In this document: positions 1 to 64,000 of the stretch, piece after piece
Position numbering within the stretch: position 1 is the first letter of the stretch
Layout of the letters: each line of letters opens with the position of its first letter
Assembly: GCA_944367045.1 (NCBI GenBank)
Contig: CALVWI010000005.1
Location: 46,209 to 110,208 of the forward strand
Direction of reading: 5' to 3'
Source: an uncultured Clostridia bacterium
GTDB lineage: Bacteria; Bacillota; Clostridia; Christensenellales; Borkfalkiaceae
DNA: 64,000 nt
Position numbers and translations under genes: made by a program
The notes under the pieces: generated by a model
What the model saw: only the letters and a program-made list of their open reading frames with translations
Told to the model about the DNA's origin: nothing
Databases searched by the model: none

Positions 1-554
1 TCCTGCGTCGAGAGCGAGCCCATCACGGCGTAGTACATATCTCCCCGCTTGAACACCTTGGGGTCGCGGAAGTCGGAGCGGGCGCAGTTCTTGGGGAGCT
101 GGTCGCTCTTGATGACCTCGCCGAGCTTCTCGAAGTGGACGCCGTCCGAAGAGACGGCGAGAGACTGCGTCTGACGGCTGCCGAGGACGGAGGTATACAT
201 GAGGTAGAGCTTGCCGTCCTTGACGATCCCCGAGCCGGAATAGCAGCCGTCGCGGTCCGCCGTGCCGCTCGGGGCGAGCGCGGTGGGCTGGAGCTGCCAC
301 TTGACGAAGTCCTCCGAGGTATAGTGCCCCCAGTGCATGGAGTTCCACGCCGCGCCGTAAGGATAGAACTGGAAGAAGAGCTGATACTTGCCGAACGCAT
401 AGCAGAAGCCGTTCGGGTCGTTCATCCAGCCGACGGGCGGCATGACGTGATAGGTATGACGGTATCCTTTGTTGACGGATGCGAGACTGTGTACGATGTA
501 CGAATCTGCGACGTTCGTCGCATTGGCATTGCCTGTCTGCTGTTTGGGTTTCAT
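1..554 (-). CDS. GH32 fructan hydrolase, N-terminal part (cut by window edge)
   Basis: This frame is open from an ATG at 554 to the window edge, so the C-terminal part is missing. It carries the GH32 signature WMNDPNG near residue 35, whose Asp is the nucleophile of the family. An RDP motif (DFRDPKVF, about residue 170) supplies the transition-state Asp. GH32 enzymes cleave beta-fructofuranosyl bonds in sucrose, inulin or levan. No signal peptide or lipobox is seen, so the enzyme may act in the cytoplasm on imported fructo-oligosaccharides. GGGAG sits 4 nt before the start, and the upstream gene ends 16 nt away, so it is the last visible gene of the 8.7 kb operon. The Glu acid/base region lies outside the window. 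Confidence 0.9.
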   Translation of the reverse strand, partial: MKPKQQTGNANATNVADSYIVHSLASVNKGYRHTYHVMPPVGWMNDPNGFCYAFGKYQLFFQFYPYGAAWNSMHWGHYTSEDFVKWQLQPTALAPSGTADRDGCYSGSGIVKDGKLYLMYTSVLGSRQTQSLAVSSDGVHFEKLGEVIKSDQLPKNCARSDFRDPKVFKRGDMYYAVMGSLSTQ

Positions 555-570
555 GTTGCTCCCGGATCAC

Positions 571-2082
571 TCAATATGAGTAAGTGAATTGTTTGAGATC
601 TGTGAAGGTGACGCCGCCGTCCTCCGAATACAGCTTGACGGCTCTCCCGCTCACGCCGTAGATGCGCACGGTGAGCGCGGCCTGCCCGTCGAGGTAGAGG
701 ATGCCCACGGAGCCCTCCTGCACATAGGTGAAGGTGTACGTGTTTCCCGCTTGAAGGGAGACGGGCACCGAGGTGATGGGCGTCGTGCCGAGGTTGAAGG
801 AGAGCGTCATCGCCTGCTGCTCGGGCGAGAAGGAGACGAGCTTGTAGCGGTCCTTCCTGCCGTTGTAGTCAAAGGCGAAGCCGAAGTCGCCCGTGCCATC
901 GAAGGTGAAGCTGCCCGTCACGACGTAGCGTTCCTGGCAGGTGAAGCTGTCCACATACTCGCCCGCATCGGGCGTGACTTCGCTCTTGGAGAGCAGCGTG
1001 CGCTGAATGTCGGCTGCAAGGTAGACGTCGAGGGGCGCAAGGACGATGCCGTCCTCCGTCTCGACCACCTTCTGCGCGACGAGGTTGCCCGCCCATGCCT
1101 TGACGTCCTGCGTCGAGGAGGGAGACTCCGAGCGGCGCGCCCAGCCCACCATGTAGGTGTCCTCGCCGTCCGTCACCGACTTGGCGGCGTAGAAGAGGTG
1201 CCCGTCGAGGGGCTTGGGCTCGGCCTCATACACGCCGTAGCGCGTATCCGCCGAGGTGTACCACAGAACGCCGTCCTGCGCGGAGAAGGTGAGGTACCAC
1301 TTGTCGCCGATTTGGAAGGTGTCCGAGCACTCGAGGTTCCACACGTCGCCCACGATCTCCTCGGGGTTGGTGAAGATGACGCCGCCGTACTGCGGGTCGC
1401 TCAGATCGCCATTCAAGGTGTACTTGACGACCCTGCCGATATCGTTCTGCGCCGCCGTGACGGTGAGCGTGATGGTGTCCGTCGCCTCGTCGTAGTAGGC
1501 CTGCGGGTCGCGGAAGTCGTTCTTCTGCCCGAGTTCTGCGGGAGGTTGGATCTCCCAGCCCGCCTTCTTTTCAAAGGACGTGGGGCTCGTGCCCTCGGCG
1601 ACCATGATGGTCTCGTGGATGTCGCGGCCGTCGTTGTGACCGGTGTAGAAGAGGTAGTACTTCTCCCCCACCTTGACGACGGAACCCGTGCCCACCCACG
1701 CATCCTGTTCGGAGCCGCGCGAGGCCTCGAGGATGGGCTCCTGCACCTCTTCAAAGGTGACGAAGTCCTCCGTGGTCGTAAGGTAGAGCGAGTGGTTGTA
1801 GGAATCGCCGCCCTCCTTCAGATAGTAGATGTAGTAGACGCCGTCCTCGTAGTAGGGCATGGGGTCGCCCACATAGGGCTGTTCGCCGTTATCTTCCTCG
1901 GGAAGGAAGAAGTGGCTGTAGTCGTAGGCCTCCTCCATCGCCCCCGCCGTGCGGTAGGGAGAGAAGTCCTTGTCGTGCTCGTCATGATCGACGGTCGGCT
2001 CCCCGCCCCCGCCGCAGCCTGCGGCAAAGCAGAGTGCGAGCGCGGTGAGGACGGCTGCCGTGATGAGATGTCTCTTTTTCAT
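571..2082 (-). CDS. GH32-like five-bladed propeller lipoprotein
   Basis: The 503-residue protein starts with a lipoprotein signal peptide (MKKRH..., then FAAGC), so it is probably anchored outside the membrane. The propeller keeps three acidic positions of clan GH-J: Asp in VGDPMPYYEDG, Asp in FRDPQ and Glu in LECSD. The usual WMNDPNG box is replaced by VGDPMP, so this is a divergent GH32 or sister family. A C-terminal beta-sandwich follows, from about residue 370. Its start overlaps the stop of the fructokinase gene by 4 nt (ATGA), which implies translational coupling. Likely role is external cleavage of fructosyl polymers; exact specificity cannot be read from the sequence. Confidence 0.8.
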   Translation of the reverse strand: MKKRHLITAAVLTALALCFAAGCGGGGEPTVDHDEHDKDFSPYRTAGAMEEAYDYSHFFLPEEDNGEQPYVGDPMPYYEDGVYYIYYLKEGGDSYNHSLYLTTTEDFVTFEEVQEPILEASRGSEQDAWVGTGSVVKVGEKYYLFYTGHNDGRDIHETIMVAEGTSPTSFEKKAGWEIQPPAELGQKNDFRDPQAYYDEATDTITLTVTAAQNDIGRVVKYTLNGDLSDPQYGGVIFTNPEEIVGDVWNLECSDTFQIGDKWYLTFSAQDGVLWYTSADTRYGVYEAEPKPLDGHLFYAAKSVTDGEDTYMVGWARRSESPSSTQDVKAWAGNLVAQKVVETEDGIVLAPLDVYLAADIQRTLLSKSEVTPDAGEYVDSFTCQERYVVTGSFTFDGTGDFGFAFDYNGRKDRYKLVSFSPEQQAMTLSFNLGTTPITSVPVSLQAGNTYTFTYVQEGSVGILYLDGQAALTVRIYGVSGRAVKLYSEDGGVTFTDLKQFTYSY

Positions 2083-3029
2083 GCCTTGTCCTCCCCGTAG
2101 AGTTCCGCCCGCGTGGGCATGGCGGGGATGGCGCCCTCGCGCGAGACGACGATGGTGGCCGCACGGTTGGCGGTCTTGAGCATTTCCGAAAGGTCCTCAC
2201 GCGAGAGCTCGATCCCCTTTTCAAGGATGAGCGAGAGGATGGTGCCGATGAAGCTGTCGCCCGCGCCCGTCGTATCGACGACGGGGGAGGAAAGGTCAGT
2301 GGGCTCCCACGCCTCCGTGTCCTTGGTGTAAGCGGCCGCGCCTCCCTTGCCCTTGGTGACAAAGACGAGCTTGACTTCGCCCTTCATAAGGCTTTGAACG
2401 GCCTCTTTCTCGTCCTCGATGCCCGTGATGTCGAGAAGTTCCTCGTCGCTCACCTTGACGATGTCGGCAAGGGGCAGGAATTCGCGCACGACGCGCAGGA
2501 GTTCCTCGGCGCTCTCCCAGAGGTTGTAGCGGAGGTTGGGGTCGAAGCTGACGAGCGCGCCCGCCGCCCGCGCCCGCTCGATGGCGACGACGTGGGCGAG
2601 CCGCACGGGTGCGTCACACAAATCGACGCTGCAGAAGTGCAGGATATCGCCCTCCTTGAAGGGAATGGTGCGCACTTCCTCCTCTTCGAGCAGCATATCC
2701 GCCGAGGGATTGCGGTAGAAGGAGAAGCTCCGCTCGCCGCGCTCGTCGCGGGCGACAAAGGCGAGCGCCGTGTTCGCCTTGCCCGTGCGGAAGACATACT
2801 GCGTGCCGACGTTCTCGCTCGCGAGGGTGTTGGCGAGGAAGTTGCCGAAGGGGTCCTTCCCCAATTTGGTGATGACGCTCGCGGGGCAGCCCAGCCGAGC
2901 CGCGCACACCGCAACGTTGGCGGGTGCGCCGCCCGCGTTCTTGCGGAAGGTATTTGCAAGCTCCAAGACGCCCGGCTCCTGCGCCGTAAAGTCGATGAGC
3001 ATTTCCCCGATCGCATAAAGGGTGTTCAT
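2079..3029 (-). CDS. scrK: fructokinase, PfkB/ribokinase family
   Basis: The 316-residue protein would phosphorylate fructose with ATP in the cytoplasm. It has the PfkB N-terminal motif GGAPANVAVCAARLG (about 32-46) and the C-terminal ATP/anion-hole signature DTTGAGDSF with its catalytic Asp. FYRNPSADMLL and FDPNLR are typical of bacterial fructokinases. AAGGAGG precedes the ATG. It sits between a binding lipoprotein and GH32 genes, which makes fructose the likely substrate. A second copy, clearly homologous through nearly its whole length, lies at 10072-11037 in the neighbouring operon. Other sugar kinases of this family remain possible but less likely. Confidence 0.9.
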   Translation of the reverse strand: MNTLYAIGEMLIDFTAQEPGVLELANTFRKNAGGAPANVAVCAARLGCPASVITKLGKDPFGNFLANTLASENVGTQYVFRTGKANTALAFVARDERGERSFSFYRNPSADMLLEEEEVRTIPFKEGDILHFCSVDLCDAPVRLAHVVAIERARAAGALVSFDPNLRYNLWESAEELLRVVREFLPLADIVKVSDEELLDITGIEDEKEAVQSLMKGEVKLVFVTKGKGGAAAYTKDTEAWEPTDLSSPVVDTTGAGDSFIGTILSLILEKGIELSREDLSEMLKTANRAATIVVSREGAIPAMPTRAELYGEDKA

Positions 3030-3044
3030 GGTATCCTCCTTATT

Positions 3045-3064
3045 CCCCGCCCTTGCGGGCGGGG
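3045..3064 (-). other. intercistronic stem-loop
   Basis: CCCCGCCC and GGGCGGGG form a perfect 8-bp stem around TTGC, between the secreted binding lipoprotein and the fructokinase. No T-run follows on the minus strand, and the ribosome site comes straight after. I read it as an mRNA-stabilising or processing element that lets the upstream genes be expressed more than the downstream ones. Confidence 0.5.
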
Positions 3065-3071
3065 ACAGCCG

Positions 3072-4955
3072 TTAAATGAGTTCGCTCTGCAGGACGGTGA
3101 TCTCGGAGACTTCGATGACGACGTCGCCGATGGCCGCAAGTGCCGCCGAACCGAACTGGAAGAGCATTTCGTAGTCGCTCTCGCCGATGGGCGCGTTGGT
3201 GGTCGTGTATTCGAGGGTGACTTCCTCGGTGCCGATGGAGACGCCGTTCTCACGGACGAGAAGGCCGCTGTCCCAATCGATGGCGTTGAGGTCGTGCACA
3301 TAGAAGTTGAACGTGACGGGCGCGCTCGCCTTGATCTTGATGCGGAAGGTGTAGTAGGAGTTGCCGGGAAGGACAAGCGGGTTGGCTTTGTAGCCCAAGA
3401 CGAGCTTGTTGTGCCAATCTGCCTCGCCCGCCTCTTCGATGTGGTAGACGAGCTTGCCGCCCTCGACATACATGGTGCCGATGCCCAGCTGCGATGCGGA
3501 GTCATCCGAGCCGTTGAACACTTCGTAGGGCTTCTCCTCGTTGAGTTCGTTGGAGGAACCCGCGCCGAAGAGGAGGAATCTGTCGAGGAGCGTCCTGTCG
3601 GTGCGCTTGTCGCCGTCGAGACGGTAGAACACGAGATCGTCCAGCGTCAGAACGTTGGAGGTGACGCCCGCCTCGGGGTTGCCGATCTGGAAGCGCAGCA
3701 CGGGGTCGGAGGCGATGCCCGCCTCTGCCGTAAAGACGCCCGTCACCTCTTTGGTCTCGCCCGCCGCAACGGAGAAGGAGTTGAAGTTGGCGCGAAGCCC
3801 TGCATCCCTGCTCTCGACGAGCAGTTCGCCCGCCTGCGCACTCTCTGCGGTAACTTTGAGCGAATAGCCGTACTTGGCGCCCTCTTCGATGGTGACGTTT
3901 GCAAGGGAGAGGTCGACTTTAAGGCTCCACACGCCGCCCGCGCCCTCGTCATGGTAGGAGGCGATGTCCACTTTGGCCGCACCGCCCTCAGCGGTAACGG
4001 TCGCCGCTGCGCCGTCGCCCGCCTGCGTCGTGACGGAGGAGGCGTCCGTATCGAAGGTCTGGGAGTAGAGGTCGACACGCGTCTCGGTGCCCGTCGTACA
4101 GTAGAGCGCGATCTTCTCGATGGAGAGCGTGAAGGCGTCTGCCGAGGTGTCGGCGGGGTTCTCGGGGTTGGGGGTGATCTTGCCCATGTGGAGGCGAAGG
4201 TCGAGGGCGTCCGTCATGTTGTCCTCGCCGAGGGTGAACTTGGCGGAGAGCGCCTGCGTTTTCTCCCCTACCATGAGATTATACCCGCCGCCGATACCCT
4301 TCCAATCATCCGTGGAGGCATCTTCTGCGATGACGTGCATATAAGTGGGAACGGTGGACTTCGCCCAGACGAAGAGCTCGTAGTCGCCCGCGACGGGGTC
4401 CTCGATGACCTTGTTGAGCGTCACGCTGCCGTCGCCCGCCGTACCGAGGGAGGCGATGTCGAAGACGTACGCGCCCTGCTTGAGTTCGGCGGTGCCGTCG
4501 ACGCTCTCGTCGATATTGGCCGTCCAGCCGCGCTTGTCGCTCTCTGCGGGGGTGACGTCGGAGAAGTCGAAGGAGTAGAGTTCCTTGGCCTCCGCGGCCG
4601 CCCGCGTGACGGTGAGGGTGCAGTATGCGTTGCCCTCCGCGCCGTCCGAGTCGACGACGGAATAGATGAGTTCATAGCTGCCCGGCATGGAGGGCGTCGC
4701 GACGCCGTCCGTGAAGGTGAGGTCGGGGATGGATTCCACCGTGACGCTCGCCGTGAGGTCGCCGTCCTCCGCGTCGGAGGCGGTGACGCCCTCAAGGGCG
4801 TCGAATTCCTCGCCTGCGACGGTGGTCGCCGTGTTTGCGACGCCCGAGATGACGGGCGCGACGTTGTCCTCGTTGTCGGTGCCTGCGGGCGTGCAGCCCG
4901 CGAGCGCACCCAGCGAGAGCGCCGATGCAAGAAGCAATGCGAATGTCTTTTTCAT
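3072..4955 (-). CDS. Ig-like/carbohydrate-binding lipoprotein
   Basis: The 627-residue protein has a lipoprotein signal (LSLGALAGC). A cadherin/Ig-like domain of the DUF5011 sort covers about residues 30-115 (pattern ASDAEDGDLT...PGSYELIYSVVDSDG). Three beta-rich segments that look like carbohydrate-binding jelly rolls follow (roughly 120-290, 290-430 and 450-627). No catalytic motif is visible. It lies directly downstream of the solute-binding protein, whose stop overlaps its GAGGAG ribosome site. The natural role is a surface glycan-binding protein that feeds the ABC importer. The jelly-roll assignment rests on pattern and composition, not on a search. Confidence 0.6.
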   Translation of the reverse strand: MKKTFALLLASALSLGALAGCTPAGTDNEDNVAPVISGVANTATTVAGEEFDALEGVTASDAEDGDLTASVTVESIPDLTFTDGVATPSMPGSYELIYSVVDSDGAEGNAYCTLTVTRAAAEAKELYSFDFSDVTPAESDKRGWTANIDESVDGTAELKQGAYVFDIASLGTAGDGSVTLNKVIEDPVAGDYELFVWAKSTVPTYMHVIAEDASTDDWKGIGGGYNLMVGEKTQALSAKFTLGEDNMTDALDLRLHMGKITPNPENPADTSADAFTLSIEKIALYCTTGTETRVDLYSQTFDTDASSVTTQAGDGAAATVTAEGGAAKVDIASYHDEGAGGVWSLKVDLSLANVTIEEGAKYGYSLKVTAESAQAGELLVESRDAGLRANFNSFSVAAGETKEVTGVFTAEAGIASDPVLRFQIGNPEAGVTSNVLTLDDLVFYRLDGDKRTDRTLLDRFLLFGAGSSNELNEEKPYEVFNGSDDSASQLGIGTMYVEGGKLVYHIEEAGEADWHNKLVLGYKANPLVLPGNSYYTFRIKIKASAPVTFNFYVHDLNAIDWDSGLLVRENGVSIGTEEVTLEYTTTNAPIGESDYEMLFQFGSAALAAIGDVVIEVSEITVLQSELI

Positions 4956-4966
4956 GGCGTCACTCC

Positions 4967-6655
4967 TCAGTTCTCGGCGATGTATCTGTCGTAGGCCGCC
5001 TGATACACCTTCTGGACTTCATTCAGGCCGACGCGCGTGCTCTGAAGTTCGGTCTTGAACGCCTCCCAATCGGCATCGGTGAGACCGCCTCTCAGCCAGG
5101 TGATGAGGTGCTGGTTGATGTAGTTGACGATGTTGGTCTCGTAGAGGGTGAGCGTGTTGAGCTCCTCCTGCGTGAACTGAAGGTTGGGAACGGGCTGCAC
5201 GCCTTCGGGAACGAAGGGCGTTGCGTACGCTTCGAGGCGCTCGAGGCGCAGCTGGGCGCGGGGCTCCATGTGCACGACGTTCTCCCATGCGTAGTCGCTC
5301 AAATAGCAGATGCCGAGGGGCGCGTTCTCAAGGCGCAGCTCGTCCGACGTCTTGCCTTCGGGCAGCTCCTTCTGCACGAGCATGCCGTTCTCGTCGAGCT
5401 CTTCCTCATAGACGATGCCGATGGGACCGTAGTTGATCTGCGCGGAGATCATGGGGTCGTAGTAGCGGTCGAAATAGGTGAGCAGCACCTCGACGTTGGG
5501 CGTGCCCGCGAAGATGACGACTTCGCCCGTGCCCACTTCGGGGTTGTTGGAGACGCACACCGTCTGGTCGCCGTTGGGGCCGACGAGGGGCTCACAGACG
5601 ACGTAGTTCTCGGGGTTGCTGACGACCGTCTCGCTCTCCCACCAATAGAACGCGCCGTAGAGCTCGGTGCCCTTGCCGTTTGCGAGGAAGTTGTCCTGCG
5701 TCTGCTCGAAGGAGACCTCGTCGATGAGGCCCTTCTCCACCCAGCCGTTGATGAACTGCGTGGCTTCCTTGAAGCGGTCGTCGAGCACCGTGTAGGTCAC
5801 CTTGCCGTCGACGATGACGCGGTGGTCGGTGTTGTCATTGAGACCGAACATGCCGTAGAGGTCGCACTGATTGCCCTGCCAGTTGTTGTAGACGAAGGTC
5901 ATCGGGCGCTCATCGTTCTGGCCGTTGCCGTTCATGTCGTTGTTGAGGAAGTAGGTGAGAAGGCTCTCCATCTGCGCCGCGGTGAGACGGATGCCGTCCT
6001 TGACGTCCTCGGCGGTGAGACCCGTGACCGCGCCCGCTTCGATGGCCTCGAGCGTCCAGTTCTTGTTGAGGAAGAGAAGGTTGGGGTTCTGAAGAAGGCC
6101 CATCTCCTCGACGCGGGGAAGGGAATAGATCTTGCCGTCCTCGACGTTGGTGATCTGCTTGCGGATGTCGGGGCGCTCCTCCAGGATCTTGCTGAAGTTG
6201 GGCATGTACTCCAAATAGTCGCTGATGGGCAGCAGCACCTTTCTCGAGGCATAGCGGATGATCTCGCTCGCGCTCATGCCGGCGTGGTAGATGGCGTCGG
6301 GGCGGTTGTTGGTGTTGCTGAAGATGAGGTTCTTCTGCTCCGCGTAGATGGACTCGGAGACGTTCTCCCACTCGACAAAGACGTTGGTGTCCTCATAGAG
6401 CTGCTGCATGATGTCCATGTCGTTGTAGTCCTTCGCGGACGCGTTCTTGGAAGAGTAGATGCGGAAGGAGATCTCCTGCGCGCCCGTCTCGTTGAGGATG
6501 GGTGCGGAAGTGTCCTCCCACTGATAGCCGTAGTTTTCGACGAGCGCATCGACAGAGTTGCTCTCGCGGTCGTCCCCGCCGCCGCAGGCGGTGAGGGCGG
6601 TAAGTGCGAACATGGCCGCGCAGCTAAGCGCGATCGCCGCAACAGTTTTTTTCAT
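4967..6655 (-). CDS. ABC sugar-binding lipoprotein (LplA-like)
   Basis: This 562-residue extracellular solute-binding protein has an N-terminal signal and lipobox (LTALTACGGGDD). Its size and layout match the large binding proteins that pair with LplB/LplC permeases in Gram-positives. The frame stays open further upstream to 6802, but AAGGAG at 6663-6668 fixes the start at one of two adjacent ATGs (6658 or 6655); 6655 gives 7-nt spacing and a normal signal peptide. The two permease genes lie immediately upstream. Given the GH32 and fructokinase genes downstream, fructo-oligosaccharides are the likely ligand, by inference. Confidence 0.88.
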   Translation of the reverse strand: MKKTVAAIALSCAAMFALTALTACGGGDDRESNSVDALVENYGYQWEDTSAPILNETGAQEISFRIYSSKNASAKDYNDMDIMQQLYEDTNVFVEWENVSESIYAEQKNLIFSNTNNRPDAIYHAGMSASEIIRYASRKVLLPISDYLEYMPNFSKILEERPDIRKQITNVEDGKIYSLPRVEEMGLLQNPNLLFLNKNWTLEAIEAGAVTGLTAEDVKDGIRLTAAQMESLLTYFLNNDMNGNGQNDERPMTFVYNNWQGNQCDLYGMFGLNDNTDHRVIVDGKVTYTVLDDRFKEATQFINGWVEKGLIDEVSFEQTQDNFLANGKGTELYGAFYWWESETVVSNPENYVVCEPLVGPNGDQTVCVSNNPEVGTGEVVIFAGTPNVEVLLTYFDRYYDPMISAQINYGPIGIVYEEELDENGMLVQKELPEGKTSDELRLENAPLGICYLSDYAWENVVHMEPRAQLRLERLEAYATPFVPEGVQPVPNLQFTQEELNTLTLYETNIVNYINQHLITWLRGGLTDADWEAFKTELQSTRVGLNEVQKVYQAAYDRYIAEN

Positions 6656-6683
6656 CATAATTCTCCTTATCAAAAAATATTTC

Positions 6684-7625
6684 TTAGTCCTTGAGCGAGC
6701 CGACCATGACGCCCTGTGCGAAGAACTTCTGCACGAAGGGGTAGATACAGAACACGGGAAGGCTCGAGATGATGACCGTGACGTACTTGAGCTGGTTTGC
6801 AAGGCGGAACTGTTCGAGAATGGTCTCGCCCGAACCGCCCGTCGTCGACTCGGAAGCCGTCAGGATCTCCTTGAGCACGAGCTGCAGGGGATAGAGATTC
6901 TGGTCGGTCAGGAAGATCATGGCGTTGAAGTAGCTGTTCCACTGCCCCACCGCATAGTAGAGCGCGAGCACCGCCACGATGGGCATAGAGAGGGGCAGGA
7001 TGACGGAGACGAAGAGACGCAGCCTGTTCGCGCCGTCGAGTTCGGCCGCCTCGATGATGCTGTCCGGAACACCCGTCTGGAAGAAGGTCTTGGCCATGAA
7101 CAAATTCCACGCCGAGACCGTTCCCGGAAGGATGATGGAGAGCGGGTTGTCGAGCATGCCGAGATCGCTGACCACCTTGTAGAAGGGAATGAGGCCGCCG
7201 CCGAAGAACATCGTGATCGTGAAGAAGATCATGAAGAACCTGCGGAAGGGCAGCGTCTTGCGGGAGAGCGCCCACGCGGCCGTCACCGTAAAGACGACGG
7301 AGAGGATGGTGTAGGCTGCCGTGTACCAGATGGTGTTGCCGTAGCCGATCCAGATGTCCGTCCGCTCGAAGCAGCGGATGTAGCCCGTGAAGTCGATGTC
7401 GACGGGGAAGAGATACACTTTGCCCGCGAGGACGGCGTCCGCACTCGAGAAGGAGGCGATGACGACGAAGTAGAGCGGGTAGACGACGATGATCGCAAGG
7501 AGCGCCAGGATGATGTAGACGATCGCATAGTAGACGCGGTCCCCCTTGCTCTCCTTGACGTGGTGTTTTTTCTGCTTTTCGTGCTTTTGAACGCGTTCGG
7601 AGATGTTTTCTGTTGCCGTAGTCAT
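6684..7625 (-). CDS. ABC sugar permease, LplC/MalG type
   Basis: The 313-residue inner-membrane permease has six hydrophobic helices and the EAA cytoplasmic loop that contacts the ATPase (EAAELDGANRLRLF, about residue 213). The first 35 residues are charged and lie in the cytoplasm. It follows the LplB-type permease by 12 nt and precedes the binding protein by 28 nt. There is no ATPase gene in this operon. In many Bacillota one shared MsmX-type ATPase serves several importers, and the candidate here is the gene at 52076-54043. Confidence 0.9.
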   Translation of the reverse strand: MTTATENISERVQKHEKQKKHHVKESKGDRVYYAIVYIILALLAIIVVYPLYFVVIASFSSADAVLAGKVYLFPVDIDFTGYIRCFERTDIWIGYGNTIWYTAAYTILSVVFTVTAAWALSRKTLPFRRFFMIFFTITMFFGGGLIPFYKVVSDLGMLDNPLSIILPGTVSAWNLFMAKTFFQTGVPDSIIEAAELDGANRLRLFVSVILPLSMPIVAVLALYYAVGQWNSYFNAMIFLTDQNLYPLQLVLKEILTASESTTGGSGETILEQFRLANQLKYVTVIISSLPVFCIYPFVQKFFAQGVMVGSLKD

Positions 7626-7637
7626 GATTCCACCTCC

Positions 7638-8675
7638 TCAGAAGAGCGAGTTCTCGGAGAACTTGCGCGAGACCGTGTTCGCAATGACGAGCAGGACGAG
7701 GTTGATGACCGAGTTGAAGAGACCGACCGCCGTCGCATAGCCCTGACGGAGGTTCTTGATGCCCTGCTTGTAGACGTAGGTCGCGATGATCTCACTCGTC
7801 TCAAGGTTGCCGTCCGTCTGCATCAGGAGCACCTTCTCGTAGCCGACGCCCATGAGACCGCCGATGGACATGATGAGCATGACCGAGACGATGGGCGCGA
7901 TGGCGGGGAAGTCGACGTGCAGCACGCGCTGGAAGCGGGAAGCGCCGTCGATGGTGGCTGCCTCATGCTGCGCCGTGTCGACGCCCGAGAGCGCCGCAAG
8001 GTACACGATGGAGCTCCACCCGAAGTCCTGCCAGTTGCTCGAAAGGATGTACATGGGACGGAACGCTTCTGCCTCGAGGAAGAAGGAGTACCGCTCCCCG
8101 CCCGCGCTCTCGATGATGTTGTTCACGAGCCCGTAACGCCCGAAGAACAGGTACAGCATACCGACAAGCACGACGAGCGAGATGAAGTGCGGCCCGTTGA
8201 AGAGCGTCTGCAGCAGCTTGCTCAGCTTCTTGTTCTTCGTGGAGTTGAGCATGAGCGCCACGATGATCGGCAGCGGGAACCCGATGATAAATCCCAAGAT
8301 ACACAAAAGGAACGTATTCCCCATCAGATTCCAGAACACATAGTTTCCGAAGAATTCTTTGAAGTTGTCGATTCCGATCCAATAGCCGTGCAGAATGGAG
8401 TCACCCGGCATATAGTCCTGAAATGCGATCAGAAGACCGTAGATCGGGATATATGCAAAGATGAAGGTGACGACCACCGCAGGGATCAGAAAGAGCAGAT
8501 ACGTCCAGTTCCGCTTGAAGTTTCGCGCAAAGTCCGTCTTTTTGAATTTGTTCCAAAGCCCGTCCTTCGCGCCCTGTCCGACTTCCGCGACCGCCTCGGC
8601 CGCCGCGCCCGTCCCGGAGACGTCCTCCGCAGGCATATCGGCAGCTTCCGCATCGCGGGAAAGTCTCTTCGCCAT
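7638..8675 (-). CDS. ABC sugar permease, LplB type
   Basis: This is a 345-residue inner-membrane permease with an N-terminal charged tail, six or more helices and the EAA-loop version HEAATIDGASRFQR (about residue 235). The frame opens at 8708, but the ribosome site AAGGGAGGT stands 6-7 nt before the ATG at 8675, so the start is placed there. It is the first gene of the fructan operon, directly downstream of a consensus minus-strand promoter and a palindromic operator candidate. It would form the membrane channel with the product of 6684-7625. Confidence 0.9.
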   Translation of the reverse strand: MAKRLSRDAEAADMPAEDVSGTGAAAEAVAEVGQGAKDGLWNKFKKTDFARNFKRNWTYLLFLIPAVVVTFIFAYIPIYGLLIAFQDYMPGDSILHGYWIGIDNFKEFFGNYVFWNLMGNTFLLCILGFIIGFPLPIIVALMLNSTKNKKLSKLLQTLFNGPHFISLVVLVGMLYLFFGRYGLVNNIIESAGGERYSFFLEAEAFRPMYILSSNWQDFGWSSIVYLAALSGVDTAQHEAATIDGASRFQRVLHVDFPAIAPIVSVMLIMSIGGLMGVGYEKVLLMQTDGNLETSEIIATYVYKQGIKNLRQGYATAVGLFNSVINLVLLVIANTVSRKFSENSLF

Positions 8676-8701
8676 ACGCTTACCTCCCTTATCTTTGTTT
8701 T

Positions 8702-8719
8702 GAAACATCGCAATGTTTC
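8702..8719. promoter_or_regulatory. palindromic LacI-type operator candidate
   Basis: GAAACATCGCAATGTTTC has 7-bp arms (GAAACAT/ATGTTTC) around CGCA, a LacI-family-like geometry. It lies just downstream of the minus-strand -10 box, near the expected start of transcription, so a bound repressor would block the fructan operon. The divergent LacI-type gene at 8883 is the obvious partner. Confidence 0.55.
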
Positions 8720-8729
8720 GTGTGTTTCC

Positions 8730-8757
8730 ATTATATCGTTATGTGAAAATCTGTCAA
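8730..8757 (-). promoter_or_regulatory. sigma-A promoter of the fructan operon
   Basis: On the minus strand TTGACA (8757-8752) and TATAAT (8735-8730) are separated by 16 nt. Both boxes match consensus exactly. Transcription would begin near 8723 and lead into the permease gene at 8675. Confidence 0.8.
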
Positions 8758-8837
8758 TATTTGTGAAAAAATATCTTAAAAATTTTTACATTTGCCCAAA
8801 TTCTGTGCGGAAATTTTGACAAAAAGCAAAATAAATC

Positions 8838-8865
8838 TTGACAAACCCGTAAAGTGTGCTATAAT
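8838..8865 (+). promoter_or_regulatory. sigma-A promoter of the LacI-type gene
   Basis: TTGACA (8838-8843), a 16-nt spacer and TATAAT (8860-8865) lie 17 nt before the ATG at 8883. The untranslated leader is therefore very short, with GAGGGA as the ribosome site. Confidence 0.8.
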
Positions 8866-8882
8866 CGGGATGAGGGAAAATC

Positions 8883-9905
8883 ATGGGAAAAAAGGACCGC
8901 ATCACGGTGCAGGACATCGCGGACGCGCTCTCGCTTTCGCGCAACACCGTCTCAAAAGCGCTCAACAATCAGTACGTCCCGCCGCGCACGCGCGAGCGGG
9001 TGCTTGCGGCCGCCATCGAGATGGGCTACAAGAGCTACAGCACCGTCGCCTCGACGGATCTGGACAAAAAGCACCTGCGCATCGTGCTCATCACGTCCAA
9101 GCATCTCATGACGATGACCTTCTTCATCCAGCTCGTGCGCGCCATCGAACTGAGGCTGGACGAGATGGACAACGTCGAACTTCTTCAGTTCACCGTCTCC
9201 AAGGCGTTCTTCTTCGACCGGCTCGTCGACTATCTGCACGAAAACGCGGTGGACGGCATCATCTGCATCGAGCTGTTCGGCGCGGACTATGTGCCCCGCC
9301 TCATCTCGCTGGGCTTCCCCACCGTGTTCTTCGACTTCCCCATCTACCTCTCCGTCTCGGGGAACTACGACGTCGTCCTGCCCGAGAGCTTCACCTCCGT
9401 CAAGAACTTCTGTTTGACGCTCATCCGCGAGCGTAATATCCGCTCCCTCGGGTTCGTGGGCGACTACACCCACTGCACCTCCTTCTACGAGCGCTTCCTC
9501 GCCATGCGCGAGGCCCTCTTCCTCGCGGGCATGCAGTACGACGCCGACTGCTCCTTCATCGAGAAGGACTCCTTCCCCTACGGCGACCCCGAGGAGCTGG
9601 CGCGCGCCCTCGCCCGCACCAAGATCCCCGAGTGCTACATCTGCGCCAACGACACCATCGCCGTCAGCGTCATCCGCGCCCTCAGGCTGCTGAGAAAGCG
9701 CGTCCCGCGCGACGTCATGGTGGCTGGGTTCGACAACCTGCCCGAAGCAAAGAACTGCGACCCCGCGCTCACCACCTTCAACGTGGACAAGACGGGGCTG
9801 GGGCGAAAGCTCCTCGAAGTGCTGCTCGCCCGCATCAACCGCCCGCGCGAAAAATCGCAGGTCATCTACCTGCAATCCAAGCAAATCCTCCGTCAGACGA
9901 CATAG
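8883..9905 (+). CDS. LacI-family transcriptional regulator of the fructan locus
   Basis: The 340-residue protein has an N-terminal LacI helix-turn-helix (ITVQDIADALSLSRNTVSKALN, about residues 7-28) with the hinge region after it. A periplasmic-binding-protein-like sensor follows (about 60-335), with the usual C-terminal sequence PRDVMVAGFDNLP. It is divergent from the fructan operon and probably represses it through the palindrome at 8702-8719, released by a sugar or sugar phosphate. The operator assignment is inference. A clear terminator follows the gene. Confidence 0.9.
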   Translation: MGKKDRITVQDIADALSLSRNTVSKALNNQYVPPRTRERVLAAAIEMGYKSYSTVASTDLDKKHLRIVLITSKHLMTMTFFIQLVRAIELRLDEMDNVELLQFTVSKAFFFDRLVDYLHENAVDGIICIELFGADYVPRLISLGFPTVFFDFPIYLSVSGNYDVVLPESFTSVKNFCLTLIRERNIRSLGFVGDYTHCTSFYERFLAMREALFLAGMQYDADCSFIEKDSFPYGDPEELARALARTKIPECYICANDTIAVSVIRALRLLRKRVPRDVMVAGFDNLPEAKNCDPALTTFNVDKTGLGRKLLEVLLARINRPREKSQVIYLQSKQILRQTT

Positions 9906-9909
9906 AAAA

Positions 9910-9941
9910 AGCCGAGGTCCTCCCTCGGCTCTCTTTTCTTT
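9910..9941 (+). terminator. intrinsic terminator of the LacI-type gene
   Basis: AGCCGAGG and CCTCGGCT form an 8-bp stem with a 5-nt loop, followed by CTCTTTTCTTT. Confidence 0.85.
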
Positions 9942-9971
9942 ATACAAACAAGCGGAGCCGAAAAGCTCCGC
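9940..9971 (-). terminator. intrinsic terminator of the second glycan operon
   Basis: On the minus strand GCGGAGC-TTTTCG-GCTCCGC is followed by TTGTTTGT. It lies about 100 nt beyond the stop of the last operon gene (10072) and faces the LacI gene terminator, as expected for convergent units. Confidence 0.6.
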
Positions 9972-10071
9972 CGTATATGGGAAAAGAACAGAGAATAGGG
10001 GGAAAACAACCTGTCCTTAGCCATCCTCGTTATTTTACGATGACACGGCGCGCTGTAACGCCCGCCTCTCC

Positions 10072-11037
10072 TTATTTGACAAAGTCCAAAAAAACATCTT
10101 TATAATACGGCATGGACGGGATCGCTCCCCGCTTTGTCACCGAAAGGGCCGCAGCGTGGTTCGCATACGCCAAAAACCGATACAGCAGCCCGGCCGAATC
10201 GGCCAGCGTTTCCGCCGTAAGTCCCTGTGCGAGGATCTGATACAGGAACGTTCCGATAAAGACGTCTCCCGCGCCCGTGGAATCGACCTGTTCGGCTTTT
10301 TCGCCCGGCACGGAAAACTCTTTGCCGTCCCGCAAAAAGATGCTCGCCCCTCGGCTGCCGCGCGAGACGACGACGGCCGCGGCCTTTCCGCAGAGCAGTT
10401 CGCTCAATGCGTCTTTCTCCGACGTCTTGCCCGAGATCTCCGCAAGTTCCTCCTCGCTCACCTTCAAAATGTGGCAGCAGGGCAGAAATTCCCTCACCGC
10501 GGAGAGCATCTCCTCTCTGCTTGGCCACAGATCGGGCCTGAGGTTCGGATCGAACGAGATGATCGCATCGGCATCGACGGCATATTCGATGATCCTGCGG
10601 TGCGCCTCCCGGACGGGTGCGTCGACGAGGTCTACGCTGCAAAAGTGCAGGATATCCCCCTTTTGCAGGAGATGAGGCGGGATCTCGTCCGCCGAAAGCA
10701 GCATGTCCGCCGAAGGATTGCGGTAGAACGAAAAACTCCGCTCACCCTTCTCGTCCAACGCCACAAACGCAAGCGCCGTATTCGCACGGTCGGTGCGCAG
10801 GATATTGGACACGTCCACATGATTTTCCGACAGGACCGAGATGAGATAATCGCCGAACGCATCCTGCCCCAATTTTGATACCAACGCCGCGCGGCCTCCC
10901 AGCCGTGCCGCACAGACGGCCACATTCGCAGGCGCGCCTCCGGCGTTCTTTTCAAAAGAACGGACGGAAAGCAGATCTCCCTTTTCCAAAGCCGTGAAGT
11001 CGATCAAAGCCTCCCCGATCGCGACTAACTTGTTCAT
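10072..11037 (-). CDS. scrK: fructokinase, PfkB family (second copy)
   Basis: This 321-residue protein is closely similar to the kinase at 2079-3029: GGAPANVAVCAARLG, FYRNPSADMLL, ILHFCSVDL, FDPNLR and DSTGAGDVF are all kept. It would phosphorylate fructose in the cytoplasm. The frame extends to 11100 and would overlap the upstream regulator, but GGAGG lies just before the ATG at 11037, which I take as the start. It is the last gene of the long second operon, after the ArsR-type regulator and the GH32 gene. Two paralogous fructokinases, one per operon, allow each glycan system to be induced separately. Confidence 0.9.
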   Translation of the reverse strand: MNKLVAIGEALIDFTALEKGDLLSVRSFEKNAGGAPANVAVCAARLGGRAALVSKLGQDAFGDYLISVLSENHVDVSNILRTDRANTALAFVALDEKGERSFSFYRNPSADMLLSADEIPPHLLQKGDILHFCSVDLVDAPVREAHRRIIEYAVDADAIISFDPNLRPDLWPSREEMLSAVREFLPCCHILKVSEEELAEISGKTSEKDALSELLCGKAAAVVVSRGSRGASIFLRDGKEFSVPGEKAEQVDSTGAGDVFIGTFLYQILAQGLTAETLADSAGLLYRFLAYANHAAALSVTKRGAIPSMPYYKDVFLDFVK

Positions 11038-11074
11038 CGATACCTCCGCGGCGCGCAAAAACGCACCCATTCTA

Positions 11075-12007
11075 TCATTTCGTGCTGACATAGTCGACAT
11101 CCATCAGGATGTTCTGCGCATAGTTGCCGAATTTCTTTCCGAAAATATTGATCCCGCCGATATTCTTCGCCGTCGATTTTACGCCGATCTTAAAGGAGAT
11201 AAAATCTTTTTCTCCGATCTTCAGCGCCTGCAGCCCCGCGGGGTTGACATAGCTGCTGTCCAGATAGCAGCCGCGCTCTGTGACGGAGATCTTTTTCATG
11301 ATCCCGAATTGCGTCGAATTGATCGGCCACCATTCGGGCGAATACTGCCCCCGCACGCCGCCGAAGTCGCCGGGACTTGTCCATTGGCAGACCTCGGTCC
11401 CGTTCACCCAGAAGGTGATGTCGGAGGGAAATTCATTGCGGTACCCGGGCGCTTCCGAGCAGCATTCCAGGGAAAACTGTATCTTTCGTATGGCGTTTCG
11501 GTCGACTTCGAGCGGAAAGCGATATTCCAAAAAGCCGGCGCGGAACCAGATCAGCTGCGCCTGAAAGCGCTTTGCGCTGTAAAAGGTGCGGGTATCGTCA
11601 TCTTTGCCGATATAACTGAACTCATCGGCGATCCCGCAGGTAGGCACGATATCCAGGTCGAAATACCCGCCGATGGGCATATCGACGGTATAATGGCTGA
11701 GCTGATCATCCCCGGTCTCCTTCGCAAGTTCGACGATAAACCGTTCAAAGCAGATGGAGCACAATTTCATCGACCCGTGTTTGCCTGCCTGATAATTTGT
11801 TCTGATCAGCCCGGCGTCCTCCAGAATTTTGATATTGGCGGACGCCGTTGAAAGAGGGATGTTCAATTTGAACGCCAACTCCTTGACGCTCATTGAATTG
11901 CCGGACAATTCGCGCATGATGTTGATCCGCAGCGGAGAGGAAAGCGCCGCTGCAAAAGTTAAAAGTTTTTCATCATCTTTATACGGGATCGTACAATTTT
12001 TTTCCAT
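11075..12007 (-). CDS. ArsR-type winged-helix regulator with large C-terminal domain
   Basis: Of 310 residues, about 1-90 form an ArsR/SmtB winged helix (SSPLRINIMRELSGNSMSVK, then the recognition helix around STASANIKILEDAGLI). ArsR proteins are normally about 100-120 residues. Here a further 200-residue beta-rich domain follows, with many Trp/Tyr residues and no metal-site cysteines of the classical kind. Such long ArsR-type proteins occur in sugar loci of Bacillota, so I infer that the extra domain senses a carbohydrate. It sits 2 nt after the GH32 gene and 37 nt before the fructokinase. It could be the local regulator of the operon it lies in, an autoregulated arrangement. Confidence 0.75.
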   Translation of the reverse strand: MEKNCTIPYKDDEKLLTFAAALSSPLRINIMRELSGNSMSVKELAFKLNIPLSTASANIKILEDAGLIRTNYQAGKHGSMKLCSICFERFIVELAKETGDDQLSHYTVDMPIGGYFDLDIVPTCGIADEFSYIGKDDDTRTFYSAKRFQAQLIWFRAGFLEYRFPLEVDRNAIRKIQFSLECCSEAPGYRNEFPSDITFWVNGTEVCQWTSPGDFGGVRGQYSPEWWPINSTQFGIMKKISVTERGCYLDSSYVNPAGLQALKIGEKDFISFKIGVKSTAKNIGGINIFGKKFGNYAQNILMDVDYVSTK

Positions 12008-12009
12008 GT

Positions 12010-13611
12010 TTATCCCTGCTGAACTCTGATCGTCTGTTTTTCGAGGCGCAAAACCGTCTCCCCTTCGCTCACGAACCGTATCGCGGACGCCTCGGCAGGG
12101 TTATAGCTGAGCGAGGTCATCGTCAATTCCCCTTCCCCGAAAAACACCTCGACGCTGCTCTTATCCAGAAAGATCTCCATTGTGAGGACATTGCCGTCGA
12201 GCTCGTATTGCGCGCTGCGCAGCCTTGCCCGCGAGGCCTCCCGCGGGTCGCTCGCGATCGCGATGCCGCTCTCCGAACGGTCGAAGGTGACGACGCCCCT
12301 GCGTTTATCGTAGGTGATGTCCGTGCGGACGTCCCCGCCGCAGAAGACGGAAACGGTGAATTTTTCGGAGGAGGTCATATCGGCCGTCAGCTTTATGCGG
12401 ACAGAAGTCCCCTCCACGCCCTCATATTCCCGCGTGCCGCTCAGGGTATCCTCGACGCGCACTTCGTCTGTATAGTATGCGGAGATCGCAGGGACAGGCT
12501 GCTGCAGCAGCTTCCCGTCCCGCACGGTCAATAAGCGGGGCAAGATCAGCGAGCCGGACCAACCGTGCCCGAGCTCGGACGTGACATAGCTCCTCCCCCA
12601 CATGTTCATCCACGCGGTCATGATCTTCTCGCCGCCGTGAACGAGGATCTGTTCCGCATAGAAGTCCAGCCCCGCGTCCAGCTCATAAAACGGCCCCGTC
12701 TCCATGGTGCCGCTCGCAAGATCGGCATGCCCGAGGGCATATACGGCGGAGTCATAGTTTTGAAAGGCATCGCCCGACGCGGGGAAGTCCACGCCGGAAA
12801 ACGCGAACAGCTGCGTCTGCCCGAAATCGACAAAGTTGGGGCATTCCCAACAATAGCCGGCATTGGTACTGCGGAGGAAATCGCTCTTGTACCGCCAGGA
12901 AAAGAGATCGTCCGATTCGTACAGCTGCACTTTCGCGGCGCCCGTCTCCATGGTGCCCACCAGAATATAATATTTTCCGTCCTGCGCCCAGACGAACGGG
13001 TCGCGAAAGTCGGCGGCGCTCGTTCCCTCCGGCAGCTGTTCCGGCCCGATCACGGGATTGTTTTCATACTTCGTAAAGTGGATCCCGTCGTCGGAGTACG
13101 CCATGTTCTGCGTCTGCACGCGCGTGCCTCCGCGGTCGTAGTGCCCCGTATAAAAGAGGTAGAGCCGCTCCCCGACCACGATCGCCGAACCCGACCAGCA
13201 GCCGTCCGCATCGTAGCTCCGATCGGGCGCCAGCGCGACGGGCAGATGCGTCCAGCGAATGAGGTCTTTGCTCGTCGCATGGCCCCAATACATCGCACCG
13301 GCATTTGTGCTGCCGTACGGGTTATACTGATAAAAGATGTGGTATTCGCCCTTATAATAGGTGAAGCCGTTCGGGTCGTTGATCCAGCCGATCTGCGGCG
13401 TAAAATGATACTCGCCGCGATAGGAAGAGTCGGTTTCAGAGGCATTTTCCTCTATATATCTGTTTGCATTCTCAAGCATATCGGTTTCTCCCGTTGTATT
13501 TGTCCTTCTCGGGGCACACCCCGCCGCGGGAAGCGCCCAGATACAAACCAACATCAATATTAAACCAAACAATCCGATCTTTTTCAAGGATTTTTCCGCC
13601 CTTTTCGCCAA
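12010..13611 (-). CDS. GH32 beta-fructofuranosidase lipoprotein
   Basis: This GH32 enzyme is complete: WINDPNG (nucleophile Asp, about residue 75), FRDP (about 203) and WECPN (acid/base Glu, about 256), followed by a C-terminal beta-sandwich to residue 533. The signal peptide ends in LPAAGC, so it is a surface lipoprotein. It would release fructose or fructo-oligosaccharides outside the cell. The first codon is TTG at 13611 (AAAGG 4-5 nt before it). A second TTG at 13587 behind GGGCGG would give the cleaner signal peptide MKKIGLFGLIL and is a real alternative. The gene is tightly packed behind the SGNH gene (6-nt gap). Confidence 0.9.
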   Translation of the reverse strand: MAKRAEKSLKKIGLFGLILMLVCIWALPAAGCAPRRTNTTGETDMLENANRYIEENASETDSSYRGEYHFTPQIGWINDPNGFTYYKGEYHIFYQYNPYGSTNAGAMYWGHATSKDLIRWTHLPVALAPDRSYDADGCWSGSAIVVGERLYLFYTGHYDRGGTRVQTQNMAYSDDGIHFTKYENNPVIGPEQLPEGTSAADFRDPFVWAQDGKYYILVGTMETGAAKVQLYESDDLFSWRYKSDFLRSTNAGYCWECPNFVDFGQTQLFAFSGVDFPASGDAFQNYDSAVYALGHADLASGTMETGPFYELDAGLDFYAEQILVHGGEKIMTAWMNMWGRSYVTSELGHGWSGSLILPRLLTVRDGKLLQQPVPAISAYYTDEVRVEDTLSGTREYEGVEGTSVRIKLTADMTSSEKFTVSVFCGGDVRTDITYDKRRGVVTFDRSESGIAIASDPREASRARLRSAQYELDGNVLTMEIFLDKSSVEVFFGEGELTMTSLSYNPAEASAIRFVSEGETVLRLEKQTIRVQQG

Positions 13612-13617
13612 AAACCT

Positions 13618-14295
13618 TTACTCGGCATCCAATCCCAGCGCGCTGCGGACGATCCCCGTAAGGACCTGATAGCCCTTCGCGCTGAAATGCAGATAGTCGT
13701 TCACAAAGTACTCGGCGGCGGGCTTTTCGTCGTAATTCGTATCGTTGTAGAACGCCGTCTCCGTCTCCACCATCTCCGCCCAATCGAGCGTTTCGCAGTA
13801 CGCGCGCATGAGGCGGTTGCAGGTGCGGATCTCTTCGCGGTTCTCCCAGCGGATGCTCTCTCCGCAAATATTGATCGTGAGTAAATACAGGTGCGCGTCG
13901 GGGCAATTATCATGAAGGACTTCCAGCAGTTCCTGAATGCCCTTTTCGCCTTCCGCGGCCTCCTGCCCGCTCTGATGCAGGTCGGCAATGTTGTTCGTGC
14001 CGATGGAGATGACGATCTCGGTCGGGGCCTGCGCCACGACCATCTTGATGCTGTTCACCCAATAATTGCTCGTCGTGCCGCCGACCGCGATGTTCGTCAG
14101 ATTTTCCGCGCCCGCAAGGTCGGTATAGCAAGCGGGCTTCCACAGATCGAACAGAGAGTCGCCGATCATAAGCACCTTTTCCTCGGCGGGGGTCTCAGGC
14201 TCTTTTTTCTCCTCCCCGCCCCCGCAGGCGGCGAAGCAGACAGCTCCCAACAAAGACACCAACACGCAGCACAATCCTTTCGTAAATTTCTTCAT
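13618..14295 (-). CDS. SGNH/GDSL hydrolase lipoprotein A
   Basis: The 225-residue secreted lipoprotein (signal ending FAACGGG) shows the SGNH blocks in order: GDSLFD with the catalytic Ser (about 45), the block II Gly in AVGGTTS, GTNN with the block III Asn (about 99) and a C-terminal NDYLHFS supplying Asp/His. Such enzymes often act as carbohydrate esterases that remove acetyl or similar groups. In a glycan operon, deacylation of the substrate is the best guess. It is paralogous to the next gene upstream (14310-15011), sharing ETETAFYNDTNY-like segments. AAGGGAG precedes the start. Confidence 0.82.
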   Translation of the reverse strand: MKKFTKGLCCVLVSLLGAVCFAACGGGEEKKEPETPAEEKVLMIGDSLFDLWKPACYTDLAGAENLTNIAVGGTTSNYWVNSIKMVVAQAPTEIVISIGTNNIADLHQSGQEAAEGEKGIQELLEVLHDNCPDAHLYLLTINICGESIRWENREEIRTCNRLMRAYCETLDWAEMVETETAFYNDTNYDEKPAAEYFVNDYLHFSAKGYQVLTGIVRSALGLDAE

Positions 14296-14309
14296 TTCAA
14301 TTTCTCCCT

Positions 14310-15011
14310 TCAGGCGGTCTCATCCTGCAGGCCCAGCGCCTCGCGCAGAATACCCGCCAGCACTTTGTAACCGCTCTCGGAAAAATGCAGGTAATCGGGC
14401 TGGAAATAGACGGCGGACGGCTTTTCCTCGTAATTCGTATCGTCGTAAAACGCCGTCTCCGTCTCCACCATCTCCGCCCAATCGAGCGGCTCGCAGTACG
14501 CGCGCATGAGCGTATTGCACTCACGCACCTCGTCTCTCAGCCCCCAGCGGACGGTCTCGCCGCAGAGGTTGACCGTCAGCAGCCAGATATGCATATCGGG
14601 GTACTTTTCGTGCAGCAGCTCCAGAAGATCCTGAAGTCCGTTCTCTCCTTCCGCGGCCTGCTGCCCGTCCTGCTGAAAGTAAATATCGTTGGTGCCGAGG
14701 GAGATCACCATCCCCGTCACGTCGTAAGACTTGGAGATGCGCTCGACCTGCTTGTCGACGATGCCGATATTTTCGATCCAATATTCGCTCGTCGTCCCGG
14801 AGATCGCCATATTGAACACATCGTTTGTGCCCAGATCTTCAAGGCAGGTATCCTTCCAGAAATCGAAGAGGGAATCTCCGATCATAAAGATCTTTTCGCC
14901 GCGCTCGAGTGCTCCAGGATCGCTCTCTTCCGATGAGCAAGCCATTGCGCCGCCCGCGCAGAACAGCGCGACCAACACGCAGCACAGGCTCTTCAAAACA
15001 CGTTTCATCAT
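14310..15011 (-). CDS. SGNH/GDSL hydrolase lipoprotein B
   Basis: This is a 233-residue paralogue of the downstream gene with the same layout: lipobox GGAMACSS, GDSLFDFWKD (catalytic Ser), ISGTTS, GTNDIYF and PDYLHFS. The shared stretch LDWAEMVETETAFY shows a recent tandem duplication. Probably a secreted carbohydrate esterase; the bound ester cannot be deduced. Two adjacent ATGs (15011 and 15008) are possible starts behind GGGGAAG. Confidence 0.82.
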   Translation of the reverse strand: MMKRVLKSLCCVLVALFCAGGAMACSSEESDPGALERGEKIFMIGDSLFDFWKDTCLEDLGTNDVFNMAISGTTSEYWIENIGIVDKQVERISKSYDVTGMVISLGTNDIYFQQDGQQAAEGENGLQDLLELLHEKYPDMHIWLLTVNLCGETVRWGLRDEVRECNTLMRAYCEPLDWAEMVETETAFYDDTNYEEKPSAVYFQPDYLHFSESGYKVLAGILREALGLQDETA

Positions 15012-15039
15012 TTTCTTCCCCGCTTTTTGCTTATTTGGT

Positions 15040-15067
15040 GGAAAAGGCGGTCAACGCCGCCTTTTCC
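15040..15067 (-). other. intercistronic stem-loop
   Basis: GGAAAAGGCGG and CCGCCTTTTCC form a perfect 11-bp stem around a 6-nt loop, between the MORN and SGNH genes. The U residues are inside the stem and no T-run follows, so it is more likely a processing or stability element, or a leaky attenuator, than a full terminator. Confidence 0.5.
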
Positions 15068-15077
15068 GTCACTTGCC

Positions 15078-16028
15078 TTATCGACCGATTTGCTCCAACT
15101 GCTCGAAGAGGGCGCTCCCTTGGATCTCTTGAAGGGCCGCCGCCGCTTCCTGAGAGACCGCACCGGGATCCGCCTGCGTGGTGGAGATCACTTCCACGCA
15201 CTCCGTGCCTTCGAAAATGCCGTGCACGACGGTCCCGTCCTCGTAATACATCGTGCCCTCTCCGTTGATCCAGCCGCCGCTGTAGTCCTTGTCGAACGTG
15301 CCGACAAATTTGATGCAGCCCGCTTCACTATCCTCGCCGAAGTAGCAGATGCCCTGCCCGTCTCTCGCACCGCTCACCCAGTTGCCGACATACAGGTCGC
15401 CCGGGCCTGCAAAGTGCATGATACCCCAGCCTTCGGGCAGGTTATTCACCATATAGCCCATATACTGGTTGTACGTCCTGTAATTACCCTGTGTGGAGAT
15501 GGATGCATCGTAGAAGAGCTTGAGTCCGAACCCGTTGGGGTTGCCCGCGCTCCATTCGCCGAAGTAAAGATCGCCGACGGGCCACGTCATCCAGCCGAAG
15601 CCGTCCATATATCCGTCGACCCAGCCGCCCTCATAGTCGCATTCGGTGGTATAATCCATGCGGCCGACGCCGTTCTGCTTGCCGCCCGAAAACATTCCGC
15701 TGTATTCGTCGCCGTTGGAGCCGATCCAATGGCCGTACCCTTCGAACAGGCCGTCCTTGAAGAAGCCCTCGTATTCGACCAGGTCGTACCCGAGATACGT
15801 CCCGTAGCCGTTGAGTTTTCCGTCCACAAAGGTGCCCGTCCAGACGCTTCCCATCAGATCGGTCAGCGTCCCTTCGCCGTTGGGAACGCCGTCGACCGCC
15901 TCGCCGACATAGACGCTGCCGTCGTCCAGCGTGATCGTCTCCGGCCCCTTTTCCGAACAGCCGACGAACGTCATGGCAGCCATCGCGCACAGCGCAAGGA
16001 CCAGCAATATCTTTTTCAGATGTTTCAT
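15078..16028 (-). CDS. MORN-repeat lipoprotein A
   Basis: The 316-residue lipoprotein (signal ending MTFVGCSEKG) is almost wholly made of MORN repeats: about nine units of the pattern Y-x-G-x-(F/W)-x-x-G-x-x-(N/D/E)-G-x-G, for example YVGEAVDGVPNGEGT and WTGTFVDGKLNGYGT. MORN repeats form an extended beta-sheet used for binding proteins, lipids or surfaces. No enzyme motif is present. It lies beside a second MORN lipoprotein within a glycan operon, so a role as a cell-surface scaffold or glycan binder is inferred. CGGAGGAAG precedes the ATG. Confidence 0.8.
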   Translation of the reverse strand: MKHLKKILLVLALCAMAAMTFVGCSEKGPETITLDDGSVYVGEAVDGVPNGEGTLTDLMGSVWTGTFVDGKLNGYGTYLGYDLVEYEGFFKDGLFEGYGHWIGSNGDEYSGMFSGGKQNGVGRMDYTTECDYEGGWVDGYMDGFGWMTWPVGDLYFGEWSAGNPNGFGLKLFYDASISTQGNYRTYNQYMGYMVNNLPEGWGIMHFAGPGDLYVGNWVSGARDGQGICYFGEDSEAGCIKFVGTFDKDYSGGWINGEGTMYYEDGTVVHGIFEGTECVEVISTTQADPGAVSQEAAAALQEIQGSALFEQLEQIGR

Positions 16029-16046
16029 GTCTCTCTTCCTCCGTTT

Positions 16047-16805
16047 TTATTCCGCCTGAACGACCTGCCCGTTTTCAACGAGGGTGCCGTCCTCCAATTC
16101 GCCCGTGTACCAGCTCCATGCGCCGTCGTCGCCGATGGCGATATAGCCCTGAACGCCGTCCATCTGTCCCGCGCCGTAGGAACCCGTCTTCGGGCTGCCG
16201 TTCTCGAAAGTGCCCGTCCAATAGTTGCCGCCCGTCCAATGGAAAGTCCCCTCTCCGTTGATCCAGTCATTCGCAAACTCGCCGTAGTAATAGCAGCCGT
16301 TGTTGAACTGATAATAGCCCTGTCCGATGCGCATCTGCCCGACCCAGTCGCCATAGTACCAGTCGTAAGCGCCTTCTCCCTGCGGCCACACGAAAAACGC
16401 CTTGCCGTCGATCTGCCCGTTTTTAAATTCGCCGATGCCCAGGCACCCGTTGGCATAGCGCACCGTGCCGTAGCCGTTGAGCGCGCCGTTCACGAACGTT
16501 CCTTCCGTCACGTCTCCGCCCGAGTTCGTCATCGTTCCCGTGCCGGTGATCTTATAGCCGTCCTCAAAGGTTCCGACATAAGTAAACCCTTCCGCAACGA
16601 CCGTTCCCTCCGTGGGGACGCCGTCGGTCGTTGTGCCCGTGAACGTACCCCAACCCTCGTACACCTTGTCTGTCACCGTTTCGATGACAGGCTGCGTTTC
16701 GCCGCCCTCGTCCGGAACTTCCTGCTCGGTGCACCCGGCAAGCAGCAGGGAAGCCGACAGCCCCGCGGTAAGCAGAGCGGAGAACAGTAAAAACTTTGCC
16801 TTCAT
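16047..16805 (-). CDS. MORN-repeat lipoprotein B
   Basis: The 252-residue lipoprotein (LSASLLLAGC) has about seven MORN units, such as YVGTFEDGYKITGTGT, TEGTFVNGALNGYGT and YYGEFANDWINGEGT. Its partner gene lies 18 nt downstream and has the same layout with more units. It follows the GH51 gene by 29 nt and has a strong AAGGAGG site. No catalytic residues are seen. Function is unknown; surface attachment or complex assembly around the secreted hydrolases is a reasonable guess. Confidence 0.8.
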   Translation of the reverse strand: MKAKFLLFSALLTAGLSASLLLAGCTEQEVPDEGGETQPVIETVTDKVYEGWGTFTGTTTDGVPTEGTVVAEGFTYVGTFEDGYKITGTGTMTNSGGDVTEGTFVNGALNGYGTVRYANGCLGIGEFKNGQIDGKAFFVWPQGEGAYDWYYGDWVGQMRIGQGYYQFNNGCYYYGEFANDWINGEGTFHWTGGNYWTGTFENGSPKTGSYGAGQMDGVQGYIAIGDDGAWSWYTGELEDGTLVENGQVVQAE

Positions 16806-16834
16806 AACTTTTCCTCCTTATCTTTTTTATTCTC

Positions 16835-18748
16835 TCATCCGATGCGGATGACCAGAATCTGAACACTTTGCGGTCTGATGACCGCAAGGGCGGGCGCATC
16901 TTCCACGATACACTGCGCGGCGTCTGCGCCGACGGCATCGATCGCTTGCGCTGCGTTGCCCGCAATGCTCACCGATCTTTCGATGGTGTAACTTTCGTCT
17001 TGCATCCCGATCGCGATCGAACGGTCGGACGGGTTGACGATCGCCAAAGACACCGTTTTGCCGTCCTCGCTGATGGTCGCCTGATAATCGAGCGCCGTGT
17101 CGCGATCCGTCTGGCGGATGTATGCCGTAAGGGCATATTTCTGCATATACTTCGCGTACGCCTGCAGCACCAGGCCCACGGGCGAGAACGCAGCTCCCGT
17201 ACCGTCGGCATAGATCGCCGCGGGAGCGTCCTCCCTTGCCGCACTGAATACCGCATCCGAGTAGTTCGCCATGCCGACGATGTCGGCATTTTCAATGAAC
17301 AGGTTGAGCGAAGCCGCGATCCCAAGCGCGTCGCGCATCGTAGCCTGCGCGCTCCATGCGAATGCGTACTCGTCGAACGCGATCCTAACATGAGCGGCGT
17401 CCGGGTATTTTTCCAACAGGGCGCGGTGATTGTTCAGCCGCAGCGTGAAGTTCCCCGTGATGGATACGATATGCGAAGCGTTTGACTTTTCCGCGTCGTT
17501 GACGGCATAGAGGTGCTCGCCGATATAGTCGAGGTTTTCCGCGCAATTTGCAAGCATCCCCTCCGACCAAAGGCTCGCGTTGTCGCCGCAGCCCGTGATC
17601 AGGATATCGGCATCGACGGCCTTCATCGCCTCGGCAAACGCATTGTGCCGCACGACGTATTCATCGATCTGGACGTGTCCGATCTGCCAATCTCCCTGCA
17701 TCTCGTTCCCGACGCACCAATAGCGGATGCCATAGGGTTCCGGATGCCCGTTCTCGGCGCGCAGAGCCCCGTATTCCGCAGCGGTACTCCCGTTGCAGTA
17801 CTCGAGGAGATCGACGGCGTCCTCCACCGATCCGCTGCCCGTGTTGACGGCCATATACGGTTCTGCGCCGATATATTCGCACATCGCCAAAAACTCGTCC
17901 GTCCCCATGTCGTTCGGGTCGATGAGGTCGTAAAAGGAATACGCCTCCGCCATTCTCGCGCGGTCCTCTTCAATATCGCCCGTGTCTTCAAACCACGCCG
18001 CATTTCTGCGGCTGGGACGCTCATCGCGGTCTCCGATGCCGTCCTTCCAGAAATACCCGGAGACAAAGTTCCCGCCCGGCCAACGGTAGATCGTGCCGCC
18101 CAATTCCTTCATCGCATCGAGCGTATCGCGGCGCATCCCGCAATAATTGTCCGACGGCATCAGCGACACGCTGTCGACGATGACATAGCCGCCCTCGCCC
18201 GCAAAGGAAACTTCATACTCGCCGTCTTCCGGGATCTCCAGAGCAAAGGTATATTTTTGCAGCTGCTGCCCCACGCCGACCGTGTATTCCTGCCCTGCGG
18301 CTGTGACCTTCACCGTACCGCTGCCCGCCGCGTAAAGGGAGCCCGTATAGCTGCCTTCCGCAAGCGAAACGCTCTGCGAAATACGGCCGCCGTCGCCGAT
18401 ACCCGCGGCGAGATCGCTCTCCGAGCACCCGCCTTCGGCCGCCGAGACCTCTCCCGAAACAGTCCAGGGGGAGAGTCCCTCTTCGCCCGGGGCATAGTAA
18501 AACTTGCGGTCCTCCAAAAGTTCTGCCCAGATCGTTCCGTAGATGCAGCCCGGGATATGCTCCAAAAATTCGCCGTAGATGAGGGGCGAGACCTCATAGC
18601 CGCGCGTAAGGTCGGGCAGGCTGACGGTGTACTCGAGGTCATACTCATCCTGAGGCTGCTCTTCGACGGGCGATGTTTCCGCGCAGCCCGCTAATGTAAG
18701 CAGCGCCGCCGCGAATACCAGGGAGAGGATGCGAACGTTTCTCTTCAT
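16835..18748 (-). CDS. GH51-type alpha-L-arabinofuranosidase lipoprotein A
   Basis: The 637-residue lipoprotein (LLTLAGCAE) has the GH51 TIM-barrel landmarks: YGEFLEHI near residue 58, IYRWPGGNFVSGY, the acid/base segment VGNEMQGDW and the nucleophile segment AFDEYAFAW. A beta-sandwich insert lies between the first strand and the barrel (about 95-200), and a C-terminal beta domain follows. GH51 members mostly release alpha-L-arabinofuranose, though other activities exist. It is secreted and probably anchored. The gene starts 3 nt after the stop of its paralogue, with its ribosome site overlapping that stop. Confidence 0.85.
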   Translation of the reverse strand: MKRNVRILSLVFAAALLTLAGCAETSPVEEQPQDEYDLEYTVSLPDLTRGYEVSPLIYGEFLEHIPGCIYGTIWAELLEDRKFYYAPGEEGLSPWTVSGEVSAAEGGCSESDLAAGIGDGGRISQSVSLAEGSYTGSLYAAGSGTVKVTAAGQEYTVGVGQQLQKYTFALEIPEDGEYEVSFAGEGGYVIVDSVSLMPSDNYCGMRRDTLDAMKELGGTIYRWPGGNFVSGYFWKDGIGDRDERPSRRNAAWFEDTGDIEEDRARMAEAYSFYDLIDPNDMGTDEFLAMCEYIGAEPYMAVNTGSGSVEDAVDLLEYCNGSTAAEYGALRAENGHPEPYGIRYWCVGNEMQGDWQIGHVQIDEYVVRHNAFAEAMKAVDADILITGCGDNASLWSEGMLANCAENLDYIGEHLYAVNDAEKSNASHIVSITGNFTLRLNNHRALLEKYPDAAHVRIAFDEYAFAWSAQATMRDALGIAASLNLFIENADIVGMANYSDAVFSAAREDAPAAIYADGTGAAFSPVGLVLQAYAKYMQKYALTAYIRQTDRDTALDYQATISEDGKTVSLAIVNPSDRSIAIGMQDESYTIERSVSIAGNAAQAIDAVGADAAQCIVEDAPALAVIRPQSVQILVIRIG

Positions 18749-18751
18749 CCG

Positions 18752-20704
18752 TCACCCCCTGTTCACAACGAACACGCTCACGCTCATGGCGGGAGCAACG
18801 GCATTGGCAAGATCATCCTTTTCCTCCATATACATTTCCTCGCGCGAGGTCGAATTGTAGGAGTCATAATAATCGCCCGTCAGGGTATGCCGTTCGATAT
18901 GAGAAGCATTTTCGAACAGTGCACAGTCCAAAAGCACGTCATATTCGCTCGGATTGACGACGGCGACGGCGACCGTCTTCCCGTCCGCGGAGACGGTGGC
19001 GCAGACGTCCAGCTGGATGTCCGCCGCATACCGCACGGCGGAGACAACGTTGTATTCCTGCATCCACTTGCGGTACATCGTTAAGACATACCCCGCTCCC
19101 TGCATGACCGCTCCGTCCGCTTCGGTCGTGATGCAGCCCTGCGTCGCATTGACGGTGGAAGAATAGCAGCACATTTCAAACACGTCCGCATTGTCGAGTA
19201 CGGTATTGAGGAACACGGCGATGCCCATGCCGTCCTTCAGGCGCGAGGGATTCGTCGCATTCTCGTATGCGTACTCGTTGAACGCGATGCGCACATCGGC
19301 ATACTGCGGGTATTTTGCCTGCAGGTCCCGATGGTTTTTGATGCGGTATTCCAGATTGGTGCGCATGTTGTTGATGTGCGAAAACACATCCGTATTGTCC
19401 TGGACCGCGTACATGTGCTCGTCGATGAAGTCCATGTTGTCGCCGCAGGCCGCGAACATTCCGTCCGACCAGTTGCTCGCGTTGTCGCCGCAGGCGATGA
19501 TGCGGATGGAGCTGTCCTTCTCCTTCATGGCGGCGACGAACGCATTGTGCCGCGCCGTATAGAGGGTCAGCGGGATATGGCCGAGCTGCCAGTCGCCCTG
19601 CATCTCATTGCCGACGCCCCAATAGCGGATGGCGTACGGCTCCGAATGTCCGTTTGCGGCGCGCATGGCCCCGTATTCCGTGGAGGCGCTCCCGTTGCAA
19701 TACTCCACCAAGGCGGCGGCTTCCTCCGCGCTGCCCAACCCTGCGTTGACGACCATCAGCGCTTCCGCGCCCAGATAGTCGCACATCGCCATAAATTCGT
19801 GCAGCCCGAAGTCGTTCGGTTCGATGCCCCCGTAAAAGCCGAGCTGATGAAGTTTGACCATATCCGACGCGATCATGGCCTCCTCATTCGCAAAGTCGCT
19901 CTCCAACCCCATATAATTGAGATTGCGGCGGCTGGGGCGCCGGTCGCGGTCGCCCACGCCGTCCCACCAATCGTAACCGGAGACGAAGTTCCCGCCCGGC
20001 CAGCGGTAGATGGGACTGTTCAGTTCCTTCAGCTTTTCGAGGGTATCGATGCGCATCCCCATATAGTTGTCTTCCGGCATCATCGAGAGGGAATCAAATC
20101 TCCCCTCCCCGTCGAGCACTTCAAGGGTATATTCTCCCGACGAGATCGTAGTTGAACTGCTGCTCAGCGTATATTCCGATTTTTGGAACTCTCCGCCGTT
20201 CGCGGGGACCTGTACCTCCGCCACGGACACGGACGCGCCGTTGCGGAGCGTTATCCTCACCGTGCAGCCCGATGGGGTCGCGCAATAGAAGTAACCCGTG
20301 TATCCCTTGTTTTCCAGCGCGAGATCGTCCTGCGAAATGCAGCCGCCCGCTCCGATGACGACAGAATATCCGCCCGAATAAGTGACCGAATCGTCGCTGA
20401 CGACATTCCCGGACGACGTCCAGGGCGAAAGCCCCGACTCCCCTACCTTATAATAGAACTTGCGGTCGAGGATCTTTTCCGACCATATCCCGTCGTAAAT
20501 GCAATCTTCGATGTGTTCGATAAACTGGCCGTATACAAGCGGGCTGACCTCCTTGCGCTCCCCGTCGGCGGAGATATTGACGGTCAGGGAGCGGTCATAG
20601 CTTTCCGTTTCCCGTCCGCTTCCCGTCTGGCCGCAGGCAGCGGACAGCATGCATATCGCCAAGGCGACGCAAATAACGGCATATCTTCCGCTCTTATTTG
20701 CCAT
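18752..20704 (-). CDS. GH51-type alpha-L-arabinofuranosidase lipoprotein B
   Basis: This 650-residue paralogue of the downstream gene has lipobox MLSAACGQT, YGQFIEHIEDC, IYRWPGGNFVSGYDWWDG, acid/base VGNEMQGDW and nucleophile segment AFNEYAYEN. The residue before the nucleophile Glu is Asn here and Asp in the neighbour, hinting at different substrate fit. It too has a beta-sandwich insert. Its start overlaps the GH2 gene end by 11 nt. The two copies may act on differently linked or substituted arabinofuranosyl units of the same glycan. Confidence 0.85.
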   Translation of the reverse strand: MANKSGRYAVICVALAICMLSAACGQTGSGRETESYDRSLTVNISADGERKEVSPLVYGQFIEHIEDCIYDGIWSEKILDRKFYYKVGESGLSPWTSSGNVVSDDSVTYSGGYSVVIGAGGCISQDDLALENKGYTGYFYCATPSGCTVRITLRNGASVSVAEVQVPANGGEFQKSEYTLSSSSTTISSGEYTLEVLDGEGRFDSLSMMPEDNYMGMRIDTLEKLKELNSPIYRWPGGNFVSGYDWWDGVGDRDRRPSRRNLNYMGLESDFANEEAMIASDMVKLHQLGFYGGIEPNDFGLHEFMAMCDYLGAEALMVVNAGLGSAEEAAALVEYCNGSASTEYGAMRAANGHSEPYAIRYWGVGNEMQGDWQLGHIPLTLYTARHNAFVAAMKEKDSSIRIIACGDNASNWSDGMFAACGDNMDFIDEHMYAVQDNTDVFSHINNMRTNLEYRIKNHRDLQAKYPQYADVRIAFNEYAYENATNPSRLKDGMGIAVFLNTVLDNADVFEMCCYSSTVNATQGCITTEADGAVMQGAGYVLTMYRKWMQEYNVVSAVRYAADIQLDVCATVSADGKTVAVAVVNPSEYDVLLDCALFENASHIERHTLTGDYYDSYNSTSREEMYMEEKDDLANAVAPAMSVSVFVVNRG

Positions 20705-22415
20705 AGACCTCTTCCCCCTTGTATCCGTTGTTCACCAGAAAGATCTGCCGCATCGTCTCCATCGGCAATTTGGGTTCGCGGTCGACCGTGAGGAGCCCGT
20801 TGACCTCCTGCTGCACGTCCGTGAGCTGCGTGTAACAGCAGCCCGAGAGATACGGGATGCTTTCGACCGAGTGTACGAGCTCGCGGATCTGTTCATCCAA
20901 TTTTGCGGCATTTGCCGCCTCGCTGTACCCCCATCCCTTGCTCCCGGCGATCGCGATGCCGCCGTACTCGGAGATCATGATCGGCTGCCCCCTGTAGGAA
21001 TATCCCTCGGCGAAGGCATGGCCGTAATTGTTCTGATTGATCTTCTTCTTCGTCACGACGTAGTCGCGTTGCAGATACTCATCGGCGAGCGACTTCGCGT
21101 CCTGTTCGTACTCGTGCAGCGAAAGGATGTCGCTGTTGAGATGGCTCCAGCCGTCGTTGGTAATGATCGGGCGGTCATCCAGCTCCCGCACCGAACGGGC
21201 GACCTGTTCGACAAAGGCCTGCTGCTCCCTGTCGTCATTGATGCGGTAAACGCCCCAGGTCTCATTGAAGAGCAGCCAGCACACGATGCACGGATGGTTG
21301 CGCAGCTGCACCACGATATCCGCGGCATCCCGCGAAAATTCCTCGCGCATGTGCTCGTCGAACTGGTACGGGCTCGGGATCTCTCCCCAGACGTACAGCC
21401 CGTATTTGTCGCAGAGATAATAGAAGATGTGGCTTTCCACCTTCTGATGTTTGCGGACGCCGTTGAATCCCATTTCGCGTATGAGCGCGATGTCCTTTTC
21501 CAGCGCTTCCTCGTCGGGCGGGGTCAGCCCGGTGTCCTTCCAATATCCCTGGTCGAGGATCATCTGCATGAACTCGCGCTTGCCGTTGATGTACACCCCG
21601 TCCTCGCGCACGGTGATCTCGCGTATGCCGAAATAGGTAAATACCTCGTCCGCGCGATCGCCCGAGACAACGAGCTTCATGCGGTACAGGAAGGGGGAAC
21701 TGCCGCTCCAAAGTTTGGGGGACGGGATGCGGAAGGAGGTCTCCGCCGTCTGCCCGCCCTGCGGGATGTGGCCCGAAAGGATCTCCCTCTCGCCGTCATA
21801 AATGAAGTACTGTACCGCAGCCGGCGCGCTCAACTGCAGCGACAGCGTGCCTTCTCCGTCCGGCGACGCGCAGACGCGGAACGATCTGATGTAGACATCG
21901 CCCGCATATTCCAGCCAAACGGGCTTCCAGATCCCCGTGGTCTGAACATACCAGCACTCGTAACTCTCCGTCCTTGCGCGCTGTTTTCCGCGCAGCTGCG
22001 ACTTATCGAGACTGTCGAACACGCGGACGGTGATCAGGTTTTTCCCTTCTTGCACGAGCTGCGTGATGTCGAGGCAGAATTCGGTAAACCCGCCGCAGTG
22101 CGTGCCCGCAGGTTTTCCGTTGACAAAGACATCGGCGCGGTGATCGACCGCCTCAAAGTGCAGCAGCACCGCTCCGCTATGAGGCCTTATCTCGACTTCG
22201 CGCTCATACCAAACGCATTGGTGAACGCTTTCGTCGCCGATCCCGCTTGCCTTGCACTCATAACTGTACGGGACGACGATCGTCTGCCAAAGGGAGGGCT
22301 CTCCCCGTTCGTCGGCGAAGGAGAATTTCCATTCGCCGCATAAAAATTCGTACTCTTTTCTCTCAAACTGCGGATTCGGGCAATATTTTCCATAATTTTT
22401 TTTCTGCTTCGTCAC
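20694..22415 (-). CDS. GH2 family glycosidase (cytoplasmic)
   Basis: The 573-residue protein shows the GH2 order: sugar-binding jelly roll (about 25-170), Ig-like domain (about 175-275) and TIM barrel. LLFNETWG carries the acid/base Glu and MISEYGG the nucleophile Glu. No signal peptide is present, so it acts on imported oligosaccharides. The family includes beta-galactosidases, beta-glucuronidases and beta-mannosidases; NGVRKHQKVE and the short C-terminus do not let me choose. It starts with GTG and its GTGA overlaps the permease stop, so translation is coupled; GGAGG lies 9 nt before the start. Confidence 0.85.
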   Translation of the reverse strand: MTKQKKNYGKYCPNPQFERKEYEFLCGEWKFSFADERGEPSLWQTIVVPYSYECKASGIGDESVHQCVWYEREVEIRPHSGAVLLHFEAVDHRADVFVNGKPAGTHCGGFTEFCLDITQLVQEGKNLITVRVFDSLDKSQLRGKQRARTESYECWYVQTTGIWKPVWLEYAGDVYIRSFRVCASPDGEGTLSLQLSAPAAVQYFIYDGEREILSGHIPQGGQTAETSFRIPSPKLWSGSSPFLYRMKLVVSGDRADEVFTYFGIREITVREDGVYINGKREFMQMILDQGYWKDTGLTPPDEEALEKDIALIREMGFNGVRKHQKVESHIFYYLCDKYGLYVWGEIPSPYQFDEHMREEFSRDAADIVVQLRNHPCIVCWLLFNETWGVYRINDDREQQAFVEQVARSVRELDDRPIITNDGWSHLNSDILSLHEYEQDAKSLADEYLQRDYVVTKKKINQNNYGHAFAEGYSYRGQPIMISEYGGIAIAGSKGWGYSEAANAAKLDEQIRELVHSVESIPYLSGCCYTQLTDVQQEVNGLLTVDREPKLPMETMRQIFLVNNGYKGEEVYGK

Positions 22416-23284
22416 TCCTTGAGTCCTCCGAGTGAAATTCCTTTGATGAAATACTTCTGACCGAGAATAAAGATGAGCAGGATCGGCAAGGCCGATAATA
22501 CGGCGCCCGCCATCTGCTTGCCGTATTGGTGCGCATAGCTCCCCGAAAACGTGGCGAGCCCCGCCGTCAAAGTCCGCGTCTCCGCCGAGTTCGTGACGAT
22601 CAGCGGCCAGACGTAGTCGTTCCAGCTACCCTGGAAAGAGAAGATGGCGAGCGTGACCAGCACGGGAACGCACATGGGCAATACGATGTCGAAATAAATG
22701 CGGAATTCGCTTGCCCCGTCGATCTTCGCCGCCTCGTCATACGCCATCGGAACGCCGCGCATGAATTGGCGGAGCATGAAGACGCCGAACACGCCGCCCA
22801 GCCCCGGCAGCACCATCGCGAACATATTGTCGACCAAGCCGAGGCCGTCGATGATGATATAGTTCGGGATCATATTGATGACGCTCGGGATCATCATGGA
22901 CGACATGCTGATCCAGAACAGCGTCTCTCTCCCGCGGAAGCGCAGGCGGGAAAAGGCGAATGCCGCCAAAGAGGTGAAGAGCAGATAGAGCACGACGTGC
23001 GTGACGGCTATCTTCAGGCTGTTCCAGAACCACAACAGGATGGGAACGTTGCGGTTGTTGAGGATGTGCTGATAGTTTTCCCAGGTAACGCGGTGCGGGA
23101 ACAGCGTCACATTTGCATCCAGCACGTCCGTTTCAAACTTGAACGACGTTGCGACCGCCCACAGGGAGGGGATCAGGACGACCAACGCGCACAGTATCAG
23201 CAATAAATAGGAGAGCGCTTTGAGCGCCAACCACTTTTTGGAATGGTTTTTCAGATAGTGCCTGAACGATGCGACCACAGTCAT
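22412..23284 (-). CDS. ABC sugar permease, MalG type
   Basis: The 290-residue membrane protein has six helices and the EAA loop YDEAAKIDGASEFRIYFD (about residue 190). It ends in KGISLGGLKE, typical of this family. It pairs with the upstream MalF-type permease, whose stop is 1 nt before this start, with GAGGAGG as the ribosome site. It imports the oligosaccharide made by the secreted GH51/GH32/SGNH enzymes, by inference. Confidence 0.92.
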   Translation of the reverse strand: MTVVASFRHYLKNHSKKWLALKALSYLLLILCALVVLIPSLWAVATSFKFETDVLDANVTLFPHRVTWENYQHILNNRNVPILLWFWNSLKIAVTHVVLYLLFTSLAAFAFSRLRFRGRETLFWISMSSMMIPSVINMIPNYIIIDGLGLVDNMFAMVLPGLGGVFGVFMLRQFMRGVPMAYDEAAKIDGASEFRIYFDIVLPMCVPVLVTLAIFSFQGSWNDYVWPLIVTNSAETRTLTAGLATFSGSYAHQYGKQMAGAVLSALPILLIFILGQKYFIKGISLGGLKE

Positions 23285-23285
23285 A

Positions 23286-24206
23286 TCACATATCCTCCTC
23301 GTCTGAAACCTGCAGTTTGAAGGACAGGAAGGTGAACAGCGACATCAAGAGGCCGAACACGATCGCCATCGCGCACGCCCGCCCGAAGTTATTCGTCCCG
23401 CCGAAGGCCGTGTTATAGATGACCATCATCGCGGTCGTCGTGCCGTAGTTCGGGCCGCCTGCAGTCAAGACCTGCGACTGACCGAGCATATTAAAGCTGC
23501 CGATCGTCGTCATGATGAGCGTATAAAAGATGGTGCGCCGCATGCACGGAAGCGTGATGGAGAAGAACTTCCGCACCTCTCCCGCGCCGTCCAACTCCGC
23601 CGCCTCCCAAATGTCCGGCGGAACATTGGCGATCCCTGCGACATACAAAATCATATTGCTGCCGACGCCCCACCACGTCGATAACAGAAAGATGGAGATC
23701 CACGCATAGGGCATCTGCGTGATCCAGGGGATCTCCGTCTGCAGATAGTGGTTGATGACGCCCGCGTTGGTATCGAGCAGGAAATTCCACAAAATACAGA
23801 CCGTCGTGATCGAAAGGATGGACGGGAAGTAGAAAAATCCCATCGAAAGCTTGCGGATCGCCACGCACTTGGATATCAGCACCGCCACGAACATGGGGAG
23901 AATGATGAGGAGCGGCGTCTCGATGACGACGAACAGCAGGGTGTGCAGCACGCCGTTCCAAAAATCGGAAGCGACGCTTCCCGACCCGATGAGCCCGAAG
24001 ATGAGCTTATAATTTTCCAGCCCGTTCCACTCCATCGGCGAGGAATAGTCCCACTTTGTAAAACTGATGACGATACTCATGACAAGCGGGACCAACCCGA
24101 ACACGATGAACATGATCATGAACGGGGCAATGAACAGATAAGGTACGACCGACCGCAGTTTCGGGCCATGCGGACGGATCGCAGCAGCCGGTTCTTTCTT
24201 AGGCAT
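23286..24206 (-). CDS. ABC sugar permease, MalF/UgpA type
   Basis: The 306-residue membrane protein has a short cytoplasmic tail, six helices and the EAA loop WEAAELDGAGEVRKFF (about residue 218). GAGGAG 7-8 nt upstream fixes the ATG at 24206, although the frame is open to 24233. It begins 3 nt after the binding-protein stop. It forms the translocation pore with the MalG-type partner. Confidence 0.92.
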   Translation of the reverse strand: MPKKEPAAAIRPHGPKLRSVVPYLFIAPFMIMFIVFGLVPLVMSIVISFTKWDYSSPMEWNGLENYKLIFGLIGSGSVASDFWNGVLHTLLFVVIETPLLIILPMFVAVLISKCVAIRKLSMGFFYFPSILSITTVCILWNFLLDTNAGVINHYLQTEIPWITQMPYAWISIFLLSTWWGVGSNMILYVAGIANVPPDIWEAAELDGAGEVRKFFSITLPCMRRTIFYTLIMTTIGSFNMLGQSQVLTAGGPNYGTTTAMMVIYNTAFGGTNNFGRACAMAIVFGLLMSLFTFLSFKLQVSDEEDM

Positions 24207-24208
24207 CT

Positions 24209-25492
24209 TCAGATCTCCTCGTCTTCGACCCATCCCTTAAAGTCGGCGACAGCCGCGTCAAGGGCTTCCTTGGGCGTCATGATGCCCGAGATCGCATTGG
24301 AAACCGCAACGCCCATGTAGTTATAGCCTTCGTACCAATACTTATAGTCGATCTCACCGAGCGTGGCGGTATAGGCCATCTGCGTAAACGCGGCAATCGG
24401 CTCGAGCTCCTTGTACTCTTCCGTCTCGTGGATCGTCTTCAGCGCCGGGACCTGCCCTGCCTTCGCCCAATCGAACGAGTGCTCGCTGACATATTTGATA
24501 AATGTGTAGCAGGCCTCACGGATCGTATCCGTCGTGACGGTATTCTTCATCAGAGTAAACTGATGCGAACCTGCAAAATTCGTTTCCCCCTCTCCGATCG
24601 ATTCTGGGCAGGGCGCCACGCCGTAATTGGAATCGGGGTTATCGTATAACCCGAGCGTATTGATGACCCACGGCCCGTCGAAATAGAACACCGACTTGCC
24701 CTGCGTGAACAGCGTGAAGTCGCCGCCGGAACCGACGTTTGTGGGCGACACGGGCGTGGGGCCGTTCACCAGATCGTTCAGGTAAGACAATTGCTCCACG
24801 GCAATATCCGAGTTGAAGACCGGCTCGTTGTTCTCATCGAACATGGAACCGCCCGCGCTGTAAAGCATATTTAAGAACACATCCTTGGAGATGGAATACA
24901 TGGAAGGGACCGTCCAGCCGTAGATGCCGTCGCCCGTCTTCTCAATGCACACCTCAAGGAACTCATCCCAGGTCGTGGGCAGCTCGTCTTCCGAGATAAG
25001 ATTTTTGTTGTAGTACATCGCCGTGGGATGAACGTCGAGCGGGAATCCGTAGCGCGTGCCGTCGATGATCCCCCCTGTCCATGCCGCAGGGATATAGTCC
25101 TCTTCCTTCGCGCCGATGAACTCCTCAAGTCCCTCCATGTCCGTGAAGATGCCCCTTTCGTTCATGCCCGCGATCCTGGAGGCAGACATGGCAACGATGT
25201 GCGGAGCCGACCGAAGGTTGGAACTCGTCGTCGTCAGCTTTGTAAACAGCGTGTCCCACGGGATCTTGTCTGCCACGACGCGGATGTTTTCCGATTCGTA
25301 TTCGGCGTTGAATGCTTCGACGATCTTGTCCATCGTCTCCCCGTCCGTACCCGTGAACCCGTTCCAGAAGCGGATGACTGTGAATCCGTCGGCGGAAGGT
25401 TCGTTCGGATCCTTTCCGGCGCAGCCGATCAGGCACGACAACGACAGTGCCGCCGCAAGAATAAACCCGATAATTTTGCTTGTCTTTTTCAT
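24209..25492 (-). CDS. ABC sugar-binding lipoprotein
   Basis: This 427-residue binding protein has signal peptide MKKTSK...SLSCLIGCAG. FWNGFTGTDGETM after the lipobox and the FPLDVHPTAMYYNK segment are typical of the family 1 sugar-binding proteins that work with MalF/MalG-type permeases. AAGGAGG before the ATG at 25492 sets the start; an upstream extension to 25522 has no ribosome site. It is the first gene of the 15-kb operon and probably its most expressed. Confidence 0.92.
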   Translation of the reverse strand: MKKTSKIIGFILAAALSLSCLIGCAGKDPNEPSADGFTVIRFWNGFTGTDGETMDKIVEAFNAEYESENIRVVADKIPWDTLFTKLTTTSSNLRSAPHIVAMSASRIAGMNERGIFTDMEGLEEFIGAKEEDYIPAAWTGGIIDGTRYGFPLDVHPTAMYYNKNLISEDELPTTWDEFLEVCIEKTGDGIYGWTVPSMYSISKDVFLNMLYSAGGSMFDENNEPVFNSDIAVEQLSYLNDLVNGPTPVSPTNVGSGGDFTLFTQGKSVFYFDGPWVINTLGLYDNPDSNYGVAPCPESIGEGETNFAGSHQFTLMKNTVTTDTIREACYTFIKYVSEHSFDWAKAGQVPALKTIHETEEYKELEPIAAFTQMAYTATLGEIDYKYWYEGYNYMGVAVSNAISGIMTPKEALDAAVADFKGWVEDEEI

Positions 25493-25546
25493 CTTTTTCC
25501 TCCTTATCATTGAGACGGTCATACTTTTCCGCCCTTTTACAATTGC

Positions 25547-25575
25547 ATTATAACATTCTTTTTTTGAGTATTAAA
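25547..25575 (-). promoter_or_regulatory. probable promoter of the second glycan operon
   Basis: A perfect minus-strand -10 (TATAAT, 25552-25547) stands 17 nt from a weak -35 (TTTAAT, 25575-25570). The poor -35 box would suit a promoter that needs an activator. Confidence 0.5.
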
Positions 25576-25858
25576 TACCCCTGTAATGTTTGTTTGCGCA
25601 CCTTTGTTACCGATTTATCGGTTGCAAACGGCCTGCTGTACAATAAAATATAAAGTCACCGTCTGTATATTTTTACATTATTATGCACATCGTTTTGCCT
25701 TTCCCGAATAAGAGAAGCCCGCCTTTTCATGCCTTTCAAAGGGGGCCGTCAGGGAAACCTTGAGCTTGAACGAAGCATCTGCGAAGCAAAAAAAAGGACA
25801 TCCATTCGTCTGAAATGTCCATAAAATAAAGAGCTTCCAAAAAATACATAAATTCCCC
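25560..25858. other. intergenic region with operator-like palindrome and orphan terminator
   Basis: This stretch separates the divergent glycan operon and the AbrB/ABC unit. It holds a perfect palindrome, ACCGAT-TT-ATCGGT (25609-25622), about 35 nt upstream of the glycan promoter, a possible activator site. A minus-strand terminator (25788-25820) is also present. The rest (about 25640-25780) shows no convincing gene and no clear repeat. Confidence 0.4.
25788..25820 (-). terminator. orphan intrinsic terminator
   Basis: Read on the minus strand, GGACAT and ATGTCC form a 6-bp stem with a 13-nt loop, followed directly by eight Ts. No minus-strand gene lies upstream of it now, so it may be a remnant or stop antisense transcripts from the AbrB/ABC region. 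Confidence 0.5.
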
Positions 25859-25887
25859 TTGACAGCGTTTCGCTCCAGATGTATAAT
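25859..25887 (+). promoter_or_regulatory. consensus promoter of the AbrB/ABC operon
   Basis: TTGACA (25859-25864), a 17-nt spacer and TATAAT (25882-25887) match sigma-A consensus exactly. Just downstream, GGTAATACTAATTATACC (25898-25915) is an imperfect palindrome that could bind the AbrB-type product. Confidence 0.85.
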
Positions 25888-25929
25888 AAGTAGGAAAGGT
25901 AATACTAATTATACCATAAGGAGCAAATC

Positions 25930-26157
25930 ATGGAGAATTTTCCCGAAGGTAAGTTTTTGGCTACGGTAAAAATCGGCCCCAAGGGGCAGATCGTCATTCC
26001 CAAAGAGGTGCGGGATATGTTTTCTCTTGGCCCCGGCGATTCTTTGGTCTTGATGGCGGACAAAGGGCAAGGGATCGCATTGCAGCCGTTTTCCTATGTG
26101 GAAACGCTTTGGAATGCCGTCAATCATGTCAAAAATGGGAATGATGAGCAAAAATGA
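25930..26157 (+). CDS. AbrB/SpoVT-type transition-state regulator
   Basis: The 75-residue protein has the swapped-hairpin AbrB/MazE fold pattern: VKIGPKGQIVIPKEVRDMFSLGPGDSLVL (about 13-41). A short charged tail follows. Such proteins bind DNA as dimers and often control their own operon. AAGGAG precedes the ATG by 6-7 nt, and its TGA overlaps the start of the ABC ATPase gene (ATGA). Being encoded first in the operon, it probably regulates the exporter. No toxin-like partner is seen, so an antitoxin role is unlikely. Confidence 0.85.
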   Translation: MENFPEGKFLATVKIGPKGQIVIPKEVRDMFSLGPGDSLVLMADKGQGIALQPFSYVETLWNAVNHVKNGNDEQK

Positions 26158-27005
26158 ATGCGCTCGAAGTAAGAAACCTGACGAAAACCTACCCCGATTT
26201 TACGCTTGATAAGGTAAGTTTCTGTGTCCCTCGGGGGCATATCGTCGGTCTGATCGGCAGAAACGGCGCAGGCAAGAGCACAACGATCAAGGGTATTTTG
26301 CGGCTTATCACAGCGGAAGGAACTGTTTCCGTCTTTGGAAAGGATATTTCTCAAGACGAAATGGCCGTCAAGCAGATGATCGGCTATGTCGGCGGCGGGT
26401 TTCGGTATTATCCCATGAATACGCTTATCACTATCCGCAAGGCCTATGCGCCTTTTTACCCGACGTGGGATCAAAGCAAGTATGAAAAATTCCTTGCGCA
26501 ATTCGGGCTGTCCGAAAAGAAAAAGGTGAAAGAGCTTTCCGAAGGGATGAAAGTCAAGTTTGCGCTTGCACTCGCCCTCTCGCATGGGGCAAAGCTGCTC
26601 ATCATGGACGAACCGACGAGCGGACTCGATCCGCTTTCCCGCGAAGAGTTTTGCGATATTATCTTACAGCTTGTGCGCGAGGAAGGAGTATCCGTACTCT
26701 TTTCCACGCACATCACGTCCGATTTAATGAGAATTGCCGACGACATCATATATATTTCGCAAGGCAGCATCCATGCGGCTTGCCCGCTTGAAGAATTGCT
26801 CGGCAAATACCGGTTGGTGCATTTTCCTTCCCTTGCAGAGGCGACGGCGGCGAATGCCATCGGCGTCAAATCGGTAAAAGACGGATACGAAGGTCTGCTC
26901 TTATGCGATATGCAAAACTCGGGAGATACCGTCATCACCGACGCAACGATCGACAACATCATGGTGCATTTGGAAAAAGCAGCCGAGGAGGGACGGCATG
27001 TTTGA
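26154..27005 (+). CDS. ABC-2 type transporter ATPase
   Basis: The 283-residue ATPase has Walker A (GRNGAGKST, about 37-45), a signature written LSEGMK in place of LSGGQ, and Walker B LLIMDEPTSGLD. The degenerate signature and C-terminal extension resemble YtrB/BcrA-type export ATPases. It would power the membrane protein encoded next, whose start overlaps its end. Substrate is unknown; drug, peptide or envelope-stress export are the usual roles for AbrB- or GntR-controlled units of this type. Confidence 0.9.
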   Translation: MNALEVRNLTKTYPDFTLDKVSFCVPRGHIVGLIGRNGAGKSTTIKGILRLITAEGTVSVFGKDISQDEMAVKQMIGYVGGGFRYYPMNTLITIRKAYAPFYPTWDQSKYEKFLAQFGLSEKKKVKELSEGMKVKFALALALSHGAKLLIMDEPTSGLDPLSREEFCDIILQLVREEGVSVLFSTHITSDLMRIADDIIYISQGSIHAACPLEELLGKYRLVHFPSLAEATAANAIGVKSVKDGYEGLLLCDMQNSGDTVITDATIDNIMVHLEKAAEEGRHV

Positions 27006-27663
27006 TTTGGTCAAAAAGGAATTAGCTCTTTGTATGCACCCTACGGCTTTTATCTTTCTCTCCTTTGCCGCCCTTGTATTCGTTCCGTATTATCCGTATG
27101 AAGTCATTTTCTTTTTCTCCTGCCTTTCGGTATTTTTCTGCTGCATGATGGCACGGGAAAACGGCGATATTGCGTTCTCCTGCACATTGCCCGTCAAAAA
27201 GGAGCATATCCCCCTTGCAAAGATGCTCGTTGTCATCGGGTTGCAGTGCGCCATTCTGCTGCTTGTGGGCGCGATGGGCGCGATCAAGGGAGCCGTCTTG
27301 CCCGCGGAGCGATCCGTCAACCAAGCCGGGATCTCGGCTAACATTGTTCTCGTGGGAAACGGTGCGGTATTGCTCGGCGTGTTCAACTTAATTTTCTTCC
27401 CCCGTTATTTCAAAGCGCCCGAAAAAATCGGCGTCCCGTTTGTGATCGGCGCCGTTTCTGTATTTTTATTGATCGGTATCTTTATTGTTTTGCGCCAGAC
27501 AACGCCGCTCTATTCTGTCGTTTTGAATGGCCTCAACTCCGAATATTCTGCTGCCAAATTAGCCGCCCTAACCATAGGGCTCGTTGTCTATACCGGCTTA
27601 TCTGTTATCAGCTGCAATCTGTCAATGAAAAACTTTCGGAAAACCGATGTTTATGGAGTCTGA
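26998..27663 (+). CDS. ABC-2 type membrane protein
   Basis: The 221-residue protein has about six hydrophobic helices (near residues 16-45, 78-98, 112-130, 142-165 and 190-208) and no catalytic motif. It begins with MFDLVKKEL, like many ABC-2 permeases. It overlaps the ATPase gene by 8 nt and has GGAGGGA as ribosome site. A stem-loop terminator follows its stop, closing the three-gene unit. Confidence 0.85.
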   Translation: MFDLVKKELALCMHPTAFIFLSFAALVFVPYYPYEVIFFFSCLSVFFCCMMARENGDIAFSCTLPVKKEHIPLAKMLVVIGLQCAILLLVGAMGAIKGAVLPAERSVNQAGISANIVLVGNGAVLLGVFNLIFFPRYFKAPEKIGVPFVIGAVSVFLLIGIFIVLRQTTPLYSVVLNGLNSEYSAAKLAALTIGLVVYTGLSVISCNLSMKNFRKTDVYGV

Positions 27664-27698
27664 AACCATTCTATCTGTCATCTCGCAGTTTCACAAAT

Positions 27699-27740
27699 CC
27701 CCGCCCCTTGCAGGTTTCCCCCTGCGCGGGGTTATTTTTT
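27699..27740 (+). terminator. intrinsic terminator of the AbrB/ABC operon
   Basis: CCCCGC (27699-27704) pairs with GCGGGG (27726-27731). An inner GCAGG/CCTGC stem lies within, separated by a CCCTT bulge. TTATTTTTT follows. Confidence 0.75.
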
Positions 27741-27945
27741 ATCGCTATTGCCCTTGACGTCGACATGATCTTGAAACCGCTCCGCCAAGGCATCAAACGT
27801 GATCAACACGATTTCGTCCGCTTAGTTTGATAAAAACAAACTTTCAAGAGAAAATCAACGGGAATTTTGGAATTTTACCGCGATACACACGCATTGCGTT
27901 CCATACGATTTCCTGCAAGGCGCCGTCGTCCTTTACGTTTTCCAT
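27732..27945 (-). pseudogene. broken coding remnant in two pieces
   Basis: Two coding-like stretches lie just downstream of the unknown gene at 27962. The first runs from ATG 27945 to TGA 27844 (33 residues, beginning MENVKDDGALQEIVW). The second lies in another frame and ends with a TAA at 27732 (reads DEIVLITFDALAERFQDHV near its end). Both have normal amino-acid composition, unlike random frames. They probably belong to one former small gene split by an indel and an AGTTTG...CAAACT inverted repeat (27824-27842). I do not recognise the family. The end overlaps the neighbouring terminator. Confidence 0.4.
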
Positions 27946-27961
27946 GGAACTTGCCACCGCT

Positions 27962-28924
27962 TTACGTTTCCCTTCTTTCCGCCAATTTTTTCAGCGCGTA
28001 TTCGATCCCCATCGAAGTGTTCAGCGAATACTTAAACAACGAGGACGAAAGATCTTCAAATTCCCCTCTTGTCAACAGCGTATAATTGATGCGCTCGTCA
28101 AAATCGAAATCGGCAGCCATCATATAATTGACCTCACGTTTCACCTCATCCGCCACGCAGACGCGATAAAGCACCCGCTCTCCGTCCTGTACGCTGAACG
28201 CAAATGAAACGCAGGTGACGACGCCCGCCGTTTGAAATTTCTCCTTGCTGCCCGTTCGGATGTTGGCGGCAAGATGCTCGTGATACTTCAAAAAGGCGAT
28301 CAGCGCCCTCAACTCACGGCATTTTTCCTCTTTGGATAGATCGCTGTCCATAAACGCGACGCCATCGAAATAATCGCCGATGTCGTCGTAAATGTCCTGC
28401 AGTTTTCTGCTCCGCGTATCCATGGCGTCCATGAAACACCGCATGAGCAAGACGCACCACGCCGTAAAATAATTGACGTCGATGGCGCCCTCCATCACGG
28501 CGTGGATCTTATCGTAAATCGTGGGAAAGTCGGCGTAATCTCCCTTTTCGTAGCGGTAATCGAAGGAGATAATGTCGTCCAATTCCTGTTGAGAGAGCTC
28601 ACAACGTATTGCCCTTTTGAGGGTCTCCTGTCCGACGACGGGCTTCTTTTTCTCCTCCGCAGCCAGCCGATCGGGATCGGCCCTCCCCCCTGAATTATAA
28701 TAGCCGCAGAACTGTGATTTCACAACATTGAAAAGCTGCAAAAAGAACGTGCGAGAGACCTCAAAGAGCTGGATTCCGCCGACCTTCTTCCCGCTCAGCT
28801 CTCGCTCATGAAGATCGCTTGTAAACTCGTACTCGCGCTCATAGAGATCGACAATGAGCTCATCGCACGTCCCGTCCTTGCATTTGCTGTAAACGGCGAT
28901 CGTGCCGCGTTGATTGTATTGCAT
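27962..28924 (-). CDS. hypothetical protein, 320 residues
   Basis: I do not recognise this protein. It is soluble, charged, without signal peptide or long hydrophobic helix. The N-terminus (MQYNQRGTIAVYSKC) is followed by a stretch rich in Asp/Glu/Tyr (about 115-210) and a beta-rich C-terminal third. GGGGGAGG precedes the ATG, and a near-consensus promoter lies about 65 nt further upstream, so it is a monocistronic gene, perhaps with the small broken remnant behind it. Its place at the edge of a defence island makes an accessory role possible, but no motif supports this. Confidence 0.75.
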   Translation of the reverse strand: MQYNQRGTIAVYSKCKDGTCDELIVDLYEREYEFTSDLHERELSGKKVGGIQLFEVSRTFFLQLFNVVKSQFCGYYNSGGRADPDRLAAEEKKKPVVGQETLKRAIRCELSQQELDDIISFDYRYEKGDYADFPTIYDKIHAVMEGAIDVNYFTAWCVLLMRCFMDAMDTRSRKLQDIYDDIGDYFDGVAFMDSDLSKEEKCRELRALIAFLKYHEHLAANIRTGSKEKFQTAGVVTCVSFAFSVQDGERVLYRVCVADEVKREVNYMMAADFDFDERINYTLLTRGEFEDLSSSLFKYSLNTSMGIEYALKKLAERRET

Positions 28925-28989
28925 ATCATTTTCCTCCCCCTTTATAAAATTAAATTGACCCGCAAGGTTTTTATAAATCTATCGATTCC

Positions 28990-29019
28990 ATTATAACGTT
29001 TTCCACCCATCAAAGTCAA
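28990..29019 (-). promoter_or_regulatory. promoter of the hypothetical gene
   Basis: Minus-strand TTGACT (29019-29014) and TATAAT (28995-28990) are 18 nt apart. The expected transcript start is about 58 nt before the coding start at 28924. Confidence 0.7.
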
Positions 29020-29037
29020 ATAAAATCACTCGGAACG

Positions 29038-29154
29038 CTATGGCAGCTTATCTTTACACCCTTCGCACCAAATTACGACCGACCCAAACGGCAACACCTC
29101 TGCCTGCCATTTACAAACGCCACAGCGAACATCTTGTCCTTCTCCCACACACAT
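29038..29154 (-). CDS. small zinc-ribbon ORF, 38 residues
   Basis: This small frame reads from ATG 29154 to TAG 29038. It has two CxxC pairs (RCGVC and WCEGC) 20 residues apart, with the phage Com-like spacing of a zinc ribbon and the conserved-looking core EVLPFGSVVIWCEGC. The regular cysteine pairs make chance unlikely. There is no good ribosome site, and it lies between the BREX operon terminator and the promoter of the next gene, so it could be a remnant of a larger gene or a poorly expressed small protein. Confidence 0.4.
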   Translation of the reverse strand: MCVGEGQDVRCGVCKWQAEVLPFGSVVIWCEGCKDKLP

Positions 29155-29180
29155 GGAAATAAGTGATCGTAAACGATAAA

Positions 29181-29211
29181 ACGAGGCGCTGAAATCGTGC
29201 CTCGTTTTTTT
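29181..29211. terminator. terminator after the BREX operon
   Basis: ACGAGGC and GCCTCGT form a 7-bp stem. Seven Ts follow on the plus strand and TTTTAT on the minus strand. It lies about 30 nt past the stop of the last BREX gene (29243), so its main use is probably to end that transcript. Confidence 0.7.
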
Positions 29212-29242
29212 GTAAAATCATCCGGATTTCATCACTATCCGA

Positions 29243-30373
29243 CTACCGTTTGGGCAATAGAATTTTTATGAGCGCTTCTGCGATCTTTTCCGCTTCATCT
29301 AAAGTATTGTCTTTCCCGAGAGAGATCCGGATCGTCCCCTTTGCATACTCCTCGTCCGCATTGATCGCGTATAAGACATGCGAGATCTGAGTGTTCTTAC
29401 TGTCACAAGCGGACCCCGTGGAAACCATGATCCCCATGAGGTCAAGGCAATGGAGGATCGCCTCACCATCCGCATGGGGAAAGGAAAGGTTGAGATTGCC
29501 GGGAATACGCGGTTCCTCGCCGTTACGGCGATAGCTTATTCCGGCGGCATTGAGCTTGCCGATCAGTACTTGCTCCAATGATAAGATCCTGCTCTGGGAG
29601 TCAGCGAGGTGCACAATGTTATTCTGAAGTGCTACTGACATCCCCACGATCGAGGCAACATTCTCTGTCCCTGCTCTCAAACCAAACTCTTGAGCTCCCC
29701 CATCGGCATAGGGAGAAAGCTTCGTTCCCTTTTTGACAAAGAGGAATCCAATTCCTTTGGGGCCATTGAACTTATGTGCCGAACATGACATCATATCAAC
29801 GCCAAGAGTTTTTACGTCCACGGGAATATGACCAATTGCTTGCACCGCATCGGTATGGAACAACGCGCCATGTCTATGAGCGACAGCGCAAAGTTCTTGG
29901 ATGGGCTGGATAGTTCCGATCTCGTTGTTTACCATCATAATGGAGACAAGTTTTGTTTGATCGGTGATCGTACCCGCAAGAATATCCGATGTAATGAACC
30001 CGTCTTTATTCGGATGAAGATACGCCACGGGATAGCCAAATGTCTCAATTTTGGCACAAGCACGAAGAATGGCGTGGTGTTCGAATTCTGAAGTAATTAC
30101 AGCGCGATGATCCCCATATGAAAGGCTGCCTTTGATCGCCCAGTTATCGCTCTCAGTGCCGCCGGAGGTAAAATATATCTCCTCGGGCTCCGCATTGATA
30201 CACGATGCGATTTGGGCTCTGGCCTCTCGAATAGCTTGTTTGGCCTGTCTTGCGAATGAATATGGCTGTGATGCATTGGAATATTGATCTAGCAGATAAG
30301 GACGCATTGCCTCAAATGCGTCCTTATCAAGTTTTGTCGTTGCTGCGTTATCCGCGTAGATCATGGGGGTCAT
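29243..30373 (-). CDS. cysteine desulfurase, NifS/IscS/DndA type
   Basis: This 376-residue PLP enzyme takes sulfur from L-cysteine and carries it as a persulfide. The PLP lysine is K201 in SCSAHKFNGPKG, the stacking His is in EFEHHAI (about 99), and the active-site Cys is C323 in STGSACDS. It has the longer, flexible Cys loop of NifS/DndA-type enzymes. It is the last gene of the BREX operon, 9 nt after brxL, with GAGGTG before its ATG. In DNA phosphorothioation (Dnd) systems this family (DndA) hands sulfur to DndC. Here the DndC-like BrxP in the same operon is the likely receiver. A housekeeping role is less likely given the operon position. Confidence 0.92.
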   Translation of the reverse strand: MTPMIYADNAATTKLDKDAFEAMRPYLLDQYSNASQPYSFARQAKQAIREARAQIASCINAEPEEIYFTSGGTESDNWAIKGSLSYGDHRAVITSEFEHHAILRACAKIETFGYPVAYLHPNKDGFITSDILAGTITDQTKLVSIMMVNNEIGTIQPIQELCAVAHRHGALFHTDAVQAIGHIPVDVKTLGVDMMSCSAHKFNGPKGIGFLFVKKGTKLSPYADGGAQEFGLRAGTENVASIVGMSVALQNNIVHLADSQSRILSLEQVLIGKLNAAGISYRRNGEEPRIPGNLNLSFPHADGEAILHCLDLMGIMVSTGSACDSKNTQISHVLYAINADEEYAKGTIRISLGKDNTLDEAEKIAEALIKILLPKR

Positions 30374-30382
30374 ATCAGCACC

Positions 30383-31849
30383 TCAGCGGCTGTAAGTTAC
30401 TTCCGGTATCGTATTTTTACCCGGAACATTAAACTCCTTAGGGTCAATAATGCACAATTGCTTTTTAATGACTCCCCGCATTTCCAGCGCAGGTTCAAGG
30501 CAGTAGTGAACAAACTCCTCTTTGCTTATGTCATCCGGTGACTGAACATGCGGGAACAGCAGCTTTAAAAATGCCGTGCAGAGTCGCTTGATCGCGGTCA
30601 AATCTCTTTTGTCTGCATTGGACTTGTAGGAGATCAAGGACTCAACGATCGAGGCATACGAGAGGTCGCTGCGAAGTTCGTGAAGCACCTCTGCGAAATA
30701 TTCCGTATTGATCGCCCAGCCGTGTGCGATCATACCGGTCGTCATCCGCGGGATCTCCCAACCGGGGATAAACCCGTGGAATCTATCCAAGGTTGCCGAT
30801 TCACCGAAAACCTCACTGATATGTTCCACCATATTTTTGTTGATGTCAAAACGATCAGCATTGATATTCCCGAGGACAATGATACCCGCCTCCGCCGTAA
30901 GGGAAGCGTCAAATCCCTTGATCTCACCAAACTCCATATAATGCTTCAATGCTTGTTGGATCTGTCCAGGTTGTTCAAAGGTGATCGATTGAACTTCGTC
31001 AAAGCCAACATAGTCAAAGCGAGTCAGTAAGCCTCCGGTCTTTTTAGCATTGTCATAGATCAGTGAGGCACGAGATACCGTACCCCCGCTGATAAGCCAT
31101 CCCCTCTTGCTGATCTTTTCAAAGACATAGCTCTTTCCGGTCCCTTTGGGAGCGAGCTCGATCAGATTCACTCTTTTTTCCACAAACGGCAGTAATCGGC
31201 GCAAAAAGCACAACTTTTTAGCCTCACTCTCCACGCCATTTGCATCCACGTATCCGGCAGGATTGTAATCGACTGCCATCAGAACGACATCTATCCATTC
31301 ATGGATATCAAAATTTTTACGAGCCTCTCGAAAGAAATCAAGGTCGATCGAATACGGGCAAAACGGACTATAGTCAACCATGGAGATCACGCCCTTGGGA
31401 TTGGATGCCGTACCCTCAAGCGTCCAAACCAGCGTAATGATGCCCCAATTTTCACTCTCATGCAACAGCGTTGCTTGCCATTTTTCGACCACTTCGTTTG
31501 CGACCGTTCCACTCGCGCCGCCCTTTGCCCCGCCGAAATCAGGCAGCTCAAATTTCGTCTTGCCACTCTTTATATCCACATTCACGCGGACACGCGCAAG
31601 GAACTGGACCGTATCCCCGTTGATCATTTGGAACTTGAATTGCTCGAAATCGTCCTTCCCGGGGATATATCGTTTGATGTATCTGCGAACGCTATCGTAA
31701 TCAACAACACCTTCATTGTTCGAAAACTTCATGACCAACCAGTCGCGCATATAGGAAGGCATACTGAGATTGGAGAAGTATTCGCTCCTCTGCGGATCTT
31801 TCAGAACGACCATATCAGCAAATAACTCTTTAACTTTATCTTCCAGCAT
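30383..31849 (-). CDS. brxL: BREX protein BrxL, short form
   Basis: The 488-residue protein has the BrxL/Lon-like ATPase core: Walker A PKGTGKS (about 234-240), SGGTVSRASLIYD after it, and a Walker B-like FDEVQ (about 283-287). In type 1 BREX BrxL is about 680 residues and ends in a Lon-like protease domain. Here the sequence stops shortly after the ATPase, with no Ser-Lys protease region, so it is probably an ATP-driven DNA-binding or motor ring only. It follows the zinc-ribbon gene by 12 nt with GAGGAGG before the ATG. Together with BrxC, PglZ and BrxP it defines type 4 BREX. Confidence 0.88.
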   Translation of the reverse strand: MLEDKVKELFADMVVLKDPQRSEYFSNLSMPSYMRDWLVMKFSNNEGVVDYDSVRRYIKRYIPGKDDFEQFKFQMINGDTVQFLARVRVNVDIKSGKTKFELPDFGGAKGGASGTVANEVVEKWQATLLHESENWGIITLVWTLEGTASNPKGVISMVDYSPFCPYSIDLDFFREARKNFDIHEWIDVVLMAVDYNPAGYVDANGVESEAKKLCFLRRLLPFVEKRVNLIELAPKGTGKSYVFEKISKRGWLISGGTVSRASLIYDNAKKTGGLLTRFDYVGFDEVQSITFEQPGQIQQALKHYMEFGEIKGFDASLTAEAGIIVLGNINADRFDINKNMVEHISEVFGESATLDRFHGFIPGWEIPRMTTGMIAHGWAINTEYFAEVLHELRSDLSYASIVESLISYKSNADKRDLTAIKRLCTAFLKLLFPHVQSPDDISKEEFVHYCLEPALEMRGVIKKQLCIIDPKEFNVPGKNTIPEVTYSR

Positions 31850-31861
31850 GATCCAACCTCC

Positions 31862-32059
31862 TCAAAGGAATAAAGTACAGCCCTGCTCTTTGAACTCTTT
31901 GATCTTGATCTTCAAATCGTCCTCATCGCAACCAAAATATTCGGCCATGCAGGGCAGGCAATAAAACTCTTCCGTATCGACATCGATCAGCTTCTTGGAA
32001 AGAGCGATCTCATCTTTTTTTAGCGGCTTTCCGCAATTGCAGCAAACTTTCTTTACCAT
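31862..32059 (-). CDS. small zinc-ribbon protein in the BREX operon
   Basis: The 65-residue protein has CCNCGKPL at the N-terminus and CLPC about 26 residues later, a treble-clef or zinc-ribbon arrangement, followed by a charged helix (DEDDLKIKIKEFKEQGC). Its start overlaps the end of pglZ by 7 nt and brxL begins 12 nt after it, so it is co-translated with the core genes. Similar small proteins exist as free-standing genes in Clostridia, to my memory without assigned function. A role as adaptor or DNA-binding subunit of the BREX complex is only inference. Confidence 0.75.
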   Translation of the reverse strand: MVKKVCCNCGKPLKKDEIALSKKLIDVDTEEFYCLPCMAEYFGCDEDDLKIKIKEFKEQGCTLFL

Positions 32060-34413
32060 GGCAAATCGCCCTCCCCGCCGCCAAGAGGCGAAAGTAGTGT
32101 AACATCAGGCAAATTGATCAATCGTCCATCTGCAATGACTTCTACCGGATATGTGCCAGCTTTGACGCCGGGAAATACGACAGCCCACATTTTTCCGGTA
32201 TCAATCTTCGTTACGGTCGCCTGAATGCCAGCCATCTTTACCGCAAGGCTTTCTATTTGTTTGTTGAAAGAAATAGACAGTTTTGCTTTCCTCATCGAGA
32301 TCTTAACTGTCTGCTTTTCCCAAGAAGCCGTGATTTGAACGGCATTCTTGCTTTCGATCACAAGGACCGGGACCAGCATTTCTTCGGGTGTTGCACCCCC
32401 ATGGACCTCTCCATAGATAGCATTCTCATCATCCGCACCGGCTGCAAATCCGGACTGCCTGAAATGGTCATAATTGCTGAATACCGCATATCTGTCCCCA
32501 TCGGTACTATTTACGATCACTACATTGGGATGGGGCATCGTTGCACCTTGCGGCAACTTGCAGTATCTGCCATGGCTACAAACGACGGCACCCTTCGGTG
32601 CATCAAAGCCATCTCTGCAATGGAAAAACCGAGCCGCAAGACGGCTGGTACCATGATCCCCGGTGATCACCACACGACGATAATCTTTCAAAAGCGAAGA
32701 GACTTGATTGCCGATCCCCGCCACAAAATCCATCTGCTCTTCGATGCAGGCATAGTAATCCGGTTCGTCGATCACGCCTTTATGCGCCAGCTTGTCAAGC
32801 TTGTTCAGCTTCTTATATGGCATCGACATGCTATTCCATTGTTCGTTAAAGCTTGTCTCTGTAGGCAGCGTCGCTTGCGCTATCGCCACATTTGTAATGG
32901 TGCCGTCACAATGATCAGCGATACTCCAATACAAAAGCGGAAGCCATTCGGCGCCTAGCGCGTCCACCCAAAGAATGATCGTATCGTCGTCTTCGTATTT
33001 CGAAAGAATTGAATAACGATAATCAAAGACCGAGGCACTTACCCCATTAAAATACAGTGTTTCGTCGATCGGCAGGGTATTTTCAAGCTTATGTGCCTTG
33101 TATTTTGACATATACGCGCCGATGTCGCTTTGAAACACCTCCAAATCATGAGACAGGTATGCGGCAAGTGCAGGAAACGTTTCTTTCAACTTTACGCTCC
33201 CATTGGCCTGCTCCGGATCTTTTCGCAGCCATTGTTTAACCATTTTGAGAAGATATATTCTCTCTTCACGCGAAGAGCTTGTGATAAAATCCAACCGTTT
33301 CTCAAATTCCGGTATCGCATCAACAACCGCAAAATAGTCAGCATCCGGTTTGATTTTCATGACCGATGCAAGCGTCTTAAACTCATCGACCCAGTCCGGT
33401 CTGTCAACTCTTCTTTCAAAAATCTGATGTCCAATAACCGAGGGGATATCGGCAACGCATTCGGCAGCAGAGAAACAATAACAAAGGTAGCTACTGTCCG
33501 GGTGAATTTGAAACCAAAGCTTCACAAGTTCCTTGTGGCTCATGGGCAGCACATTCCATTTTCCCATGATGTCTACACCGGAAAAGGACGCCACATTCAA
33601 TACTTTAAGTATTGCATCATCCAATGACACGCCCTCCAAGGCATGATCAAAAAGCGCAAACTGCATTTCATCGGAACAGTTCTCTTTTGTCAAGCATTCA
33701 GCGCCTGGCATTTTTTCTTGGATAAGCGACAAGCGGTCATTGACCACATGGATATTGATCTTCCCTCTGCTCGAAGGAATTCTGTTGATTCGCTTGGTCA
33801 ACAAGACAAACCTCGTGTTTACCGGAGAGGGATTTTCCCAATACTCAAACCACTCCCGAAGGCCGATAAACAATTTGTCCGCGTCCCGCTTAAACTCCGC
33901 TATATGCCGCTCAAACATGCTGGATAATACAAGCAGATCCATTCTCCGAACCTCTTGTTCATCGTCGGTACAGTCAAAGAAATGATCTTCTTGCCGCAAA
34001 TCACCGTTGAGGTTGATCGAAGGATCAAACCACTGTGCTTCACACCCCCAGAGAGGAATGATGATCCTGCCACGGCTGTTTGCCGAGACTTGATGGGTCC
34101 ACAGTGCGGCAAATCTCCTGTCCGTGACCTCCTTTTTTGAGAAAAGCCGAAGATATTCACTTACGCCGGTCAGGATGACCCACTCGTCACGATAAGAATC
34201 GGCAGTGAGGTTCAAGTATTTTGGCATCACATCGGCGCCGGTAAAAATCTCACTTGATTTGATGACCCGAATATCGCTGATCTTCTTCATCTCCGAAAGC
34301 AACTGGCAATACTGCTCAACGCTCTCGACCATAATGGCACGACAGGGAAAGCGGGAAGGCAAATTACTTTGTTTTTCCTTCTGCAGTATAGATACTACTT
34401 CTTTGAGCGTCAC
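32053..34413 (-). CDS. pglZ: BREX protein PglZ (alkaline phosphatase superfamily)
   Basis: The 786-residue protein carries the PglZ domain in its second half (about 470-680). ILWVDALGAEWLPLLYW holds the first metal-binding Asp, ATLPTETSFN is typical of the family, and VITGDHGTSRLAARFFH gives the Asp/His pair. A beta-sandwich-like tail follows. PglZ is one of the two proteins found in every BREX type. The gene starts with GTG behind GGAGGAAAG and lies 18 nt after brxC. No separate function has been proven for the phosphatase fold; it may act on DNA ends or nucleotides. Confidence 0.92.
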   Translation of the reverse strand: MTLKEVVSILQKEKQSNLPSRFPCRAIMVESVEQYCQLLSEMKKISDIRVIKSSEIFTGADVMPKYLNLTADSYRDEWVILTGVSEYLRLFSKKEVTDRRFAALWTHQVSANSRGRIIIPLWGCEAQWFDPSINLNGDLRQEDHFFDCTDDEQEVRRMDLLVLSSMFERHIAEFKRDADKLFIGLREWFEYWENPSPVNTRFVLLTKRINRIPSSRGKINIHVVNDRLSLIQEKMPGAECLTKENCSDEMQFALFDHALEGVSLDDAILKVLNVASFSGVDIMGKWNVLPMSHKELVKLWFQIHPDSSYLCYCFSAAECVADIPSVIGHQIFERRVDRPDWVDEFKTLASVMKIKPDADYFAVVDAIPEFEKRLDFITSSSREERIYLLKMVKQWLRKDPEQANGSVKLKETFPALAAYLSHDLEVFQSDIGAYMSKYKAHKLENTLPIDETLYFNGVSASVFDYRYSILSKYEDDDTIILWVDALGAEWLPLLYWSIADHCDGTITNVAIAQATLPTETSFNEQWNSMSMPYKKLNKLDKLAHKGVIDEPDYYACIEEQMDFVAGIGNQVSSLLKDYRRVVITGDHGTSRLAARFFHCRDGFDAPKGAVVCSHGRYCKLPQGATMPHPNVVIVNSTDGDRYAVFSNYDHFRQSGFAAGADDENAIYGEVHGGATPEEMLVPVLVIESKNAVQITASWEKQTVKISMRKAKLSISFNKQIESLAVKMAGIQATVTKIDTGKMWAVVFPGVKAGTYPVEVIADGRLINLPDVTLLSPLGGGEGDLPW

Positions 34414-34431
34414 GCGGCTTTCCTCCTCCCC

Positions 34432-37400
34432 TTATTCTAAAAAGTCATCGCAAAACTCGGGATGTGCATCAAGAAATGCCGCGACCCGATCTCTCAAAAC
34501 AGATTCTTTCATGGCACGGACATTGCTCTTTGCCCTGTCCAGCTTTTCCTCTTTCGCCTTTTCTTGCTGCATCCGCTTGAGAATACTCAGAAGCGTAGTA
34601 AGGTCGGCGGCTGTCCAAGTGCTCATATCGTTGCCGATCTTGATCTTTGCCTTTGTAATGATGGCATTGCGATTCACATCCCACAACAGAGAGTACTCCG
34701 AACCGATCAAAGCCATGAAAGCTCTTTCGATACAGCTGTTATCCGTCAGAATACTCTTGTCCATCTTCCTTAAAGAAGAGATCGCACTTATAACGGCCGA
34801 ATCGACCGTATAATTGCCGTTTTGAACATCCAGCAATGTACTGAATGCTTTAGTAAGCTCTTTGGGAATGATCCACATCAAAGGAACATTGTGTGTGTTG
34901 CACCAAGTCTTTATGGAGTCCTCTCCAGTGATCGTGCGCCAAGTCTCCAAAAGCGTCAATTTATTCCGTGCAAAGCTGATCTTGTTGATCTGCGCATCAA
35001 GCTCTCTATTAAACTGCGTGAGTGTCGAATCACAGTTCAAGTCCTTCAACCCGATGTATACATTCTCAAGTTCTTCCTTCGTACATTCAAGGTTGCGGCT
35101 GGTCAGAATGTCTTCAAGCACAGGCTTTCCATTCCGCAGGCAGTCCATAGCCAACACACCGTGCTGATCGAGAGTGAGGATAGCCACTTCCCGGTCTTTA
35201 TTGCTCATGTGCGTCACATCAGTGTATGCCACATGATAGAGGACTTGCAGCGCAGAAAACCATGGCTTGTTGAGTTCGGCAATTGCACTCATCGGGATCC
35301 GCAAAAAGCCGAATAAGTTTTTCAAGTCCTTCTTGGCAGCCTCTATGCTATGATAGGTCGTCCCCTGAACTTTTCCGATCGCCTCCAAAAATTGATATTG
35401 TTCTGCGACATCCGCAAGCTTTTCCTTGACCTGCTCCTCTGTCCATGTATAAATTGCGGTCTGCATGACAGCATGAAGGCGGTCGCTCAATTCCTCGGGC
35501 TGGATCGCAAGTCTCGTTGCCACATCTTTCAGCTCAGGAGAGGCTTCAAAGAGGAAAGTACGGAAGGCTGCGGCCATCACATTCTTATCCTGGAATGCTT
35601 TTGCCAACACGACACGGATCTTCCCGCGGCCGTTAAAAAGCTGGAGCGTTTCGCTCATTGCGCCTTCCACATCCCCTTCTTGAGAGATGAAGGTTTGGAT
35701 ATGGTCGATCACCTTGTCCGCCGCCTTCCTATGGTCCTCACTGCTCCACTCAGTTTCGGGCAAATACTTTAATACCCAGAACGGTGAGCCGCTTTTGACG
35801 ACTGCCTCACGCACATTATGATAGCCGGAAGTTTGCTCGGCAAGCTGCGCCTCGGAAAGGTTAAAGATCTTAGAAAGATACTCACTGAAATTCTGCCATG
35901 TAATAGACCCGGCGGAAAGATAATCGGTAGTCATTCTCCCTCCGCACATAGCAGACACCATTCTACTTATAGTTGCCTCCGCAAGGACGTGAGGGGACTG
36001 AACGGAATCGGTCCATGTATATTTACTGTTCTTATAGCAAGAGAACACGAAGCCGAGCAAGACCCCGCAGGCGATGGTATTGTAGTAGCCAAAGGGAGGT
36101 TTTTGGAGCGTTGCCCACAAGTCACCCAGGTTGACTTTATGCCCGGACTCCATTTCGTTCTTTATAACTTCTGCCAGCGCCGCTACGCATTCGGCCTGTT
36201 TGTTGCCGTTATTCTTTGCCTCGACCATCTCCTCTATCGTGGTGAAATCAAGAACACCGGCCAGCTTCAGAGAGTTCAAAACATTCGTGAGCTGGCTGTT
36301 TGCGCTTTTACGCTGAATGCCGGCAGTCACCGCACCGTCATTGCAAGCTTTGTAGGCAGTGTTGGTCACAACAATGTTCTCTGGCGCATACTTAAAAATC
36401 ACATCCTGTACATTTGTACGAATGGTTTTCCTTAGATGAGCCATTCCGTATAGGCTGTTAAAGACGTTATCCCCATTGTAGGCAATGATTTTTCCGCCAC
36501 TGACAGCGCTGCTGACCCAAGAAGCAATGATGGTAGAAGCTTCCATACGATACTGCTGAGCGGAACCGGTCTGTCCGGAATCAGAAGCCATTTCCTGTTT
36601 GGTAATGGCCGCCAGCCATTTTGTGCGATTTTCGTCCGTAAGCGGTGTCTTCATCAAAGCGATCGTAAGACGCGGCTCATTGACTTCCTTCGCTTTCTCA
36701 TGTAAAACGGACTGGATCGATACCGCCTGTGTGTCACTCTGTACTGTCACGACAAGCAGCCCAAGCTTATAGGGATTCCTTTCAAGTTCCTTTGTGACCT
36801 CTTCCAAGCGAGTTTTGAGTGAATTCGTCTCGGCGCAACAGACTGTGATCTTCATGCGACGCAACGTGGCATCATTTACATCCCAAGCTTGCTGTTCAAA
36901 CGCTTTTGCAAATTCTCCATCCTTGGAGAACATCATATATCTGCTATATTTCTTGTCGTTTGCCGCAAGGCGTGCAGAAAAGTCACTGTTCCCGGCACCG
37001 TTGAAAGGCAACTGGATGCGAACGATGTTGTTCGCCCCCTTGTCCAAAACAAGGATCTTTCCGTCGACCATCGTCTGAAGCATATCTTCGATCTGCTTCT
37101 TGCTCATAACGCCTGCCAGACAAGTTTCAAGGCAATCCACCGTGGCCGCGATACCATCCTTGGCTCTTCTGCCGCTATAAATTCCCTTTGTCGATGACAT
37201 CAGGGCGAGCAGAAGCATGGCCGTCTTAAATATGCGGTGAGCACCTTCATCGTTCTCAACTAAGTGACGGCTCTCTTCGTAGTGGCGGATATATTCTGCC
37301 GCTTTCGTATCCTTGTCGGAAAAATCGCTTTCGCGCGTAAAGAAATAATCCCAAAGCCAATCGGGCGTCAGCCAGCAAGCCTGGGAATCGGGGCCCTCCT

Positions 37401-38643
37401 TGTTGATATAGCCCACGAAACCATGCTCCGAGTTAGACTGGTCCTTCATGAACCGAAACATCGTGCGCTGAGAAGCCGCATAGTTTTCGGCCACACGGGA
37501 AAGAAGCTTGATCGTCATGGGGTGTAGCGGGCAAAGGTGCTCGATCTGCTCACTGATCTTATCCTCCAAGCCGGACATATCGGGAAGGAAGGGCCGAATA
37601 TTGTCGATAACGCGCTTGCGCTCCTCTTTCCAGTGTTCGCTCATGCCGTTGCGAATGTTGATACAGCCGGCGATCAGATCGAAAGCAGCGTCTGTACTGA
37701 TATGGAACTCCACATGATGGAAGCGGTGGGTGATCAGTTGATACCGTTCCGGTGTAATACGCTCTACCATTTCGCTGGTGCGGTGGACCACGAAAAGCAT
37801 AAAGAAGGGCTGAACCTTGGTGAACTCTGAGAGCTGCTGAAGGATCGTCTGGTCGTCACTGTTTGAAACATATTCGGTAAACTCATCCCAAATAAAGAAG
37901 ATGCCCGATTTTGAAAGCCCGTTGTTCTCGATTACGGAAGCGATCCATTTTTTGAAGGTATCAAGACTGTCGATGAGGCCCCAATTGTACTGACGGATCA
38001 CGGCTGCCGTTTCCTGGAACGCACGGAGATCCCCCGCCCTGAGGCTTTCACGCAGTTGATCGATACTATCGTAATCGTCTCCAAGAATGGTATTCTCCAG
38101 AATATAATCCCAATTGTGGACGGGACTATTGACTTGCTTCAAGACCGCATCTTGTAGCGAAGACTCACCATAGTCTGCTTTATCGCCAAACTTGGCGGCA
38201 AGCGCTTCGCGAACAGCCTTCTCCGCCTCCATCAGCAGGGCGTTTCCGTCACGAATGCCGGTGCAGCCCGTTTTCCAAATGACGAGATAATCCCCCTTAT
38301 CCTTCGCGCGGCACTTCATAAAGCGATTGCGATAGGGTACAAGATGGCTGTTCCCGGCGAGGAAAGAATCCACAACTTCGGCGGGCTCTTCCATCAAATG
38401 CTTGATCATGATGGCAGCATAACTCTTACCGGTACCATAGGTACCTTCGATCCAGAAAGAACGGCGGCTGTCCGGCTCCTCTTTGTTGAGGGACTGGCAC
38501 AATACCTCCATCATCTTCTCCATGTCTTCGCCGACGATATACTCACGCCACAGGTTTTTATTGCGCGTATCGGCGTCGATGTCAACGACAGATTCAAAGT
38601 TCGGGCTGATTTCAATAAAATCTGAGTACTTTTTGGTCGGCAT
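34432..38643 (-). CDS. brxC: BREX protein BrxC (large P-loop ATPase)
   Basis: The 1403-residue protein has an N-terminal AAA-like ATPase: Walker A EGTYGTGKS (about 66-74) and a Walker B-like FFIWDEF (about 248). Long helical regions fill the rest, with no methyltransferase or nuclease motif. BrxC (PglY in type 2) is the second universal BREX component and is thought to act as the core motor or scaffold. Type 1 proteins are about 1200 residues, so this is on the long side. GAGGAGAT precedes the ATG, and brxP ends 17 nt upstream. Confidence 0.92.
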   Translation of the reverse strand: MPTKKYSDFIEISPNFESVVDIDADTRNKNLWREYIVGEDMEKMMEVLCQSLNKEEPDSRRSFWIEGTYGTGKSYAAIMIKHLMEEPAEVVDSFLAGNSHLVPYRNRFMKCRAKDKGDYLVIWKTGCTGIRDGNALLMEAEKAVREALAAKFGDKADYGESSLQDAVLKQVNSPVHNWDYILENTILGDDYDSIDQLRESLRAGDLRAFQETAAVIRQYNWGLIDSLDTFKKWIASVIENNGLSKSGIFFIWDEFTEYVSNSDDQTILQQLSEFTKVQPFFMLFVVHRTSEMVERITPERYQLITHRFHHVEFHISTDAAFDLIAGCINIRNGMSEHWKEERKRVIDNIRPFLPDMSGLEDKISEQIEHLCPLHPMTIKLLSRVAENYAASQRTMFRFMKDQSNSEHGFVGYINKEGPDSQACWLTPDWLWDYFFTRESDFSDKDTKAAEYIRHYEESRHLVENDEGAHRIFKTAMLLLALMSSTKGIYSGRRAKDGIAATVDCLETCLAGVMSKKQIEDMLQTMVDGKILVLDKGANNIVRIQLPFNGAGNSDFSARLAANDKKYSRYMMFSKDGEFAKAFEQQAWDVNDATLRRMKITVCCAETNSLKTRLEEVTKELERNPYKLGLLVVTVQSDTQAVSIQSVLHEKAKEVNEPRLTIALMKTPLTDENRTKWLAAITKQEMASDSGQTGSAQQYRMEASTIIASWVSSAVSGGKIIAYNGDNVFNSLYGMAHLRKTIRTNVQDVIFKYAPENIVVTNTAYKACNDGAVTAGIQRKSANSQLTNVLNSLKLAGVLDFTTIEEMVEAKNNGNKQAECVAALAEVIKNEMESGHKVNLGDLWATLQKPPFGYYNTIACGVLLGFVFSCYKNSKYTWTDSVQSPHVLAEATISRMVSAMCGGRMTTDYLSAGSITWQNFSEYLSKIFNLSEAQLAEQTSGYHNVREAVVKSGSPFWVLKYLPETEWSSEDHRKAADKVIDHIQTFISQEGDVEGAMSETLQLFNGRGKIRVVLAKAFQDKNVMAAAFRTFLFEASPELKDVATRLAIQPEELSDRLHAVMQTAIYTWTEEQVKEKLADVAEQYQFLEAIGKVQGTTYHSIEAAKKDLKNLFGFLRIPMSAIAELNKPWFSALQVLYHVAYTDVTHMSNKDREVAILTLDQHGVLAMDCLRNGKPVLEDILTSRNLECTKEELENVYIGLKDLNCDSTLTQFNRELDAQINKISFARNKLTLLETWRTITGEDSIKTWCNTHNVPLMWIIPKELTKAFSTLLDVQNGNYTVDSAVISAISSLRKMDKSILTDNSCIERAFMALIGSEYSLLWDVNRNAIITKAKIKIGNDMSTWTAADLTTLLSILKRMQQEKAKEEKLDRAKSNVRAMKESVLRDRVAAFLDAHPEFCDDFLE

Positions 38644-38660
38644 ACCGGATATCTCCTCAC

Positions 38661-41006
38661 TTATTCATTTTCGGCAAGATCGAGAATGTCGATGCTTGTA
38701 TGATCTTCAAGGATAATATTATCAAGATTTGCAATGAAGGAAACGCGGATATACTGCGGATAGGTCATCGCAAGGCCCTGGATCTTTTCTCGGAAGGCTT
38801 TGACATCGATGCCGTATATATCATGCGGCGAGATGCCCTGCGCCTCCGGGTTTGCATGCGAGTTAGCGAGTTCCGTAAAGGTAAAGGTCTTTCGACCGGT
38901 GTGTTCCGCATAAAGGTATAGCGCGTAAAGGAGCGCGACCGCATCGGGATAATCCCATCCCTCACGCAAATACGAGAACGTATTCTTTGTAAGCTCAATG
39001 GGGAGCCCCTGTTTCAGAGCAGAACCGATCGGCGACTGCCTCAGCGTCTCGGTCAGGGCCGTAATCGCATTCTCGCGATTTGATTTCGAATAACTATCGC
39101 CAAGCATCACGACAAGATCGCTCTTTTCATAGGTTGCTCCGATCTCAGCGTTAAGACAATACCATCGACAGATCGTAGAATTATAACAGAGGTTCGCCCA
39201 TATGATCGCCCATGTAAAGGGTTTATATGAACCCATTTGAATGAGTTTTGCGCCAAGGGGGGTAATACTGATCGTATTGGTATTGCCGGCTTTTTTCATT
39301 TCTATCATTTCAGCATCTTTAAGCCAAGTCTTAAGCGCAGAATATTGAACCGTGCCGAGCAATCCCTTTGTAAAACAATCTAATCCATCGTCTATAAAAT
39401 GTGTAAACCACGCTTGACGAAATCCAAAATGATGATATGGATCTAGACCTTTCATATTAACAAAACCTCCTTCGGGTACGCGCATATTATCTGCGACAAT
39501 ACAACTTCTGTCTGTGAATTCAATGCAATTATAGCAATGGATACATAGGTTTTCTCTGATTGCAATTTTCCCATCCGGCTGGATCGTAAAGGCTCCTGTA
39601 GGGCATTGAACCATGCATGCTTTGCAGCCAACGCAATATCCAACTTTATTTGCCACACCTCGAATACGGCTGATAACAAACCGATCCATCTGAGAAAAAG
39701 GATAGTATGAAACCGTCAGCGTTTCTTCGTTTTTCTGTATTCGGCATTCATAGTTTTGTGAGCCGATCTTATGTAATAGCCTTTTGTCGGCCTGCTCTAC
39801 GAAAACGCCAAGAATCTTGGCGACCTCAATCCAATCCTGCGTGGGCTTCGTAATGGTTATGACAAGCGCATTATTTTCTACGATTTCCTTTGTCCTGTTA
39901 CCGCCATTATCCAACCCTTTTCCGCCTACACGTGCTTTCCATCCACCGTTTTCGATATATTTTTTGAATTCGGTTTGCTTTGCATTTTTAGCAAAATGTT
40001 CAACTCGGAAAATAAGCTGCTTCATCTCATCCCCGTACACAGTATTAGCTATCCCCTCCCACCACTCGGAAGACATAGGACATACCATGCAGCCAACTCT
40101 AAAAAGCCCTATGCGATAGGCATCATTAAGAAGCAAGTCGTGCGATAACAGATAAGTAAATAATTCTGCCGTGTTCCATTCGATAATGGCATGGCAGTTT
40201 ATCTGACTTATATTCTTTGCGCCAACGCTAACTTTGTCATATTTTGCTCGGCGTACGCTTTCCTCTGCCCGAACCCCATCATACACAACTGCTTTTGCGT
40301 TATAATTACCTGTTAATTCTCTCAATTTGAGGATTGTCGGGACAGATTTATGAACAGAACAGCACCACCTCATTCTCCGTCCGGGCGGTCCAAATTTATC
40401 CCAGCTTTCAGCGGGATCCATATGGCATTTCGCTTCTTCAAATCTTAGTTGAGGCCAATGTTTCTTTGCCTTTTCTACGGCATCCAGGGTGGTTTTCAAC
40501 TCCATGCCTGTATTACTAAAGACAACGTAATAACTGTTTGGCGCCAATGCTTTTGAGACTAAATCTAACAGCAGAATGGAGTCTTTCCCGCCGGAAAAAG
40601 CACAAATGAACGAAAAACCATGAGGGGCATAGCGTTCATATTGTTCCCGGATAAACTGTATTTCCATTTGCTCCAGACTGACAAGGAGCTGTTTGTTTAC
40701 CTCATACAGCCGTTTGGTATCGATGGGCTTCAAAACAAGCCTTTTATCCGTGCGAAGCTCGATCGTAGGCTTTGTATAAAATGATCCACCCTGTGCAACC
40801 GCAACACATTCTCCGTTCAGGACATACTGTCGAATGCCTTCCGCCCACAAGAGTGGAGCGTCCGTATCCTTCGGGTAATCCCAATACCTGTCCATACCAA
40901 AGAAATCAAGTTCTTCATGGAATACGGGGCGGATCTCCTTTTGTATTTTTGCATCGATCGTCAGACGAAATATCCCGTATTCGTCTGTCCATTCATATCC
41001 GTACAT
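38661..41006 (-). CDS. brxP: BREX protein BrxP: PP-loop (PAPS reductase/DndC-like) with ferredoxin domain
   Basis: The 781-residue protein is multi-domain. An N-terminal region (1-130) leads to a PP-loop ATP-pyrophosphatase with SGGKDS (138-143). Cys215-Cys216 plus Cys306-x2-Cys309 form the CC...CxxC set that holds a [4Fe-4S] cluster in APS reductases and DndC. A ferredoxin-like domain follows, with CxxCxxCxxxC (458-468) and a second set at 488-502. The C-terminal 250 residues begin GLDPYHHFGFRQAWFTHF, resembling DUF4007 as found with Dnd proteins. This is the marker gene of type 4 BREX. With the operon's cysteine desulfurase it suggests sulfur insertion into DNA. GGGAG precedes the ATG. Confidence 0.92.
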   Translation of the reverse strand: MYGYEWTDEYGIFRLTIDAKIQKEIRPVFHEELDFFGMDRYWDYPKDTDAPLLWAEGIRQYVLNGECVAVAQGGSFYTKPTIELRTDKRLVLKPIDTKRLYEVNKQLLVSLEQMEIQFIREQYERYAPHGFSFICAFSGGKDSILLLDLVSKALAPNSYYVVFSNTGMELKTTLDAVEKAKKHWPQLRFEEAKCHMDPAESWDKFGPPGRRMRWCCSVHKSVPTILKLRELTGNYNAKAVVYDGVRAEESVRRAKYDKVSVGAKNISQINCHAIIEWNTAELFTYLLSHDLLLNDAYRIGLFRVGCMVCPMSSEWWEGIANTVYGDEMKQLIFRVEHFAKNAKQTEFKKYIENGGWKARVGGKGLDNGGNRTKEIVENNALVITITKPTQDWIEVAKILGVFVEQADKRLLHKIGSQNYECRIQKNEETLTVSYYPFSQMDRFVISRIRGVANKVGYCVGCKACMVQCPTGAFTIQPDGKIAIRENLCIHCYNCIEFTDRSCIVADNMRVPEGGFVNMKGLDPYHHFGFRQAWFTHFIDDGLDCFTKGLLGTVQYSALKTWLKDAEMIEMKKAGNTNTISITPLGAKLIQMGSYKPFTWAIIWANLCYNSTICRWYCLNAEIGATYEKSDLVVMLGDSYSKSNRENAITALTETLRQSPIGSALKQGLPIELTKNTFSYLREGWDYPDAVALLYALYLYAEHTGRKTFTFTELANSHANPEAQGISPHDIYGIDVKAFREKIQGLAMTYPQYIRVSFIANLDNIILEDHTSIDILDLAENE

Positions 41007-41021
41007 CTATTATTTCTCCCG

Positions 41022-41687
41022 TCAGCGGAGTATATCTTCACAACTTTCCCTCGTTACCCAAGGCCGATAGCGGTGCAGTGCCGCATGGCAAGTCGGACAT
41101 ACCGTCATAAAGCGCTCTGCTCCATATCTCTTTGAATGATCCATGCGCGTCGGCGCAACGACCAAATGATTTTCAAGCAATTGCTCGCCATTCCGATAAT
41201 AGAGGACCGGCTTGATTTTGCATATCTCGCAGCGATCCTTTACGGGCACCTTTTTGCCGTCACGCCGTTCAATCATGCGATGAAGATGCCCCATGAGGAT
41301 CCCTTCCGGGAATCCCTGATCCTCAAGAGGAGAGCCGAATTGGGCAACAAATGCCTCTTCATTCTTCCGAATAGCTTGGGCGACCGCGTGAAGCTCGTCC
41401 AATTTGTTTTCATATTCAAATGCAACAGTAAAAAACAAACTTCCAACGTCAGGGTCTCTTTTTCCCGTATTGCAGCTTGAGCGGTACGACATGATTTGTT
41501 GCGAGATGCCGGTATTGCTCCTAAAATCAGCCCGTCTGTTTTCTACCGGATGAATTGGCAGGCGGTTGAGAAGCGAGCTGAGCTCTTTGATCTCGTCGGA
41601 GTCTGCAGTCACCCTGCCGTTTTCTGAGGAATAGAGAACATCCAACGCCAATATCACTTCATCCCGCGTAAAGCTTGCACTTGCCAT
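41022..41687 (-). CDS. HNH-type endonuclease in the BREX operon
   Basis: The 221-residue protein has an N-terminal domain (about 1-110, FTRDEVILALDVLYS...ELSSLLNRLP...FRSNTGISQQI) seen in many McrA-like HNH enzymes. The C-terminal HNH zinc finger has C153ExC156, H174 in LENHL, C197PTC200 and H205. The middle Asn of a classical HNH motif is not obvious, so the site may be a variant. It lies 4 nt after the large unknown gene and 15 nt before brxP, so it is part of the operon. Likely role is DNA cleavage, either of unmodified invaders or of foreign modified DNA. Confidence 0.8.
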   Translation of the reverse strand: MASASFTRDEVILALDVLYSSENGRVTADSDEIKELSSLLNRLPIHPVENRRADFRSNTGISQQIMSYRSSCNTGKRDPDVGSLFFTVAFEYENKLDELHAVAQAIRKNEEAFVAQFGSPLEDQGFPEGILMGHLHRMIERRDGKKVPVKDRCEICKIKPVLYYRNGEQLLENHLVVAPTRMDHSKRYGAERFMTVCPTCHAALHRYRPWVTRESCEDILR

Positions 41688-41691
41688 CTCA

Positions 41692-44496
41692 TCACACCCT
41701 TACCGTAACGCGTTCGCCCTTCGCATCCCATGCAAAGCGCTCATCTTTTGCCAAGGCCTTCGGCAGATTATAAATCAGCTCATTTCCTTGGATCATGCCT
41801 GTTTTTATAAGAAACTGTCGTAAAGCCCCTACCTCGAAGGAACGCTGTTCCGTTCCGCTGTCAACTAGGCAAGCGACCACTGCGTCGCCGAAGTTTTGTA
41901 TCGGGCCATCGGCCTTTACGAGCATGGCATGAAGGGTATCCATGCTCTGCGACTTCAATGCGGCGATGGTCTTTGCGCCCCACTCTCCGCCATAGAAAAT
42001 CAGCACATATTGGAGCAACAGTGGCGTCCAAGGCCTGCGTCCGGGCAGCGCAGGAAGCGATTCAAACCAAACTGACTCGATCTGCCGAAGGATGATATGG
42101 TCACCCACATCATTGAAAAGTTTCCCCAACGCCCGTCCAACACTTTCTTTCCACGGGTTGTCGATCCCCATGCTTTTCGCAGAGATGATCGTACCCGGCT
42201 CATAAAAGAAAAACTTCGCCTCTTGCCCCAGGTGCATTTGATTCCTTAGGTTTCCCGTCTTTATGCCGATGCTTTTCAGATACTCGGCAAGATCCCCTTC
42301 TTGGAATACGCCACCTTGTTCCTCTGCATACTTGCAAATCACATCGAAAATACTGCCTATCGTGTTCTCGGAGCTTGAAATATGGGCCTTATTGATGAAT
42401 GAATAGCGCTTACCTTCAAAACGATTCTTTTCAAATAAGTGCTGAGCAATCTCGTAAACAGAACGCTCATCATTCATATCATTGTCGTTAAGGAACATAT
42501 TCATCTCTGCCCGAGCGTAATCATACAACTGCACGGCAGAAATGTAACCGTTGTTTTTCTGCATCAGCTTTTCCATGATAAGCGACAGCTGCTTGGCACC
42601 ATCGTCCCAATCGACAAAGGCATCCTCATGGTAAAGCTTCCCCTTGATCTCCACAATATGTCTGCATCTCCAAACAAGTCCCTTGATCGCGACCATGGGC
42701 ATATTCAGAGTGTTATATAAGTCATCATAAGTGACGCCGCTCAAATCGGCGTCAAGCACGATTTTTTCAATTCTTGCGATCATTTCAGACTCGCCCGGTT
42801 CCTTCTCCCGCGAAGAAGTCGAAGGTAAAGAGATCACGCGAACGTTATCAAATGCGACTTGACTCGCTTGACCGGCATTTCCGTCATCCTGCTGTTTCTT
42901 GTCAGTCTCGTTTGCGGTAAGTCCATGCGGTATTCCCACAGAGGAAGCTCGCACCGCATGAGTATAAGGACCTTCGATCGAAACAGCGATCGTTGCACCG
43001 ACACATCGTTGAGCGATCCATTCAGCCGCATCAAGCACGGAATCCTTTGTTAGATCTGCACGAACGTAGCTCGTAGGCTCCTCTATCTTGATGAAGTCAT
43101 CGCTTTCGGGGGAGCGGAATATCTTAACATTGGAATGAGTGCCGATCGTTTTATCCAAAAGCGATCTAAAAAACAACGGATTCTTTTTGGCGATCTCCTC
43201 GCAAAAATGGGAGAATGCTTTTGCAGGTGTGTCTCCGGAATAAACAGTCGGGCCGCAATGAAGCTCATAAAGAGGCGTCGGCCTTTCCGCTGTTTCCGGT
43301 TCTAAAAGCCAACTCACTTTAGCGAAGACGCTATGACGCATTGAAATAGGATAGACATCCTTCTCATTCATAAACGCCCAAAGCTTCAATGATTTTAGTT
43401 GTTCTATTGTACGGATATCCTCTTTTGCCAAAGCTTGCCTGAGCGGCAAAAAATCTTCATCGCTCAACAGCGTGTCTATTTCAGATGCAGTAAACGCATC
43501 CCCTTTGACAAAAGGATCTGTCTCCGACCTCAAATTTTCAGACACTTCAGCAATTGGCGCCAATTGCTCATTGAAAAACTCCGAATAGAGAGCCAATGCG
43601 TTGGTGAACCGATTCGCTTTGCGGGAATCAGCATAAATAAAGTTTCTATCAGCAAGCAAAAAAGAACGAACAGCACTTATTGTTTCTGCTGATGTAATGT
43701 GATAGATATCATCTTCAATGAGCTTTTCTGCTTTTACTCGTTCCGCGCAGCGTTTTAATGAAGACAAAATAACGGATATATCATTGGGTAAAACGCCTCG
43801 CCCATGAAGCCACTCGGTAAACAACGTCTGGTTGTTTTCATTGGATATGGCTGTCGAATACGGCTTATCTGTCGGCACTTCCTCTACTGGCTGCACAACG
43901 GATTCGCTTTTTACAGAGCTGCTAAAGTCACCAGTCGTCCACCATGCAGGAGAATAATCCGTTGCCCTGGAGCCATCCGCTTTGAAGTGAAATCTCACAC
44001 CGCGAATGGAACACTCATCAACAAATTCCTTTAATTCTTTGCCGCCAATGATCCAGAGACATCCATTCTTTTGCCGATTATCTATAAAAGAAATATTGTT
44101 TGCAGTCAAAAAATCAACAAGAGACCCACTCTCAGCTGTCTCTTGTTCCGATTTTTTAGACGAATCTTTCGACATACATTCAGGCTCAACCGAGCTCTTA
44201 TTATCTTCGATTTCCTGAATGAAGCGGCAATATTGTTGGATCGCCGCCACCATGATGCTTTTTTGTTTTCTATACTTAAGCGAAAGAATCCTACTGCCTC
44301 TAATGGTCTCGATCGCACCGGAGAGAATCGCTAAATCATCTATCTCGAATATTGGCTTTTCTAAGATCTTTCGTTTCAAACAAAAACGATCGATCCCTTT
44401 GAAGACTGAATGTATGACAGGCATCCGAGAGGAAGGGACTCGCTTTGAAAGCCATTCAAAGAAATCATTCTCATATGAAGCAATGCTGTCAGACAT
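41692..44496 (-). CDS. large protein of unknown function, first gene of the BREX operon
   Basis: This 934-residue protein starts at ATG 44496, set by GAGGTG 7 nt upstream; the open frame reaches 44562. Two copies of a helical module of about 85 residues occur near 8-95 and 235-320: both share an F-x-EWL start, a Ser/Lys-rich helix and an ending like YCRFIQE/YSEFFNE. Between them (about 125-195) lies a domain reading IDNRQKNGCLWIIGG...ATDYSPAWWTT, known from restriction-associated proteins. The C-terminal half looks helical with winged-helix-like segments. No nuclease, ATPase or methylase motif is visible. As first gene of the operon it may be the specificity or sensor part. Confidence 0.75.
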   Translation of the reverse strand: MSDSIASYENDFFEWLSKRVPSSRMPVIHSVFKGIDRFCLKRKILEKPIFEIDDLAILSGAIETIRGSRILSLKYRKQKSIMVAAIQQYCRFIQEIEDNKSSVEPECMSKDSSKKSEQETAESGSLVDFLTANNISFIDNRQKNGCLWIIGGKELKEFVDECSIRGVRFHFKADGSRATDYSPAWWTTGDFSSSVKSESVVQPVEEVPTDKPYSTAISNENNQTLFTEWLHGRGVLPNDISVILSSLKRCAERVKAEKLIEDDIYHITSAETISAVRSFLLADRNFIYADSRKANRFTNALALYSEFFNEQLAPIAEVSENLRSETDPFVKGDAFTASEIDTLLSDEDFLPLRQALAKEDIRTIEQLKSLKLWAFMNEKDVYPISMRHSVFAKVSWLLEPETAERPTPLYELHCGPTVYSGDTPAKAFSHFCEEIAKKNPLFFRSLLDKTIGTHSNVKIFRSPESDDFIKIEEPTSYVRADLTKDSVLDAAEWIAQRCVGATIAVSIEGPYTHAVRASSVGIPHGLTANETDKKQQDDGNAGQASQVAFDNVRVISLPSTSSREKEPGESEMIARIEKIVLDADLSGVTYDDLYNTLNMPMVAIKGLVWRCRHIVEIKGKLYHEDAFVDWDDGAKQLSLIMEKLMQKNNGYISAVQLYDYARAEMNMFLNDNDMNDERSVYEIAQHLFEKNRFEGKRYSFINKAHISSSENTIGSIFDVICKYAEEQGGVFQEGDLAEYLKSIGIKTGNLRNQMHLGQEAKFFFYEPGTIISAKSMGIDNPWKESVGRALGKLFNDVGDHIILRQIESVWFESLPALPGRRPWTPLLLQYVLIFYGGEWGAKTIAALKSQSMDTLHAMLVKADGPIQNFGDAVVACLVDSGTEQRSFEVGALRQFLIKTGMIQGNELIYNLPKALAKDERFAWDAKGERVTVRV

Positions 44497-44639
44497 CACC
44501 GAACACCTCGATCTCTCGTCTTGAAAATATAGATATGCACCAGCTGCGAAATCTCGCACCAAGGACTCTTGCTCGTGTTAAGGCCCTCCGGAAAGACACC
44601 TTTTGCATACCCCGAGAAAAAACACAATTTACCCTTTTT

Positions 44640-44668
44640 ATTATACTACTGAAGCTCTCATAAATCAA
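44640..44668 (-). promoter_or_regulatory. promoter of the BREX operon
   Basis: Minus-strand TTGATT (44668-44663) and TATAAT (44645-44640) are 17 nt apart. The transcript would start near 44633, giving a leader of about 137 nt before the ATG at 44496. Upstream, 44669-44869 is AT-rich and shows nothing else I can name. Confidence 0.65.
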
Positions 44669-44869
44669 GCAAAATCGACACAAGATTCTTAAGAACTTAT
44701 CATCTTATAACGAAACAGCGGCGCTTCAAAAATGAAATGTTGAAAATATACTCAACTGCTGCTATTCATGAAAAGTCTTTTGTAAAATAAAGCAATTTAC
44801 ACGCCTGACAAAAATGTTTCTCCATTATGTCAAACCCTGGCAGAAAATGTAATACATTGATAAAAATCG

Positions 44870-45566
44870 TCAACTCCCATCAGTTGTCTTGGTCGTTTTC
44901 CTGTATAGTTTGGCTACCACCTCGGGCGGCAGGGAGGCGAGGTGAGCATCAATGGCATCCTTCAATTCCTGCTGAATTTTAAGCAGTTCCTGCGTCATTT
45001 GAGCAATCTCCCGGCTCATCGCAAGGCGCACCTCCTTCTTCCCCGTCCACGCGGCAATGCGCTTGGCAAAGGCGCAAATTCGCTTGATGCGCTGCAGCTC
45101 GTACTTTCGGCTCAAAACCTCGTCCAGATAAAAACCGTACGTCATTTTGCGCCGCTCGGCAAGTTCCTGCACCTCCAAGCTCCATGCCGTGAAAGACGTT
45201 CCCGGAAGGCTCCGGCATCGTCAGCACACGCCGCTCCAACTCTCGAAACACGCGCAGGCACAGCAGCTGCAGCCACCTCGGCTTTTCCCAAAATTCCGCT
45301 GATAAAACTCCCGCGCAGGCTCTGAAATCTCCGCTAAAAGCTCCTCTTTCGTCTCCACGCCGCCCACCATCAGATAACGGACAGAATACCGCAGAAGCTC
45401 TCCCAGCCGACCTCGAACTCCGGCTCCTTCCACGATCGCTCGCCGTCATGCAGCCGTATCGCAGTCATGCGGTCATAGTGGCAGCGCGTGTATGGATAAA
45501 ATAGTAGTATTTTCCCTTCTCCGCCCGCTTCTTCTTGAAATTCAACCAATATGCCGTCATATCCAT
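44870..45566 (-). pseudogene. multiply frameshifted gene, originally about 230 residues
   Basis: Coding pieces in successive frames join into one protein. ATG 45566 begins MDMTAYWLNFKKKRAEKGKY. After a shift comes HYDRMTAIRLHDGERSWKEP. After a second shift comes LRYSVRYLMVGGVETKEELL, ending near QRNFGK. After a third comes PRWLQLLCLRVFRELERRVL. After a fourth comes the intact 102-residue tail with QELAERRKMTYGFYLDEVL and a coiled-coil region, ending at 44870. Four indels in 700 bp mean it is dead. I do not recognise the family. It is more GC-rich than the BREX genes beside it. Confidence 0.65.
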
Positions 45567-45695
45567 GTCCGTATTATAACACAGGATATATGACAGCTTT
45601 TGTCGTGTTGAGAAAAGTTTTTCTGGGAATTTTTTAAAATTCGCCTCATACCGGCATCATTTTACCGCAGATAGTGCGAGAAATGAGCCCCTCCA

Positions 45696-45857
45696 TCAAC
45701 GACAAAAAGAGCCCCGTGAAGGGCTCTCTCTATGAATTTCATGGACATTGACACTTTTTTCATAGTCGCCAATATCGACGAATCGAAACCGCACCTGATC
45801 ATCTCTATTTTTTGTCAAGTCGAAAAAACAGAGAAAAATAGAGGAAATGACATGACA
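45696..45857 (-). pseudogene. possible gene-tail remnant with terminator hairpin
   Basis: The gap between the pseudogene and dprA is about 355 bp. A minus-strand frame of 54 codons without a start reads like real protein (VRFRFVDIGDYEKSVNVHEI). Within its last codons AGAGCCC-N6-GGGCTCT (45727-45708) is followed by TTTTT, an intrinsic terminator shape on the minus strand. I read it as the leftover 3' end of a lost gene. Confidence is low because the piece is short and unrecognised. Confidence 0.3.
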
Positions 45858-45861
45858 TCAA

Positions 45862-45891
45862 TTACAACTTTTACGCAAATTATGTTATAAT
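45862..45891 (+). promoter_or_regulatory. possible promoter of the dprA-like gene
   Basis: A perfect TATAAT (45886-45891) lies 30 nt before the ATG at 45922. The only -35 candidate is the weak TTACAA at 45862-45867 (18-nt spacing). Confidence 0.45.
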
Positions 45892-45921
45892 GTGCCCGAT
45901 CACTCCGATGGGAGGTGGACT

Positions 45922-46752
45922 ATGATCTCCGACACAGCATTATGGCTCTATGCCGCAAAGCGGGAGGGCATCCTCAAGACGAACGCGCAGTTTTGGAAGA
46001 ATTTTGCTCACATCGAGGCGGTGAATGCACTCCCTGTCGATCCTGAAAAATACGTACGGGAGCTGCAAGATGCCGGGATTCATCTCACCTGCGCCTTTGA
46101 TGAGGACTTTCCGCCCCAGCCCGCGACGTGCCGGCCGAGCGAGAGGCCATACCTATTTGCCTATCGCGGAGACATTTCTCTCCTTCAAAACAGAGAGAAA
46201 AATGTCGCCGCCGTCGGAACCCTCGCCCCCACCGAAGCCGTCCTCCGCCGTGAAAAAGCTGCCGTGAAAGCCCTTGTGGAGCGCGGTTTTACGATCGTCA
46301 GCGGACTGGCGCGGGGCTGCGACACCATAGCACACGAAACCTGTCTTGCCTGCGGCGGAAAGACCGTCGCGTTTTTACCGACGCCGCTCGCCGACATCTG
46401 CCCACGAGAAAACCGCGCGTTCGCCGAGCGCATCGTGCAAAGCGGCGGACTCGTTGTTTCGGAGTATGCGACAGAACCGGCGACACGCTATGAGCGCATC
46501 GGGCGGTTTATCGCGCGCGACCGATTGCAGGCGATGTTTGCGGGGAGTATTCTCTTAATTGCGAGCCATCTCCCGGGCGAGGGAGACAGCGGCTCCCGCC
46601 ACGCCCTAGACAAGGCGAAGGACTACGGCACCCGCCGTCTTGTCCTATATGACCCCACGACGGACGCGCAAGATCCCCTCTTTGCGCTCAACCGAAAATA
46701 TCTAAACGAGGGGGCAACCGTTTTGACACGACAAGCACTCTTGAAGCTGTAA
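45922..46752 (+). CDS. DprA-like DNA-processing protein
   Basis: The 276-residue protein has a DprA/Smf Rossmann-like core: VAAVGTLAPTE, then VSGLARGCDTIAHE with the typical SGxARGxD motif, TVAFLPTPLADICPREN and the final GATVLTR. GGGAGGTGG fixes the ATG at 45922 rather than the GTG at 45892. DprA loads RecA onto single-stranded DNA in transformation. This one lacks an evident C-terminal winged helix and lies among defence genes, so it may be an accessory DprA homologue rather than the housekeeping competence protein. Confidence 0.82.
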   Translation: MISDTALWLYAAKREGILKTNAQFWKNFAHIEAVNALPVDPEKYVRELQDAGIHLTCAFDEDFPPQPATCRPSERPYLFAYRGDISLLQNREKNVAAVGTLAPTEAVLRREKAAVKALVERGFTIVSGLARGCDTIAHETCLACGGKTVAFLPTPLADICPRENRAFAERIVQSGGLVVSEYATEPATRYERIGRFIARDRLQAMFAGSILLIASHLPGEGDSGSRHALDKAKDYGTRRLVLYDPTTDAQDPLFALNRKYLNEGATVLTRQALLKL

Positions 46753-46767
46753 ACAACCATATAGCGC

Positions 46768-46799
46768 GGCGGCGCGGCGGGATTTCCCGCCGCGCCGCC
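46768..46799. terminator. strong bidirectional stem-loop between convergent genes
   Basis: GGCGGCGCGGCGGG and CCCGCCGCGCCGCC form a perfect 14-bp stem with a 4-nt loop. It sits between the dprA-like gene (plus) and the Cys-cluster gene (minus). T-runs are poor on both sides, but the position and stem strength fit a shared transcription stop. Confidence 0.6.
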
Positions 46800-46843
46800 T
46801 CATTTCCCGAAGCTGCAGCATTTTTCAAAAACGAGCGCAGCTC

Positions 46844-47767
46844 TCACCATTTCCCCTTGCGGCGGAAATAGCTCGCATCGCCCTCCTTGGGCCAGTTCTC
46901 CGTTTCCTTCCGGGTGAAGGTCGGGGCATAGCGGAAATCTTCGCAGATCTTATTCGCCGTGAAGCAGTTGCCGTTGCGGTAGTCCATGCAGTCCTTGCAG
47001 GTATATTTGACACCCTCCTCCGCCTCGGGCGTCCCGTCAAACACCTCATTGAGGCGGCTCTCCCGCACCTTCTTCTCCCCACGCGCAAAGAGCATGATGG
47101 TCTCCAAATTGTCAATAATAAAGAACTGCGCGTTCTTGTCGTAGAGGTTGACGAGATAGGTGTTTCCGTCGCCCGCCAGCCTGTCACGGTAGAAGATGCC
47201 CTCCTTATTTCCCTTCTTGGTCGCCCTGCGGTAAAACCGCCCGCCCTCCACGGGAATGACGGCGAGCATCCCCTCGTCAACGAGGAAGTCCGCGAGCGCA
47301 TTCGAGGTCAGCTTGCGGTATCGCGAGGTATCGATGAGCGCGTTGATCCTGTGCAGGATCTGCAAAAGCGAGAGCGGCTCCTCGGAAAACACGTATTTTT
47401 CCGCCTGTTCCTCCGTGATGGTGAAGGGCAGCAGCTCATTCCCGCGCTTAGCTTCGGGAAAGCCCAGCCCGTTCGTCAGAAGATGATCCTTCAAAAAAGC
47501 CTGCCCCTGTTCGTTGGCGAGGAGCTGACCATCCACCTTTTCGAGATATTTCTCTCCTTCCGGTGTGACCTCCGCCTCGATATACCTCGTACTCGTGACA
47601 TAGCCCAACGAATACAAGATCGTAATGATCAGCCGGTCGTCGACCGCCTTCCGATAGTTCCGGCGGCTGTAGTTATACAGGTGATTCATGAGCTCCTCAA
47701 ATGCGCCGATGCTGACAGGATAGCTCATCACAGGCAATTTTTCCAGCCACTCCATATTCTCGTCCAT
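46844..47767 (-). CDS. unknown protein with C-terminal cysteine cluster
   Basis: This 307-residue protein is not recognised. GGGGGAGG before the ATG at 47767 sets the start; the frame is open to 47821. The middle is mixed alpha/beta. The last 55 residues hold a cluster CKDCMDYRNGNC...C, suggesting a zinc or Fe-S site. It lies about 75 nt downstream of the helicase gene on the same strand and probably shares its promoter. Co-occurrence with the helicase suggests a two-gene DNA-processing or anti-phage unit, but no nuclease motif is clear. Confidence 0.7.
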   Translation of the reverse strand: MDENMEWLEKLPVMSYPVSIGAFEELMNHLYNYSRRNYRKAVDDRLIITILYSLGYVTSTRYIEAEVTPEGEKYLEKVDGQLLANEQGQAFLKDHLLTNGLGFPEAKRGNELLPFTITEEQAEKYVFSEEPLSLLQILHRINALIDTSRYRKLTSNALADFLVDEGMLAVIPVEGGRFYRRATKKGNKEGIFYRDRLAGDGNTYLVNLYDKNAQFFIIDNLETIMLFARGEKKVRESRLNEVFDGTPEAEEGVKYTCKDCMDYRNGNCFTANKICEDFRYAPTFTRKETENWPKEGDASYFRRKGKW

Positions 47768-47841
47768 AATTTCCTCCCCCTCATCCTTCATAATAAGTTG
47801 TTTTACATGAGCACAGGGCACCCGCTCCCCTGTTTTCAGCC

Positions 47842-50559
47842 CTACGGCTCAGAATTTCGCTTCAATCCCCATTCGGGACCCGCGGCGAGGATGGCGGCGT
47901 CGCGCTCATAGGACAGCATCTTCATGTTGCCGAGCACCTTTTCCTGTGTATCGCTGTCCCAGAAGATCTTAAGCGACTTCCTCGCCCGCGTGATGGCGGT
48001 GTAGAAGATATTGTGAGTGATGCGCTCCTCCGATTCGTTCGTGATGATGATCTTGACGGAGTCATATTCGAGCCCCTGCGCCTTGTGAATGGAGACCGCA
48101 TAGGCCACCTGAAATGGAACGACCTGCTCCTCATCTTTCTCGTTGCGGTCGTAATCGATGTATCGATTGACCGAGAACCGCACGAGCGTCTTGCCGTCCT
48201 CGGCCGGGCGTACGATCTCCACGCCGACGGAAGAGGCTTCCCCCTCCCCGATCACGCGGTTGACTTCCACTTCAAAGGTGATCTTCGCCAAGCTCGCCTC
48301 GATTTCTCGGATGACGCCCTTCAGGTTGTTATAAAAGACGGGATAGAAGCGTTTATTCTCCATGAAGATCACGGGGTCTCCGACTTTGTAGACCCAGGAG
48401 TCCCACGCAACGGGCGGCGACGGGTTGTCATTCTGCATGAAGCGGTTGACGTTGTTGATGCCGTACAGGCCGTCATAGTTGAGGCACAAAATGATTTCAT
48501 CGTCCTCGGGACGGTCAAACAGCCGCTCATCGATACTGCAAGAATACCCCTTAGCCGTGAGATAGTCGCTCACCGTCGGGTCGAGCGCTCTCACGCGCCG
48601 CCAAAGTTCGCGCAGATCTGCATTCCGCGAGCGGAAGGGCTCTTTGAGCTCATAGATGACGCTCTCGGGGAGAAAGTACCTTGCGAGGCCGAACCAGTTG
48701 CCGAACCGAATGGACTGGATCTGATAGATGTCGCCAACCAGCACCAAAAGGTCACACCTGACCTGTTCGAGCAAGTCCCTCATCGACCTATTGTCCACGG
48801 TGCTGCACTCATCCACAAAGATGACCTTATAGGAATTGCCCGCAAGCGCCTTCCAACTGCTTGCAATGGTGCTGAAATAGCTGTTTTCTGCCTCGATATT
48901 TCTCTTCAGATTGTCGACGGCAGGGTTGGTATTCGCGAGAAACAGCTTGTCCTCGTCCTCGAAGAAGGAGGCGATATGCTTGATGAGCGTCGTCTTGCCC
49001 GTGCCCGCCGCCCCGTAGATAAGGGCGATATTCGAAGAGACAAACATCCCTTCCAGCATCGCCCGCTTCTCGGCAGAGTCGACTCCATTGGTGGAATTCA
49101 GCCATGCGGCGATGTCTTCGGAATAACTCTCCTCCCCCGCTCCCTTCTTTTTGAGGAGTTCTGTGATGATTTGGACGGTATCATTGACATAGCCGCTGAT
49201 ATAGATGTTATCGCCATAGAGAGCAAGATCGCGTTTGTCGCGGTGCCACTCACGCAGGCGCCCGTTGAAGGGGTCCATGTTCTCTTTGACTTCTTCCGCA
49301 TCTCCCAATTCGGACAGCGGCGTGAAGAGACGGACGTTCTGCTCGGTATTGATGCGCACCCTGCGCGCCAGCCACTCGTCCTCGTGTCCCTCTACACCGA
49401 TGCTTGCGATGACGTCATAGAGGGGCGGGTTGTGTTCTTTCAGCGAGGCCCCGAAGGGCATCTCCTCAAAGGAACAGCATTTATTATGCAGTCTGAGATA
49501 AGAGAGTTTTTCATTCTCGGTATCGTTCATCTGCCGCCGCAAGATCTTGTTCCGCAGCTTCAATAACAGATACCGGATCGTGTGGTAGCCGCTCTCCTCA
49601 CCCTGGCTCAATGCGCGGCACAGATCGAGTGCCTGAATGAGATCGTCGGAATGCGCCTCGTCATCCAGCTTCTCCATAACGGCGGCATATGCCTCCTCAT
49701 CGAAGTCGATGACCTCGGTAAAGCTCAACCCCGTCTCCGTTAAAAAGCGCATCGCATTGCGGTATTCCCGCGCCTTTACGTCAACGGAAAAAATACCGAG
49801 AATACGTGCAAAGTTCGTGAGTTCCGCAGGCCGGATGGCGACCATAAATCCATTGACGAGTCTGATGGGCATCTTGCGGCCGATAATGCCGATCTCCCTG
49901 TCGATGAAAGACATCTTGACAGCATAGAAGACGGGGAGTTTACGCTCGGAATAGGCGATGAACCGGTCGAACTTGCTCGAAAAGTCGTCTGCGGGCGTCA
50001 GCGTCAGCTCATAGAACGGCTTCCCTGCCGCGAATATGACCTTCGACTTCTGAATATAGAACCGGTCGCGCGGGTAGCGGTCGTCATGGCGCACCATTTT
50101 CAACTCCTCGGCGATTTTTTGGTAGTATTCTTTCAGAGAATCTGCTTTGAGAAGCGGATACTCCTGTAAATTCTGCAAAATAGCAAGCCCGAACGCCTCG
50201 ACGGCATACTCCCTGAGCTCAAACAGCCATGCGAGATAGCGGTTCACAAGGCGCATTGCCGTCTCCTCATCGGGGATATCGAACGAGACGGACACCTGAA
50301 GGCAATCGTAAAATCTTTTCAGGAAGATGAGCCGCGCCTGAGAACCGATGTACTTCACCGCGTCCTGCAAGTACTGCTCAATGCTACAATCGCGCGGGGA
50401 AACTTCGGAATATGTCCGCAAGATGACCGCCTCCACGAGCGGCGCCAGCGCCCTTACGATATTCTGCGAAAAATAGCCGAGGTCGTCCCCCTCGGCACAC
50501 GCAATGCTCTTGCAGATGTTTTTATCGGCATCCGAAATCTTCTTGTCAAATTCGTTCAT
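47842..50559 (-). CDS. superfamily 1 DNA helicase (RecD2/UvrD-like)
   Basis: The 905-residue protein has about 480 residues of unknown N-terminal sequence. Helicase motifs follow: Walker A YGAAGTGKTTL (about residue 516), Walker B VIFVDECSTV, motif III-like LVGDIYQIQ, and C-terminal motifs AVSIHKAQGLEYDSVKI and FYTAITRARK. The order and the second RecA fold match SF1 enzymes of the RecD/UvrD group. The long N-terminal half may carry a recognition or nuclease function I cannot identify. A promoter lies about 90 nt upstream, and the Cys-cluster gene follows. Such helicase pairs are common in defence islands. Confidence 0.85.
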   Translation of the reverse strand: MNEFDKKISDADKNICKSIACAEGDDLGYFSQNIVRALAPLVEAVILRTYSEVSPRDCSIEQYLQDAVKYIGSQARLIFLKRFYDCLQVSVSFDIPDEETAMRLVNRYLAWLFELREYAVEAFGLAILQNLQEYPLLKADSLKEYYQKIAEELKMVRHDDRYPRDRFYIQKSKVIFAAGKPFYELTLTPADDFSSKFDRFIAYSERKLPVFYAVKMSFIDREIGIIGRKMPIRLVNGFMVAIRPAELTNFARILGIFSVDVKAREYRNAMRFLTETGLSFTEVIDFDEEAYAAVMEKLDDEAHSDDLIQALDLCRALSQGEESGYHTIRYLLLKLRNKILRRQMNDTENEKLSYLRLHNKCCSFEEMPFGASLKEHNPPLYDVIASIGVEGHEDEWLARRVRINTEQNVRLFTPLSELGDAEEVKENMDPFNGRLREWHRDKRDLALYGDNIYISGYVNDTVQIITELLKKKGAGEESYSEDIAAWLNSTNGVDSAEKRAMLEGMFVSSNIALIYGAAGTGKTTLIKHIASFFEDEDKLFLANTNPAVDNLKRNIEAENSYFSTIASSWKALAGNSYKVIFVDECSTVDNRSMRDLLEQVRCDLLVLVGDIYQIQSIRFGNWFGLARYFLPESVIYELKEPFRSRNADLRELWRRVRALDPTVSDYLTAKGYSCSIDERLFDRPEDDEIILCLNYDGLYGINNVNRFMQNDNPSPPVAWDSWVYKVGDPVIFMENKRFYPVFYNNLKGVIREIEASLAKITFEVEVNRVIGEGEASSVGVEIVRPAEDGKTLVRFSVNRYIDYDRNEKDEEQVVPFQVAYAVSIHKAQGLEYDSVKIIITNESEERITHNIFYTAITRARKSLKIFWDSDTQEKVLGNMKMLSYERDAAILAAGPEWGLKRNSEP

Positions 50560-50649
50560 AGCAGCAGTACTCCCCCTCCTCGCCCGAGCGCCCTTTCCGC
50601 AATGACTGCCTCCGTCAACACCCGAGTGAGACTCCTTTCACATGATTTG

Positions 50650-50678
50650 ATTGTAGCATATTTTGACTCACATTTCAA
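50650..50678 (-). promoter_or_regulatory. promoter of the helicase operon
   Basis: Minus-strand TTGAAA (50678-50673) and TACAAT (50655-50650) are 17 nt apart, with transcription expected near 50643, about 85 nt before the ATG at 50559. Confidence 0.65.
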
Positions 50679-50706
50679 TACCGAAATGCAATTCTTTCAC
50701 CTCCGA

Positions 50707-51449
50707 TTATTCAGCCTTCTTCTTGAACCTGCACTTCGGGTAATTCTCACAGCCATAAAAGGGTCCGTATTTCCCTTCCCGCAAGACAAGCCTTCCGCCG
50801 CAGCGCGGGCAGATGTTGCGAGCGAGCTTATCCTGTATCCGGTGAATGTTGGAAATATGCTCCCGCATCGTCACATCCTCCGAACGGGCCTCCTCCAACA
50901 TCTGCGCAGCTTTCTCCATCTGAAGCGGTGTCAACCTATAGCCCCTGTCCTCTTGCAGAAAAACTTTGAGTTCCGATAGCGGAATTACTTCTTCCGAATT
51001 TAAAAACTGTGTATTATCCTGCACCAAAACGACGATGGGTATGATCGGCACGTCCTTGGGCAGCACGTTCCGCAACCGATAAGCATGTGTGTGATTCTGT
51101 CTCACGGGATTATAGACCTGATGTTTGACCTTTCCGCCTGCCAGCACCTGCGTCCAATTTTGCTGAGCGTCCGTGCCGTGCCATAGAGCCTGCCCGAATA
51201 ATTCTTCGTTTCGATGACAAAGACGCCGTTTTCGTTGACGACTATGTGGTCGATCTGGCAAGACATTTCTTCATTCGCTAAAAGATAATCGTTGAACACA
51301 TACACTAATCCCGGTCGTGTAGCACCGAGGACCTTGCGGACAAGTTTCTCTCCCCTGTGCCCTCGTGCCACAGGGGATCTCCGATACGCAGCCAAAATCG
51401 CAATAACGATCACCGCGAGAACAGCGACAACTATAAAAAAGACGATCAT
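50707..51449 (-). pseudogene. NERD-domain membrane protein with topoisomerase zinc finger, frameshifted
   Basis: The start (MIVFFIVVAVLAVIVIA) is a membrane helix. A NERD nuclease-related domain follows: GEKLVRKVLG, SCQIDHIVVNENGVFVIETK, YSGRLYG. The frame then breaks and continues in another as DAQQNWTQVLAGGKVKHQV. The cause is visible: the 5-mer GTGCC is tandemly repeated at 51173-51182. Removing one copy restores YGTDAQQNWTQ exactly. The C-terminus is a topoisomerase-type zinc ribbon, CPRCGG...CENYPKC. So this is either a recent pseudogene, a slippage-switched gene or an assembly error. A strong promoter lies upstream. Confidence 0.85.
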
Positions 51450-51512
51450 ATTATATCTTCCCGCCACACCTCTGCCACGCCCACCGCAGAGGAACATTTA
51501 TAACATATTTTC

Positions 51513-51541
51513 ATTTTATCATGTTTTTAGTACAATGTCAA
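51513..51541 (-). promoter_or_regulatory. promoter of the NERD-domain gene
   Basis: Minus-strand TTGACA (51541-51536) and TAAAAT (51518-51513) are 17 nt apart, giving a leader of about 57 nt. Confidence 0.7.
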
Positions 51542-51698
51542 TCACTCAATACAACAGGCAACATACCCGTTCCCACTTCAAACCCTCTGTTATCCGACAT
51601 CTGCTTTTCCGTCATTTTCCTTGACATTTCCCTCACTCTCCATTCCACAAAAAACAGCGGCGGGATGAGCAAGCAGGGGGAGGCCTGCCCATCCCGTC

Positions 51699-52038
51699 GC
51701 AAAAGAGCGTTTGATTGGAAGGAAAGAGACGCTTTGAAAGAGGCTGCGCGTGCGCCGCAAAAATCGGGCTGGTCCCGCCGCCATTCGCGTATCGCAAAAG
51801 AACGGGCGACACACCGTCATGCGCACTCCTGCAAAAGAACAGGCGGCTCACGCCATCGCGTGCACTCCTGCAAAAGAACAGGCGGCTCGCACCATCACGT
51901 GCACTTCCGCAAAAGAGCAACCGCCACGCGCTGCCATTCACGCGCCGCAAAAGAACGGGCGACACACCGTCATACGCACTCCTACGCAAGAGCAACGGAC
52001 TCGCGCCATCATGCATGCGCCGCAAAGAACGAAACCGC
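51699..52038. repeat. degenerate tandem repeat array, period about 36-39 bp
   Basis: About seven to eight imperfect units follow head to tail. Most begin CAAAAGAACNGGCG or close to it on the plus strand, and units of 37, 39, 39, 38, 39 and 36 nt are recognisable. There is no spacer between units. Because the period is mostly a multiple of three, several frames stay open and give 13-residue peptide repeats such as RSARDGVSRLFFC on the minus strand. No ribosome site supports a gene. It lies between the end of the ATPase gene (52076) and the NERD gene promoter; the rest of this gap (51542-51698) holds nothing I can name. Confidence 0.7.
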
Positions 52039-52075
52039 GCGCCAACGCGCCCTTGCACGGCGGCCTGCGGGGAGA

Positions 52076-54043
52076 CTACACGATCTTGATCTCCCGCTCC
52101 GTCTCCGTCACGCCGATCTTTTCAAAGTCGGGTTCAAGACAGATGCTGCGGGGAACGTCGCCCGTGACCGGCACATAGAAGTCGCTCCCGCAAACCTTGC
52201 ACTTTACAAACGTTTCCGTGCCGTAATCGAGCACCTTTTCCACTTCGGCGGGAAGTCCGTGCTCCGAAATTTTCAAATCGTAGGACGTGAATTCATAGCG
52301 GAACTGCGCAGTGAACGCCTTCCTGCCCGAGAGCGCCGCGAACATCTTCTGCGCGACGTCCATGGGCGCCCTGTATTTCTGCCCGCCGATGACAAAGGAA
52401 TATGCGTTGACCTTCCCGCGTTTGCCCTCCTGCGGGCGCGCCTTTACGCGGTCGAGCGCAAACGTGCCGACGACGCTGTTCATAAGCGGCATGGGCGAGA
52501 CGACTTCCTCTCCGTTCTGCCGAAGGGCGATCCTTTTGAGGTCAAAGGAGAGGCGCACCTTCTCGCCCGCCCTTGCGTCGATGAGCGCGAACAGACTGCT
52601 TCCGCCGACGTTCAGCCTTGCGAGCGGTTTCCCGTCCGCCGTCTCCGAGGAAAGCACTTCGGCCTCGGTCTCTCCGCCCAACGTGACGGCGTCCGTGGGA
52701 AGAAGCAGCTCATACGCCCCATCGGGACATTGCATGGCATCGGGAAGCGTAAGCTCGATGCCCGCCGCCGTCAGCCTCCCCTCCTGCACCGTGCAGGAGA
52801 GATAGTTATACTTGGGGATGCGCGGCAAGATGCTCTCCTCCGTCTGAAAGTCGAAGAGATGCACGTTCTCAAGCCGCAGGACGGCGTCCACGACGTCGCC
52901 GCTCCGGAAATTCTCAAACCCCGCCGCCTTCATGATCACCTGCGTGGGCGATTCGCCGAAGGTATCGCGCGTAAGGTCGATGTCGCCGTAGACGAGCGTC
53001 TCCGTGCCGAGTTCTTCGGTGTGGGAGATCTTCACCCTGATCGTCGCCCCGCGCTCCTTCTCCCCGGCCGCACCGATGGTGATGTCGTCGGCGCGAAGCC
53101 CGATCCAGACGGGCGTCTTGCCGTCGAGGTACCGGGGGATCGCCTTCCCGAGAATGTCACAGGAGGCCGTGACCGGACATTCCGAACCCTTGAAGCGCAT
53201 CTCCACCCGCTCGCCCGTGCGGCACAGCGTTCCCTCGAAGAAATTCATCTGCGGCGTGCCGATGAAGCCCGCCACAAATTTGTTCGAGGGGTTCTGATAG
53301 ACGTTCTTGGGCGTATCGACCTGCTGGATATAGCCGTCCTTCATGACGACGATGCGCGTGCCCATCGTCATCGCCTCGACCTGGTCGTGCGTGACATAGA
53401 TGAACGTCGTCTGCAGGCGGTCGTGAAGCTTGACGATCTCGCTCCGCATCTGCGTCCTGAGTTTTGCATCGAGGTTAGAAAGCGGCTCATCGAGGAGCAT
53501 GACCTTGGGTTCCCGCACGATGGCACGGCCGAGCGCGACGCGCTGGCGCTGTCCGCCCGACATCTCCTTGGGCTTTTTCTTGAGATACTCGGTGATGCCG
53601 AGCACCCCGGCAGCCCCCAACACCTTTTCGTCCAGCTCCTCTTTGGTGTAACGGCGCATGACTTTGACGGGCTTCCCAGCCCTGTCCAAAACGGGGCCGC
53701 CCTGCTTATTGCGCTTGACGTCGGGGATCTTCCGCATCCTCAGACCGAAGGCAATGTTTTCGTAGATGTTCATGTGCGGATAAAGCGCGTAGTTTTGGAA
53801 CACCATCGCAATATCCCTGTCCTTGGGCTCCATGTCGTTCACCACGACGTCTCCGATCCTGAGTTCGCCCGCGGTGATCTCTTCAAGGCCCGCGATCATG
53901 CGGAGCATCGTCGACTTGCCGCACCCCGAGGGGCCGACAAAGACGATGAACTCCTTGTCGTCGATCTGCATATTGAAGTCGTTGACCGCCTTCGTGCCGT
54001 TCGGGTACACTTTATAGATGTGCTTTAAGCTCAGATTTGCCAT
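52076..54043 (-). CDS. MsmX/UgpC-type sugar ABC ATPase with long C-terminal extension
   Basis: The 655-residue protein has Walker A GPSGCGKST (37-45), signature SGGQRQR (162-168), Walker B LLDEP (183-187) and the TOBE-type regulatory part up to about residue 370. Usual MsmX/MalK proteins end there. Here about 280 more residues follow, including a second beta-rich segment and a late CKVCGSDF. There is also an insert of some 20 residues before the signature (about 108-130). It is the last gene of the alpha-glucan operon, but as the only sugar-importer ATPase in the window it may also serve the other two importers, which lack one. Confidence 0.9.
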   Translation of the reverse strand: MANLSLKHIYKVYPNGTKAVNDFNMQIDDKEFIVFVGPSGCGKSTMLRMIAGLEEITAGELRIGDVVVNDMEPKDRDIAMVFQNYALYPHMNIYENIAFGLRMRKIPDVKRNKQGGPVLDRAGKPVKVMRRYTKEELDEKVLGAAGVLGITEYLKKKPKEMSGGQRQRVALGRAIVREPKVMLLDEPLSNLDAKLRTQMRSEIVKLHDRLQTTFIYVTHDQVEAMTMGTRIVVMKDGYIQQVDTPKNVYQNPSNKFVAGFIGTPQMNFFEGTLCRTGERVEMRFKGSECPVTASCDILGKAIPRYLDGKTPVWIGLRADDITIGAAGEKERGATIRVKISHTEELGTETLVYGDIDLTRDTFGESPTQVIMKAAGFENFRSGDVVDAVLRLENVHLFDFQTEESILPRIPKYNYLSCTVQEGRLTAAGIELTLPDAMQCPDGAYELLLPTDAVTLGGETEAEVLSSETADGKPLARLNVGGSSLFALIDARAGEKVRLSFDLKRIALRQNGEEVVSPMPLMNSVVGTFALDRVKARPQEGKRGKVNAYSFVIGGQKYRAPMDVAQKMFAALSGRKAFTAQFRYEFTSYDLKISEHGLPAEVEKVLDYGTETFVKCKVCGSDFYVPVTGDVPRSICLEPDFEKIGVTETEREIKIV

Positions 54044-54079
54044 ATCTTCTCTCCTTTTCCTCGTGTGGGAGGGTGTCCG

Positions 54080-54922
54080 TTATTGTTTTACCGCGCCCGC
54101 GGAAAGTCCGCTGATGAGGAACTTCGACAGGGCAAAATAGAATACGACGATGGGCACGGCGATGAACACCGAGCCCGCCGCAAAGCGGGAAAATTCGGTA
54201 TCGTCGAGCGACATCAATCCGACGGCGACCGTATATAAGTCCTTGTTCTTCAAGAGCAGCTGCGGCAGGATAAAGTCGCTCCACGGCCACACGAAGGAGG
54301 AAAGCAGGGTATAGACGATCATCGGCGCGGCAAGCGGCAGCGTGATCCTTACAAAGATCTTGAAGTTGGACGCACCGTCGATGCGCGCGGCCTCGTCGAT
54401 GGAGGAGGGAATGGTATCGAAAAATCCCTTCTGCGTGAGATAGCCCATCGGCGCGCCCGCCGAATAGATGAGGATGAGCCCCCACTGCTGGTTGATGAGG
54501 TTGAACTGCGTCATCATGAGGTACACCGCCGTCATCGTCATGAACGAGGGAAACATTCCCAAAATGAGCGTCATCTTCATCATCGCCTTGCGCGTCTTGA
54601 AGCGGAAGCGCGACATGACATATGCCGTCAGGATGGTGAGCGACGTGCCGATGAGGCTGCTCATGAGCGCGATGAAGAGCGTATTCAAAAACCAGCGCGG
54701 ATAATTATAGAGCGCGGTATCCGTGAACAGCCGCTTGAAGCTGTCCAGGCTGAGCTCGGCGGGGAAAAAGCCTTCAAACGAGTAGATGGAACCCGTCTTG
54801 GAGAAGGAGGCGAGCACCAGCCACAGGATGGGAAACAAGAATACAAAGCACACCGCGAGAATGATGAGATAGGTGATGGCGACATTGAACAGCTTCTGCG
54901 GCTTTATCTTGAGCTTTTTCAT
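54080..54922 (-). CDS. maltodextrin ABC permease, MalG type
   Basis: The 280-residue membrane protein has six helices and the EAA loop DEAARIDGASNFKIFVRITLP (about residue 170), plus the maltose-subfamily feature YSAGAPMGYLTQKGFFD. It overlaps the malF-type gene by 4 nt and is followed by the ATPase. With its partner it forms the import channel for maltodextrins. Confidence 0.92.
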   Translation of the reverse strand: MKKLKIKPQKLFNVAITYLIILAVCFVFLFPILWLVLASFSKTGSIYSFEGFFPAELSLDSFKRLFTDTALYNYPRWFLNTLFIALMSSLIGTSLTILTAYVMSRFRFKTRKAMMKMTLILGMFPSFMTMTAVYLMMTQFNLINQQWGLILIYSAGAPMGYLTQKGFFDTIPSSIDEAARIDGASNFKIFVRITLPLAAPMIVYTLLSSFVWPWSDFILPQLLLKNKDLYTVAVGLMSLDDTEFSRFAAGSVFIAVPIVVFYFALSKFLISGLSAGAVKQ

Positions 54923-56328
54923 TGATAGGTCTCCTCCTGCTTATAGGATGGCGAAAGGACATAGACCGCGAGCGAGATGACGGACGTCACGATGAAGATG
55001 ATGATGGAGATCGCCGCACCGATGGAATAGTAGTTGTTGTCGATCGACATATTATACAGCCAGTTGATGAGCAGGTCTGTATCGCTCGCGAGGAAGTATC
55101 CCTCCATATACAGGCCGCCGCGCAGGAAGTAGAAGATGCCGAAGTTGTTGAAGTTTGCAATGAACTGCGAGATGAGCACGGGCATCGTGGCGAACAGCAC
55201 ATAGGGAAGGGTGATCTTGACGAACTGCTTCCATGCGCTTGCGCCGTCCACCCGCGCCGCCTCGTAGAGGTCTGTGTTCATGTTGGAGAGAATGCCCGTT
55301 GCGAGCAGCATACTCGAAGGGATATTCAGCCAGGCGTTGGCAAACAGGCCGATGATCCGCGCCGTCCACTTGGCATCGATGTCCAAAAAGCCGATCGCCG
55401 TGCCGCCCGCATCGACGATCATCTGATTGATGGGGCCGCCGTAGGAGAACATATACTTGAAGGCGATGAGCGTGATGAACCCGGGCACCGCATAGGCGAG
55501 AATGGGAAAGAGCCGCCAGAACGTCTTGCCCTTGACGCACTTCTTGTTGAGGAGGAGCGCCAGTCCCAGCCCTGCAAAGTAGTTGAGCGCCGTCGAAAGC
55601 ACCGCCCAGATGATGTTCCACCCGAAGATCTTGAAGAAGGTGGGTGCAAACTGCCCGAGCGTCAGGATCCTGCCGAAGTTGTCGAACCACACCCAGTCGA
55701 CGAGGGCGGGAGGCACGATATCGCCGCCGTAGTTGGTGAAGGCGATGAGGATCATGAAGATGATGGGAAGGATGGAGAACACGCTCACGCCCACGATGGG
55801 CAGGGCGAGCGCCGTCTTGTAGAATTTCTTGTCTAAAAGCTCCGAAAGCTCCTTTTTGAAGGACTTGGGCGCTTTGAGCGTATCTGCCGCGCACTGAATG
55901 GCATAGCAGTCCTTGATGTTGGCGATGTAGAGGACGGCGTAGAAGAGGAGCGCGATCCACGCGAGGATGCCCATGAGCATCATGATGACGGAGTTGTCGC
56001 CCTCGATGCCGTACCACGCGTTGGACTCCACCGTACCGAGCGTGAAGAATCCGAGAAGGTCGGACGCCCCGCGCAGGATAAAGTACATAAGGAAGGCGAT
56101 CTCGACGAGGACATACAAGATCCCCTTCGCCCATTGCCGGTATAAGAGCTGCCCCGCTCCCATAAAGAGCATGGAGGCGCGCACCTTGCCGTTGCCCTGG
56201 CTGAGGATCTCCCTTGCAAGGGCAAATTTTTCCCTGATCCGCCCGGGCAGCGCCTTAAAATAAGCGGCGATCCTTCTGCCCAAGCCCGAAAACCCCTTTC
56301 TTTCTTTGGTCGTTTGAGCTTCCTGCAT
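54919..56328 (-). CDS. maltodextrin ABC permease, MalF type
   Basis: The 469-residue membrane protein is longer than simple MalF/UgpA permeases because of an N-terminal part with three extra hydrophobic segments (about 50-150), as in Gram-positive MalC/MalF proteins. The EAA loop YEAARVDGASAWKQFVKITLP lies near residue 355. AGGAGGG precedes the ATG. It follows the binding-protein gene by 10 nt. Confidence 0.92.
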   Translation of the reverse strand: MQEAQTTKERKGFSGLGRRIAAYFKALPGRIREKFALAREILSQGNGKVRASMLFMGAGQLLYRQWAKGILYVLVEIAFLMYFILRGASDLLGFFTLGTVESNAWYGIEGDNSVIMMLMGILAWIALLFYAVLYIANIKDCYAIQCAADTLKAPKSFKKELSELLDKKFYKTALALPIVGVSVFSILPIIFMILIAFTNYGGDIVPPALVDWVWFDNFGRILTLGQFAPTFFKIFGWNIIWAVLSTALNYFAGLGLALLLNKKCVKGKTFWRLFPILAYAVPGFITLIAFKYMFSYGGPINQMIVDAGGTAIGFLDIDAKWTARIIGLFANAWLNIPSSMLLATGILSNMNTDLYEAARVDGASAWKQFVKITLPYVLFATMPVLISQFIANFNNFGIFYFLRGGLYMEGYFLASDTDLLINWLYNMSIDNNYYSIGAAISIIIFIVTSVISLAVYVLSPSYKQEETYQ

Positions 56329-56338
56329 GCTTTCCCTC

Positions 56339-57778
56339 CTATCCGCGCAATGTGAAGATGGCGTCGTAGATCTGCTGATCGACGTTCACGAGCGCCGCCT
56401 TGATCTTTTCGAGCGTGTCGTACTTATATTCGCCCGCCGACCTGTAAGGGTCCTTTGCGATGTCCTGAAAGAACGTCTGAAGGGGCGTCCAGATCTGGGC
56501 GTTCTCCTTGATGGAGGGCATCACGACGATGTTCCCCTCCTCGAGGTTGGCGTTGATGACCTCCGAAAGCCCGCCGACGTCGGAAGCGACGTCGCTCCGC
56601 GCGGGGACGATGCCGAGGAGCTCGTTCCTGCGGCTGACCATCTCATAGCTCGTCGCGAAGTTGACGAACGCCAGCGCCGCGTTGGGGTAATCGGTATAGG
56701 AGCTGATGGCATAGCCGTTGACGCCGCCCATCATCTTGCTCTCGATGAACCCCTGGCTTTCATCCTCGAGATCCCCGCTCACGGGCAGCTTGGGAATATC
56801 CGCCGTGACGAGGTTCTCCGCGATGTATTCGTCGGAATAGCCGTCTGCCTTCATCTCGTCGACGAACATCGTATAGACGTCGGGCGTGGTGATGGTCGCA
56901 AAGAATTCGCCCGAGGCGAGCGCAGAATAGGCGCCCGTCGTCACCGAGTCGTCGATGCACCGCTCGTCCATGACCGAGGCGAGCTGACGGATGACCCTGC
57001 CTCCGAGTTCGGCATTGCCGGCGCTGTGCCCGATGTCCGAAGGGTCGGTATTGTTGTTCCCGAAGGTATATCCGCCGTAGCTGTAGAGATACCCCACCGA
57101 GAAATAGGGCTCCAAAAACGAGCGCATATAGCCGAACTGCTTCCCGCCGCTCTCCTCCTTGCGCTGTTTGGAGAAGCGGTAGAGGTCCGTCCAATATTCC
57201 ACCATGTCTGGCACGCCGTTCTTGTCGTCGTCCCATTCCTCCTCCCAATTTTCGGGAAGAAGGTCCTTGCGGTAATAGAGGAGCGGCCCCTGAATGTTCA
57301 CGGGCACGCCGAAGATGTTCGCCTGCCCGTCCGTCGTGGCAGAATACGCCATCCACGCCTGATCGCCCACGACGTCGAGGCAATCGATGCTGTCGACGGG
57401 CAGCGGCATGATGTGCCTGCCGTCCACATAGCGCATGATGCGGTCGTTCGCCTGATACAGAACGTCGGGACCGTACCCGTAGGGGCCGTCGTTTTCGAGG
57501 TCGGTATATTGGTCCATGTTGGCGTCCACCGCCGTGATGCCGTACTCCGCATACTCCGCATTGAAGGCGTCCAGAAGTTCCTCCAAATACCCCTGCTTGA
57601 TGGCGGTGTCGTTTTCGAGGATGCGCAGAACGGCGCCCTCTTCGAGTTCGCCCGTGAATCTGTCCGAACCCTGCCCTGCGCTTGCGCCCTCTGCAAACGC
57701 ACCTGCAAAACTCAAGGTGATGATGATCGCCACGATCACCGCAATGTGGGCGACCACTGCACTCAAATTTTTACCCAT
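56339..57778 (-). CDS. maltodextrin-binding protein (MalE-like)
   Basis: The 479-residue solute-binding protein shows INIQGPLLYYRKDLLPENWEE-type family features (GVPVNIQGPLLYYRKDL) and a C-terminal region with PARSDV. The N-terminus is a hydrophobic segment ending AFAEGAS, without a lipobox Cys, unlike the two other binding proteins here. It could stay membrane-anchored or be released. It overlaps the GH13 gene by 8 nt. Ligand maltodextrin is inferred from the GH13 neighbour and the MalF/MalG partners. Confidence 0.88.
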   Translation of the reverse strand: MGKNLSAVVAHIAVIVAIIITLSFAGAFAEGASAGQGSDRFTGELEEGAVLRILENDTAIKQGYLEELLDAFNAEYAEYGITAVDANMDQYTDLENDGPYGYGPDVLYQANDRIMRYVDGRHIMPLPVDSIDCLDVVGDQAWMAYSATTDGQANIFGVPVNIQGPLLYYRKDLLPENWEEEWDDDKNGVPDMVEYWTDLYRFSKQRKEESGGKQFGYMRSFLEPYFSVGYLYSYGGYTFGNNNTDPSDIGHSAGNAELGGRVIRQLASVMDERCIDDSVTTGAYSALASGEFFATITTPDVYTMFVDEMKADGYSDEYIAENLVTADIPKLPVSGDLEDESQGFIESKMMGGVNGYAISSYTDYPNAALAFVNFATSYEMVSRRNELLGIVPARSDVASDVGGLSEVINANLEEGNIVVMPSIKENAQIWTPLQTFFQDIAKDPYRSAGEYKYDTLEKIKAALVNVDQQIYDAIFTLRG

Positions 57779-59477
57779 CGCGATCCTCCCCGATCTTTTC
57801 GATCACAAACCCCGTGCCCGAAAGGGAGCCCCCCTCAAAATTGTGCGAGAGAAGCACCTCCCCTTGCGGCACATAGGGCATCCGCCCTTCGGCGCTCCGG
57901 ACGGTCAGCCGAAGCCGCGCCTTACTTCTCCGTTCGAGCACGAAGAGCTCTCCCTCCGCGCCGAACCTGATATCCCCTTCCGCGACCTCCTCCCTTGCCC
58001 GCAGGCGGGAGAGCGCGCGGATGACCTTTCCGATCTCGGTCGGCGACTCTTCCGTCCGCCAATCCATGCAGCGGCGGCAGTCGGGGTCGTATCCGCCCTC
58101 TAAAGGCACCTCCGTTCCGTAATAGACGCACGGTGCGCCCGTGTGCAGGAAGATGACGGCAAGGGCACTTATGAGCTTGTCCTCGTCCTTGCCTGCAAGC
58201 GTATAGAAGCGGTGCGTATCATGGCTGTCAAGAAGGTTGAGCATCATGCGGTTGACCTGCTCGGTGTTGCGGACATACAGCCCCGCAAGGCGCCTTGCAA
58301 AGCCCTCCGCGTCCAGCGTGCCGTTTTCGAAATAGTCGAGGCACGCCTTGGTGACCGCATAGTTCATGATGCCGTCGAACTGGTCGCCGCGCAGGAAGGG
58401 ATAGGAATCGTGCCAATTCTCCCCGAGAATGACGCAGTCCTCCTTCTGCTCCTTGACCGCCTCGCGGAAGTGCCGCCAGAAGTCGTGGGAGACCTCGTCC
58501 GCGACGTCCAGCCGCCAGCCGTCGATGTCGAACTCCCTGATCCAATAGAGCGCGGCGTCGATAAGATACCTGCGCACCTCCCTGTTGGAGGTATTCAGCT
58601 TGGGCATATAGCGGCACACGCCGAAATACTCATAGTTATCGCCCTCGATCTTGTCGCCGTGAACGAGGAACCAGTCGAAATAGGGCGACTCCCTTCCCCG
58701 CTTTACGACGTCCTGAAATTCGGGGAGCCGCTCGGAGCAGTGATTGAACACCGCGTCGAGCACGATCCTGATGCCGCGCGCATGGGCCTCCCTGACGAGG
58801 GTGCGGAAGGTCTCCTTGTCCCCGAAGTGCGGGTCGATCTCATAGTAGTTGCTGATGTCGTACTTATGGTTGGAGACCGAAGTAAAGATGGGCGTGAGAT
58901 AGAGCGCAGTGACGCCCAAATTCTGAAGATAGTCCAATTTTTGCAAGATCCCCGCAAGGTCGCCGCCCGCAAAGCTCTTCGGCTTCGGGATCTCCCCCCA
59001 CGGGAGGTCGATGTAGGAGGTGTCCTTCCCCCCGTCCCCCATTCTGAAGCGGTCGACGAAGATCTCGTAGAACACCGCGCTCTTGAGCCACGGCACGACG
59101 GGCAGGATGTCCGCGCGGTTGAGAAAGGGCAGCTGGAAGGAGTTGTAGTAGGCGAGCGAGAAGTCGTACCCCTCGCTGACGCCGTCCTCCGAAAAGTAGT
59201 ACGTCTTTCCGCCGCATTCGAGGCGAAAGACATACACGAAGCGCACGTCCTTGAGCCTCACCGTGGCGGTATAGTAGTCGAAGGAAGAGCAGGAAAAGGT
59301 CCTTCGCATCTCCTCGGACTCCTGCACGAGGTAGTAGTCGTATTTATTTCCGTAAACGAGGGTGATCTTCTCAAATACGTCCTCCGGATCGACGCGCAGC
59401 ATCACGCGCACCGTCCTCTCGTCCAAGGCATAGCAATAGACGCTGTCCTCTAAGTGTAGAATCGCCTTGAAGTTCAC
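57771..59477 (-). CDS. GH13 neopullulanase/cyclomaltodextrinase-like enzyme
   Basis: This is a 568-residue alpha-amylase family enzyme without signal peptide. An N-terminal beta domain of about 125 residues leads to FYEIFVDRF, LYLTPIF, the conserved block GIRIVLDAVFNHC, nucleophile Asp in DGWRLDVADE, acid/base Glu in VILGENWHD and LLDSHDTHR. The N-domain and VDRF/NHCS pattern fit cytoplasmic neopullulanases and maltogenic amylases that trim imported maltodextrins or cyclodextrins. The start is GTG at 59477, because GGAGG lies 6 nt before it; the longer frame to 59621 would run into the divergent regulator. First gene of the maltodextrin operon. Confidence 0.9.
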   Translation of the reverse strand: MNFKAILHLEDSVYCYALDERTVRVMLRVDPEDVFEKITLVYGNKYDYYLVQESEEMRRTFSCSSFDYYTATVRLKDVRFVYVFRLECGGKTYYFSEDGVSEGYDFSLAYYNSFQLPFLNRADILPVVPWLKSAVFYEIFVDRFRMGDGGKDTSYIDLPWGEIPKPKSFAGGDLAGILQKLDYLQNLGVTALYLTPIFTSVSNHKYDISNYYEIDPHFGDKETFRTLVREAHARGIRIVLDAVFNHCSERLPEFQDVVKRGRESPYFDWFLVHGDKIEGDNYEYFGVCRYMPKLNTSNREVRRYLIDAALYWIREFDIDGWRLDVADEVSHDFWRHFREAVKEQKEDCVILGENWHDSYPFLRGDQFDGIMNYAVTKACLDYFENGTLDAEGFARRLAGLYVRNTEQVNRMMLNLLDSHDTHRFYTLAGKDEDKLISALAVIFLHTGAPCVYYGTEVPLEGGYDPDCRRCMDWRTEESPTEIGKVIRALSRLRAREEVAEGDIRFGAEGELFVLERRSKARLRLTVRSAEGRMPYVPQGEVLLSHNFEGGSLSGTGFVIEKIGEDRDG

Positions 59478-59491
59478 GAATGTCCTCCGTT

Positions 59492-59509
59492 TGCTGTTGA
59501 CAAACAGCA
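59492..59509. promoter_or_regulatory. palindromic operator between the GH13 operon and the LacI-type gene
   Basis: TGCTGTTGACAAACAGCA has perfect 7-bp arms (TGCTGTT/AACAGCA) around GACA. It overlaps the -35 box of the plus-strand promoter. It would also lie at the start of a minus-strand transcript from the weak boxes TTGCTT/TACAAC (16-nt spacing). One bound dimer could thus control both directions. Confidence 0.6.
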
Positions 59510-59525
59510 GCTCTTGTTGTATTAT
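59497..59525 (+). promoter_or_regulatory. promoter of the second LacI-type gene
   Basis: TTGACA (59497-59502), a 17-nt spacer and TATTAT (59520-59525). The predicted start of transcription (about 59532) falls at the GTG start codon, so the mRNA may be leaderless. Confidence 0.7.
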
Positions 59526-59532
59526 TTTTTGT

Positions 59533-60372
59533 GTGGAAAGCAACGATAACAAGCCGGCAAGGCCCAAGAAAAAAGTTACCAACCGCGACGTCGCCAAATT
59601 CGCGGGGGTTTCGGTCGCCACCGTTTCCTATGTCGTGAACGGAAGGGAGGACCAGCATATCTCCGAAGAGACCAAGATGAAGGTCCTCCATGCGATCAAC
59701 TTCTTAAACTACATTCCCAACCCGCACGCCGTCGGGCTGAACACCCCGCAGCTGAGGACGATCGTCCTCCGCTCGGGCTCCGCCGCCTCTCCCCTTGCGG
59801 AGAGCGAGATCCTCTGTTTCATGCATTCGATGGAGGCCGCCTGCCGCGAACAAGGCTACAGGCTGTTCTACTCGACCGCCAAGGACGCCGAAAAGCTCGC
59901 CGCCAACGCCTGCATCTGCATCGATATGCCCGACGGGGAATTCCGCGCCCTCAGCCGCGCGAACTTCATTCCCGTCATCGCCGTCGACTGCCTTGTCAAC
60001 GACCCCATCTTCTATCAGATCACCGTGGACTACGGAAAGGTGCGCTCGGCCGCCGAAGAGCACTTCGGAAGCGGCTTCACCTATTGCTGCATCGAGCCGC
60101 AGAACGCTCCTCTCAGAGAGGAGATCTTCCGGCAGTTCGCCTGCGTTCGGACGGTCACCTCGGCGAAGGAGCTGAAAAGCTGTCTTGCGGAAACACGGAA
60201 CATCGCCGTGACCCAGCCCGCCCTCGCCGCCATTTTGGAGATGAGCGGGCGGAAGGACGTCTTTTTCTATCAAGAGCACCTCGCCCCGCGGGCGCAGACG
60301 GCCCTCGACTGCATCCGCACCGCCATCGACCGCACGCCGCTCTCCGACCCCGAACACTTCATCAAGGTATGA
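59533..60372 (+). CDS. short LacI-family regulator of the maltodextrin locus
   Basis: The 279-residue protein has a clear LacI helix-turn-helix and hinge: VTNRDVAKFAGVSVATVSYV (about residues 14-33), then NPHAVGLNTPQLRTIVL. The sensor domain is shorter than usual (family about 330 residues) and lacks the normal C-terminal sequence. The only start compatible with the promoter is GTG at 59533, with no ribosome site; the TTG further upstream lies before the -35 box. It is divergent from the GH13 operon, with a palindrome overlapping its promoter, so it probably represses itself and the operon. A maltodextrin inducer is inferred. Confidence 0.82.
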   Translation: MESNDNKPARPKKKVTNRDVAKFAGVSVATVSYVVNGREDQHISEETKMKVLHAINFLNYIPNPHAVGLNTPQLRTIVLRSGSAASPLAESEILCFMHSMEAACREQGYRLFYSTAKDAEKLAANACICIDMPDGEFRALSRANFIPVIAVDCLVNDPIFYQITVDYGKVRSAAEEHFGSGFTYCCIEPQNAPLREEIFRQFACVRTVTSAKELKSCLAETRNIAVTQPALAAILEMSGRKDVFFYQEHLAPRAQTALDCIRTAIDRTPLSDPEHFIKV

Positions 60373-60385
60373 AATAAAAAGCTGT

Positions 60386-60457
60386 CCCCGCCGCCGCATC
60401 GGGCGGCGGGGAACTTGTTCGCCTCTCGTCCGTCTCTTGAGACGGCTCTTTTTATTT
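60386..60457 (+). terminator. double stem-loop terminator after the LacI-type gene
   Basis: CCCCGCCGCC/GGCGGCGGGG (60386-60411) is followed by a second stem, CCGTCTC/GAGACGG (60430-60445), and then CTCTTTTTATTT. The T-run reaches into the stop codon of the convergent lipoprotein gene. Confidence 0.7.
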
Positions 60458-62266
60458 CACGGTATAGAAGTCCATCGTGCCCGCGGCAATGTCATAGACG
60501 ATCCTGTAGGTGCCTGCCGCCGAGCAGACGAAGTTGGAGCCGCTCGCGGGGGTGAATACGGCGTTCGCGTCGCCCGAGGTACCCATCGCGGAGGCGCCGA
60601 TGTAGTCTCCGTAGCCCTCGGTCGCACCCTTCGGATGCTTCTCGAAGCCGAAGTCGTCGTTTGCCGTGAACGTGACGGTGAGCTCATAGCTCGTCTCGTC
60701 CGCGGAGAGTTTCATGCGGTACTCGTCCGACCAGCCGTGGTTCCAGCCGTTGACGCCGCTGCCCTTGATGTAGATGTCCAGCGTGTCGGCGGAATCGGTA
60801 TGCGCCGTGATGGTGATGATCTTGGAATAGCTGTCGAAGGAGACGTCATACACGCCCTCGGTAAGCACAAGGATATTGTTGTTGGTCGCGCTTGCAGCCG
60901 AGAAAGCGGGATTCGCCGCCATGTTCGCATACTGATAGTCGACGTGCGTGTGGTTCCAGTCTGCCGTCTCCCCTTCGAGGTAGGAGCGGATGAGAAGTTC
61001 CGCACCCTCGGTGAGCGTGACGGAGGAGATGGTGTAAACGCCCGAGCCTGCCGCCGTCTCCGTCATTCTGAACGCATCGGGCGAAGCGATGAAGTCGCCG
61101 TAGTTGTTCCCGTCGAAGGTGCCGTCGAGATAGTAGTCGTATGCCTCCGGAACGGCGTCTGCGTCAAAGGCAACGGAGAGCGTCGTGCCGTCGTAAGTGA
61201 AGGTGTAGGTCCCGCTTGCGAGCGCCGTCATGTTGCCCGTCTCGCCGCCCACATACTGCGCGGACGCCTCGTCGAGGTTTTCCGCCTTGATATACACGGA
61301 ACCCGTCGAATAGGTCGTCTCGCCGTCCTCGATCTTGGTGACGCGGGAGGTGAACATGAACTGGTCGCCCTCCTTGAGATAGACCGACATCGAGTATGTT
61401 CCGCCGTTGTTGAGCATCTGCGTATTTGCATTATACATATCCGCCCAACCGGTGATGGACGCGCCCTTGATGTAGAAATCGGTGATGGTGACGCTGTCAT
61501 TGACGACGTCGCCGTTGCGCACCCAGGTGATCTTATCGTAGGTGCCGATGTTGTAGATCTCCTTCCGCTCCTCGGTATAGCCCGTGCCCGAAGTGTTGTA
61601 GTAGTCGTCGTTGGGGTAGGTATAGAGCGTGAGCGTATAATTGCCGGAATACTCGCAGACGATGTTGCTGCCCTTGGCGGAGTCGTCGTAGACGCTCCCC
61701 TCGCCGCTGAATACCTCCGTGCCGTCGTCCATCGTGAGCGTGTCGAGATACCCGAACCCGCGCTTGTTCGACCACTCGGAATCGATCGCGAACTGGAACT
61801 GATCGCCCTCTTTAAGGTCCATCGTAATGGAATATTCGTTCTTTCCGTCCGCCTTCGTGAGCTTGTGGGCGTCCGTGATGACCGCGCCCCAATCGGACGT
61901 AAACAGCAGTTCGCTCGTACCTGAGCCGAGCACATAGAACTCGCGCGTGTCATCGGTGAAGAGCGTGAACCCCGCATAGATGGTCACGTCCTCCCTGACG
62001 GGCGACGAGAAATCATACTCGTGATTTTTGCTGGGCGTTGCAAACCAATCGACGAACTCATACCCCTCCTTCTCGGGGGTGTATTCGGAGACGGTCGCCC
62101 CGTCCTCCACTTCTTCGGTCTTTAAGACGGTCTCCCCGTCCATGAAGGTCACCGTGTGGGTGTTGCCCTCAGGCTCCGGTTCTTCTTGCGGAGTGCAGGC
62201 GGCAAGCCCCAAGAACATGGAAACGGCCGCGCCGAGTGCAAGCAAAGTGAATAGTGACTTTTTCAT
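60452..62266 (-). CDS. surface lipoprotein with InlB-type repeat and starch-binding-like repeats
   Basis: The 604-residue lipoprotein (lipobox FLGLAACTP) has one InlB/Listeria-Bacteroides B-repeat (about 35-105, VTFMDGETVLKTEEV...YEFVDWF). Four beta-sandwich repeats follow, each starting like FYVLGSG, FYIKGAS, YYLDGTF or IYIKGSG and containing an EGDQF- or NDDFGF-type strand. These resemble SusE/SusF or X25-type starch-binding modules. No catalytic site is present. It would hold starch or maltodextrin at the cell surface for the neighbouring import system. GGAGGG fixes the ATG at 62266. It has its own consensus promoter and operator-like palindrome. Confidence 0.8.
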   Translation of the reverse strand: MKKSLFTLLALGAAVSMFLGLAACTPQEEPEPEGNTHTVTFMDGETVLKTEEVEDGATVSEYTPEKEGYEFVDWFATPSKNHEYDFSSPVREDVTIYAGFTLFTDDTREFYVLGSGTSELLFTSDWGAVITDAHKLTKADGKNEYSITMDLKEGDQFQFAIDSEWSNKRGFGYLDTLTMDDGTEVFSGEGSVYDDSAKGSNIVCEYSGNYTLTLYTYPNDDYYNTSGTGYTEERKEIYNIGTYDKITWVRNGDVVNDSVTITDFYIKGASITGWADMYNANTQMLNNGGTYSMSVYLKEGDQFMFTSRVTKIEDGETTYSTGSVYIKAENLDEASAQYVGGETGNMTALASGTYTFTYDGTTLSVAFDADAVPEAYDYYLDGTFDGNNYGDFIASPDAFRMTETAAGSGVYTISSVTLTEGAELLIRSYLEGETADWNHTHVDYQYANMAANPAFSAASATNNNILVLTEGVYDVSFDSYSKIITITAHTDSADTLDIYIKGSGVNGWNHGWSDEYRMKLSADETSYELTVTFTANDDFGFEKHPKGATEGYGDYIGASAMGTSGDANAVFTPASGSNFVCSAAGTYRIVYDIAAGTMDFYTVK

Positions 62267-62361
62267 CCTTTCCCTCCGAGTTTTTAATATTGCCAATTCA
62301 CGGCGTTTCACCGTTTGTCGAGCCGATCTTCATATGCCCTTTCCCCGAGCGATGCCAAGTC

Positions 62362-62381
62362 TTCGTGTGCTTTCACACGAA
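62362..62381 (-). other. leader stem-loop
   Basis: TTCGTGTG and CACACGAA form a perfect 8-bp stem with a CTTT loop (plus-strand reading), inside the long (about 210 nt) leader of the lipoprotein mRNA. No T-run follows. It may affect mRNA stability or translation. Confidence 0.4.
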
Positions 62382-62458
62382 CCCTTTCAGCGAACTTGCG
62401 CCCGGTCTTTTTTCCGCGCGATGTGCCCGAGGACGCTCAAGACAGGCATTTTGCACTA

Positions 62459-62474
62459 ACTTAACCTGTTAAGT
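62459..62474. promoter_or_regulatory. operator-like palindrome at the lipoprotein promoter
   Basis: ACTTAACCTGTTAAGT has perfect 6-bp arms around CCTG and covers the region just downstream of the -10 box, where a repressor would block transcription. Its sequence differs from the palindrome at 59492, so a different regulator may bind. Confidence 0.5.
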
Positions 62475-62482
62475 ACGCCCTT

Positions 62483-62511
62483 ATTATAACGCCTGCCCCG
62501 CGGTTTGTCAA
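62483..62511 (-). promoter_or_regulatory. consensus promoter of the surface lipoprotein
   Basis: Minus-strand TTGACA (62511-62506), a 17-nt spacer and TATAAT (62488-62483). Both boxes are perfect, suggesting strong expression when derepressed. Confidence 0.85.
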
Positions 62512-62614
62512 TACCCATCTTTAATTTTTTTCGGAAATTGGTATAATTTCACAATATCCCCATTCGATTTGTTCATTTTGAGGCCGACCACCCCCTTCTC
62601 AAAACGCTCACCGA

Positions 62615-62647
62615 AGGAAAACAAAAGACGCCGCGAAATGCGGCGTC
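62615..62647 (-). terminator. intrinsic terminator of the exonuclease gene
   Basis: On the minus strand GACGCCGC-ATTTC-GCGGCGTC is followed by TTTTGTTTT, about 20 nt past the exonuclease stop. Confidence 0.85.
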
Positions 62648-62665
62648 CCTGCGGATCAAGTTAAA

Positions 62666-63217
62666 TTATAACGGCCTGTAGGCTGCGGGCGGGTGCCCGA
62701 GGAGCGCCATGATGCGCAGCTCGTCCAAGGCGTCAAAGAGCGCGTTGTGCGTCTCGCGGTAGGCCTTATCCCCCGAGAGCAGCTTGAGGATCGCCTCCAC
62801 GCCATACCCCCGCTTGAGCCGCCCCGTCGAAAAAACGGGCGCATCCGCAGGAATGCTCGGGTTATACGGGCGGTAGGCGGCAAGCGCCATGATGTCCTTC
62901 CACGCGTAGGGAGCAAGTTCGGGCAGATGGGCGCGGTCGAAGCGCGCGTTGTAGGCAAACACCGTGTCCGCGCCGTGCTCCGTGAGGCAGGAGATGAGGT
63001 CGCTCATGGCGTCCTTGCGGGCGGCAAGGGCGTTCTCGTGCGCCTTCTCGAGGACGAGCGAAGAAGAATACATGCCGCCCTCGCGGTATTCGGGGTCAAT
63101 GATGTAATATTTGGTCTCCACGGGCTGCATGGTGGCGCTGTCAGCAATGACTGCGCCGAGCGACATCACCTTGTCGCGCCACGTCGTCTCCGTGTCGATG
63201 ACGGCAAAAGTGGACAT
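62666..63217 (-). CDS. DEDD-family 3'-5' exonuclease
   Basis: The 183-residue protein has the exonuclease motifs: FAVIDTETTW with Asp/Glu near residue 8, FAYNARFDRAHL with the second Asp, and a C-terminal HNALFDALDELRI with His and Asp. This is the DnaQ/PolC-epsilon-like fold, cytoplasmic and single-domain. It might proofread, process RNA or trim DNA. It has its own promoter and terminator, so it is a monocistronic gene. Confidence 0.88.
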   Translation of the reverse strand: MSTFAVIDTETTWRDKVMSLGAVIADSATMQPVETKYYIIDPEYREGGMYSSSLVLEKAHENALAARKDAMSDLISCLTEHGADTVFAYNARFDRAHLPELAPYAWKDIMALAAYRPYNPSIPADAPVFSTGRLKRGYGVEAILKLLSGDKAYRETHNALFDALDELRIMALLGHPPAAYRPL

Positions 63218-63247
63218 TTTGTGCTCCTTGTCCTGTGTGATATGCCC

Positions 63248-63276
63248 ATTATAGCATAAATTGGAGACTTTTGCAA
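63248..63276 (-). promoter_or_regulatory. promoter of the exonuclease gene
   Basis: Minus-strand TTGCAA (63276-63271) and TATAAT (63253-63248) are 17 nt apart. The leader is about 25 nt. Confidence 0.7.
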
Positions 63277-63428
63277 ATGTGCGGAACGGTCTTTAGGCGG
63301 ATGGATAGGTTTGGGGAGCAGCGACGGGGCCGGGTCGGCCGCCGCACATGAGGCCGAGCGGGAGTGCGCCGTATCGGAGGTACCGTGAGTGGGCGAAAAA
63401 ATTTTTTACGAAAGCAGTGCAAAAACGC

Positions 63429-63457
63429 TTGCCAATTTCCGCGAGGTTTGATAGAAT
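63429..63457 (+). promoter_or_regulatory. promoter of the tRNA-Gln gene
   Basis: TTGCCA (63429-63434), a 17-nt spacer and TAGAAT (63452-63457), with transcription starting about 14 nt before the tRNA. Confidence 0.7.
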
Positions 63458-63477
63458 ATGATTCGTCAATTGAACAT

Positions 63478-63549
63478 TGGGGTGTCGCCAAGCGGTAAGG
63501 CAACGGACTCTGACTCCGTCATTCGTTGGTTCGAATCCAGCTACCCCAG
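63478..63549 (+). tRNA. tRNA-Gln (anticodon CTG)
   Basis: The acceptor stem TGGGGTG pairs with TACCCCA (one G-U pair). The anticodon stem ACGGA/TCCGT encloses the 7-base loop CTCTGAC, whose anticodon is CTG, reading CAG. The T-loop TTCGAAT is present. Discriminator G73 is followed by an encoded CCA at 63550-63552. Confidence 0.95.
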
Positions 63550-63561
63550 CCATTTTGAGAG

Positions 63562-63597
63562 CAGCTATCATATTTTGATAGCTGTTTTCTTATTTTC
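63562..63597 (+). terminator. intrinsic terminator of tRNA-Gln
   Basis: CAGCTATC and GATAGCTG form an 8-bp stem with a 7-nt loop, followed by TTTTCTTATTTT. Confidence 0.85.
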
Positions 63598-63644
63598 CCT
63601 CGAAAATAGTTTTCATTATGAAAATAAATATCAAAAAAGATAAC

Positions 63645-63690
63645 AAAAAAAGGGCATATCGGACTTAGTTGGGACCAAATGCCCTTTTTT
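63645..63690. terminator. bidirectional terminator
   Basis: AAAAGGGCAT and ATGCCCTTTT pair around a 21-nt loop, with A and T runs on the two sides. On the minus strand it lies 10 nt past the stop at 63701, so it ends the gene or remnant coming from the right. Confidence 0.7.
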
Positions 63691-63700
63691 CATGGGGTTT

Positions 63701-63880
63701 TTACAGCTCGTAATCGAACTTCTGGGCCTCGGAAAGTGCATATTTTTCCGAATAATCCGTATAGCCGCGGTCTACGACCAAAGTTTTCACATCTCTGTCG
63801 AACGAGTGCCCGTCCCATAACATGACGAGTTCATGATTGATGCCGCACTCCTTATATCGCGTACAAAAAGGAATGTAAAA
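63701..63880 (-). pseudogene. truncated coding remnant, about 59 codons
   Basis: The minus-strand frame has normal coding character (HELVMLWDGHSFDRDVKTLV, ending QKFDYEL), a terminator directly after its stop, but no start with a ribosome site. The same frame continues beyond an in-frame TAA at 63881-63883 into the next coding-like stretch. It may be the broken end of one gene or the truncated tail of a separate gene. I do not recognise it. Confidence 0.4.
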
Positions 63881-64000
63881 TTAGTTTTTGTTTAGGGTTG
63901 CGTGTTTGTTATCTATCAGTTTATAATAGATATGAATGTTACGAGGTGCGGGGGAGTGCCAGCGGTTATTGCGTTCTGTCTTTGCGTCGATGGTGATAAA
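63881..64000 (-). CDS. C-terminal end of a gene entering from the right edge
   Basis: Thirty-nine codons run in from the window edge to TAA at 63881, reading NRWHSPAPRNIHIYYKLIDN near the end. The IxIYYxxI pattern is loosely like the DUF4368 tails of large serine recombinases, but the match is weak. An integrase beside a tRNA would make sense. The rest of the gene lies outside the window. Confidence 0.4.
   Translation of the reverse strand, partial: FITIDAKTERNNRWHSPAPRNIHIYYKLIDNKHATLNKN

Follow-up and report, generated by a model that had tools for sequence, protein, structure and literature searches.

Type 4 BREX (brxPCZL) has been listed as one of three gene families that make phosphorothioates (PMC11931770), and it is likewise treated as a phosphorothioate-based system in PMC12839542. 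Of the 457 type 4 BREX taxa in the latter source, 255 are reported to have a cysteine desulfurase, which is considered a possible sixth core component and is often accompanied by a small zinc finger; the source also notes that BrxP is missing a cysteine pair of DndC and reports standalone HNH genes near BREX loci.

The locus described here lies in a 64,000-nucleotide window (the whole stretch of DNA that was analysed). In common with the type 4 BREX of these sources (PMC12839542, PMC11931770), it has BrxP, BrxC, a BREX-4 PglZ and BrxL, a desulfurase, a small zinc-finger gene and no Pfam-matched methyltransferase among the proteins scanned; to these it adds an HNH-like gene and a large upstream gene, ORF934. 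In our view, this is very probably a type 4 BREX anti-phage operon in extended form, whose desulfurase would supply BrxP with sulfur for the marking of DNA.

Architecture of the operon

Eight closely spaced minus-strand genes form one operon (29243-44496; Table 1) in the order ORF934, HNH-like gene, BrxP, BrxC, PglZ, zinc finger, BrxL and cysteine desulfurase, with successive gaps, from ORF934 to the desulfurase, of 4, 15, 17, 18, -7, 12 and 9 bases. The original prediction had named brxP, brxC, pglZ, brxL and the desulfurase, all of which we recovered on the minus strand with the same coordinates; its list had missed the two upstream genes and the 65-aa zinc-finger ORF. Its claim that the operon is free of a methyltransferase agrees with the Pfam scan of seven operon proteins, which matched none; the zinc finger, for which NCBIfam was the sole profile scan, gave no NCBIfam match. 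Sixteen loci, one of them that of the window, are visible at both ends and share the gene set from ORF934 to the desulfurase, the HNH-like gene excepted.

The start of ORF934 was chosen by eye in preference to a TTG at 44562. The hairpin downstream of the desulfurase is not among the results of our terminator scan, which considered loops of at most 8 nt. In the region as a whole, neither terminators nor promoter-like sites (29 vs 22.4 in shuffles, sd 4.9) showed a clear excess over shuffled sequence.

Table 1. Features of the operon and its flanks (window coordinates)
Feature	Coordinates	Strand	Basis
ORF934, 934 aa, uncharacterised, operon gene 1	41692..44496	-	ATG at 44496
Optional gene for a 221-aa, HNH-like zinc-binding protein	41022..41687	-	Invariant Cys/His; weak Pfam HNH
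BrxP with PAPS-reductase/PP-loop domain, 4Fe-4S cysteines of ferredoxin type and DUF4007-like C-terminus	38661..41006	-	PADLOC, Pfam, motifs
BrxC, 1403-aa P-loop ATPase, SspC homologue	34432..38643	-	PADLOC, motifs
PglZ, alkaline-phosphatase-superfamily effector, GTG start	32053..34413	-	NCBIfam NF033445, conserved residues
65-aa zinc-finger protein, CxxC...CxxC	31862..32059	-	ORF, conserved cysteines
BrxL, 488 aa, N-terminal domain and ATPase	30383..31849	-	Pfam, TIGR02688, PADLOC
Cysteine desulfurase, NifS/IscS/DndA-like	29243..30373	-	PADLOC, motifs, BREX-4 clade
Likely terminator 3' of the desulfurase: 7-pair stem, 11-nt loop, TTTT	29175..29210	-	By eye
Candidate promoter TTGATT-17-TATAAT, 5' of ORF934	44640..44668	-	10/12 matches

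Conserved core components

BrxP matches the PADLOC BrxP model over residues 1-776 (E 1.5e-225) and, with residues 523-703, a second PADLOC BrxP model of 265 positions (E 8.8e-21). Pfam recovers PAPS_reduct (E 3.5e-25), Fer4_7 (E 8.9e-7) and, below its cut-off, DUF4007 (E 8e-4; 19.0 bits vs 27), a module that in type 4 BREX is often fused to BrxP. The SGGKDS motif (residues 138-143) and the CC...CxxC cysteines (C215/C216 and C306/C309) noted in the original prediction are invariant in all 20 aligned rows covering them, the window included, and the ferredoxin-like region holds a separate set of eight invariant cysteines. The accompanying description of BrxP as DndC-like needs toning down: the profile likeness in PADLOC is weak, both to DndC (E 4.6e-5) and to SspD (E 1.9e-6). 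A search of 391 genomes with the BrxP family at E 1e-3 gave matches in 348; since those listed are mostly short ferredoxin or PAPS-reductase pieces, this count is uninformative on BREX.

BrxC is recognized by PADLOC models of BrxC (E 1.9e-58) and SspC (E 1.2e-27) and lies far below its NCBIfam cut-off (31.8 vs 400); its GTGKS and WDEF motifs are invariant in 19 of 19 rows. PglZ is assigned to NF033445, 'BREX-4 system phosphatase PglZ' (276.5 bits vs a cut-off of 140), with a PADLOC match at E 3.4e-27, and conserves D484, D586, H587 and H671, which we take to be its metal site, in 19 of 19 rows. BrxL had been called short; it is indeed a BrxL, with Pfam BrxL_ATPase (E 2.7e-106) and BrxL_N (E 3.8e-24) domains and 413.7 bits to TIGR02688 (cut-off 329.3), but of ordinary length for the family, spanning positions 5-474 of the 482 in the PADLOC model (E 1.3e-186). 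The BREX-4 PglZ, a PAPS-reductase BrxP with no methyltransferase in the Pfam scan, and the presence of BrxC and BrxL in the same operon together place the locus in type 4 BREX. A minimal version of this system is found on plasmid pNP174 of Methanosphaera sp. ISO3-F5 (NZ_CP118754), where a BrxP 31.5% identical over its whole length to that of the window is followed by BrxC, a BREX-4 PglZ and BrxL; unlike in the window, no desulfurase, zinc finger or ORF934 was found there.

A BREX-4 lineage of cysteine desulfurases

The last gene had been identified as a NifS/DndA-type desulfurase, and this is borne out by PADLOC matches to DndA (E 1.3e-129) and SspA (E 5.8e-129) and by intact K201 (SAHK) and C323 (STGSAC), both invariant in 18 of 18 rows; in NCBIfam it scores below the cut-offs of both NifS (429 bits vs 530.75) and DndA (332 vs 480). 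In the tree, the 18 desulfurases from BREX-4 operons (17 and the window copy) form one clade (100/100, stem 0.66), separate from 25 further enzymes of class V and three Ssp-associated ones; L081, a 26th row with the HK label, duplicates the window copy and falls inside the BREX-4 clade. None of the tree rows is a desulfurase of this clade standing alone as a housekeeping enzyme. The original prediction had allowed for the operon copy being the only housekeeping desulfurase of the genome; the genome has further desulfurase-family genes, and the operon copy belongs to the separate clade. As to how regularly brxP and a desulfurase occur together, this region is visible in 20 loci, and in 18 of them the desulfurase follows BrxL or BrxL plus the zinc finger. 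Two BREX-4 operons, L058 and that of the Methanosphaera plasmid (L104), are those in which we found none; thus, an in-operon desulfurase is not always required.

Across 16 loci, desulfurase distances correlate with core-gene distances at r 0.20-0.33 in one analysis and 0.35-0.47 in another, and core genes with one another at r 0.81-0.96. Swapping of desulfurases between operons, which the weak correlation might suggest, receives no backing from the 13 loci with one gene order, where the value for desulfurase and BrxP (r 0.64) exceeds that for BrxP and BrxL (r 0.57). Three distant loci (L060, L062 and L063) have desulfurases 56-62% identical to that of the window and BrxPs just 34-35% identical; slower evolution of the desulfurase and exchange between sub-groups would both fit this mismatch.

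Accessory components

ORF934 has a variable N-terminal part and a conserved C-terminal core (residues 562-934), which is predicted from AlphaFold models (pLDDT 77 for the whole, 91 for the core) and Foldseek to be a tandem winged-helix array. An ORF934-type gene stands immediately upstream of brxP in 21 of the 25 loci with this stretch visible, a count made up mostly of near relatives, with four distant matches; none was found in two minimal operons, both of them also without the desulfurase and the zinc finger. The protein has no Pfam match up to E 0.1 and none in NCBIfam, and its sole PADLOC match, obtained with the TTG-start form, is to ZorC 'EH signature' (E 5.9e-4). Foldseek with the whole model returned nothing at E 1e-3, nor did sequence searches of solved structures with ORF934 and its core at E 1, or of plasmids at E 0.01; among 60 genomes of relatives, besides its own, none had a match. 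In the type 4 BREX literature consulted, which included sections of PMC12839542, we found no description of such a protein.

The zinc finger conserves C6, C9, C34 and C37 in 19 of 19 rows. In the HNH-like protein, C153, C156, H174, C197, C200, H201 and H205 are invariant in six of six rows. The classical HNH motif combines a Cys/His scaffold with an acid-His pair and an Asn. Here the residue before H174 differs across the six rows (N, L, N, A, A, N) and the Pfam HNH match is weak, appearing in two of the six members (best E 0.032); because of this variation and the weak profile matches, we dropped a confident nuclease call.

Functional model and alternatives

Sulfur marking by type 4 BREX and its desulfurase is already in the literature (PMC11931770, PMC12839542), and the sulfur interpretation of this operon is well supported and not new. 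We infer the chemistry and the order of events as follows. Most likely, the desulfurase would take sulfur from cysteine and pass it to BrxP. A less probable but serious alternative is that the enzyme makes Fe-S clusters for BrxP while the DNA sulfur comes from another source, or that it does both. The eight ferredoxin-region cysteines and the CC/CxxC set offer sites for this; in the genome, NifU_N finds nothing at E 1e-3 and SUFBD has a single match, and the title of a cited paper credits DndA with the ability to assemble DndC into an Fe-S protein. Against it, the other desulfurase-family genes and the SUF-type gene of the genome could make clusters, and the operon desulfurase belongs to its own clade. 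The two roles are compatible.

With sulfur delivered to BrxP, its PP-loop domain would use ATP to activate a DNA phosphate, so that sulfur replaces a non-bridging oxygen at chosen sites. That BrxP sulfurates a base, or makes a different change, instead of acting on the backbone is improbable: its distance from DndC and SspD and its extra domains, whose role PMC12839542 calls unclear, would permit this, but brxPCZL is listed as phosphorothioate-making (PMC11931770) and type 4 BREX is taken to be phosphorothioate-based (PMC12839542). In the backbone-marking scheme, sites would be chosen and DNA scanned by the ATPase BrxC together with the DUF4007-like and winged-helix parts, and PglZ (as nuclease/phosphatase) and BrxL would act against unmarked DNA. 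Points against the model as a whole are the looser tracking of the core genes by the desulfurase over 16 loci, the two operons lacking one, the weak likeness of BrxP to DndC and its missing DndC cysteine pair (PMC12839542). The roles that we infer for the accessory proteins are likewise provisional: the zinc finger would probably serve or regulate the desulfurase, and ORF934 would probably provide extra DNA contact or site sensing. It is conceivable, though less likely than not, that ORF934 is an unrecognised subunit, a winged-helix DNA scanner or sulfur-mark reader that passes its target to BrxP/BrxC and forms a package with the desulfurase and zinc finger.

A housekeeping desulfurase merely adjoining the operon might be suggested by its place as the last gene and its broad NifS, IscS and DndA matches, each below cut-off; its 9-base gap to BrxL, the position kept in most visible loci, the BREX-only clade and the other desulfurase-family genes rule this out for practical purposes. 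Ssp is an SspB-SspC-SspD set without PglZ and BrxL, and Dnd combines DndA with DndC, DndD and DndE. The operon resembles SspABCD(E) in its SspA-like desulfurase, SspC-like ATPase, PAPS-reductase protein and putative DUF4007 module (homologies per PMC12839542), and DndABCDE in its DndA-like desulfurase and PP-loop enzyme with Fe-S cysteines. Membership in either system is nevertheless most unlikely, as PglZ and BrxL are both present at full length, the SspD and DndC models match BrxP weakly, the desulfurase stays below the NCBIfam DndA cut-off, there is no DndB match, and the operon proteins scanned with PADLOC at E 1e-3 have no DndD, DndE or SspE match.

Conclusion

The operon adds one more well-preserved case to a BREX type reported to mark DNA with sulfur, and because the operon copies of the desulfurase form a clade of their own, the published view of this enzyme as part of the system gains support. 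ORF934 is the part of the operon that we did not find described; as an upstream, predicted winged-helix protein it is a concrete candidate for site choice in a methyltransferase-free BREX, and it may deserve closer study.

Operon content and genomic setting

The type 4 BREX (BREX-4, brxPCZL) operon comprises eight genes, spaced by 4-18 bases apart from one 7-base overlap, which encode in order ORF934 (a 934-aa protein with predicted tandem winged helices), an HNH-like protein, BrxP, BrxC, PglZ, a 65-aa zinc finger, BrxL and a cysteine desulfurase. Family models bore out the five of these named in the original prediction (BrxP, BrxC, PglZ, BrxL and the desulfurase), with PglZ scoring above the curated cut-off of the NCBI BREX-4 PglZ model. 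A stem-loop followed by a short T run was read by eye 3' of the desulfurase. The G+C content of the operon (47.3%) is below that of both flanks (58.7% in the left 24 kb of the window and 56.4% in the right 18 kb), which suggests that it was acquired from elsewhere; the 5 kb immediately downstream is likewise low (49.9%). Since matches to the PADLOC phage-defence candidate PDC-S53 and to ShosA adjoin the operon, the region looks like a defence island.

Features of the BREX-4 region, with positions in the window
Feature	Position	Strand	Remarks
BREX-4 operon	29243-44496	-	First gene ORF934, last gene desulfurase
320-aa protein, downstream of operon	27962-28924	-	No Pfam (E 0.01) or PADLOC match; own promoter-like site TTGACT-18-TATAAT (11/12 matches)
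DprA-like gene, beside operon	45892-46752	+	ShosA, E 4e-50
Helicase, beside operon	47842-50559	-	PDC-S53, E 0, 1075.8 bits

A distinct desulfurase lineage accompanies type 4 BREX

A BrxP scan of genome contigs yielded 18 loci, to which we added regions around other BrxP matches and one plasmid record. A desulfurase gene follows BrxL in 18 of the 20 loci where this position is visible, the stretch ending too early or BrxL being missing in the others. The two exceptions are minimal operons, L058 and L104 (the Methanosphaera sp. ISO3-F5 plasmid pNP174), from which the desulfurase, zinc finger and ORF934 are jointly absent. In L060-L063 the zinc finger comes after BrxL and before the desulfurase; in the other loci it precedes BrxL, and the desulfurase is again last. 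Plasmid pTS1 of Treponema saccharophilum (L105) carries a cluster of BrxP-like, DUF4007, BrxC-like and desulfurase genes. Downstream of these come genes for a helicase, an ATP-binding protein and a member of the phospholipase D family; as neither the PglZ nor the BrxL profile matches within the stretch, the cluster is an Ssp-like relative.

Distribution of accessory genes among BREX-4 loci
Gene	Found	Not found
Desulfurase after BrxL	window, L040-L042, L045-L047, L049-L055, L060-L063	L058, L104
ORF934-like	window, L040-L054, L057, L060, L062, L063, L064	L056, L058, L059, L104
HNH-like (6 loci)	window, L043, L044, L049, L056, L057	

The SAHK lysine and STGSAC cysteine are unchanged in all 18 operon desulfurases, which form a single clade in a 47-row tree (support 100/100, stem 0.66); seven NifS-type enzymes adjoin it with weaker support (94/80). 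The 26 rows labelled HK include a repeat of the window copy (L081), placed inside the operon clade, and three rows were labelled SSP on account of their neighbourhood, which has genes resembling BrxP and BrxC but neither PglZ nor BrxL. Six more duplicates (L084, L085, L086, L088, L103 and L070) were removed beforehand, and weaker NifS-model matches without a locus were left out.

Across 16 loci, desulfurase and BrxP distances correlate at 0.33 when log-transformed (a value reached in 47 of 2000 permutations) and 0.47 when plain (5 of 2000). Correlations of the desulfurase with the remaining core genes are 0.20-0.39, as against 0.81-0.96 among the core genes themselves. This looser fit is owed largely to three distant loci, whose desulfurases are 56-62% identical to that of the window as against 34-35% for BrxP, because in the 13 loci of common gene order the desulfurase-BrxP correlation is 0.64, higher than that of BrxP with BrxL (0.57).

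The operon enzyme is not the sole desulfurase of its genome, a possibility that the original prediction had set against itself, since the genome holds eight Aminotran_5 and four NifS-model matches, the operon copy included in each. The other three NifS-model matches lie on contigs C6, C20 and C13; the one on C20 is truncated where the contig ends and neighbours a gene resembling thiI by eye, and the one on C13 is distant. In this genome, 93% complete, NifU_N finds no match at E 1e-3 and SUFBD a single one, a hint that Fe-S assembly may rely on a minimal system.

ORF934 and its predicted winged-helix module

Among BREX-4 loci with at least about 1.4 kb visible upstream of brxP, an ORF934-like gene lies immediately upstream of brxP, or of the intervening HNH-like gene, in 21 of 25, a fraction that overstates its frequency across type 4 BREX because most loci are near relatives of the window BrxP. 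Two of these genes (L043 and L052) are partial, at contig ends. The proteins of L060, L062, L063 and L064 are only 13-15% identical to ORF934; the calls in L060 and L064 rest mainly on position, because their profile scores (57 and 70 bits) are no clear improvement on those of five solitary non-BREX proteins (36-66 bits). L056, where the gene was not found, seems to have been rearranged or truncated. L055, L061 and L016 were excluded as their stretches end too close to brxP; the genome of L061 has an ORF934-similar gene reaching the edge of a different contig (L117). L065-L068 and L105 have neither PglZ nor BrxL and so fall outside the BREX-4 count. L064 (630-7804), from the genus of the window organism, has its ORF934-like gene beside a brxP frame of just 486 aa, after which comes a serine recombinase; BrxC, PglZ, BrxL and desulfurase profiles find no match there or elsewhere on the contig (L124), where the genes have a housekeeping appearance.

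The ORF934 module is not restricted to BREX, because other proteins also match its profile. At E 1e-5, 11 of 391 genomes of the class have a match: five contain BREX-4 (that of the window, G150, G152, G254 and G349), five (G027, G062, G183, G138 and G210) encode a solitary protein of 821-866 aa with a common C-terminal winged-helix module (L118-L122), and in G300 the match lies within a UvrD-type helicase. A sigma-70 region 4-like helix was found in all four solitary proteins scanned (L120 not included), two of them above the Pfam cut-off.

ORF934 itself has no Pfam match down to E 0.1; among 20 members, three match the SAM-like domain of phage integrases, with E 0.0018 at best, and each of 11 further families matches a single member. 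AlphaFold (17 rows) gave a pLDDT of 77 for the whole protein and 91 for its core (residues 562-934). Foldseek with the core returned three matches at E <=1e-3, two chains of the E3-UFM1/UFL1 complex and one of TFIIIC, with ESCRT-II, SelB and Dcc1 among the lower ranks and cullin-type chains also listed; UFL1, TFIIIC, ESCRT-II, SelB and Dcc1 are among the listed proteins that contain repeated winged helices. Given low TM-scores (0.17-0.26 by query length) and large rmsd, these matches speak for a shared building block and not for kinship. Sections of PMC10853773 cast SspB and DndG as triple winged-helix parts and likely DNA-recognition subunits, and by analogy we would guess that ORF934 contacts DNA. 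No description of ORF934 was found in the sections of PMC12839542 that were consulted or in literature listings, most of them aimed at other questions; the figures or supplements of that paper, or the primary report of Yuan and others, may hold one.

Relation to phosphorothioate systems

Both the phosphorothioate (PT) character of type 4 BREX and its built-in desulfurase are already published. PMC11931770 counts brxPCZL among PT-making families, and PMC12707154 terms type IV BREX (brxPCZL) a PT system. PMC12839542 likewise presents type 4 BREX as a PT-based system; it reports the desulfurase from 255 of 457 taxa and gives it a small zinc finger as partner. Gene content, motif conservation and desulfurase lineage are directly seen here. 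Going by the published work, the desulfurase would hand sulfur to BrxP, the DNA would be marked by PT and PglZ would act as the effector.
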